Assembly: GCA_025057645.1 (NCBI GenBank)
Contig: JANXBJ010000021.1
Span: forward strand, 1 to 34,665
Source: Anaerolineales bacterium
GTDB lineage: Bacteria > Chloroflexota > Anaerolineae > Anaerolineales > UBA4823
Direction: 5' to 3'
DNA length: 34,665 nt
Below the pieces are notes generated by a model, which made no database searches, was not told the origin of the DNA, and saw only the letters and a list, made by a program, of their open reading frames with translations. Both the position numbers and the translations under genes were made by a program. Shown piece by piece: positions 1-34,665 of the stretch; the stretch's first letter is position 1, and the number at the start of each line of letters is the position of its first letter.

Positions 1-380
1 ATTACCTCTTTGCCGTGTCTTTGTGCTCTTTCAATCTCACCGATCAGCACATCAACAAAATTTCTCAGAATGCGAGTCTCGAGGTCTTCTCTTTTTCCCC
101 TTAGGTTCAGGGGGACCAACCGAACATCGTAACCCTTGTCTGAGAAATAGTTACCCAAAACACTCGCGCTAAGTTTTGCATTTTCATCTTCGGTATGTAG
201 AAGGACTAATTCATCCCCTTTCTCGAGAAATTTCAACAACGAATTAGTTTCTGCCGATGCTCCTTCAGGATCTTGACGTAAGAATTGCTGCAATTGTATC
301 TCGCTTGGTTGGGTGACACCACGAGACCGCACTACATTGTTCCACAAAGAAATCCCGGTAGTAGTGATTACAACTGCCAT
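1..380 (-). CDS. CARF-domain CRISPR accessory protein, N-terminal part (runs off the left edge)
   Basis: I translated this from the sequence: the ATG is at 380-378 and the frame stays open for 126 codons to the window edge, so only the N-terminus is present. It opens with a hydrophobic strand followed by TTTGIS, the Gly-x-Ser nucleotide-loop signature of CARF domains. An AETNSLLKFL helix and a GDELVLLHTEDE strand-loop follow, as in the APE2256-type CARF family (TIGR02619). CARF proteins bind cyclic oligoadenylates made by Cas10; members are ring nucleases or effector nucleases. The part that would decide between these is outside the window. The gene starts one base after the cmr6 stop, with AGGAG inside the cmr6 end, so it is translationally coupled to the cmr operon. 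The CARF call is fairly sure; the activity is unknown. Confidence 0.75.
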   Translation of the reverse strand, partial: MAVVITTTGISLWNNVVRSRGVTQPSEIQLQQFLRQDPEGASAETNSLLKFLEKGDELVLLHTEDENAKLSASVLGNYFSDKGYDVRLVPLNLRGKREDLETRILRNFVDVLIGEIERAQRHGKEV

Positions 381-381
381 C

Positions 382-1569
382 TCAAGCTCCTAAGGTTTTT
401 TCCATAGAGATGATTTTTCTGCTGCCATCTGGGTTAATGCGATAATTGTACTTGACCGAAGTTTTTGCCGGCAAAGCATTCATCCTCAAAGACGCCCAAT
501 CAACACGCACAATGATCGTGGGATCTTGCACATCAACGATGAAGGGCTTTCCGTTTTCGTATTTGACTTTACCCATCGAAGTATAAATATCTCCTCCGTC
601 TGCTGCTTGGGATGAAACGCTCTCAACCTTGCTTGACGATGCGGTTTGCGTAGACGGTGGAGAGATTTGGTGAATGAAATACCCATATCCTGCACTAGTT
701 TTTGAACCGGCACCTAATTCGGTGAGCCCTTGGATCAGCCAACTCTCACCAAGAAGGCGGAGAGATTCATTCTGCTCCCCACGCCAACCGACAGCAAACC
801 GGAATTCGGTGTTCGCCGCCACAGTGAGAAAATAAACCGGCACGGGGCTTTGCCAATTGGTGGGGAAATCCTTGCCTTGATAATAGTCGGTATAGTGAGG
901 ATTCATGATATCCACATCCAATTGGGGGAGGCGGGTTGGAAACGCATCCAAAAACACCGCGCCGCCGGCTTTCGCAGTGGTTCCGAAAACAGTGCGAAAC
1001 TGAGTAGCCTGGTTTAGCAATTCCTGTCCGCAAGAGGAAAAGCTTTGCTGAAACTCCTTTAGAAATTTCCCATCCTCATCGATACTGAGAAGATCATCCA
1101 ACTTACCCAAATCGGAGGCATTCAGCGCCTTTGCCAATTGGTAAAAGCTCCAGGCACGGGCAATGCCCTTCAAGCTGCTGCCGGGTAGGACGGGGAAACC
1201 ATACCGATTGAAGGTGAAACCCACCTCTAGGGGGCCCTTGCGCCCGAGGCCGCTGATGAGGCGCCATTCAGTCTTAAGCGAAAACGGTTGAGCATGGATG
1301 GCTTTAGCGACTTCTTCCCAACGCTGGTTGAGCGCCTCCAATAATTTCTGATCGGCACGCTGGGCAGCCTTTGTGATCTGCATGAGGGCTTCCTTCTTCA
1401 CATCGGCACTTATCGAAATATCTGGGGCGAAGCGCTCAAAAAGCAAACCCGGATTCTGAGGGAGTTTGTCCTTATGTGCCATGAGAGCCTGAACAGTTCT
1501 AGCCGGCAAAGGGTAACTCAGGCCTGACGGTTTCGGTGCATCCCTTGGGGGAATTGGGGCTGGTTTCAT
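382..1569 (-). CDS. cmr6: Type III-B Cmr6 (Cas7-like RAMP) with a C-terminal extension
   Basis: Cmr6 caps the Cas7-like backbone of the Cmr RNA-targeting complex. The 395-residue product has the family landmarks: a GFPVLPGSSLKGIAR loop near residues 124-138, FGTTAKAGGAVFLDAFP near 195-211, DIMNPHYTDYY near 220-230, and the glycine-rich GAGSKTSAGYGYF near 286-298. I chose the ATG at 1569 because GGAG lies about 8 nt upstream; a GTG two codons earlier (1575) is possible. Most Cmr6 proteins end soon after the glycine loop. This one continues with a Ser/Thr-rich linker (about 303-326) and an extra segment of about 65 residues rich in predicted strands (327-392). The family call is strong; the role of the tail is unknown. 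Confidence 0.95.
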   Translation of the reverse strand: MKPAPIPPRDAPKPSGLSYPLPARTVQALMAHKDKLPQNPGLLFERFAPDISISADVKKEALMQITKAAQRADQKLLEALNQRWEEVAKAIHAQPFSLKTEWRLISGLGRKGPLEVGFTFNRYGFPVLPGSSLKGIARAWSFYQLAKALNASDLGKLDDLLSIDEDGKFLKEFQQSFSSCGQELLNQATQFRTVFGTTAKAGGAVFLDAFPTRLPQLDVDIMNPHYTDYYQGKDFPTNWQSPVPVYFLTVAANTEFRFAVGWRGEQNESLRLLGESWLIQGLTELGAGSKTSAGYGYFIHQISPPSTQTASSSKVESVSSQAADGGDIYTSMGKVKYENGKPFIVDVQDPTIIVRVDWASLRMNALPAKTSVKYNYRINPDGSRKIISMEKTLGA

Positions 1570-1571
1570 CC

Positions 1572-1967
1572 TCACTTCTCCTCACTCAATTCCGCTTCGG
1601 CAAAACGCTTTAACCACAGCAAGAAAGCCATCGCCTCCGCCGTCGCCTGACGGTATTGGTTGGTGGTAGTTCCCTGATCCACGATCCATTCAAGGAGGCC
1701 TTTTGCACCAGAGATCTTCATTTGCTTGCTCACCCAAGCAGAAACGTCCTGATAGATCACCTGATGTTCATCTTGGGGATTACCTTTGCCTTTAGCTTTC
1801 CAGAAAGCTAAGGTCTGTGCAAGGCCGTTGGCTTGCACTTCAGCGGCTGCGCTACGAGCAAGCTGACCATATTTTTGGGCAAAGTCCTTATTGCGGTTCT
1901 TAACTGCCGTAATCTTATCCCAAGCGAACTGGGCACGATTTTGTTCAAGCGAACGTTGATGGCTCAT
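1572..1967 (-). CDS. cmr5: Type III-B Cmr5 small subunit
   Basis: This is the small alpha-helical subunit of the Cmr complex, stacking along the target-RNA groove beside the Cmr4 filament. The 131-residue protein begins with a SLEQNRAQFAWDKI helix typical of the family (TIGR01881). It continues with YGQLARSAAAEVQANGLAQTLAFW and ends with a helix containing AMAFLLWLKRFAEAEL. The length is normal. The ATG overlaps the cmr4 stop by 4 bp (ATGA), and GGAGG lies inside the end of cmr4, so cmr4 and cmr5 are translationally coupled. The cmr6 ATG follows the cmr5 stop by 2 bp. Confidence 0.95.
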   Translation of the reverse strand: MSHQRSLEQNRAQFAWDKITAVKNRNKDFAQKYGQLARSAAAEVQANGLAQTLAFWKAKGKGNPQDEHQVIYQDVSAWVSKQMKISGAKGLLEWIVDQGTTTNQYRQATAEAMAFLLWLKRFAEAELSEEK

Positions 1968-2890
1968 CCCTCACCTCCATCGCTAAAGCGCAAGGCAACA
2001 ATGCCTTGTCCGGTGGTTTCATCTCCGCCAAGCTGAGTGCGCGTAAGGTTCACTTCTATCACCTTTTGAATTACTTCCTTTGCAGTGAGTGGAGTATTCT
2101 TCTCTCTCGTTTTTGTAGCCATGATCGGAGCATATAGCAATGTATCGCTAGGAAGGCTCTCGGTCGTCCAAAGAGCACCGGTTGCCACGGTTTTGGTTTC
2201 CGGGTTGATCTTGATATGGGTTTGTACTTCCGTGGCATACTGAACAAAGTCGCGGAAGGCATCTTCGGGCAGGATGCACAGCTTCTGGGGAAGCACTGCT
2301 CGCCAATACTGGTATTCAGGAGTTTGGGGCAAAGCATAGTTTGCTAGCCATTGACCAATTGCGTTTACAGCAGTTGCATGAGTTTGGTCAGGCTTAAAAC
2401 TAAACTCTTCTAACACCACGCTTTCTCCGGCAACCAACACATCACCGTTGACCCAGGCTGTCTCTTTATCAGGCGGCGCAGGTGGAATCATCGCAGCGAG
2501 TGACAAACCAACAATTTCGGCTGTGCGCTGAAAGCGTTGCAACGCATCCACACTGGTTGTCCAGGCAAAGACTCCAGCCAGCGAGCGCACTGGAAATAGC
2601 AAAAGGCGCGCATCACCAAACGAGATCGCCCCAGCGTAGTCCGAAGCCCCTTCACCGGCTTCGGGACCAAAAATGGCGAGATGTTCCTGCTTGCTAAGCT
2701 TAGAGGAAGAATTAAGCTTAGGGTCACAGGCGGCGCGCATTCTACCCTTTATGCTGCTGGCTTGCACAATGGGATAGTTGGTGATTCGTTCGCGCTGAAT
2801 GGGTAAATCTACCGCACCTAAGCCACGACCCGAACCGGAATGCAGGGGCGTTTCGACATAAAGAAAGAGCATGCGAGTTGCTTCAAACAT
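1964..2890 (-). CDS. cmr4: Type III-B Cmr4 (Cas7 backbone, target-RNA nuclease)
   Basis: Cmr4 forms the helical backbone of the Cmr complex and cleaves target RNA at 6-nt intervals. The 308-residue product has the family opening PLHSGSGRGLGAVDLPIQRER. Asp28 in AVDLPIQRER aligns by eye with the catalytic Asp26 of Pyrococcus Cmr4, so cleavage should be intact. The IVQASSIKGRMR loop and the IFGPEAGEGASDYAGAIS and RSLAGVFAWTT motifs are also present. The frame extends upstream, but the ATG at 2890 is the real start: AGGAGG sits 6 nt before it. The start overlaps the cmr3 stop by 8 bp, a coupling geometry also seen at cmr1/cmr2. Confidence 0.96.
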   Translation of the reverse strand: MFEATRMLFLYVETPLHSGSGRGLGAVDLPIQRERITNYPIVQASSIKGRMRAACDPKLNSSSKLSKQEHLAIFGPEAGEGASDYAGAISFGDARLLLFPVRSLAGVFAWTTSVDALQRFQRTAEIVGLSLAAMIPPAPPDKETAWVNGDVLVAGESVVLEEFSFKPDQTHATAVNAIGQWLANYALPQTPEYQYWRAVLPQKLCILPEDAFRDFVQYATEVQTHIKINPETKTVATGALWTTESLPSDTLLYAPIMATKTREKNTPLTAKEVIQKVIEVNLTRTQLGGDETTGQGIVALRFSDGGEG

Positions 2891-3956
2891 CTTGAACCTC
2901 CTGAATAAAAATTTGACCAAAGCCGATTTGAGCGCCTTTATCGGCAATGGCGTTAGTTTCTAAAACCTGTTTTGTGAGGAACACAGTTCCTTGTGACTCG
3001 AAATAATACACGCTCCCGGCTGGGACATATCGCAGGGCAGGTTTGTGTGCATCCTTTGCCCAATCATACCCGCCGAGGCATTCGTAGCGATTGACCGCTG
3101 CTGCCACCATCGCAAGGTTGCCATCAAAAAACATCTTCCAACTCTCTGGCAGCCATCCGTTCTTGAAATAGGTGGGGGTAGCAAAATAGACCTTAAACTT
3201 AGGGGGCAATTTTCCCGCTGGAAAGTTTTGACTCAAAGAGGGCAGGGGAGGTTGATTGAGGACGGTATAGCCAGCGCCGCGTCCTTCACCACCGATACGC
3301 AATACGCCGTGATTACCCCAGCCATCATACCCTTCAACTTCCATATATAGCCCCACATTCGGGTAGGGACGAACAAATTCAGCCTCATAAAAAGCGTGTT
3401 CGCGGGTAGTGCGAGTGCTATCCTCCCGCCCAATGCCATAGCGCGCTTCTGGTTCAAACAACGTGCTGCTTTGTACGGCACCAACCGGCTTATTTGCAAG
3501 CGCTTCCTGTAGGTTCTCTTCGGTCAGCCATTGCCCGGGCGCTTTCTTGGTCGGTTCCGTTTGAGAATAGAGCAGCTTTTCGGTTGGTGCGCTGGTGATC
3601 AACCGCTCAACCTCAGGTTTCCACAATTTCAGAGCGACAAACTTCTCGCCCTGTGAAACCATATCAGCAGGCACAGGGAAATATCGAGTGAGTATTCCAT
3701 TCTCCCATTTGGCAAGAAAGGGCCCGCGCAAGCGCAAGTTCTTGAAATCTTCACTGGTTCCAACTGCCTCGGCAATGGCAGAGCGGTCATTCAAATCTAC
3801 CTTTTGCAAAACCAACTGATGGGAGCGGATCACACCCTGTATAACGCTGGGGTATGGTGGGAACAGGCTTACCGCGCGATGATCGGACCCAGCCGTGAAC
3901 GGACGTCCATCGCGGAACATCCAAACATCAATTGCCGTAAGAAACAGTTGCATCAT
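2883..3956 (-). CDS. cmr3: Type III-B Cmr3 (Cas5-like crRNA 5'-tag subunit)
   Basis: Cmr3 is the Cas5-like subunit that pairs with Cmr2 and holds the 5' tag of the crRNA. The 357-residue product has the family N-terminus with FRDGRPF at residues 14-20, followed by the PPYPSVIQGVIRSH segment. A central RLRGPF motif and a glycine-rich GGEGRGAGYTVL loop follow. The length is typical for TIGR01888-type proteins. Two consecutive ATGs occur; the first (3956) is 6 nt from AGGAGG and overlaps the cmr2 stop by 4 bp. No damage is seen. Confidence 0.95.
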   Translation of the reverse strand: MMQLFLTAIDVWMFRDGRPFTAGSDHRAVSLFPPYPSVIQGVIRSHQLVLQKVDLNDRSAIAEAVGTSEDFKNLRLRGPFLAKWENGILTRYFPVPADMVSQGEKFVALKLWKPEVERLITSAPTEKLLYSQTEPTKKAPGQWLTEENLQEALANKPVGAVQSSTLFEPEARYGIGREDSTRTTREHAFYEAEFVRPYPNVGLYMEVEGYDGWGNHGVLRIGGEGRGAGYTVLNQPPLPSLSQNFPAGKLPPKFKVYFATPTYFKNGWLPESWKMFFDGNLAMVAAAVNRYECLGGYDWAKDAHKPALRYVPAGSVYYFESQGTVFLTKQVLETNAIADKGAQIGFGQIFIQEVQDV

Positions 3957-5698
3957 TCACCACCTCCTTGAGCAACGAAGCGCGCAAAGACCAACCAACG
4001 CCCAAGCTCTTCGCTTTTGCCGGGCAATTCCTTCGCCCAACCCAGCAAGCGATCGCTACACTCTGCGACATTCACCAATTCAGGATTCTTCTTGTTACGA
4101 TGGCGTTTGAGCAATCGCCTTAACTCGCTCTCAAACTTCTCGTCCGATGCGGACAAAATGCGTGAAACTTCCAAGACGTCATAAGCAAAGCGAGAAGCCA
4201 GCGGTGAACCTTTCCCTTGGATATCTTGAAAAAGTTGGACGCATTTTTCAAAGTTGGTCTGTCCCCCTGCGTCGCTACCTATACTTTTCCAATAACTGCG
4301 TAAGTCAAATTGTTCACCGCTGCGCTTGAGCACGCGCACGCTTACTGCGCTTTTGCCATTCAAATTCTTGGCATTTGTTAGAGCACGGAGAGCTGCTTGA
4401 CGCACTGCATCCAAGGGATAGAGATGGTGAGCAACCGCAATGCCGGCGGATAAAGAACAAGGAACCTCGAAATTAGGGGGTTGCTTAACCTTCGCAGCAA
4501 ACAACTCAGCCAATTTTTGGGCAAGAGGTATCGCCTGGGTCAGGGGAGCTAAAACCAGAACATCATCGCCGCCGTTATAGATTAGCTCTCCAAAATGATG
4601 AGTGACAATACCGGGAACCAGCTCGGCAAATTTGGCCAACTGTTGGCTGAAATCTTGATGCTGATCTTCTTGCTGACAGGCAGAAATACTCATCCCCATG
4701 CTATCGCCATCCAATTCCAGCAGGGCAAAGTAGGGAGAAGGCGCGCCAACCTGACTATACAGTGTTTTCAGCTTCTGTCTTGCCGCTTCGAGAGCGGTAT
4801 GATCGAGGTTCTCTGCCCGATAACTGTCTTTGAGACGATTCGCCTCTAAGGTCTCCAAGAAAAAGAGATCGCCATCATAGGGCCAATCGGGCTCAGGGCG
4901 CACGCGATAGAGGTGACTGCCGAGCAAATGTTCTACCGCCTGACGGTAGTCTTTGAGGGCTTGTGGTGATCTCTTTTGAGCAGTTGCCAAGTATTCTTGG
5001 GTAGCAACGCTGCTGACCGAGAGAAAATTTTTCCCGCCGGCTAAATCGCAAAAGCGTTTGACGGCACCTAAGGCATCGAGGCGTTCTTTTCCCTCTGGCC
5101 GCACCTGGGCAGCAGGGAAATTTTTTGCCACCTGCTTCCAATATTCGCGCGCATCCTGGTCATTGGTGCGGAGGGCAGAGCGTTTACCACTCAACGTATC
5201 CTTCAAGCCATCTTCTTCGCTAGGCAAAAACCATCGCGTGCGTTTGACTGCGTCAAGTGCACGGCTCGCTTCGGAGTAGGTTTGGGCGTAGTTCTTATCC
5301 ATCCGTTGGGCTACCCAATAAATTTCCCAAATTTGCCCAACTTGTCGCTTCCAAATCTGATCCCAAACAGCATCTGGCTTCGGTTTTGCTTGAGTGAGGA
5401 CTTTGCGAGCACTCTCTGCAATCTCCTGCCACTCCCTTTCTAGGGCTGCTTGAGCTTGCTCGGCAAGGCTTCGAGCACGATCAAACGGCACCCGCGCAAC
5501 CAATTTATTTGGCATATCGTTTGAGTTGGGATTAGCAGGGTAGATCATGGTAACCCCGTTGGTTTTGAGTGAGCGGGCTGCAGCATAGGATAAGCGAGAG
5601 AGGATCTTACTGCTGGCAAAGAGGTCACTCGCTCGCCGAGCCTCCCCAATAAAGGACTGAACAGGGCTAAAGGTAAAGATCAAGATGGCTTCAGACAT
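3953..5698 (-). CDS. cmr2: Type III-B Cmr2/Cas10, GGDD cyclase intact, no HD domain, zinc cysteines replaced
   Basis: Cas10 is the large subunit of the Cmr complex and makes cyclic oligoadenylates when target RNA binds. The 581-residue product starts directly at the first palm region (FTFSPVQSFIGEARR), so the N-terminal HD nuclease domain of longer Cas10 proteins is absent. ELDGDSMGMS near residue 330 and the cyclase motif YNGGDDVLV (GGDD at about 376-379) are present. The zinc-ribbon positions, usually CxxC...CxxC (as in CTLCGxRxAL and ERLCALCxVKR), read DTLSGKRSAL (D167, S170) and ERLDALGAVKR (D208, G211), so all four ligands are replaced. The ATG at 5698 is chosen for its upstream GAGG and its 8-bp overlap with the cmr1 stop. 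It probably signals and binds RNA without Cas10 DNase activity. Confidence 0.94.
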   Translation of the reverse strand: MSEAILIFTFSPVQSFIGEARRASDLFASSKILSRLSYAAARSLKTNGVTMIYPANPNSNDMPNKLVARVPFDRARSLAEQAQAALEREWQEIAESARKVLTQAKPKPDAVWDQIWKRQVGQIWEIYWVAQRMDKNYAQTYSEASRALDAVKRTRWFLPSEEDGLKDTLSGKRSALRTNDQDAREYWKQVAKNFPAAQVRPEGKERLDALGAVKRFCDLAGGKNFLSVSSVATQEYLATAQKRSPQALKDYRQAVEHLLGSHLYRVRPEPDWPYDGDLFFLETLEANRLKDSYRAENLDHTALEAARQKLKTLYSQVGAPSPYFALLELDGDSMGMSISACQQEDQHQDFSQQLAKFAELVPGIVTHHFGELIYNGGDDVLVLAPLTQAIPLAQKLAELFAAKVKQPPNFEVPCSLSAGIAVAHHLYPLDAVRQAALRALTNAKNLNGKSAVSVRVLKRSGEQFDLRSYWKSIGSDAGGQTNFEKCVQLFQDIQGKGSPLASRFAYDVLEVSRILSASDEKFESELRRLLKRHRNKKNPELVNVAECSDRLLGWAKELPGKSEELGRWLVFARFVAQGGGE

Positions 5699-6899
5699 AC
5701 CGCACCTCGATAAGCTCAAGACCTTTCTCCATTAACGAGCTGTGATTTTGTGCGTCTGGGCCTGTGAGAAATGTTTTGATAAGGTGATTGTTTGGCAAAC
5801 CACCTGTAGCCGAAATGCCTTTGCCGGTTAGTTTGAGTTTTTCACTCTTAGGAAGAAAAACAGAGTGAAACCAGATCAGGATTAAGGCATAGGTGCCGTT
5901 TGCCAAACGGCTGACACGGAATAATAGCGGCGAGGATCGTCGGTCGTAGTGCTCACTTTGCAACCCAGCGCTCTTTCCACCCAAGGAACTGTAGTAAAAC
6001 TGAATTGGAAGACCAAAAGCGGCTCGCTCAACAGGTTTAGCCAAAGTCTTTCCACCAATAGCATCTTTGACCGTCGTATAGTCGGGTTGGCGGCGATGTC
6101 GAAAACCCTGAAAGGTTTTACCCAACTCATCAACTGCTTCCTGCCAACTCTTATAGGTTTTCTCGCAAACCCACAGCTTACAAACATCAGGATGCAGGAT
6201 ATCATAAGCAGAGGGTCTCGAAACCGCGTCCGGAAAATAGCTTTCAGACAGCAACTTGCGACATTGAGTGATCCCTACCTCAAGTTCTGTGGCTAATTCT
6301 TGGGGCGTTTTTGCGGAAATCTTCAAGGGTAAATTGCCTAAGAGCGGAAAATCACCCTCTACATCCATCACTTGCAAATTTCCACCAGCGCGACGAGCTC
6401 GACTTCCTAGTCCACCAAGATGCAACCATAACCAGAGTGCTAGATAGGCTTCTTGGAAGCGTTGATGAGCTTGTTTTACGCCCAAGCGCGACTGAATTTC
6501 AAGTCGAAACTCACCCACCAGAGCATAGCGCTCCTTTTCTTTTCTTGTACCCCTTGCTGAAAACCAAAGGTAAGCTATGCCGGGATACTTCGCTGTTTTT
6601 TTGATGGTATCTACTCCAGTCAATACGGAGTAGGAAGCAGACCGGAAGGTGGGGTTGCGGAAACGCAGCGTGATCGCAGAAGCCCCAATCTTGTCATCAG
6701 CTTTACCGAAAACTTGGTTTTCCAAATCAGAAAGCTTATCTCTATCTTTGTCTCCCACTACTCCACCGATTGCAGCGCGCAACCAATAGCGTAAGGCGCC
6801 CCGTATAGCTGGTGGGCGTAGCTCTGGTTCATCGCGCGGATCGAAACCGCCTAAAAATAAAGGGGTAACTGTTTCCAATATCAAAGTTATTTCATTCAT
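5691..6899 (-). CDS. cmr1: Type III-B Cmr1 (Cas7-like RAMP)
   Basis: Cmr1 is the terminal Cas7-like subunit at the crRNA 3' end and takes part in target recognition. The 402-residue product has ETVTPLFLGGFDP near the N-terminus, then RPPAIRGALRYWLRAAIGG, the family's arginine-rich segment. GSRARRAGGNLQV lies mid-protein and a PLLFRVSRL region lies toward the C-terminus. The frame runs 16 codons upstream, but the ATG at 6899 is preceded by AAGGAG seven bases away. It is the first gene of the cmr run and follows the broken CARF-HTH gene after 108 bp; I see no convincing promoter in that gap. Confidence 0.94.
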   Translation of the reverse strand: MNEITLILETVTPLFLGGFDPRDEPELRPPAIRGALRYWLRAAIGGVVGDKDRDKLSDLENQVFGKADDKIGASAITLRFRNPTFRSASYSVLTGVDTIKKTAKYPGIAYLWFSARGTRKEKERYALVGEFRLEIQSRLGVKQAHQRFQEAYLALWLWLHLGGLGSRARRAGGNLQVMDVEGDFPLLGNLPLKISAKTPQELATELEVGITQCRKLLSESYFPDAVSRPSAYDILHPDVCKLWVCEKTYKSWQEAVDELGKTFQGFRHRRQPDYTTVKDAIGGKTLAKPVERAAFGLPIQFYYSSLGGKSAGLQSEHYDRRSSPLLFRVSRLANGTYALILIWFHSVFLPKSEKLKLTGKGISATGGLPNNHLIKTFLTGPDAQNHSSLMEKGLELIEVRYV

Positions 6900-7007
6900 T
6901 TTTTTCTCCTTTTCCAGAGAGACAAACAAACTTACAACACGCTGCATTGGCTAAGAAAATAACCGATTCCTAAAAGTTTGGCATCCCAATCCACTCCTAA
7001 TTTTTGC

Positions 7008-7871
7008 TCAGTTCACCTCCTTTCTGAGTGCAAAATATAAGCCAAGGGTTGCCACCAAGACTGCCCGATCGGGTGGGCGTTCCGGAAAATCTAAAAACTC
7101 GTTCAACTTGGCATACGCGCTGGTCAGTTGGTTGGCAACGGTGGCTTCACTCTTCACTAGGTGCGCGGCGATGGCAGCGTTATCCCAGCCCAAGCAAGCC
7201 AGGCGCACCACCTCACGCTCGGCGCGGGTTAGCTTGCGTTCGACAAACTCACGCACCCGCCTAAGGTCATCAGCGCGGGCAAGGTGCTCTTGTCTGCGCA
7301 GGGCTTCTTCGGGGTCGTCCAATTCGCCCAGAGCAGTCAGCAGTCCCACCGAGTCAGTCCAGCGCAGAACAGGTACAGGCACCAACCAAATCTTATCCTG
7401 CGGAGCTGCGTGCATTCGCACCTCGCCGCCTGGCTTCCACCCTTCGCTGATTAGGTGCCACACCCGGTCTTCGGCGCTAAAGAGCAGTTGTGCAACGAGT
7501 ATGGCAGAAGCACCCATCACCTTCCGTCCCCCTGAAATACAGAGGTGAACCACACGGTTCTGACGGCGACTCTTGCGCACTTCCCGATATAGGGTTTTGC
7601 GCAAGGCACGCAAATCATCCTCGGTCGAAAAATCTTGTACAGCGCTGCGCTCACCCATGATTGGCATGGCACGCAAGGCAACTTGCGGATAGGCTGCACC
7701 AGCAAAACTCTAACAACTAGACATGCCATTGATTCAAGAATCGGCTCGGCAACGGCATAGACCACAATGGTAAGAAATTGGATAACCGCACTGCAGCAAC
7801 TGATCGAGGGTCAGCGTGATCACTTGCGGTTCACTGCCTAGCGTGGCGATGAATGCGTGTCGGTTATTCAC
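7008..7871 (-). pseudogene. Disrupted CARF/ring-nuclease-like protein (NE0113 type) with C-terminal LuxR-type HTH
   Basis: Three conceptual pieces of one protein lie head to tail on the minus strand in two frames. Piece 1 starts at GTG 7871 (GAGG 5 nt upstream) and reads RHAFIATLGSEPQVITLTLDQ, the CARF N-terminus of the NE0113/TIGR02584 family. Near 7771-7781 the likely reading moves by one base to TIVVYAVAEPILESMACL. Near 7700-7712 it returns to the first frame with FAGAAYPQVALR and continues unbroken to the stop at 7008. That last part holds DFSTEDDLRAL, the family motif HLCISGGRKVMGA and a LuxR-like HTH (about 7092-7232, containing LTRAEREVVRLA and TVANQLTSAYAKL). In the first frame TGA (7736-7734) and TAG (7712-7710) block translation. 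The family binds or degrades cyclic oligoadenylates; the HTH suggests a cOA-responsive regulator. It may be a pseudogene, or the consensus sequence may have errors; a shorter protein from TTG 7676 could still be made. Confidence 0.72.
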
Positions 7872-7987
7872 GCAATCCTCAACTTTGGGTTTGATAGAAT
7901 AACGGCATTCTTCTGCACTCCTCTTTCTGGGAAAAGCATCCAATGGCCTTTGGACCCATCTCAGGACTACACTTGGGAGATATTTAT

Positions 7988-8983
7988 TCAATTCATCGCC
8001 TTAACTTGAGATTGCGACAACCAGTATCCATTATTTTCTCCCGTTCTGACCTGAAACACCCCATTTCCTTTGGCGGTCAATTTGCCCACTTGCACGCCTT
8101 GGCCGAGGATCAACCACGGCAGTAGCGGCTGCCAATCCTTCGTCCTGTACACTGCCCAGCCGACAAAACCGCCCATTGGGGTGCTCTGTCCACGCCTCGA
8201 GGAAGGCCCCCATAGGTCAACCCAATGCGTCGATTGCTCAACCAGACGCACTTGATCGGCCAGGGTATAAAGAGATGCGAGCTCCTCGGCCGACCTCCGT
8301 CCGGCGCCATTGTGTTGGCGGGCAAGGTCATCCATACGTTCCAGCAGGCGGCGGAAGATCACCCCAAAGTCCGGCGCTTTGACCAAGGATTCCGAGTCGA
8401 TCAACCGTGTGGGGGAGAGAAACTGTAAAGTGATCTCTCCATCCACCGGCAAGCGAGCGGCAAAGTCCTGCGCGTCCTCCCAGCCAATCGGCAAGTGCTG
8501 GGGACGAACCACGCGCTCATTCTCGGCTAAGATCACCGCAGTTTCCCCTCTCAACGGGTGAACTGCTTGGATCGAACGAATTTCAAACTTCCCCCTCCCC
8601 GGCCCTACACCCACCTCGCCCATCGCCTCGGCAGCTAAGACAAAATAGGGCAAAAAGCGGTAGCCCTCACCGAACAGAGTGAGGGTGAAATGAAACTCCT
8701 GACCGGCTTCTAAAAGATCGATCGGTGGTTGCGGCCCAACGAGGCTATACACCCGACGCACAGCACCGGGAGTGGTCTCGGCGGCCAGCAACCAACAAGC
8801 CGGACACACCGCTGCGTGTTCTGGGGCGGGTTTTTGGGTACGATAGGTCTCGGGGCAGACAGCGCGCAGCATCACTTGGGCGAGGGCATCGCGCAGACGT
8901 TCAGCGCCTTGATATCTGCCCAAACGGATCGGTTGTTTCGCCCGAGCGGCGAAACGGAGATGAACGAAAGTGAGCGTGGTCAT
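7988..8983 (-). CDS. cas6: Cas6 pre-crRNA processing endoribonuclease
   Basis: Cas6 cuts CRISPR repeat RNA to give mature crRNA guides. The 331-residue product fits the RAMP-type Cas6 family (PF10040). It has an N-terminal half with AVCPACWLLAAE near residue 60, GPGRGKFEI in the middle, and a C-terminal RAMP fold with GGFVGWAVY followed by the glycine loop GKLTAKGNGVFQV. I cannot assign the catalytic residues by eye. The ATG has GGGAGG 8 nt upstream and starts 18 bp after the cas3 stop, as last gene of the type I-B set. It is the only Cas6 in the window, so it may serve both the I-B and III-B complexes. Confidence 0.88.
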   Translation of the reverse strand: MTTLTFVHLRFAARAKQPIRLGRYQGAERLRDALAQVMLRAVCPETYRTQKPAPEHAAVCPACWLLAAETTPGAVRRVYSLVGPQPPIDLLEAGQEFHFTLTLFGEGYRFLPYFVLAAEAMGEVGVGPGRGKFEIRSIQAVHPLRGETAVILAENERVVRPQHLPIGWEDAQDFAARLPVDGEITLQFLSPTRLIDSESLVKAPDFGVIFRRLLERMDDLARQHNGAGRRSAEELASLYTLADQVRLVEQSTHWVDLWGPSSRRGQSTPMGGFVGWAVYRTKDWQPLLPWLILGQGVQVGKLTAKGNGVFQVRTGENNGYWLSQSQVKAMN

Positions 8984-9001
8984 CGTTGTATCCTCCCTTG
9001 A

Positions 9002-11383
9002 TCAGTCCCATTCGTCATCAATTGAAGGCTCTTCAAAAGATAATCCTAGCTCAGATGTATATGTGGTCATCACGACGGGTGGGAAGCGTTGATCCCCGGC
9101 CTTGACCAAACCCCGATTCGCTAACATGTGATATTGTCCCCACCTTAGGGGCACCAAAAGCTCCTCAGCCGTAATCGGCTCGCTTTCTAGGTTCGAGGTA
9201 TATTCCTCATAAAGGTCAATAGGGAGCACCTCAATACCATCGAAAAGGCGATTAAATTGGTTTTCGATTCGGTTGACTGTATAAAATGGACGCAGAGTAT
9301 CTACGCAGGCGGTTTCAAACTCCCTTACCGATTGTCGATACTCTCTTTCCCACTGTTCCGCAATCCGATCAGCGTAGATTTCATCCAACCACTCATTAAC
9401 TTGATTTTCATCCAAAACCCTCCCGTTATGGGAACGCAGGAGCTGCAGGGTTCTTCGGATTAGCTCGGGGTTATAAATTCGTTGCCCATCTGAAGGCTCG
9501 CTAAACACATTTACATCTACCTGAACTCCTCTACGTCCGGAACGATTCACTCGCCCAAAGCGTTGGACGAGCGCTTCTAAGGGCGCCGGATCACTAAAAA
9601 GGACATCCAAGTCGATATCTAAACTGACTTCGATGACCTGTGTAGAAACTAACACGACCGATTTCCGCTTTGAATTCCCCCTGCCGAACAGGTCTTGGAT
9701 CGCCTTTTCCTTTTTCATCCGGTCGCGTTGGTGAAAGCGGCCGTGAATGAGGAGAACTTGTGTAGATAGGGGAAGACGAGTGGATAAAATTTGATAGGCT
9801 TGTTGAGCGCGAGCTACGGTGTTGCATACCACTAAGACGCTCTTCCCAGCCTCTGCCTCGTTGGCCACGAACGATAGACTGTCCAATAAATCCCCCTCGC
9901 GGTAACGCACAATATGGCGCTGGAATTGATGATAAAGAGCTGGCTCTGCGGTAATCGTGTGGACGTCCCCGAGGGCTTCGCAAATCCACCGACGGATTAG
10001 AGAAGGAAAGGTGGCGGACATTATAAAAAAGCACGCTTGGTAATTTTCCTTCAAATGCCGAATCGTCCTAAGGATCATCGCCAGACGGTTGACTTCATAA
10101 GCATGGATTTCGTCCATGACGAACAAAGCACGGTAATAATCAACCAACTGGGCTTCGTACCCTTTTAGACGATACATCGCCTTGAGCATTTGATAGGGAC
10201 TAAAGATGCGAATGGGTGGATAATTCAATTCAGCTAAATTTTTCATCCAGCGTGCTACAGAGGCTGCCCGTTCAGGCTCATAGTCCCTCTCCATCAGGTT
10301 ACGGTAAAGCGCCAACAATCCTCGCCCGTGTTGAAGACCCACAGTAAACTCCCCGAAGAGATGGCTCAAGCGCCGCTTCATGGCATTCATGCTGGCTTGA
10401 TAGGGCAGGGTATAAAACAAACGTGCAGCTTTCGGTTGCTTTGCTGCCCAGAGCAAGGCAGCCTCGGTTTTCCCACTCCCGGTGGGCGCTATCAGTATCG
10501 CCGAACCTTCCACTTGAGCAGCATCGCGCTGATGGGCGTACAGTTGCTGAGGGTCTAATTGACGTTTTCGGAGGATCGTTTGTGCTTGAATTTGTAATGC
10601 AGGCAGTTCCTCCACATGAGCAGAGGCGCTGTGGTCAGCCTGAATAACAATACCGCGCAGAATGGTCAGCGCAGTCAAGAGGCTTAACCGTTCCATTCCC
10701 CCACTGAGAGCTGTAACCCAGCTCTGATAGCGAGCAAGGCAGAGTCGAGTATATTTTGCACCTTCCAATTGCAGTTGCTTAACGGCTTGATCTGAACTTA
10801 TGAATTGGACGGGGTGAATATTAGCAAAACCCAGGCCAAGCTGCCCAATCCACGCAGCGCCACAAACATCTAACCACTTCCATAACGACTGTAAAGTTTG
10901 CCCAGGAAACTGGCGCATTAACTCATCTAAATCATCTTCCTCATCCTCATCAAAAGTGGGGTAAAGTTCCCTCAGCTCTGTGGGCTCCCGATGATGGGAC
11001 ACGATCGCAGCGATCAGCCACAGCATTTGGTCTTCCTCAAAGCTATCCGCAAACCAACCAAGGAACGGCAAAGACAAAACCTCATGGCGATGGGCAGACC
11101 ATACCGCTTTGGCTTTCTTATCTTTGCGCAAAACTCCCTGAAAGGCCGGATGGGCTTTGCCGAAATCGTGCAGGAAGATCGACCAATAAAGCAGATGCCA
11201 CAGATCTGCTCTATCTACCTCAGTCGGCAGAGTAGGACGAAGGCGAACGAGCTCTGCAAAGCGCAACAATACCATCCATGTATGGGCAGCCAGGCTTTCC
11301 GGCTCGCCGCCTGCCCCTTTTTCGGGGCTTTTTGCCCACAAATCCTCCAGCCAATCAGGATAGGGATGTGGACGCTTGATCAT
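9002..11383 (-). CDS. cas3: Cas3 helicase-nuclease (HD plus SF2 helicase), type I-B
   Basis: Cas3 is recruited by Cascade to unwind and degrade target DNA. In the 793-residue product the HD nuclease comes first: HTWMVLL (His34), FLHDFGKAHPAF (His72-Asp73), AHRHE and SHHRE, so its metal ligands look intact. The SF2 helicase follows: Walker A APTGSGKTEAA near 299-309, motif II DEIH near 424-427, SATFP near 456, and motif VI with RFGRVNRSG. The start is uncertain because TTG, GTG and ATG codons lie close together (11389-11381) without a clear ribosome-binding site. I chose the ATG. It lies inside the end of cas5 (29-nt overlap), so translation is probably coupled to cas5. Confidence 0.95.
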   Translation of the reverse strand: MIKRPHPYPDWLEDLWAKSPEKGAGGEPESLAAHTWMVLLRFAELVRLRPTLPTEVDRADLWHLLYWSIFLHDFGKAHPAFQGVLRKDKKAKAVWSAHRHEVLSLPFLGWFADSFEEDQMLWLIAAIVSHHREPTELRELYPTFDEDEEDDLDELMRQFPGQTLQSLWKWLDVCGAAWIGQLGLGFANIHPVQFISSDQAVKQLQLEGAKYTRLCLARYQSWVTALSGGMERLSLLTALTILRGIVIQADHSASAHVEELPALQIQAQTILRKRQLDPQQLYAHQRDAAQVEGSAILIAPTGSGKTEAALLWAAKQPKAARLFYTLPYQASMNAMKRRLSHLFGEFTVGLQHGRGLLALYRNLMERDYEPERAASVARWMKNLAELNYPPIRIFSPYQMLKAMYRLKGYEAQLVDYYRALFVMDEIHAYEVNRLAMILRTIRHLKENYQACFFIMSATFPSLIRRWICEALGDVHTITAEPALYHQFQRHIVRYREGDLLDSLSFVANEAEAGKSVLVVCNTVARAQQAYQILSTRLPLSTQVLLIHGRFHQRDRMKKEKAIQDLFGRGNSKRKSVVLVSTQVIEVSLDIDLDVLFSDPAPLEALVQRFGRVNRSGRRGVQVDVNVFSEPSDGQRIYNPELIRRTLQLLRSHNGRVLDENQVNEWLDEIYADRIAEQWEREYRQSVREFETACVDTLRPFYTVNRIENQFNRLFDGIEVLPIDLYEEYTSNLESEPITAEELLVPLRWGQYHMLANRGLVKAGDQRFPPVVMTTYTSELGLSFEEPSIDDEWD

Positions 11384-12101
11384 CACCAACAAACGAATGA
11401 AATACCAAGCCTAGGTGCCTACCCCGCACTTCCGGCGATTGGGGATCGACCCAAAAGCGAGGAGCCCGATCTTGGTCAAACAAGAGCAGCTCTTCTGGGC
11501 AGTAGATCCGTTCATGAACAATGAAATAGCGCTCAAAAGTTGGTCGCCTTCCGTGCACATAATCGATCCAACGCGGCATCAACACGGCGTAGCCTCGATT
11601 GGTAAAACGATTTGCCGAATAGGGCAGAAGGGTGTGCTCGAGATAGGCATGATCTGACTCTTGAAGCTCGATGATGGAAACGGCGCTATAGGTAAACAAA
11701 TCCTGAGACCGTCCCAAGACCACGGCATACTTTGGGCTGCGAAAGGCATCAATCCAATCTGAGCGGTCAAGATAGAGAACCAGACGCGGTTGGAAAAGAA
11801 GGGTGCGCCGAAAAGGATTTACATTTCCCTCAAGCACTCTGGGATGGGAGAAACCGGGTAAGCTCCCTTCAGGAGGCCCTAGGAGGATGATATGCTCTAG
11901 GTCATCCGCCTTTGCCGCATAGCTAAAATGGTAGGCAAAGCGCACCTTGCGGGGGTCAAACCATTCTCCCAGAGCCGAGGCAATATGTCCGTAAATGGTT
12001 GCCGGAGGAGGCATCTCGTAGGTAGGGTGAATCTGATACATAAAGTGCGGATAGCGGAAGGATGTGGTAATTCCCTCCGCGACCACTTTCAAGACCCGCA
12101 T
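11355..12101 (-). CDS. cas5: Type I-B Cas5 (Cascade crRNA 5'-handle subunit)
   Basis: Cas5 caps the crRNA 5' handle in the Cascade complex. The 248-residue product has the N-terminal RAMP strand RVLKVVAEGITTSFRYP and the MPPPATIYGHIASALGEW helix typical of Cas5 from Cst/Tneap-type I-B systems. The C-terminal region contains RGRHLGLVFHSF. The ATG at 12101 is 5 nt from AGGAGG and 9 bp after the cas7 stop. Its 3' end overlaps the cas3 start. Length and motifs look complete; I did not distinguish Cas5t from Cas5h-like subfamilies. Confidence 0.9.
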   Translation of the reverse strand: MRVLKVVAEGITTSFRYPHFMYQIHPTYEMPPPATIYGHIASALGEWFDPRKVRFAYHFSYAAKADDLEHIILLGPPEGSLPGFSHPRVLEGNVNPFRRTLLFQPRLVLYLDRSDWIDAFRSPKYAVVLGRSQDLFTYSAVSIIELQESDHAYLEHTLLPYSANRFTNRGYAVLMPRWIDYVHGRRPTFERYFIVHERIYCPEELLLFDQDRAPRFWVDPQSPEVRGRHLGLVFHSFVGDDQASTSLS

Positions 12102-12110
12102 AGCGTCCTC

Positions 12111-13175
12111 CTAATCCAACCAACTTCCCTGCTGCTGTAAATCTTGGATAAACTCCCGAAATGCTAGACGAGGATGATGGATCGTAACCCTACCAGAATA
12201 AGCCCGACTGAATTCCTCAAAGCGAGCGCGCTCCTCATCGAGATAACCCTTCGTCCAGCCCACATAGACAGGAGATAGAATTTCGTCTTTGAAAACATCC
12301 ATTACCTGTTCAAATGCTTCATGGTTGACCCGTGGCTGCCCTTTTGCATCGGCACTAACAATGTGGTTGAAGATATGGTTGCCGCCTTTGGTGACCGCCA
12401 TGAAGACAATCACTGGTGAAACGTCGGTATAGTGCAATGCCAATTTTGCGCCCCCTTCTAAGAGAGTCAAACCCTCAAACAAAGCACTAATGCGCTGAAT
12501 GCGCTCCTCCTTGGAAAGGCGGTAGCACTTTTGGTCCTCAAGATGTTCTAGCCCAGCCTCTGCTGCCTGCTTCTTACGCTCTTCATCCAAATTGCGATAA
12601 CCGGTCTTCTGGACATAAGTGAAAGTGCCGCAAGCAGCTAGATTTAGGGAGAACAATCCCTTCAGGGTTGTGCGGTAGAACTGGTGTTCAAAGGGAACAG
12701 GATCTCCCTCTTGGCGTGCCATAACGCCGAAGTCCTGCGTCAAGGACACCGGAGCGAGGGAAACCAGCGTACTAACGCGAAACGGTGATACTCTCGTGAC
12801 TGTATCCGTCGTAGGAGTCTCGGCCATCCGACTGGTATCCGCTTCGCGAGCAGCTCTGGCAGAGGCTCGGGTGGATTGGGCACGCATATAGCCAAAAAGG
12901 TCGTCGTCCCAGTACTTTATCGGATTGCTGTCCGTGTAAGCGACTTTCTCCTCACGATAAACTGGGGCAGCTTTCCAACCAATGCCTGCCTTTTCTAGGG
13001 TTGTTCTCAGCCAGTAGCGAAAGGCTTGGGCGGAAACGTAAGGATAATAGCCATCTTTGGCTCTGATTACCTTTACCCCGGTGGTGTTGTCGGTCCGTTC
13101 GCCGGGGATACTTCCTAGGTTATTGAGCGCCGAAGCCGGGGCATCGATGAGGAATAAACCGGTTACAAAAGCCAT
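12111..13175 (-). CDS. cas7: Type I-B Cas7 (Cst2/DevR family), Cascade backbone
   Basis: Cas7 polymerises along the crRNA to form the Cascade backbone. The 354-residue product starts MAFVTGLFLIDAPASALNN and carries the DNTTGVKVIRAKDG and YPYVSAQAFRYWLR signatures of the Cst2/DevR family (TIGR02585). A SLAPVSLTQDFGV segment and DVSPVIVFMAVTKGGNHIF lie further on. The frame stays open upstream into cas8, but the ATG at 13175 has AGGAGG 8-10 nt before it and matches the family start. It begins 17 bp after the cas8 stop, in a cas8-cas7-cas5-cas3-cas6 operon. Confidence 0.93.
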   Translation of the reverse strand: MAFVTGLFLIDAPASALNNLGSIPGERTDNTTGVKVIRAKDGYYPYVSAQAFRYWLRTTLEKAGIGWKAAPVYREEKVAYTDSNPIKYWDDDLFGYMRAQSTRASARAAREADTSRMAETPTTDTVTRVSPFRVSTLVSLAPVSLTQDFGVMARQEGDPVPFEHQFYRTTLKGLFSLNLAACGTFTYVQKTGYRNLDEERKKQAAEAGLEHLEDQKCYRLSKEERIQRISALFEGLTLLEGGAKLALHYTDVSPVIVFMAVTKGGNHIFNHIVSADAKGQPRVNHEAFEQVMDVFKDEILSPVYVGWTKGYLDEERARFEEFSRAYSGRVTIHHPRLAFREFIQDLQQQGSWLD

Positions 13176-13192
13176 GTTTCGCTCCTCCTTTC

Positions 13193-14665
13193 CTAAATAA
13201 CATTCTCCTGATCTTCCACAGGAAGCTCGGTAAGAACTTCCTCGTGAGTCCCGAACCACCCTAACTGATAGAGACGCTCAATCATGCGGATGAGCACCAG
13301 ATCACGCGCCAACCGCCAATCGCCTGCGGGAATCTCCAAGCCCTCCTCAAAGATTTGAATGTAAGAATCGAAAGAAAGGATTGGTGGCTTCCTCCGACTT
13401 ACTGCAGCAAGATTTGCCTTCAACAGTGTGTTGCGAAAGTAGTCATATCGATTCTGGGTGAAAAAGTCACGAAAGAAACGAGTGTCATTCTCTGCGTTGA
13501 CATACTCGGCGAGCACATCGCCTAAGTTGCGAATCTTTTCAATTCTTTCTTTCTCCATATTCAGGATCCTCCTTAAGAATTCGCTGGGAATCTTCCAATT
13601 GACAATATCCGCTTCGCTAAGAAACGAATATTCACTCCTGGGATCTTGGGCATCCTTGCTCCTCACTGGTATTCTCAGAAAGTATGTGCGGAGGAAGCGG
13701 CTGGCGTTCTCAGGGAGAGAGAACAAATCTTCGAATAGATAATTTTTAGGCGGGACGAATGTCTCGTCAGAGGCCCCCTTCTTGATAGGCGGTTTTTGCC
13801 ATGCCCGTGTTACGATCTTTGACCACTCGTTGCGGTAGCCAGCCGATTGCACAATGCGTAAAAAGGCGATCGTTTGCATTGGAAGGTGATAAATATCGAG
13901 AGAGGGGCCTTGTCCGCTGTTGCTAAAATGATAAGCAGTGATAGAAAAAGGTTGATCTTGGCTTTGAGCTTCTTTTTGAAACTCGGTTGCCTCCAACAAC
14001 AGCTCAACTAACAAAGTGCGCTCAAGACGGTGGACGTCTGGTGAAAACTTCTCACGGTTTTGCCGTGCCAGTTGGATCTCTAGGCGATTTTGTTCTAGAA
14101 ATTTTCGGGCGAAATAAATCATGATCTCTGGATTATCGGAATGAACTGCAAGCAACTTCCCTGCAATTTTTACACAACCAAGAGGGAGGGCTTGAATAGC
14201 TAGCAGCGCCTCACCTGAGACGGGCAGTCCTGCGTCGCCGTAGGGGAAAAAGTTGATTACATCCTCGCCAGTCAAAAGAGGAATGTGTTGGCGATAGGCG
14301 CGCCCCTTCGAGCGTTTCTCGGTTTCCTCGACACCGAAAGACTGATCGGCAATCGGCAGACCGAGAAAAACATCAACTTCCACGCGTTTAGGGACTTCGG
14401 GGGAAAAAGCTCTGAGCACTTTTTGAGCGTAAGCAGCCTTTTTGTGAGGAGTTTTACTGTACCCCGGTTGTGTATAGCCAGCATTCATTGTAAACGCAAT
14501 CGAAAGATAGCCTGTCATGCAAGGGTCAACATAGATTTCTGCCAAATAGTCGGCAACGGCCTGTAAATCCGAAGTTTCCAATTCTTCGGGAGAACTTTTG
14601 CCACAGAAAGCTGTAATAGTAGCAATCCCGACATCCACGAAAGGATGCCCACAAAACTTGAGCAT
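13193..14665 (-). CDS. cas8b1: Type I-B Cas8b1/Cst1 large subunit without its CxxC pairs
   Basis: Cas8 is the Cascade large subunit, recognising the PAM and recruiting Cas3. The 490-residue product has the Cst1 landmarks FCGHPFVDVGIATI, RQHIPLLTGEDVINFFPYG, ALLAIQALPLGC and KLLAVHSDNPEIMIYFARKFLEQN. The family (TIGR01908) is named for two CxxC motifs. Here the expected positions read DVFLG (D98-L101) and PVSGEALL (S150-A153), and no CxxC occurs anywhere in the protein. I infer loss of the zinc site with the fold kept. The ATG at 14665 has AGGAGG 6 nt upstream and follows the WYL stop by 10 bp. Confidence 0.85.
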   Translation of the reverse strand: MLKFCGHPFVDVGIATITAFCGKSSPEELETSDLQAVADYLAEIYVDPCMTGYLSIAFTMNAGYTQPGYSKTPHKKAAYAQKVLRAFSPEVPKRVEVDVFLGLPIADQSFGVEETEKRSKGRAYRQHIPLLTGEDVINFFPYGDAGLPVSGEALLAIQALPLGCVKIAGKLLAVHSDNPEIMIYFARKFLEQNRLEIQLARQNREKFSPDVHRLERTLLVELLLEATEFQKEAQSQDQPFSITAYHFSNSGQGPSLDIYHLPMQTIAFLRIVQSAGYRNEWSKIVTRAWQKPPIKKGASDETFVPPKNYLFEDLFSLPENASRFLRTYFLRIPVRSKDAQDPRSEYSFLSEADIVNWKIPSEFLRRILNMEKERIEKIRNLGDVLAEYVNAENDTRFFRDFFTQNRYDYFRNTLLKANLAAVSRRKPPILSFDSYIQIFEEGLEIPAGDWRLARDLVLIRMIERLYQLGWFGTHEEVLTELPVEDQENVI

Positions 14666-14675
14666 AAATCACCTC

Positions 14676-15656
14676 CTAATCTTCGCAGTATAAGTGGTGC
14701 AATTTTTCTGTCTCCTCTTTCATCCTCTCCCGCAGCCAATCCGGGGCAAGCACCTCTACATCGGCTCCCCAACCGCGAATCCAGGGCAACATTTCGGTCG
14801 GTTCGGCGATCTGCGCCCGCCAGAGCAGGCTTCCGTCCTCTAAGACGGAAACCTGCTCGGTGCGATGCCAGCGCGTTTCCCCTACGCGGCGCGCCACGCG
14901 CGGCTGAAACTTCAGCACCACTTCCACCGGTTCTGCATCGGTATACCAAATGCCCCAAGCATGCCTAAGCAACTCCCGCACATCGAAATCCGCCGGAATG
15001 GTATAGTATTGCGCAGTCAACTCTATGCGCTCGATGCGCTCCACCTTAAACGTGCGCAACGCCCCCGGCGGCTCGCAGTAACCGATCGTATGCACCGCCT
15101 GCCCCACAGCATACGGCTCAATATAGTAGGGAGAGAACAGATATTCGCCGATCTGCCCTCCTTTCTTGCGATACCAAACCCGCACCTCCCGCTGCTCTGC
15201 CCAAGCTAGGGTCAAGACCTCCAAGGAACGGATAAAATTGGGGTCCTGATAGCGACGGCTGTCATCCATATCGTCCGCCGAGAGATAGAGATGCGCACTG
15301 ATGCGCGGCGCCAAGCGCTCTAACGCAGTCGCAAGCTTGCGTAACGCCGAAGCAGCATGAGGGTTCTGACGCTCTAAACGAGTCGCTAACAGGCGGGTAG
15401 CCAAGTGCACCGCCATGGCTTCATTCAACGTCAGGCGTAACGAGAGCAGATAAGCCGTACGGTCGACCTTCCACCGGCCTCCATCCTCTTCGTCAATGTA
15501 AATATGCTTAGGCAGGTCAGGAAAATAGCGGCCGATGGTCGAACGATGCACTCCCAAACGGCGAGCGATCTCGGCCGCAGTTAGCCCGCGCGGATAGGAT
15601 AGCAAAAGCTGTTCAATTTGAAGCATCCGCTCGGCTTTCTTAACAATCGAACTCAT
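14676..15656 (-). CDS. HTH-WYL transcriptional regulator heading the CRISPR operon
   Basis: This 326-residue protein has an N-terminal winged HTH (about residues 15-65, with GLTAAEIARRLGVHRSTIGRY), a helical linker, a WYL-type domain (about 140-215) and a C-terminal WCX-like extension. WYL domains sense nucleic-acid or small ligands and are often linked to phage defence; Sll7009 of Synechocystis 6803 is a WYL repressor of a CRISPR locus. The usual Trp-Tyr-Leu triplet is not kept: the strand reads VGQAVHTIGYC. The RTFKVERI ligand-pocket segment is kept. It is the first gene of the run, 10 bp before cas8, so it probably controls the island and itself. GAGGGAGG precedes the ATG; Met11 is a possible alternative start. 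Confidence 0.88.
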   Translation of the reverse strand: MSSIVKKAERMLQIEQLLLSYPRGLTAAEIARRLGVHRSTIGRYFPDLPKHIYIDEEDGGRWKVDRTAYLLSLRLTLNEAMAVHLATRLLATRLERQNPHAASALRKLATALERLAPRISAHLYLSADDMDDSRRYQDPNFIRSLEVLTLAWAEQREVRVWYRKKGGQIGEYLFSPYYIEPYAVGQAVHTIGYCEPPGALRTFKVERIERIELTAQYYTIPADFDVRELLRHAWGIWYTDAEPVEVVLKFQPRVARRVGETRWHRTEQVSVLEDGSLLWRAQIAEPTEMLPWIRGWGADVEVLAPDWLRERMKEETEKLHHLYCED

Positions 15657-15730
15657 ACCTCCCTCGTTATCCCAACAAACACCTTATAAACTCGCTAAGG
15701 CCGGTCAAGCCGACACATACACTTTCCCCT

Positions 15731-15736
15731 ATTATA
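15731..15736 (-). promoter_or_regulatory. Candidate -10 box (TATAAT) of the WYL-cas operon
   Basis: On the minus strand this hexamer reads a perfect TATAAT and lies about 75 nt before the WYL start codon. At 16-18 bp upstream the -35 position reads AGGTTC, CAGGTT or GCAGGT, none close to TTGACA. Such a promoter would be weak or activator dependent. The inverted repeat at 15747-15763 covers that -35 position. Confidence 0.4.
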
Positions 15737-15746
15737 TAAGGGATGG

Positions 15747-15763
15747 GTTGCAGAACCTGCAAC
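15747..15763. promoter_or_regulatory. Perfect inverted repeat, candidate operator
   Basis: The plus strand reads GTTGCAG-AAC-CTGCAAC: two exact 7-bp arms around a 3-bp centre. It covers the -35 region of the candidate minus-strand promoter, and a related CTTGCAAG lies 11 bp further upstream of that promoter. The WYL regulator encoded next door is the obvious candidate binder. Binding is inferred, not shown. Confidence 0.45.
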
Positions 15764-15947
15764 AGTGCCCAAGACTTGCAAGATTGTTAGGAAAAGTTGC
15801 CCGAATCCTTCAGGCAGTTCACTCGTTTTGTTGCTCCCCTCTCTCCCTGTTAGATAGCACCGGCGGGCTCTCGCCCCTGATTGAAATGGCCCGCTAAAGT
15901 CCGCTAGTTTGGACCAGAAGCGAACAGCCTGATCAAAAAAGGATTTT

Positions 15948-17054
15948 ATGTTAAACTTAGAGCAACCAAACCTTGAATTCCGAACAATGTTTGAAGACCA
16001 CCACTTTACCATTGCACATATTCTCACCCATTATCACGGGCTTGGTGAGCTGCGCCATTGCGAGCCAAACTTACGCGGTTACTGTAACACCAGCTTTGTC
16101 ATCCAAACCCTAAAAGAAGGAAAACCGACATGGTATTTTCTCCGCCGCTATAAAGCAAGCATCTGCGAAGAGGAACTCCTGTTTGAACATTCCCTGATTC
16201 AGCACCTCTCTCAATTTCCGGAACTGCCAGTAGCCGAGCTAAAGCGCACCCGAGAGGGCAAGACCTACCTCATCGAACCCTGTGACGATCCTCGCCAACC
16301 TCCCACGTTCTTTGCTATTTTCGACTACTTACCCGGGGAGGATCGCTACACCTGGATCAACCCCCACTGCTGCGAGGCAGAGTTGCGCAATGCTGCTGCA
16401 CTCCTCGCCCGCTACCATCAAGCCGTTTGGGATTTTAAGCCCGTGGGAAGACGCACAGAGCCTAGCCTCCAAGAGCTCCTGCCGCTCATTCACACGAATC
16501 TGCTTGTATTCCTCGAAAAACCTCTACCCCCCGAGTTGCGAGGCCCGATTCAAGAGCGTTTCCCCTTCCTCCAAGCGAAACTCCAGCAGCTACAGCAGAC
16601 CCTCGCAGAGCCTCATATCCAAGCCTTTCCGCGCATTATCATTCACCATGATTACCATCCCGGCAACCTTAGGTTTGAGGGCGAAAAAATCGTCGGCCTG
16701 GTCGATTTCGACTGGTCCAAAGAAGATTGGCGTATTTTCGACCTTGCCCTCGCTCTATTCTACTTTGCCACCGAATGGGAAGGAGAAGCTGACGGCCAAT
16801 TGCGCCTAGGCGAAGTGGAGATTTTCCTCTCCGCATATCAACAAGTCATGCAAGCAACGGCGACAGGGCACCCACTGAGCAACCTAGAAAGACGATCCCT
16901 GTGGCAATTTATCGAAGCAGCCAATCTCTATGTGCTCAACTGGGCAATCCTAGATATTCTCCACAAAGAGGTGGATACGGCTGAGTATGCTACTTACCTC
17001 TGGCACGGCTTACACGCCGCCGAATGGCTGGATCAAAAACAACCGGTTGACTAA
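15948..17054 (+). CDS. APH/choline-kinase-fold phosphotransferase, substrate unknown
   Basis: This 368-residue protein belongs to the aminoglycoside phosphotransferase/homoserine kinase II-like superfamily (PF01636). An N-lobe with RGYCNTSFVI and WYFLRRYKAS is followed by the catalytic loop HHDYHPGN at residues 233-240 (Asp235, Asn240) and the metal-binding VDFDW (Asp253 and Asp255). The active site looks intact. Substrate cannot be read from sequence; options include homoserine-like metabolites, choline-like alcohols or antibiotics. It is the only plus-strand gene, is monocistronic, and has AAGG 5 nt before the ATG. Nothing ties it to the CRISPR genes except position. Confidence 0.8.
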   Translation: MLNLEQPNLEFRTMFEDHHFTIAHILTHYHGLGELRHCEPNLRGYCNTSFVIQTLKEGKPTWYFLRRYKASICEEELLFEHSLIQHLSQFPELPVAELKRTREGKTYLIEPCDDPRQPPTFFAIFDYLPGEDRYTWINPHCCEAELRNAAALLARYHQAVWDFKPVGRRTEPSLQELLPLIHTNLLVFLEKPLPPELRGPIQERFPFLQAKLQQLQQTLAEPHIQAFPRIIIHHDYHPGNLRFEGEKIVGLVDFDWSKEDWRIFDLALALFYFATEWEGEADGQLRLGEVEIFLSAYQQVMQATATGHPLSNLERRSLWQFIEAANLYVLNWAILDILHKEVDTAEYATYLWHGLHAAEWLDQKQPVD

Positions 17055-17215
17055 CGCCCGAATTCCCGAGCATTCAATGGTCTTCCGATAAGGTAAAGCC
17101 TACTCCGCCGCTGCGCTGGGCCAAAGAGGCTTTGCATGCGAGCTTTGGACTTAAAGCGCTCTCAGGTCATACTCTAAACTTCGCCAACCCAAAAGCCCAG
17201 CAGCCTACGAAATGC

Positions 17216-17247
17216 GGCTTCCTCATCCCTAAGAGGACAAGGAAGCC
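17216..17247. terminator. Stem-loop 1, possible 3'-end structure
   Basis: Perfect 7-bp arms GGCTTCC and GGAAGCC enclose an 18-nt loop; a competing CCTC/GAGG pairing lies inside. It sits between convergent genes, where a bidirectional terminator would be expected. There is no T-tract after it on either strand, so it may act as a factor-dependent terminator or an RNA 3'-end stabiliser. Confidence 0.35.
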
Positions 17248-17254
17248 CCGCCTA

Positions 17255-17274
17255 CCCTCTCCTCTCGGGGAGGG
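17255..17274. terminator. Stem-loop 2, possible 3'-end structure downstream of rpsI
   Basis: CCCTCTCC-TCTC-GGGGAGGG forms an 8-bp GC-rich stem with one wobble position and a 4-nt loop. It lies 25 bp past the rpsI stop. On the plus strand AAAACTAAATTTT follows; on the minus strand no T-run follows. Probably a 3'-end structure, with termination unproven. Confidence 0.35.
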
Positions 17275-17298
17275 AAAACTAAATTTTGGAGTTTAGAG

Positions 17299-17694
17299 CT
17301 ACCGCTTAGTGTAAGTCGGAGCCTTGCGAGCGCGCTTCAGTCCCGGTTTCTTGCGCTCCTTGACACGCGCATCGACGGTCAGGAAGCCACCCTCTCGCAG
17401 AACCTTTCGATACTCGGGGTTCATTAATACCAAGGCGCGAGCTAAACCCAACTGCACTGCCCCTGTCTGCCCGCTCACACCCCCACCCCTGACCTTGACA
17501 CTTACGTCCAGAGCCGAAGGATTCTCCCCCGTAACTCGTAAGGGCGCAAAAATTGTGTCGATATCCCCAAGACGGGTGAAATACTTTTCGAGCGGTTTAT
17601 CGTTGACAATAAAGCGCCCGCTCCCGCTCATAATGCGCACCCGAGCGGTAGCTTCTTTACGACGACCGATCCCTTCATAGTACTGACCACTCAT
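17299..17694 (-). CDS. rpsI: 30S ribosomal protein S9
   Basis: S9 binds the head of the small subunit and reaches the P-site tRNA with its C-terminal tail. The 131-residue protein starts with YYEGIGRRKEATARV, has VRGGGVSGQTGAVQLGLARAL in the middle and ends in the basic tail KKPGLKRARKAPTYTKR, all family hallmarks. It follows rplM by 4 bp, the standard rplM-rpsI pair, and is the last gene of this minus-strand cluster before the convergent gap. Confidence 0.97.
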   Translation of the reverse strand: MSGQYYEGIGRRKEATARVRIMSGSGRFIVNDKPLEKYFTRLGDIDTIFAPLRVTGENPSALDVSVKVRGGGVSGQTGAVQLGLARALVLMNPEYRKVLREGGFLTVDARVKERKKPGLKRARKAPTYTKR

Positions 17695-17698
17695 CCTT

Positions 17699-18136
17699 TC
17701 ATGCTCCTTCCGTCAGCGGTTTGGGTTTCTGAGCCTGGTGGGGATGATCCGGACCGGCATACACCTTTAGGTTCTTAATCAAGCGCCGACCCAACCGGTT
17801 CTTGGGCAGCATTCCCCACACAGCCAAGCGAATTACCCGTTCAGGATGCTTGGCAAGCAAATCTCGCAAGCTAATGGCCTTCAGCCCCCCAGGATAGCCG
17901 GAATGGCGATAATAAAACTTCTCGGTCATTTTCTTGCCGGTCACCTGAATCCGCTCGGCATTGATCACCACCACGTAATCACCCATTTCCACCCCGGGGG
18001 TGAAGTTGGGTTTATGCTTACCCAGCAGCAGATAAGCTATTTGCGAGGCTAAACGCCCCAAATTTTGGCCATTGGCATCCACCAGAATCCACTCCTGCTT
18101 GATCTCTTTGGCTTTGGGGTAGTAGGTCTTTTCCAC
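17699..18136 (-). CDS. rplM: 50S ribosomal protein L13
   Basis: L13 is an early-assembly large-subunit protein. The 145-residue product shows [46 protein letters not shown] and the [11 protein letters not shown] motif. The start is a GTG at 18136 with GAGAGGG 4 nt upstream, matching the usual family N-terminus ([10 protein letters not shown]). It lies 39 bp after truA and just before rpsI. Confidence 0.97.
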
Positions 18137-18175
18137 AGTTCCCTCTCCAACATCACAGTTCTCGACAGTCTTTGA

Positions 18176-18937
18176 TTAGCTATAAAGCACTTCCATCAGT
18201 GTCAGTCCGTGTGCAGGCGCAAGCTCAGGCTTGAGGTGCACAGCCTCGCCCTGCAAGGCCCGCTGAAACAGCTCCAGAGGTAATCGATCTTGCCCGATGG
18301 CGACCATGGCTGCAACCAACCGCCTCACCATATGATATAAAAAGGCATTGGCCTGAATTTCAAACTGCCAAGCACTGACTACGCCCTCCTCCGGCCAAAC
18401 TCTCCACCGAGCAAAATGCACCTCACGCAGGGTGCTTCCCCGCTCCGACAGGGGCGACCCAAAGGCAGCAAAATCGTGCTTGCCGACCAACTGTTGGGCA
18501 GCCGTTTGCATCCTCTCCACTTCAACCTCCGGCCAAACTCGCCAAGCAAACCGCTCCAACAGCGGGTTGCGGTTTTCAGCGCAAAACAGGCGGTAACGAT
18601 AGCGTCTTCCCACCGCCTGGTAGCGAGGGTGAAAGGTGGGCAAGCACTCGCGCACCTCACGCACAGCAATATCCTGCGGAAGATGGGCATTCAAGGCAGC
18701 CTGCAGTGCCTGAGGAGGATGAGCCCACTCCAAGTCGAAAGCCACCACTTGCCCAAAAGCGTGCACTCCACGGTCGGTGCGGCCGGCATAGAGCACTCTC
18801 TCGCCTCGCCAACCCAACTTCTGCAAAGCTTGCTCCAGTAGGCCCTGAACAGTAGGCAATTGGTTGGTACGCCTTTGGCGTTGGAAACCGGCAAAGCGAG
18901 TGCCATCGTAAGCAAGGATCGCTTGGTAACGTGCCAT
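18176..18937 (-). CDS. truA: tRNA pseudouridine(38-40) synthase TruA
   Basis: TruA converts uridines 38-40 of the tRNA anticodon arm to pseudouridine. The 253-residue protein starts ARYQAILAYDGTRFAGFQ and holds the catalytic Asp55 in AGRTDRGVHAFGQV. HDFAAFGSP, then ANAFLYHMVRRLVAAM near the C-terminus complete the family pattern. I chose the ATG at 18937 because it matches the family start, although no strong ribosome-binding site is seen; the frame extends 13 codons further to a TTG. It sits between rplQ and rplM, a common arrangement. Confidence 0.95.
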   Translation of the reverse strand: MARYQAILAYDGTRFAGFQRQRRTNQLPTVQGLLEQALQKLGWRGERVLYAGRTDRGVHAFGQVVAFDLEWAHPPQALQAALNAHLPQDIAVREVRECLPTFHPRYQAVGRRYRYRLFCAENRNPLLERFAWRVWPEVEVERMQTAAQQLVGKHDFAAFGSPLSERGSTLREVHFARWRVWPEEGVVSAWQFEIQANAFLYHMVRRLVAAMVAIGQDRLPLELFQRALQGEAVHLKPELAPAHGLTLMEVLYS

Positions 18938-18999
18938 GCGACAGGTCGAGGAGAACGGTCGCCGAAATTGCGGCAACCCTTCGCCTTCCCTCTCGTTCG

Positions 19000-19377
19000 C
19001 TACTCTTCAACCAACTCCAGCATCACCATTTCGGCCGCGTCCCCTAGACGAGGACCCAATTTGACAATCCGAGTATAACCACCCGGGCGGTTTTCAAAAC
19101 GCGGCGCAATGTCATCGAAGAGCTTGCGAACCGAAGCAGCATCCGCAAGGCGGGCTGCTGCCAAACGGCGGGCATGTACTTGCTGGATCGCTGACCCCTG
19201 AAGGCCATGCTTAGCCAAGGTGATCAAGCGCTCCGCTTGTGCGCGCACCGCTTCCGCTTTAGCTCGTGTGGTGCGGATGCGTCCGTGGTCGAACAGTTCC
19301 TTGACCAAATTGCGCCGCAAGGCCTTGCGGTGATCTTTACTGCGTCCAAGTTTATATCCGGCAACTCTATGTCGCAT
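19000..19377 (-). CDS. rplQ: 50S ribosomal protein L17
   Basis: L17 lies near the peptide exit tunnel of the large subunit. The 125-residue protein has the family start MRHRVAGYKLGRSKDHRKAL, then RNLVKELFDHGRIRTTRAKA, and a C-terminal domain with GGYTRIVKLGPRLGDAAEMV. It follows rpoA by 6 bp, as in most bacteria, and ends 62 bp before the truA start. Confidence 0.97.
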   Translation of the reverse strand: MRHRVAGYKLGRSKDHRKALRRNLVKELFDHGRIRTTRAKAEAVRAQAERLITLAKHGLQGSAIQQVHARRLAAARLADAASVRKLFDDIAPRFENRPGGYTRIVKLGPRLGDAAEMVMLELVEE

Positions 19378-19383
19378 CCTACT

Positions 19384-20355
19384 CTACTCCGCTGAGACTT
19401 CTTCTTTATCCCTCAGGTAGCCCTTCTCCCGCATCTTCTGACGCAGCTCTTCCAGGCTTTTCTCACCAAAATTGCGGATTGCCATTACTGCCTCATCGCC
19501 CTTCTCAAGCAGCTCTAGCACCTCGCCCACAGTGGTGATTCCAGTCCGCTTGAGTGAATTGAACACGCGCACGGATAAATCCAGATTCTCGATCGGCGTC
19601 TCCATGATCTCGCTGGTCAAGCGCCCGCTTTCGGAGAATTCCTCCCTGCGCAAGGCAAGCGACTCCTCGCTCACCCCAGCCAAATGGCGCAACTGATCGA
19701 TCAGCAGTTTTGCTGCTGAGCTGAGAGCTTTCTCGGGACTGATCGTGCCATCCGTCCAAATTTCGAGCTTGAGGCTATCGTAATTGGTACTCTGTCCGAC
19801 GCGAGCACTGCCCACCGTCCAATTGACGCGGCGCACCGGGCTAAAAATAGCATCCACAGGCAACTCCCCGATCGGCAGCTTGCCGATACGATCGTCCGCA
19901 GGAGAATAGCCCCGCCCGCGTTCGACTGTCATTTCAATATCCAGATCGGTTTTGCTGTCGTCCACAGTGAAAAGATACAGATCAGGATTAACGATCTCCA
20001 CTTCGGGAGGTGCAATAATGTCGGCTGCGGTCACGGCTCCAGCGCCACGCACTTCCAGATGCAATCGCGCAGTATCCACATCATGCATCCGCATGCGGAG
20101 CTGTTTAATGTTGAGCATAATGCGGATCACGTCTTCTCGCACCCCCGGAATGTCGGTAAACTCATGAGGGATGTCGGAAATTCGGATCGAAGTCACTGCA
20201 GCACCCTCGAGGGACGAAAGCAACACCCGACGCAAGGAATTCCCGATGGTGATCCCATAGCCGCGCTCGAGGGGGCTGATAATAAATCGTCCATAGTTGC
20301 GCGCTTCCGCATCTCGTTCAATTTTTGGTGTCACTAAACTCAAATAGCCGACCAC
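19384..20355 (-). CDS. rpoA: RNA polymerase alpha subunit
   Basis: Alpha dimerises to nucleate RNA polymerase assembly and contacts activators and UP elements through its C-terminal domain. The 323-residue protein has an N-terminal domain with NYGRFIISPLERGYGITIGN and SLRRVLLSSLEGAAVTSIRI. After a linker the CTD (about 250-310) has LDLSVRVFNSLKRTGITTVGE and IRNFGEKSLEELR. The start is a GTG at 20355 with GAGG upstream. The 90-bp gap after rpsD holds a small ATCCT/AGGAT hairpin (20371-20384). Confidence 0.98.
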   Translation of the reverse strand: MVGYLSLVTPKIERDAEARNYGRFIISPLERGYGITIGNSLRRVLLSSLEGAAVTSIRISDIPHEFTDIPGVREDVIRIMLNIKQLRMRMHDVDTARLHLEVRGAGAVTAADIIAPPEVEIVNPDLYLFTVDDSKTDLDIEMTVERGRGYSPADDRIGKLPIGELPVDAIFSPVRRVNWTVGSARVGQSTNYDSLKLEIWTDGTISPEKALSSAAKLLIDQLRHLAGVSEESLALRREEFSESGRLTSEIMETPIENLDLSVRVFNSLKRTGITTVGEVLELLEKGDEAVMAIRNFGEKSLEELRQKMREKGYLRDKEEVSAE

Positions 20356-20445
20356 GCTTCACCTCACCAAATCCTAATAAGGATACGCTTTCCAAACCCA
20401 CTCAGATCGCTACGATTTTTGGTCGTCCTCGGGTCTCAAAACTTG

Positions 20446-21084
20446 CTATCGGGAGTAATATTCAACGATGAGTTGCTCATTGAGGTTGCCATCAATTTCC
20501 GAGCGCTCCGGCAAGCGAAGAACAGTCCCAGTGAGGTTTTTCAAATCTCGCTCTAGCCAAGGTAAAACGGCGCGCGTCTCGGCAACCGCAGGCAACTCCT
20601 TGAAGTAAGTTCGCGAGCGAGAACCCTCGCGCACGGCTACCTTATCGCCCACGTTCAAGATCATCGAGGGGATATCTACCCGCCGACCATTCACGGTAAA
20701 GTGCCCGTGAGTGACAAGCAAGCGCGCTTGCGCCCGGCTATCCGCAAACCCCAAGCGGTAGACGATGTTATCCAGGCGAGTCTCCAAGATTTGAAGCAAG
20801 TTTAGACCGGTCAAACCCCGCCGCTGAAGTGCCTCTTCGTAGTAGCGACGGAATTGACGCTCTAAAATTCCGTAAATGCGCTTGGCCTTTTGTTTCGCCC
20901 GCAACTGACGACTATAGTCCGACTCGCGCTTGCGCTTGAACTGGGCACTCTTCCCGTGTTGGCCAGGGGCATAACCACGACGCTCGAAAGCGCATTTAGG
21001 CGTCATACAGCGAGCGCCCTTCAGAAACAACTTCTCCCCTTCGCGACGACATAATTTACAAACTGCATCTCGGTACTTCGCCAT
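20446..21084 (-). CDS. rpsD: 30S ribosomal protein S4 (zinc-binding form)
   Basis: S4 nucleates 30S assembly and in many bacteria represses its own operon. The 212-residue protein has the N-terminal zinc site [11 protein letters not shown] with [18 protein letters not shown], four cysteines kept. The S4 RNA-binding domain (about 99-160) has [22 protein letters not shown] and [14 protein letters not shown]. Length is standard. It lies between rpsK and rpoA in the alpha-operon order. Confidence 0.98.
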
Positions 21085-21124
21085 ATCCTTTCAACCCTTT
21101 TCTTCCTCAAGGTCTCTCACAATC

Positions 21125-21526
21125 CTAAACGCGCCGTTTCTTTGGTGGCCGACAACCGTTGTGCGGTACCGGGGTTTTATCTGAAATGGAAAGGATTTTG
21201 AAACCCATCGTTTGGACGGCACGGATCGCCGACTCTCGCCCGGGCCCGGGTCCTTTGACGACCAGGTGAACCTCTTGCATGCCCATATCCTGAGCCGCCT
21301 TCAATGCTTGCTCGGTCGCCATACGGGCGGCAAAGGGGGTGCTCTTGCGTGAGCCTTTGAATCCAGCCGATCCTGCGCTTCCCCAAGCGACAACGTTGCC
21401 GTTTAGGTCGGTGATCGTCACGATCGTATTATTGAAGGTCGCCAAAATGTGCACCTGCCCAACTGGTAGCGTGCGTTTGATCTTCTTTGCGCCCTTGCGC
21501 CGAGTACTCCGTACTGTCTGAGCCAT
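21125..21526 (-). CDS. rpsK: 30S ribosomal protein S11
   Basis: S11 lines the mRNA exit cleft of the 30S platform. The 133-residue protein has a basic N-terminus, then [35 protein letters not shown] and the C-terminal [17 protein letters not shown]. Length and motifs are normal. It is separated from rpsM by 107 bp holding a nested stem-loop (21563-21628). Confidence 0.98.
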
Positions 21527-21562
21527 AGCACCTCTCTTCCCAAAAAACTGCGAACTTTGCTC

Positions 21563-21628
21563 CTAGGGCCAGCGTGGCCAGCTCAGCCACAGGGTGGAAG
21601 AAACCCAACTGCTCGGCCAAGCCCCTAG
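21563..21628 (-). promoter_or_regulatory. Nested stem-loop between rpsM and rpsK, candidate RNA element
   Basis: Within the 107-bp rpsM-rpsK gap, CTAGGG (21563-21568) can pair with CCCTAG (21623-21628). Inside it TGGCCAGC (21575-21582) pairs with GCTCGGCCA (21611-21619) with one bulged base. Inside that a CCAC/GTGG (21587-21597) or GGGT/ACCC hairpin is possible. The nesting suggests a folded mRNA element, perhaps for autoregulation or processing. No homology to a named leader was tested. Confidence 0.4.
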
Positions 21629-21633
21629 AAAGA

Positions 21634-22023
21634 TTACTTCTTCTTCGCTCCACGGCGGCGGCCACGTCCAGCCACCGTCTTACGCGGACCTTTGCGTGTG
21701 CGTGCATTTGTCCGAGTTCGCTGCCCCCGCACCGGCAAGTTACGCCGATGACGCAACCCACGATAGCAGCCAATCTCGATCAGCCGCTTAATATTCATCT
21801 GCACTTCACGACGCAAATCGCCCTCTACTTTGTAGTGTTGGGCAATATAATCCCGCAGTAGCGTAACTTCAGCATCGGTCAGGTCTTTTACACGGGTATC
21901 GGGATTGATCTGGGTAGCCTGCAAAATCTCCTTTGCTCTCGATCGACCGATCCCGTAAATATACGTCAAGCCGATCTCTACACGCTTATTGCGGGGTAAG
22001 TCAACGCCTTCGATACGAGCCAT
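21634..22023 (-). CDS. rpsM: 30S ribosomal protein S13
   Basis: S13 sits in the 30S head and bridges to the 50S subunit. The 129-residue protein starts [20 protein letters not shown] and has [13 protein letters not shown], then [19 protein letters not shown]. It ends with a basic tail ([16 protein letters not shown]). It starts 6 bp after the rpmJ stop. Confidence 0.98.
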
Positions 22024-22029
22024 GGTTCA

Positions 22030-22143
22030 CTACCCTTGTCTCTGTTTGTGCTTTGGATTTTGACAAATCACATACAAGATACCCTTGCGTTTGACAATCT
22101 TGCACTTTGCGCAACGTTTCTTTATAGAAGACGACACTTTCAT
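22030..22143 (-). CDS. rpmJ: 50S ribosomal protein L36 (zinc-binding form)
   Basis: I found this 37-residue gene by translating the short gap between map and rpsM. The product reads [20 protein letters not shown] then [17 protein letters not shown]. It keeps all four zinc ligands (Cys11, Cys14, Cys27, His33), the C+ form of L36. It sits in its usual place before rpsM. infA, often found between map and rpmJ, is not present: the gap to map is only 88 bp. Confidence 0.95.
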
Positions 22144-22231
22144 TCCGGATCTCCTTGCTTTACTTCATGTCCAAAGCCCAAGCACCGTTCGAAAGTTTAA
22201 TTATAACCCAAAAACTCTCCTCCGTCTAGAC

Positions 22232-23002
22232 TCAGGGCACGGTAAGGACCACCGGTCCGTCTTCCGTGACTGCTACAGTGTGTTCAACATGGGCTGTCAG
22301 GCTGCCATCTGCTGAAGCCACGGTCCACTGATCTGCAAGCACCTTGGTTCTTTCCGTGCCCACCAAGACCATCGGTTCAATTGCAATGACCATCCCTGCC
22401 CGAAGGGGTATCCCGCGGCCGGGGACACCGTAATTGGGCACCTGAGGTCCCTCCCACATCGAACGACCGACTCCATGGCCGGTATATTCCTTCGTCAAGA
22501 AGAATCCCTCGCCTTCTACGTAACTCTGGATCGCTGCGCCCACATCCCCCACCCGCTTGCCCGGACGCAACTGTTCAATCCCGATCTCCAAGGCCCGGTA
22601 GGTCACTTCGATTAACCTCTTCGCAAGAGGCGAAATCTCCCCCACGCCCACTGTAAAAGCTGAGTCTCCCACGAAACCCTCAAAAATCGTCCCGCAATCC
22701 ACCGAGACAATATCGCCTTCCTGTAGGCGGCGCTTCCCGGGAATCCCGTGCACCAGCTCATCGTTGACGCTCACCGTCAGAGTCGCCGGGTAAGGATAAG
22801 CGCCTGGAACGCCCAGAAACGCAGGTTTTCCGCCGTGCTTGCGGATCACCTCGTAGGCAATTTCGTCCAATTCCGCCGTAGTTACCCCAGGACGAATGGC
22901 CTCTCGCACTGCCTGCAGGGCCAAGGCGTTAATCCGACCTGCCTCGCGCATAATCTCCAACTCGCTTGGGCTTTTTAGAATAATTGCACGCGCCCAATTC
23001 AT
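22232..23002 (-). CDS. map: Methionine aminopeptidase, type I
   Basis: It removes the initiator methionine from nascent proteins using a dinuclear metal site. The 256-residue protein has SVNDELVHGIPGKR, the metal ligands in VSVDCGTIFEGFVGDSAFT (two aspartates), the histidine in TGHGVGRSMWEGP, and glutamates in VIAIEPMV and HVEHTVAV. All ligands look intact. It lacks the N-terminal zinc or SH3-like extension of longer forms. The ATG overlaps the adk stop by 4 bp. Confidence 0.97.
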   Translation of the reverse strand: MNWARAIILKSPSELEIMREAGRINALALQAVREAIRPGVTTAELDEIAYEVIRKHGGKPAFLGVPGAYPYPATLTVSVNDELVHGIPGKRRLQEGDIVSVDCGTIFEGFVGDSAFTVGVGEISPLAKRLIEVTYRALEIGIEQLRPGKRVGDVGAAIQSYVEGEGFFLTKEYTGHGVGRSMWEGPQVPNYGVPGRGIPLRAGMVIAIEPMVLVGTERTKVLADQWTVASADGSLTAHVEHTVAVTEDGPVVLTVP

Positions 23003-23655
23003 CGCACTCCTGCCAAAATGGAAAGAATGCTCTGCCTCACTTCCTCAATCGACCTCGCACCGTCCACATTCACCAAAATCCCCTTTTGCCGGTAATACTC
23101 GACCAGGGGTTGAGTTCGGGAAAGATAAACCTCGATCCGCTGCCAAACGGTCTCGGGACGGTCATCAAGACGTTGAATTAGCAGCGTGCCATCCCTATCA
23201 CATACTCCGGAGCGCTGCGGAGGATTGTTTTTTTCGTGGTAAACTCGACCACAATTAGGGCAGCTCCAACGTCCGCTCAGACGTTCCACTAATATCTCTG
23301 GCGGCACTTCCAAAGAAATAACCATTTCAACCTGAGCGCCCATTCTAGCCAGCAGATCATCTAATGCTTGCGCCTGAGGGATTGTCCGCGGAAAGCCATC
23401 CAATAATGCTCCATTGGCACAATCGGGTTGCTTTAAGCGATCTCCGACCATCCGAACGGTGATCTCATCGGGCACAAGTTGACCGCATCTTATATACCCA
23501 TCCGCAAGCTTGCCTAATTCGGTCTGTTTGGCCAAATGTTCGCGAAAAAGCTCTCCGGAAGAGATGTGAGGGATCTCCAAGGCCTCACAAATGGTTGCAG
23601 CTTGCGTCCCTTTTCCTGCGCCGGGAGGTCCTAGCAAGACGATAAAATGAGCCAT
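22999..23655 (-). CDS. adk: Adenylate kinase (zinc LID form)
   Basis: It interconverts ATP plus AMP with two ADP. The 218-residue protein has the P-loop GPPGAGKGTQAA, the AMP-binding region with ISSGELFREH, LLDGFPRTIPQAQ, and a long LID. The LID carries CPNCGRVYHEKNNPPQ and a CDRDG segment, giving a Cys3-Asp type zinc site found in Gram-positive and thermophile forms. It lies between secY and map, with a 4-bp overlap into map. Confidence 0.97.
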   Translation of the reverse strand: MAHFIVLLGPPGAGKGTQAATICEALEIPHISSGELFREHLAKQTELGKLADGYIRCGQLVPDEITVRMVGDRLKQPDCANGALLDGFPRTIPQAQALDDLLARMGAQVEMVISLEVPPEILVERLSGRWSCPNCGRVYHEKNNPPQRSGVCDRDGTLLIQRLDDRPETVWQRIEVYLSRTQPLVEYYRQKGILVNVDGARSIEEVRQSILSILAGVR

Positions 23656-23666
23656 TCCGCCCCCTA

Positions 23667-25004
23667 TTACCGCACAAGCAAAGTATCCTCATAGCCGTGC
23701 AACTTCAATTCGGCTTCGATATTGAAGAACAAATCGCGCACCACCCCAACCACGATTAGCAATCCGGCAGAAGAGACCAAGAGCGGATTGCCGGTGGTTC
23801 CAAACCCGAAAATCATACTGATCAACCAAGGCAGGATAGCCACGATCCCTAAAAACAAAGCGCCGGGAAGGGTGATACGCCGCAACACTTTCATTAGATA
23901 CTTCTGGGTCGGGGCGCCGCGGCTCACTCCCGGGATTTGAGCACCGATCCGCTTGAGATTTTCACCGTAGTTCTGTTGTGAAAAAAGGACATCCGTATAG
24001 AAGAACGTAAAAGCAACCACCATGATGAAGTACAGGATGTAGTACACCGCCGTCTCGCCGCCGAAATTACGCTGGATACTGCGCGCCAAGTCCGCCAGCC
24101 ATCCCACCTGCGAAGTAGCGAAAAAGCTGGCGACAACGGCGGGAAAGGTAAGAAGGGACTGGGCAAAGATCAACGGGATCATGCCTGCCATATTGACCAT
24201 CAAGGGCAAGGTCCCCCGTACGGGCATTGACATGCGATTGCCTACCCGACGTCCGGGGTACATTACAGGAATATTGCGCCGCCCCTGTTGAACGATCACA
24301 ATGGCAAAAACGATCAAACTGGTGATCACCACCAAAAAGATCAGGTTAAACCAACGGCGCTGTTCGTCCGCCATCAAGCGCAAGAAGCTCTGCGGGATTT
24401 GAGAGACAATCCCGGAAAAAATGATCAGGGATAAGCCTTGATTGCGGATGCCGTACTCAGAGATCAACTCGCCTAACCAGATAGCCAACATCGTGCCGGC
24501 AGTCATGCTAATAATGATGGCCAGAGAGGGCAGCAGGGTTTCGCCTCGAAAACCAAAATTGCGCAGGATTTGCGTGCCGGCAAAGCTGGAAAAGAGGTTG
24601 ATCTGCCCAATCGCTTGCAGCGCAGCCATTGGCACGGCCAGCAAGTAAGTCCACTTTTCCATCCATTTCTGCCCTTGGCGAGGGTCCTCGGTCATCTTCT
24701 TCTGCAAGGAAGGGATGATCGGCACCAAAAGCTGCAAGATAATTTGGGCGGTAATGTAGGGATAAACGCCCATTGCCATCACTGAAAACTGAGATACGGT
24801 TCCCCCAGAGAGCAAGTCCAAAAGACTGACCAGATTTCCTCCAGCCGTGCCCCCTGCCATAATCTGGGCGATGGCTTCGCGGTTCACTCCGGGCACTGGT
24901 ACGTGGGCAACCAAACGGAAGATGCCCAAAATAAACAGAGTGAACAGCAACTTCCGCCGAATGTCATGAGCGGCCCAAATGTAACGCCACGCAGATCGCT
25001 TCAT
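23667..25004 (-). CDS. secY: Protein translocase subunit SecY
   Basis: SecY is the membrane channel of the Sec export system. The 445-residue protein has about ten hydrophobic segments, an early GIFRLVAHVPVPGVN region, SQFSVMAMGVYPYITAQIIL, and the cytoplasmic loop with TQKYLMKVLRRITLPGALFLG. C-terminal LLVSSAGLLIVVGVVRD is also typical. It lies between rplO and adk in the spc operon, 45 bp after rplO. Confidence 0.98.
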   Translation of the reverse strand: MKRSAWRYIWAAHDIRRKLLFTLFILGIFRLVAHVPVPGVNREAIAQIMAGGTAGGNLVSLLDLLSGGTVSQFSVMAMGVYPYITAQIILQLLVPIIPSLQKKMTEDPRQGQKWMEKWTYLLAVPMAALQAIGQINLFSSFAGTQILRNFGFRGETLLPSLAIIISMTAGTMLAIWLGELISEYGIRNQGLSLIIFSGIVSQIPQSFLRLMADEQRRWFNLIFLVVITSLIVFAIVIVQQGRRNIPVMYPGRRVGNRMSMPVRGTLPLMVNMAGMIPLIFAQSLLTFPAVVASFFATSQVGWLADLARSIQRNFGGETAVYYILYFIMVVAFTFFYTDVLFSQQNYGENLKRIGAQIPGVSRGAPTQKYLMKVLRRITLPGALFLGIVAILPWLISMIFGFGTTGNPLLVSSAGLLIVVGVVRDLFFNIEAELKLHGYEDTLLVR

Positions 25005-25049
25005 TGTTACTGGCTCCTTCTATGAACATCAGAAAAAAACGCTGCCGCT

Positions 25050-25505
25050 TTATCTTTCGATCAGCTCAACCGTACCGCCTGCGGCCTCGATTTTCGCGCG
25101 CGCTCCCCGACTGATGCGGTGCACTCTGACCCTCAGAGGCGCATTTACTTCACCTTCGCCCAAAATGACCACCGGATTGCGTTCGTTGCGCAAAAGCTGC
25201 GCTTGGGCGAGCGTCTCCGGAGTAATCTCACTTCCGGCGGGGAATTGGGCTAGCTGATATAGATTCACCTCGTTGTATTCCACTCGGTTAATCGGGTTGA
25301 AGCCCTTCCCGCGCATAAACGGCAAGCGGCGATAAAAGGGCAAGTTTCCACCTTGGTGATATAGGCGCGTTCCACCGCCAGAGCGAGCACCTTGTCCTTT
25401 AGTTCCGCGTCCGGCAGTCTTTCCTTGGCCAGCGGCAATGCCACGGCCGACTCGTTTGCGCTCCTTCTTGGCACCGGGTGCGGGTTTCAAATCATGGAGT
25501 TTCAT
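25050..25505 (-). CDS. rplO: 50S ribosomal protein L15
   Basis: L15 binds 23S rRNA late in large-subunit assembly. The 151-residue protein starts [21 protein letters not shown], continues with the glycine/arginine-rich [14 protein letters not shown] and [15 protein letters not shown], and ends with a C-terminal domain containing [20 protein letters not shown]. The ATG overlaps the rpmD stop by 4 bp. Confidence 0.98.
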
Positions 25506-25711
25506 CCTTCGCTCCCTTCCTCTACATGAACTAAGTGAATCACTTTTGCGATCATCCCCCGGATTGTGGGGCTGTCCTGATGCGTAACGGTCTGGTTTAA
25601 GCGCCGCAACCCTAGGGCGCGAACAGTCGCTTTCTGGCGCTTTGAATAACCGATCGGGCTGCGGACGAGTGTGACCCGGATAACCTTTGGAGATTGGCTA
25701 CTATCAGGCAT
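25502..25711 (-). CDS. rpmD: 50S ribosomal protein L30
   Basis: L30 is a small large-subunit protein. I start it at the ATG 25711, giving 69 residues, because GGAGG lies 4 nt upstream and the ATG overlaps the rpsE stop by 8 bp; the frame extends further but into rpsE. The core reads [21 protein letters not shown], then [21 protein letters not shown], the family pattern. Confidence 0.95.
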
Positions 25712-26228
25712 GTTTCCTCCGATCCCAGAAAGGAGTGACATCCGCAAGGCTCTTCCCCCGCCGAGCTGCTTCCGCTTGCGGGTCCTTCAACTGGTCGAGG
25801 GCGATCATCGTTGCTTTGACCACGTTGAGCAGATTACTGCTGCCCAGAGATTTGGTTAGAATATCCGAAATCCCGGCTGCCTCTAGCACAGCTCGCACAC
25901 CTCCGCCGGCGATCACACCGGTTCCACGGGAGGCCGGTTTCAAAAGCACTTTGGCCCCACCCATCTTGCCCACTACCTCATGAGGAATGGTCGTATCATA
26001 CAGGTTGATCTTGTGCATATTTTTCCGCCCGCGCTCAATAGCCTTACGCATGGCATCTTGCACTGCGTTTGCCTTTCCGACACCAATGCCGACTTGCCCG
26101 CGATTATCCCCTACAACTACAGTCACGCGGAAGGCAAAGCGACGCCCGCCCTTAACCACCTTAGCGACGCGGGAAATTTCCACGATCCGTTCGTCATACT
26201 CAGGTTCAAAATCCATGTAATCAGTCAT
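25704..26228 (-). CDS. rpsE: 30S ribosomal protein S5
   Basis: S5 helps control translational accuracy at the 30S body-neck junction. The 174-residue protein has [41 protein letters not shown] and [20 protein letters not shown], followed by the [14 protein letters not shown] segment. Length is standard. It lies between rplR and rpmD in the spc operon. Confidence 0.98.
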
Positions 26229-26252
26229 GCTTCACTCCCTAAGAGGGTCGTC

Positions 26253-26618
26253 CTAAAACTCCAAGCCGCCCTCGCGTGCTCCCTCTGCGAGAGCCTTCAC
26301 GCGGCCAATATACTTATAGCCACCACGATCAAAGACCACTTTATGCACACCCTTAGCTTTGGCGCGTTGTGCCAAAGCTAAACCCACCAGACGTGCTTGC
26401 TCCGACTTCCTCAAGCCTTTCACTTTGTCCCTCAGTTCGTGATCTATGCTCGAAGCAGCCACGAGAGTGTGTCCCTTGGTGTCGTCAATAATTTGAGCAT
26501 AGATTTGGGACAAGCTGCGAAAGACGTTCAGGCGTGGGCGTTCAGGTGTGCCACTCACACGTTTCCGCACATGAAGGTGTCTACGTTTGCGTGCTTCATT
26601 TCGAGTTTTTATCGCCAT
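26253..26618 (-). CDS. rplR: 50S ribosomal protein L18
   Basis: L18 joins 5S rRNA to the large subunit. The 121-residue protein has the basic start [40 protein letters not shown] and the C-terminal [20 protein letters not shown]. It begins 1 bp after the rplF stop. Confidence 0.98.
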
Positions 26619-26619
26619 G

Positions 26620-27165
26620 TTACTTTCCCTTACCTGTCTTACCAGTTTTACGTCGCACTACTTCATCGATATAGCGGATTCCCTTGCCTTTATAGGGCTC
26701 TGGCGGACGAACAGCCCGGATGTCTGCAGCCACCTGTCCAACTAATTGCTTATCAATCCCCATCACCTTGATCTGACGAGTTTTGGCATCAACATCGAAC
26801 GAAATCCCCTCAGGCGGCTCAACGCGCACTGGGTGAGAATAGCCCACGTATAACACCAGGGTTTTCCCTTCCATCTCTGCGCGGTAACCCACTCCGTTGA
26901 CCTCGAGCACTTTTTCAAAACCTTGGCTCACCCCGGTCACCATATTTTGGATTAGGGCACGAGTGGTCCCATGAAGTGCACGATGGCGATTAGCATCCGA
27001 AGGACGTTGAACCCGGATTTCGTTCTCCGCCAGGATCACGTTCATCTCGCCGGGAAAAACGTAACTCAGCTCACCTTTCGGGCCCTTTACCCTAATCGAG
27101 CTACCCTCTAACCGCACTTCAACTCCTGAGGGAATTGCAATGGGCATTCTTCCAATTCGTGACAC
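26620..27165 (-). CDS. rplF: 50S ribosomal protein L6
   Basis: L6 lies near the factor-binding site of the 50S subunit. The 181-residue protein starts [16 protein letters not shown], has [31 protein letters not shown] and the C-terminal [20 protein letters not shown] motif. The start is a GTG with GGAGG 9 nt upstream. Confidence 0.98.
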
Positions 27166-27234
27166 GCTTCTCTACCTCCTTTGCCGGTGAAATCGAGCTA
27201 CCCTAAGGCCTCTCACTATCACCCTTGGCTCGCC

Positions 27235-27648
27235 TCACCAAACTTTACAAATTACTTCACCGCCAACCCCTAGTTGACGAGCGCGCTTCCCGGTCATCAC
27301 CCCTTTTGGCGTTGATACGATCGCAATACCAATTCCGGACAAGACCCATGGAATCTCCTTCTTGCCGGCATAAACTCGACGGCCAGGACGGCTGACGCGC
27401 TCTAACCCGGTAATCACCGGCTGACGATGGCGCCGCTCCCCAACGTATTTCAGATGAATGCGCAAGATTTTCTGTCCGGCACTCTTCCCGTCAACGACTT
27501 CGTAACTGCTAATATATCCCTCTTCATGAAGGATCTTGGCGATGGCCACTTTCAACTTGGAACTGGGCATCGCTACCAAGGAATGACCTGCCATCAGGGC
27601 ATTCCGGATACGGGTTAACATATCAGCAATTGGATCGCTCACACTCAT
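27235..27648 (-). CDS. rpsH: 30S ribosomal protein S8
   Basis: S8 binds the central domain of 16S rRNA and in Escherichia coli represses the spc operon. The 137-residue protein has [18 protein letters not shown], a [18 protein letters not shown] helix and the C-terminal [20 protein letters not shown]. Length is slightly over the usual 131-132. It follows rpsN by 20 bp; a 69-bp gap precedes rplF. Confidence 0.98.
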
Positions 27649-27668
27649 TTCTCACGCTCCATTTCCAT

Positions 27669-27851
27669 TCACCACGAAGCCTTGGCAACGCCGGGAATTT
27701 TGCCCTGTAGCGCAATCTCGCGAAAGCAAATACGGCACAACCCAAATCGACGCATATACCCCCGCGGCCGCCCACAAATCCTACACCGGTTGCGCACTCG
27801 CGTGGGATATTTTCGCCGCGTTTCTCGAATCATCATGCATTTCTTCGCCAT
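27669..27851 (-). CDS. rpsN: 30S ribosomal protein S14, type Z (zinc form)
   Basis: S14 sits in the 30S head. The 60-residue protein is the short zinc form: CRIC at residues 23-26 and CRIC at 39-42 give all four ligands. [20 protein letters not shown] and the KASW end are typical. It starts 3 bp after the rplE stop. Confidence 0.98.
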
Positions 27852-27854
27852 ATC

Positions 27855-28400
27855 CTAACCGTCCTTCTTGAAAGGCATGCCCAAAAGTTTGAGTAACTGC
27901 CGACCTTCTTCATCTGTGCGCGCCGTAGTCACAATGCTGATCTCCAAACCGCGTAGCTTATCGATCTTGTCGTAGTCGATTTCCGGAAAGACCAGTTGCT
28001 CGCGCAAACCAAGAGTGTAGTTCCCCCGCCCATCAAAAGCATCCGGGGAAACCCCTCGGAAGTCCCGCACTCTGGGCAAGGCAATATTCATCAGACGGTC
28101 CAAAAAGTCCCACATGCGCTTGCCCCGCAACGTCACCTTGACTCCGATCGCCCGCCCCTCACGGAGCTTGAAGGCTGCGATACTCTTGCGAGCTTTGGTC
28201 ACAATCGGTTTTTGGCCGCTAATCCTGGAAATATCCTCGACTGCGGCCTCCAATGCCTTGGGATTGTCCAGAGCCTCACCTACGCCTACGTTGATGACCA
28301 CCTTAGTAATTCGCGGCACCTGCATCACATTTTTTAGATTAAGACTCTTCATAAGCGCAGGCACCACTTCATTTCGATAGCGCTCTCTCAGGCTACTCAT
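27855..28400 (-). CDS. rplE: 50S ribosomal protein L5
   Basis: L5 binds 5S rRNA and contacts the P-site tRNA. The 181-residue protein has [54 protein letters not shown] and [20 protein letters not shown]. The C-terminus [11 protein letters not shown] is standard. It lies between rplX and rpsN. Confidence 0.98.
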
Positions 28401-28420
28401 ACTGTTCTCCCGCTAGTGGA

Positions 28421-28753
28421 TTAGTCAATCCATTGCTGACACTTCTTACACACCCGGTGCACTTCTTTTCCCTCACGGAATATACCGACCCGGGTTGCTC
28501 GATCGCACTTTGGACAAACCAACATCACATTTGAAATATGGATCGGCGCCTCGAACTCGATAATCCCTGGCGTGATATTGCGGCGTCCCTGTGTTTGAAC
28601 GGCACGTTGATGCTTTTTGCGGATGTTGACTCCTTGCACAACTACGCGCCCTTCATCCACAAGGACTCGAATCACCTCGCCCCGCTTGCCGCGGTCTTCT
28701 TCCCTGCCCGAGATCACCTGAACCTTATCACCTTTTCTAATTTTCACCTTCAT
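28421..28753 (-). CDS. rplX: 50S ribosomal protein L24 with a C-terminal CxxC pair
   Basis: L24 starts 50S assembly. The 110-residue product has the KOW motif [21 protein letters not shown] and [13 protein letters not shown]. Near the end [12 protein letters not shown] and RVCKKCQQW supply two CxxC motifs, a likely zinc site. I chose the ATG at 28753 because AGGAG lies 8 nt upstream; a GTG two codons earlier is too close to it. Confidence 0.97.
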
Positions 28754-28770
28754 GGCCACCGCTCCTGTTG

Positions 28771-29142
28771 CTATAATACTTCCGGTGCCAAAGAGACGAT
28801 CTTCATAAAGCCCTTCTCGCGCAGTTCGCGGGCAACCGGGCCGAAAATCCGTGTGCCCTTAGGGTTCTTGCCATCGGTATCCAGAATCACTGCAGCATTG
28901 TCATCGAAACGAATATACGAACCATCCTCCCGGCGCCACTCTTTAGCGCACCGCACGACAACAGCCTTGACGATTTCACCCTTTTTGACCGCCCCGTGAG
29001 GTGCGGCGGACTTTATCGTTCCGATTACCACATCGCCCACCCGTCCATAGCGACGCGTAGAGCCGCCCATAATATGGATGACCAAGATTTCACGTGCGCC
29101 AGTGTTATCGGCCACTTTTAGCCTTGACTCCTGTTGAATCAC
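28771..29142 (-). CDS. rplN: 50S ribosomal protein L14
   Basis: L14 forms a bridge to the 30S subunit and is a docking site for RsfS. The 123-residue product has [40 protein letters not shown] and [20 protein letters not shown]. The start is a GTG (29142) with AAGGAGG 6 nt upstream, overlapping the rpsQ stop. Confidence 0.98.
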
Positions 29143-29423
29143 CCTTCACCTCCTTTGGCCTGAGCAGCAAGTTCGGCCCCAACCTGACGGCGAAGGATTT
29201 CCTGCACTACCCACCGCTTGCGACGCGAAAGAGGTCTGCTTTCCACGATGCGCACCTGATCCCCTATCTGACACCCCAATTCATCATGAGCCATAAAGCG
29301 CTTTCGGGTGCGCACCACCTTTTTATACAACCGGTGAATATAAGTGCGACTGACCTCAACCACCACCGTTTTTTGCATTTTATTGCTTGTCACAACGCCG
29401 ACCAACCTTCGCCGCGTGTTCAT
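29139..29423 (-). CDS. rpsQ: 30S ribosomal protein S17
   Basis: S17 is an early 16S rRNA binder with an OB fold. The 94-residue protein has [40 protein letters not shown] and [17 protein letters not shown]. The ATG overlaps the rpmC stop by 4 bp. Confidence 0.98.
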
Positions 29424-29632
29424 CTAGAAGCCTCCTTCGTCTTTGCAAGCTGACGCTCCCTCTGTATAGTTAACAAGCGCGCTAAATCCCGTCGAGTCCG
29501 TCTGAGCGCAGCCGTATCAGTCAGATTCCCCATCGCTAGCTGAAAGCGCAAATTCATTAGGGCTTCACGGGTCTCGTTGATCTTCTTTGCCAACTCTGCG
29601 TCGGACAATGCTCGGATTTCACTGGGTTTCAT
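29420..29632 (-). CDS. rpmC: 50S ribosomal protein L29
   Basis: L29 lies at the polypeptide exit and helps dock SRP and trigger factor. The 70-residue helical-hairpin protein has [39 protein letters not shown] and [17 protein letters not shown]. The ATG overlaps the rplP stop by 4 bp. Confidence 0.97.
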
Positions 29633-30060
29633 GCCTCACCTCCTGCTCGGTCAACACGCTCCACGATTTTGGTCTTGATCGAAAACTTATACTGGGCCAA
29701 GCGGAGAGCTTCTCTAGCTACTTCTTCGGGCAATCCACCACCGACTTCGAACATGATCCGCCCTGGCTTAACCACTGCAACCCAATACTCAACATTTCCT
29801 TTTCCCTTCCCCATGCGCGTCTCTGCAGGCTTCCTCGTCACAGGCTTATCCGGGAAGATGCGAATCCAAATTTTTCCCCGGCGTCGTATAGCGCGCACGA
29901 TTGCGCGACGAGCCGCTTCGATCTGGCGTGCCGTTACCCAACCCGGCTCTAGAGCTTGCAGACCATAATCCCCAAAAGAGACCTCCGCACCCCGGTAAGC
30001 CTTTCCCTTCATGCGACCGCGCATTTGCTTTCGCCACTTGACACGCTTCGGCATCAACAT
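29629..30060 (-). CDS. rplP: 50S ribosomal protein L16
   Basis: L16 organises the A-site region of the 50S subunit. The product has [40 protein letters not shown] and [20 protein letters not shown]. The ATG at 30060 has GAGGG 7 nt upstream; the usual family start MPKRVKW corresponds to an ATG two codons later (30054), so the exact start is open. Confidence 0.97.
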
Positions 30061-30131
30061 AGTCGTACCCTCTGTTCAAAATTCTCGACCTTCTGAATCC
30101 AAACCACCTAGAGGCAGCCAAACTCGAGCGA

Positions 30132-30809
30132 TTACTCGCTGACATAAACTCCTTCAGTGGACTCGACCACCTCCTCGACCTCCGGCTTTGCTTCACCACG
30201 GTAAATCCAAACCTTGACCCCAATAATGCCATACGTTGTCAAAGCCGTCGCCTTGGCAAAGTCGATGTCCGCCCGCAAGGTCTGGCGAGGAACCTGACCT
30301 TCGCGCATGCTGACCGTTCGAGCCATCTCGGCTCCACTCAAACGACCACCGACCTCGATACGAATCCCCTGAGCACCCTGACGCATTGCCTGTTGAATGG
30401 CGCGTTTCATCGCCCGCTGATAGGAAATGCGCCGTTCGAGTTGTTCTGCAATCGTGGTGGCCACCAAATAGGCATCTAGGTCGGGGTAAGGAATCTCTTT
30501 GATCTCTAAATCGATCTTCTTTCCAACTAGTTGCTCTAATTCGGTGCGCATCTTCTTAACACTTTCCCCTTTACGCCCGATCAAGACCCCAGGCTTAGCC
30601 GTGTTGACCACAACCTTAACCTTCCCGGGAAAACGTTCGATCTCGATGCGTGAAACACCCGCCTTTGGCGCTTCCTTCATCACGATCTCTCGGATCTTGA
30701 AGTCCTGGTGAAGCTGCTCCAAGTACTCTGTGCCTTCCGCATACCAACGCCCTTCCCAGGTTTTATTGATCTTCAGGCGAAACCCAATCGGATGGACTTT
30801 GCGACCCAT
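30132..30809 (-). CDS. rpsC: 30S ribosomal protein S3
   Basis: S3 lines the mRNA entry channel. The 225-residue protein has GRKVHPIGFRLKINKTWEGR, the KH domain with PGVLIGRKGESVKKMRTELE, and the C-terminal domain with GIRIEVGGRLSGAEMARTVS and GIIGVKVWIYRGE. A 71-bp gap separates it from rplP. Confidence 0.98.
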   Translation of the reverse strand: MGRKVHPIGFRLKINKTWEGRWYAEGTEYLEQLHQDFKIREIVMKEAPKAGVSRIEIERFPGKVKVVVNTAKPGVLIGRKGESVKKMRTELEQLVGKKIDLEIKEIPYPDLDAYLVATTIAEQLERRISYQRAMKRAIQQAMRQGAQGIRIEVGGRLSGAEMARTVSMREGQVPRQTLRADIDFAKATALTTYGIIGVKVWIYRGEAKPEVEEVVESTEGVYVSE

Positions 30810-30827
30810 ATACCTCTCCTTCGTGGA

Positions 30828-31169
30828 CTACTCTTTCTCCCGCAGAATGACCGTGATATGTGAAGCACGCCGCAACCAGGGCTTAAATCGTCCTCGCGCT
30901 CCGAACTTGCGCCATTTTCGGGTGGGTGCTTCGTTGGCGTAAATTGTATGAATATACAAATTTTCCGCACTAAGACCAAAATTCTCCTCCGCATTTGCGA
31001 TCGCTGAGTTAATCAGCTTAAGCAACGGGGTGGCCGCCGCCTGAGGAGCAAAGCGGAGAATGTTCTGTGCCTCGGCGACTTGCTTGCCGCGGACTAGGTC
31101 AACGAGCAGGCGCACCTTCTGCGGAGAATGAGGAACGTAGTTTGCGTGAGCCCGGACATCGATACTCAT
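30828..31169 (-). CDS. rplV: 50S ribosomal protein L22
   Basis: L22 lines the peptide exit tunnel. The 113-residue protein has [35 protein letters not shown] and the tunnel hairpin with [20 protein letters not shown]. The ATG overlaps the rpsS stop by 4 bp. Confidence 0.98.
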
Positions 31170-31453
31170 TTCTTCTTCCCTCGCTTCATCTTCTTCTCGG
31201 ATACATGACCGCGAAACGTGCGCGTAGGAGCAAATTCCCCGAGTTTGTGGCCGACCATATTTTCTGTAATATAGATTGGCACATGTCGGCGGCCATCATG
31301 AACTGCGATCGTATGGCCGACCATTTGCGGGAAGATTGTGCTGTCGCGGCTCCAAGTGCGGATCACTCGCTTTTCACCTTTCGCATTCATCGCTTCAATA
31401 CGCATAAGAAGTTTTGGATCGACAAACGGGCCCTTCTTGAGTGACCGTCCCAT
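31166..31453 (-). CDS. rpsS: 30S ribosomal protein S19
   Basis: S19 pairs with S13 in the 30S head. The 95-residue protein has [38 protein letters not shown] and [19 protein letters not shown]. It follows rplB after 61 bp and overlaps rplV. Confidence 0.98.
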
Positions 31454-31514
31454 CTCATCCTCTCCATCGATATTCTAAGCAGTTTGTTCTCACTTCCTTA
31501 GCTTACTTCTAGAG

Positions 31515-32351
31515 TTAGCGCCGCTTCCTACTACGCCGACGCAAAATATATTTGTCCGTCTGCTTATTGCGGCGAGTTTTATAGCCACGTGTTGGTTTGC
31601 CCCAGGGGCTTTTCGGGCCGGGCATTCCGATGGGCTGTCGCCCCTCTCCACCTCCGTGGGGGTGATCACGCGGGCTCATCGCCGTACCACGCACCGTAGG
31701 GCGAATACCCAAGTGACGCTTTCGCCCTGCCTTGCCCAGCTTAACGTTGCTATGCTCGAGGTTCCCAACCTGACCAATGGTTGCATAGCATTTCTGCAAC
31801 ACCAAGCGAACCTCTCCGGAAGGCAAGCGAATCTGGGCATAGTTGCCTTCCTTTGCCAACAACTGCGCTGCGGCCCCAGCTGCCCGAACCAACTGCCCAC
31901 CTTTGCCCACCTTAAGTTCGATGTTGTGAATCAAGGTGCCGACCGGAATATTTGCGATCGGAAGGCTATTACCTGGACGAATTTCTGCTTCAGGCCCGGC
32001 CATTACCGTATCGCCGACTTTAAGTTCCAGTGGCGCAAGGATATAGCGCTTTTCACCATCCGCATAATGCAGAAGCGCTATTCGTGCAGTGCGGTTCGGG
32101 TCGTACTCGATCGCAGCCACACGGGCAGGAATACCTCGCTTGTCGCGCTTAAAATCGATAATTCGGATAAATCGCCGGTGACCCCCACCGCGATGGCGTA
32201 CTGTAACGCGACCATATGCATTCCGACCGCCTGTTTTCCGCAGCGGGATGATCAGTGAGCGCTCCGGACGCGTTTTGGTAATCTCTTCAAAGGTATACCC
32301 GGTCATTCCTCTCTGACCGGGGGTGGTCGGTTTGTAAGTCTTTACACCCAT
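31515..32351 (-). CDS. rplB: 50S ribosomal protein L2
   Basis: L2 is needed for subunit joining and peptidyl transfer. The 278-residue protein has [40 protein letters not shown], and the conserved C-terminal [16 protein letters not shown] with its key histidine. I chose the ATG at 32351 (TGATG overlap with the rplW stop); a GTG one codon earlier is possible. Confidence 0.98.
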
Positions 32352-32653
32352 CACTTCACCCCTTCAAAAATGGGTATCGTGTCGCCGGGAGCCAGAGTTA
32401 CAATGGCCTTTTTGTAGCCGCTGCGGCGTACCCGAAGACGCCGATTACGCCCGCGACGGCTGCGTTTAGCGGGGAGGTTGATCACATTAACCCGCTCTAC
32501 CTTGACATTGAAAAGCAACTCCACTGCGTCCTTGACTAAGGTCTTACTCGCATCCGGCGCAACCTCAAACACGTACTGATGCAATTCACCATTCAAGTAG
32601 TTTGACTTCTCGGTAATGATCGGACGGCGTAAAACATCATAAATGGTGGTCAT
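32351..32653 (-). CDS. rplW: 50S ribosomal protein L23
   Basis: L23 is the main docking site for trigger factor and SRP at the tunnel exit. The 100-residue protein has [38 protein letters not shown] and [16 protein letters not shown]. The ATG at 32653 has GGAGG about 5 nt upstream; the frame reaches a TTG four codons earlier that would overlap this site. Confidence 0.97.
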
Positions 32654-32667
32654 GACTGCCTCCAAAC

Positions 32668-33297
32668 CTATCCCAAAAACGAAACCAGCACGTCCAGCGC
32701 CTTAAGCGGCATAACCACTTTGTCGTAAGTAAACAGATCCCGGATGTTCAAATAGTTGGCTAAGAGCGTTTTTGCATCCGGCAAATTATTGGTCGAGCGA
32801 ATAACCGGCTCATAGAAGGCATCCTTAGAAGGAAGCAAAATCAGTGCGCTGGCTTCTCCGACCAATCGATCGAGCGCCTCAGCCATAAGACGCGTTTTTG
32901 GCTCGGGCAAGGTCAATTCATCCAAGACAACAATCCCTCGTTCGGCAGCCTTGGCAGACAGCGCCGAACGCAGCGCAGCGCGGCGCATCTTCTTGGGCAT
33001 CCTCTGGCTATAGTCGCGCGGTTTGGGCGTGTGCACCTTTCCACCTCCAACCCACTGAGGAGCACGGATCGAGCCCTGCCTTGCCCGTCCAGTGCCTTTC
33101 TGCCGCCACGGCTTACGGCCACCGCCCTCGACTTCGCTCCGCCCTTTGGTGCTATGAGTCCCCAAACGAGCGTTCGCCATTTGGCGTATGTAAGCTTGAT
33201 GCATCAAGCTGACGTTAACTGGTGCTTCAAAAATTGCCGGCGGTAATTCGATCGTATCGACCTTCTCGCCTTGCATGTTCAGCACATCTACGATCAT
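32668..33297 (-). CDS. rplD: 50S ribosomal protein L4
   Basis: L4 lines the exit tunnel and in Escherichia coli represses the S10 operon. The 209-residue protein has [59 protein letters not shown] and the globular C-terminal half. The ATG overlaps the rplC stop by 4 bp. Confidence 0.98.
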
Positions 33298-33944
33298 TCC
33301 ACACTCCTCACCACCTGCTTGCGAGCTGCTTTGATCATCAGCAAGCCACCTCTTGGCCCGGGCACTGCTCCCCGCACACCCAGCAGATTGCGCTCCCCGT
33401 CCACAAGCACAACTTTTAAGTTCTGAACAGTAACCCGGCGATTGCCCATGTGACCCGGCCCGCGCGAACCCTTAAACACCCGTCCCGGGGTCGTCCCGGA
33501 ACTACGTGCTCCGGGGGCGCGCCAACGGTCCGATTGACCATGGGTCTTTGGGCCCCCGCGGAAGTGATAGCGCTTCACACCACCGGCAAACCCCTTTCCC
33601 TTGCTAATGCCGGTCACATCAACCTTCTCGCCGGGAGCGAACACTTGATCCACGGTGATTTTATCGCCCTCGGCAACACCGGGGTCTTCTGCGCGAAACT
33701 CGCGCAAAAAGCGCAACGGGGGCAAATTGTTGCGCTTGAGATGCCCAAGTTCGCCACCGGTCAATCGCTTCGGCTTGACTTCCTCAAAGCCTAGTTGCAC
33801 TGCAGAGTAGCCATCCCGCCCGACGGTGCGGATCTGGGTAACGTAGCATGGCCCGGCCTCGATCAGGGTCACCGGAATAGCTACACCCAACTCGTCAAAA
33901 ATTTGAGTCATGCCGAGTTTCTTCCCAAGCAGCCCTTTGATCAT
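33294..33944 (-). CDS. rplC: 50S ribosomal protein L3
   Basis: L3 is an early-assembly protein reaching the peptidyl-transferase centre. The 216-residue protein has [40 protein letters not shown], the glutamine-containing [20 protein letters not shown] loop and [21 protein letters not shown] lies upstream of the ATG. An unusual 197-bp gap precedes it. Confidence 0.98.
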
Positions 33945-34141
33945 CTCGATTGTCTCCTAATTCCAAAATTACTTGACGGGACTGTCAGCCTGGGCACGGC
34001 TGCACCATCCCCGACCGCAACGCAGTCACACGATCTGCCGCACAACAGCAGAAGTCTTGGGTGCACGTACAGGATCGGTCTTGCGCTGCCTACTTTTTCC
34101 GTAGCGAAAGGTCAAGTCCTCTTCCGCCGTTCTCTAGGTTG
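33945..34141 (-). promoter_or_regulatory. Structured gap between rpsJ and rplC, candidate mRNA leader or internal promoter
   Basis: This 197-bp gap has no credible gene. ACTTGAC (33971-33977) is exactly complementary to GTCAAGT (34111-34117) and could close a domain of about 147 nt. Inside, GACTG/CAGTC (33980-33984 with 34023-34027), CAGCC/GGCTG (33986-34002), TGCACC/GGTGCA (34001-34006 with 34060-34065) and GACCG/CGGTC can pair; some exclude each other. A minus-strand TTGACC then 17 bp then TAGGCA is a weak promoter candidate. Ribosomal-protein autoregulation is an inference. Confidence 0.4.
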
Positions 34142-34450
34142 TTAAATCTTGATCTCGATATCCACTCCCGCAGGAAGATTTAACCTCATCAGCGTATCAA
34201 TTGTCTTAGAGTCGGGGTCCAGGACATCGATCAAACGATTATGAGTCCGGATTTCAAAATGTTCGTGCGAATCTTTATCGATAAATGTCGAGCGTCGCAC
34301 GGTAAACCTTTCAATCCGAGTTGGTAAGGGAACCGGGCCGACAACTCGAGCGCCCGTTCTCTCCGCGGTCTCAACGATGCGTTTTGCCGATTGATCGAGA
34401 ACGCGGTGGTCGTATGCCTTCAAACGAATACGGATCTTCTGCCTAGCCAT
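34142..34450 (-). CDS. rpsJ: 30S ribosomal protein S10
   Basis: S10 belongs to the 30S head and also acts with NusB in antitermination. The 102-residue protein has [39 protein letters not shown] and [20 protein letters not shown], standard in length and motifs. It follows tuf by 8 bp, linking the str and S10 clusters. Confidence 0.98.
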
Positions 34451-34458
34451 GTCCCAAC

Positions 34459-34665
34459 CTAATCCAGAATCTTGGTGATCACTCCGGCGCCGACCGTCAA
34501 GCCGCCTTCACGGATGGCAAACTTCGAACCCTGCTCCAACGCCACCGGCACAATCAACTCCACCTCCAAGTTCACATTGTCCCCCGGCATCACCATCTCC
34601 ACCCCCTCCGGCAGCTTGATCGTCCCCGTCACATCCATCGTCCGTATGTAAAACTGCGGCCGATA
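34459..34665 (-). CDS. tuf: Elongation factor Tu, C-terminal end (runs off the right edge)
   Basis: Only the last 68 codons and the stop lie in the window. The translation includes [38 protein letters not shown] and the ending [20 protein letters not shown], the EF-Tu domain 3 terminus. A leucine replaces the arginine common in the GGRTVGAG motif. The GTPase domain is outside the window. Confidence 0.97.

Follow-up and report, generated by a model that had tools for sequence, protein, structure and literature searches.

A CARF–LuxR-type gene, broken as read, before the type III-B CRISPR operon of an Anaerolineales bacterium, and a conserved operator-like promoter at the 3′ end of its relatives

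We analysed by computation 34,665 nucleotides of an Anaerolineales bacterium (the window, which is the whole of contig C13 in a 3.1-Mb assembly of 63 contigs, 95.75% complete) and found in it a gene that joins a CARF domain to a LuxR/GerE-type HTH, is broken as read, and lies directly before the cmr genes of a type III CRISPR system. At the 3′ ends of many of its relatives, ahead of type III genes, there is a conserved promoter with an inverted repeat at the −35 element. This operator-promoter before cmr1, and its tie to the CARF-HTH genes, point to a transcription factor responsive to cyclic oligoadenylate (cOA) and serving the adjacent type III operon as the most likely role of the protein. 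We consider it rather probable that the window holds the broken form of such a sensor, the intact members of which would bind both cOA and the repeat at the type III promoter.

Results

The genes on the minus strand of the window run from a WYL regulator through a type I-B-like set (cas8b1-cas7-cas5-cas3) to cas6, the broken CARF-HTH gene, cmr1 to cmr6 and a truncated second CARF gene (Table 1). With all of cmr1-6 and the cyclase motif of Cas10, the operon downstream of the CARF-HTH gene is of type III-B. The cas5 and cas8b1-like calls come from NCBIfam only, and cas5 scores below the Cas5t cut-off. The second CARF protein is possibly a cOA effector or ring nuclease of the locus; its TIGR02619 score, 34.2 bits, is under the cut-off of 37.45. 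The cmr1 frame as listed begins at 6947, and an ATG at 6899, preceded by AGGAG, suggests a later start, which would leave room for a promoter. No CRISPR array was found in positions 1-17300 of the window (direct repeats of at least 22 nt). Ribosomal-protein genes adjoin the CRISPR locus, and a gene of the APH-type phosphotransferase family (15948-17054, plus strand) lies between the two.

Table 1. Features of the CRISPR locus in the window.
Feature	Positions	Strand	Evidence
HTH-WYL-WCX regulator, head of the type I part	14676-15656	-	family search
Type I-B-like cas3, cas5, cas7, cas8b1-like	9002-14665	-	family searches
cas6, directly upstream of the CARF-HTH gene	7988-8983	-	PF10040, 58.1 bits
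N-terminal piece of the CARF-HTH gene, GTG start at 7871 (VNNRHAFIATLGSEPQVIT...), CARF motif I ATLGSEPQ	7734-7871	-	profile E 1.8e-12; ends with TGA 7736-7734
Segment with homology in the other frame (TIVVYAVAEPILESMACL...)	7707-7772 (limits approximate)	-	frame-aware alignment and shuffles
C-terminal piece: remaining CARF with motif II GGRK, linker helix, LuxR/GerE-type HTH	7008-7709	-	profile E 5.6e-65
Operator-like 22-mer (AAAAATTAGGAGTGGATTGGGA), just past the stop at 7010-7008	6984-7005	-	PWM trained without the window
Promoter-like: -35 ATGCCA (6984-6979), 17-nt spacer, -10 TATTTT (6961-6956)	6956-6984	-	same PWM match
cmr1	5691-6947	-	TIGR01894, 44.5 bits; likely true start ATG 6899, AGGAG before it
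cmr2/cas10	3953-5719	-	TIGR02577, 151.8 bits; cyclase motif GGDD in translation
cmr3	2883-3956	-	family searches
cmr4	1964-2947	-	family searches
cmr5	1572-1967	-	family searches
cmr6	382-1575	-	family searches
Start of second CARF protein, Cas_APE2256/TIGR02619 type, cut by the contig end	3-380	-	PF09651, 41.2 bits (cut-off 24.8)

A first-pass annotation, made from the letters of the window, had read one protein spread over two frames between 7871 and 7008 on the minus strand, an NE0113-type CARF protein with a LuxR-type HTH, broken and placed directly before cmr1. All of this was borne out by the family searches and the gene order. The N- and C-terminal pieces match one profile, built from 19 open relatives (L019, with its unclear N-terminus, was excluded), and a stretch of about 65 nt splits the frame. 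The N-terminal piece covers profile positions 3-34, and the C-terminal piece, a 222-codon ORF in the same frame, covers positions 63-287. The latter ORF scored 102.9 bits against PF09623 (cut-off 23) and 24.9 bits against PF00196, GerE (cut-off 23.5), giving it an HTH of the LuxR type. In a whole-genome family search that reads through stops, PF09623 positions 1-205 matched at 7284-7832 with 124.4 bits, one TGA and one TAG lying within the match. The two stops that had been noted in the bypassed segment, TGA at 7736-7734 and TAG at 7714-7712, are indeed present in the sequence. The second frame change undoes the first.

The earlier reading is at its weakest for the middle piece in the other frame (LTIVVYAVAEPILESMACLV), which holds against closer relatives and is marginal against the distant profile. 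With the distant profile, 44 of 800 dinucleotide shuffles reached the same score when a frameshift cost 6 bits; at 12 bits the best path skips the segment, so that the test is powerless at that cost. A local test found matches as good in 42 of 1000 shuffles and in 101 of 1868 other 72-mers of the window. When a profile of 14 closer relatives was used, shuffles did as well in 7 of 2000 cases with the cost set to 6 bits and in 27 of 2000 with it raised to 8. At the position of the middle piece, the orthologue with 73% identity reads VVVVYTADDAVLKAMARVA in the alignment.

The gene may be intact in the organism, both frame changes being errors of the consensus, and we rate this only somewhat short of an even chance. 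The changes cancel, the aligned relatives are open, and the C-terminal part breaks just 2 of 31 columns that are invariant among 14 relatives, where open rows break 0 to 6. However, the 38 other ORFs scanned in the window are all single open frames (36 match a Pfam family and the other two an NCBIfam family, some with partial coverage of the model), and it is unlikely that two independent errors in 34.7 kb would fall within about 65 nt of each other. Nor was a long homopolymer seen at either frame change, as the first-pass annotation had said, and the branch of the window is longer than that of its sister (0.27 versus 0.14). Relative-rate counts of window versus sister were mixed, at 27 to 14, 16 to 16 and 13 to 15 with three outgroups. 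Two programmed frameshifts, which would likewise cancel and give a full-length protein, we regard as extremely improbable and dropped: both shifts would have to fall in a 65-nt stretch where no slippery run is obvious, and the relatives encode the protein in one frame. A template switch at the junctions was also considered, and the inverted repeats nearby gave no convincing explanation.

Close relatives of the gene are open. The nearest that we found lie in open frames of 301, 292, 327 and 297 codons, with 73, 66, 54 and 51% identity (genomes G468, G682, G443 and G425, respectively), the first three of them in other Anaerolineae; a contig search with the window protein as query confirmed no relative. 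The genome itself has a second CARF-HTH copy on contig C11, an open one, which another Cas10 palm domain follows at a distance of 1.9 kb. Yet another Cas10-palm-like match of this genome (G000:C9:1254-1454) has no CARF-HTH match in the surrounding stretch, L133.

To place the gene more widely, we used a hand-typed set of 60 loci with matches at E 1e-10 or better in 51 genomes. A type III gene lies within 5 kb downstream in 46 of them: 44 have a Cas10 palm domain on the same strand at 5 kb or less (median 1.9 kb), and two more have a RAMP gene, RAMP positions being used at four places only, for loci without a Cas10 match. Neither was found downstream in the other 14, several of which are at contig ends. 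One more qualifying match, G657:C29, is absent from the 60 and would join the loci that show no type III gene, its genome having yielded no Cas10 match. Whether the gene always precedes cmr1 had been raised as well; it often does, but not always. Of 40 context loci, in two sets of 20, that were compared with the Cas proteins of the window, 11 have cmr1 as the first gene recognised after it, 3 in one set and 8 in the other.

The 73% orthologue lies between a WYL gene and a Card1-like gene (L088:7752-16721), before a III-D-like operon of Card1-like, Cas10, Csx10, Csx7-like and Csx19 genes, and its frame overlaps the WYL regulator gene. The 66% orthologue comes after cas6, as the window copy does. 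With III-B and III-D-like contexts both represented, the CARF-HTH gene precedes type III operons of at least two subtypes.

We then asked what the two domains resemble. In a PDB profile search with 18 sequences, the CARF part matched Sso2081/Crn1 best (E 1.4e-10) and the C part matched GerE (E 2.2e-8). An AlphaFold2 model of the orthologue from Anaerolinea thermolimosa (pLDDT 85.1, from a seven-row alignment) has a CARF fold, a long helix and a helical C-terminal region. The CARF part of this model, which is of an open orthologue and not of the window copy, gave Z scores of 17.4 to Cad1, 17.2 to Sis0455 and 17.0 to Sso2081. The fold search barely covers the helical C-terminal region, and the evidence for the HTH comes from sequence profiles; some relatives are below the GerE cut-off and score higher on other HTH models. 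The score above the PF09623 cut-off and the CARF Rossmann fold of the orthologue model place the protein in PF09623. Scores for narrower families were all below their cut-offs: TIGR02584 gave 26.1 bits for the C piece and 32.7 for the open relative L024 (cut-off 80.65), Csx14 (TIGR03642) gave 49.7 and 75.3 (cut-off 90.35), and Csa3 (TIGR01884) gave 19.2, with 20.6 for L024 (cut-off 60.2).

The accessible text on Sso2081 (PMC10018336) reports that Ser11 of motif I matters for cleavage, whereas binding of cA4 depends on Arg105, Asp75 and, less so, Lys106, and requires motif II, GGRK/R. The motif I GTS of Crn1, with its catalytic Ser, is absent from the window protein, which reads GSE. We compared 49 relatives chosen by pattern (a motif-I-like string ending in PQ or AQ together with a motif-II-like string, members without either being uncounted), and found at the position of Ser11 Glu in 37, Lys in 6, Gln in 5 and Thr in 1, and Ser in 0 of 49. 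Motif II reads GGRK in 36, GGRR in 7, SGRK in 5 and GGSK in 1, and was counted as kept in 48 of these 49. The equivalent of Asp75 aligns with a nearly invariant Asp, D100 as we read the numbering. The missing Ser11 and the retained motif II suggest that the protein probably binds cyclic oligoadenylate and probably does not cleave it well.

These residues bear on the earlier guess that the protein is a second-messenger-controlled regulator or a ring nuclease, a brake on cOA signalling. We dropped the ring nuclease as main function, as motif I lacks the catalytic Ser in all 49 relatives and the cOA-binding motif II is kept in 48; of the two halves of the guess, the regulator is the better one, and the operator-promoter at the 3′ end of the gene, described below, speaks for it. 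A ring nuclease that also binds DNA, and so still acts as a brake, seems quite unlikely to us. In its favour, the CARF domain is among the nearest to Crn1 and Sis0455, NCBIfam labels TIGR02584 a ring nuclease, and Sis0455 keeps activity without Ser11 according to the available part of PMC10018336, so that loss of the Ser is compatible with cleavage. Against this stand the Ser missing throughout, the TIGR02584 score far from its cut-off, the 35.1 that an open member scores versus 125 for Crn1, and the conserved operator beside the gene, which points to regulation.

Past the stop codons of the CARF-HTH genes we saw inverted repeats in the DNA, and a conserved promoter at the 3′ end of the genes, with an ATGACA-like −35, a TAnnnT −10 and an inverted repeat whose centre is at about −42.5. 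After removal of near-duplicates, 59 of the 3′ regions were kept. The pattern TGACR-N15..18-TAnnnT occurs in 22 of these 59 downstream flanks (200 rounds of shuffling gave 0.44 on average and 2 at most), and only in 4 of 45 flanks upstream of the gene. A 5-bp repeat is found within the first 80 nt in 25 of 59 (shuffled mean 12.2, maximum 21); under a strict test, in which the repeat has to adjoin the promoter pattern, it is found in only 3 of 59 (shuffled mean 0.025). When the last 30 nt of the gene and a slightly wider −35 were included, the promoter pattern was present in 26 of 59 regions, versus 11 of 434 3′ ends of other long frames in the same loci (stop-to-stop frames of at least 250 codons, not all of them genes).

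A promoter matrix was trained on 26 of the 59 regions, the window not being among them; its consensus is CGAAATTAGGGGATATCCCGCATGACA, 17 nt, TAAACT. In leave-one-out scoring, with related loci remaining in the training, 37 of the 59 loci were above the 99% level of 354 shuffled regions. The 22 loci below it include the closest orthologues of the window, L088 and L059, though the same spacing can be read there. In three of the loci scored negative (L028, L030 and L032) the site lies beyond the scanned stretch, 107 to 130 nt downstream.

The centre of the dyad is 8 nt before TGAC, where pairing is 0.52 versus 0.34 at the next centre; with a 17-nt spacer this is −42.5, the position of the lux box. 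Pairing of the half-sites in the 37 loci was 0.52, against 0.48 expected from the columns, and in a subgroup of 24 it was 0.53 against 0.56. When half-sites were swapped between loci, own partners scored 172 and swapped ones 160 on average, 50 of 1000 swaps being as high. The dyad is a property of the consensus, and covariation between its halves across loci is weak or absent. A terminator or attenuator hairpin was considered for the 3′ end and seems the poorer reading: the repeat, in the sites shown, has no T run after it and keeps a fixed distance from the −35 and −10, which a promoter-operator fits better.

Several features of the sites were seen along the way. The −35 TGAC overlaps the stop codon TGA in L029, L034, L047, L051, L053, L056 and L101, so that the repeat lies in coding sequence there, and it may be the DNA, not the protein, for which tails like GENPHD and GNPA at the C-terminus are conserved. 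The III-B-linked loci L098, L099, L024, L091 and L095 carry, further upstream, an additional inverted repeat that is more perfect, such as GGGAAGAAATTCCC or GTAGGAATCTCCTAC. The type of half-site seems to go with the HTH subtype (KSEHT, LSEQT or LSPRT).

The window has a site of its own just before cmr1, AAAAATTAGGAGTGGATTGGG-ATGCCA-N17-TATTTT (7005-6956, minus strand). It scores 14.6, exceeding all 354 null values, and no other position of the window, on either strand, scores above 11.1. Its −10 is about 57 nt before the likely cmr1 start codon. As one control locus reaches 14.0 (see below), the score alone is not decisive, and the position is. Compared by eye, the operator agrees with that of the 73% orthologue at 20 of 24 positions, and few positions agree in the spacer. 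The site of the C11 paralogue has an ATTAGG half in common with the window site.

The exact operator-promoter pattern occurs 15 times in the 51 genomes, 14 times at a CARF-HTH 3′ end and once at a distance of 10 kb in such a locus; since the pattern was derived from these sites, it is its rarity elsewhere that counts. One mismatch adds 12 places, of which 4 are CARF-HTH 3′ ends, 1 is about 325 nt past such a match and 7 are elsewhere. The reversed pattern, used as a control, gave 14 places at up to one mismatch, so one-mismatch matches are no commoner than in the control. In 22 loci outside the training, the best site of the locus was at the CARF-HTH 3′ end in 9 at a score of at least 15 (these 9 include L027, which nearly duplicates L023, and L092, which nearly duplicates the trained L091) and in 13 at a score above 9.4; in 9 of the 22 the best site was off the 3′ end of the gene or scored 9.4 or less. 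Among 18 Cas10 loci selected because no CARF-HTH gene precedes them, none had a score of at least 15, and 3 exceeded 9.4 anywhere, the best being 14.0; two of these control loci contain weak CARF-HTH-like frames, and their total length is 128,570 bases versus 305,622 for the CARF-HTH loci.

These controls also bear on the alternative that the conserved site is a type III promoter under another protein, the CARF-HTH protein acting elsewhere. The tie is one of neighbourhood only, and the window contains a WYL regulator, as does the locus of the 73% orthologue, where it lies beside the gene. The site, however, tracks CARF-HTH genes and reaches 15 in none of the 18 Cas10 loci without one, and a homologue of the WYL regulator of the window was found in 2 of 40 context loci, which are stretches of limited length. 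We therefore regard control by another protein as unlikely, and the CARF-HTH protein as the better candidate for acting at the site.

Discussion

In the mechanism that we propose, Cas10 would make cOA upon infection, and the CARF part of the regulator, of the Crn1/Cad1 type and without the catalytic Ser of motif I, would bind the cOA from the neighbouring Cas10. The LuxR-type HTH would act, as a dimer, on the inverted repeat at the −35 (centre −42.5), and the promoter at the regulator's own 3′ end would drive the type III operon downstream, cmr1-6 in the window. Activation induced by cOA, or release of a repressor, would yield more type III complex after infection has been sensed; a cOA-dependent repressor would have the opposite effect. 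The III-B regulator of this genome would have been lost, or would seem lost through consensus error, and its target site remains.

The position of the repeat, that of the lux box, slightly favours activation by cOA over derepression, and with it positive feedback. Repression may also be at work: the −35 is fairly good by itself, which sets it apart from most activator-dependent promoters, and a dimer bound to the repeat could just as well keep RNA polymerase out. The prediction that loss of the gene would remove a brake on cOA signalling does not stand in that form, as the outcome would hinge on the sign of regulation; the open C11 paralogue, moreover, may serve the site in the window and substitute for the lost regulator. 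A bolder version, which we put forward tentatively and would not call probable, is that the CARF-LuxR proteins of Anaerolineae serve as dedicated cOA receptors, each turning on its own type III operon through a lux-box-like operator at −42.5, an alarm amplifying the expression of Cas10 (or lifting its repression), and that in the window the receptor has been lost and the operator kept, with the C11 paralogue perhaps running both systems.

Control of transcription by cOA is best known from the archaeal Csa3, and feedback of the alarm on type III expression in bacteria has, to our knowledge, been little explored. Csa3 is an experimentally studied CARF-wHTH regulator, and Csa3b activates cmr genes in Sulfolobus islandicus, as the accessible parts of PMC8844856 and PMC9704534 have it, so feedback on type III by a CARF regulator is not new as an idea. 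Like the protein studied here, Csa3 joins a CARF to a DNA-binding domain and has a part in cOA-linked regulation of CRISPR genes; it differs in having a winged, MarR-like HTH instead of a LuxR-type one, and a fixed operator at the 3′ end of the regulator is not described in those parts of the two papers.

The closest known CARF domains belong to proteins of other architecture. Crn1 (Sso2081, Sis0455) is the closest solved CARF by sequence and among the closest by fold, sharing motif II GGRK and the Asp75 equivalent; it differs in having a helical insert in the CARF, no HTH, and the catalytic motif I that the CARF-HTH proteins are missing. Cad1 (CARF-adenosine deaminase), which gave the top fold score, carries a deaminase where the CARF-HTH protein has the HTH. 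LuxR has the same GerE-type HTH and acts at an inverted repeat at the −35 with the same centre, but has an acyl-homoserine-lactone sensor domain in place of CARF, and the repeat of the lux box differs in sequence from the CARF-HTH repeat.

The NE0113 family (PF09623, TIGR02584, Csx14/TIGR03642) has the same CARF domain, with no nuclease effector found, and its proteins were predicted to regulate transcription directly by Makarova et al. 2014 (PMC4012209); the accessible text of that paper describes neither the LuxR/GerE-type HTH, nor the location ahead of type III genes, nor the 3′-end operator-promoter. CalpL/CalpT/CalpS also turn a cOA signal into a transcription response, as stated in the available part of PMC11229360, but do so through a protease that releases a sigma factor. 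None of the literature found names a CARF-LuxR protein, as far as its accessible text goes; the CARF classification of 2020 (PMC7498327), which was outside the search, may describe the architecture. Likewise, the combination of a LuxR-type HTH, a place before type III genes and a 3′-end operator-promoter was not found in the accessible text of the literature searched.

Nucleases and other damaging effectors make up most of the cOA receptors characterised so far, according to the accessible part of PMC9704534. A receptor whose operator can be recognised next to its gene would make a ready reporter, consisting of one protein, one 50-nt promoter and one ligand. Genes labelled 'ring nuclease' in the NE0113-type family may, by the same token, be transcription factors.

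One exact operator-promoter lies away from the 3′ end of a CARF-HTH gene. This second copy in L115 (L115:6046-6086; G276:C4:42545-42585, minus strand) is 10 kb downstream in the same locus, and is possibly a second target of the regulator. It precedes a 106-codon frame and a frame starting MKKCPSCARDNHDDAMFCWHC, which looks zinc-ribbon-like by eye.
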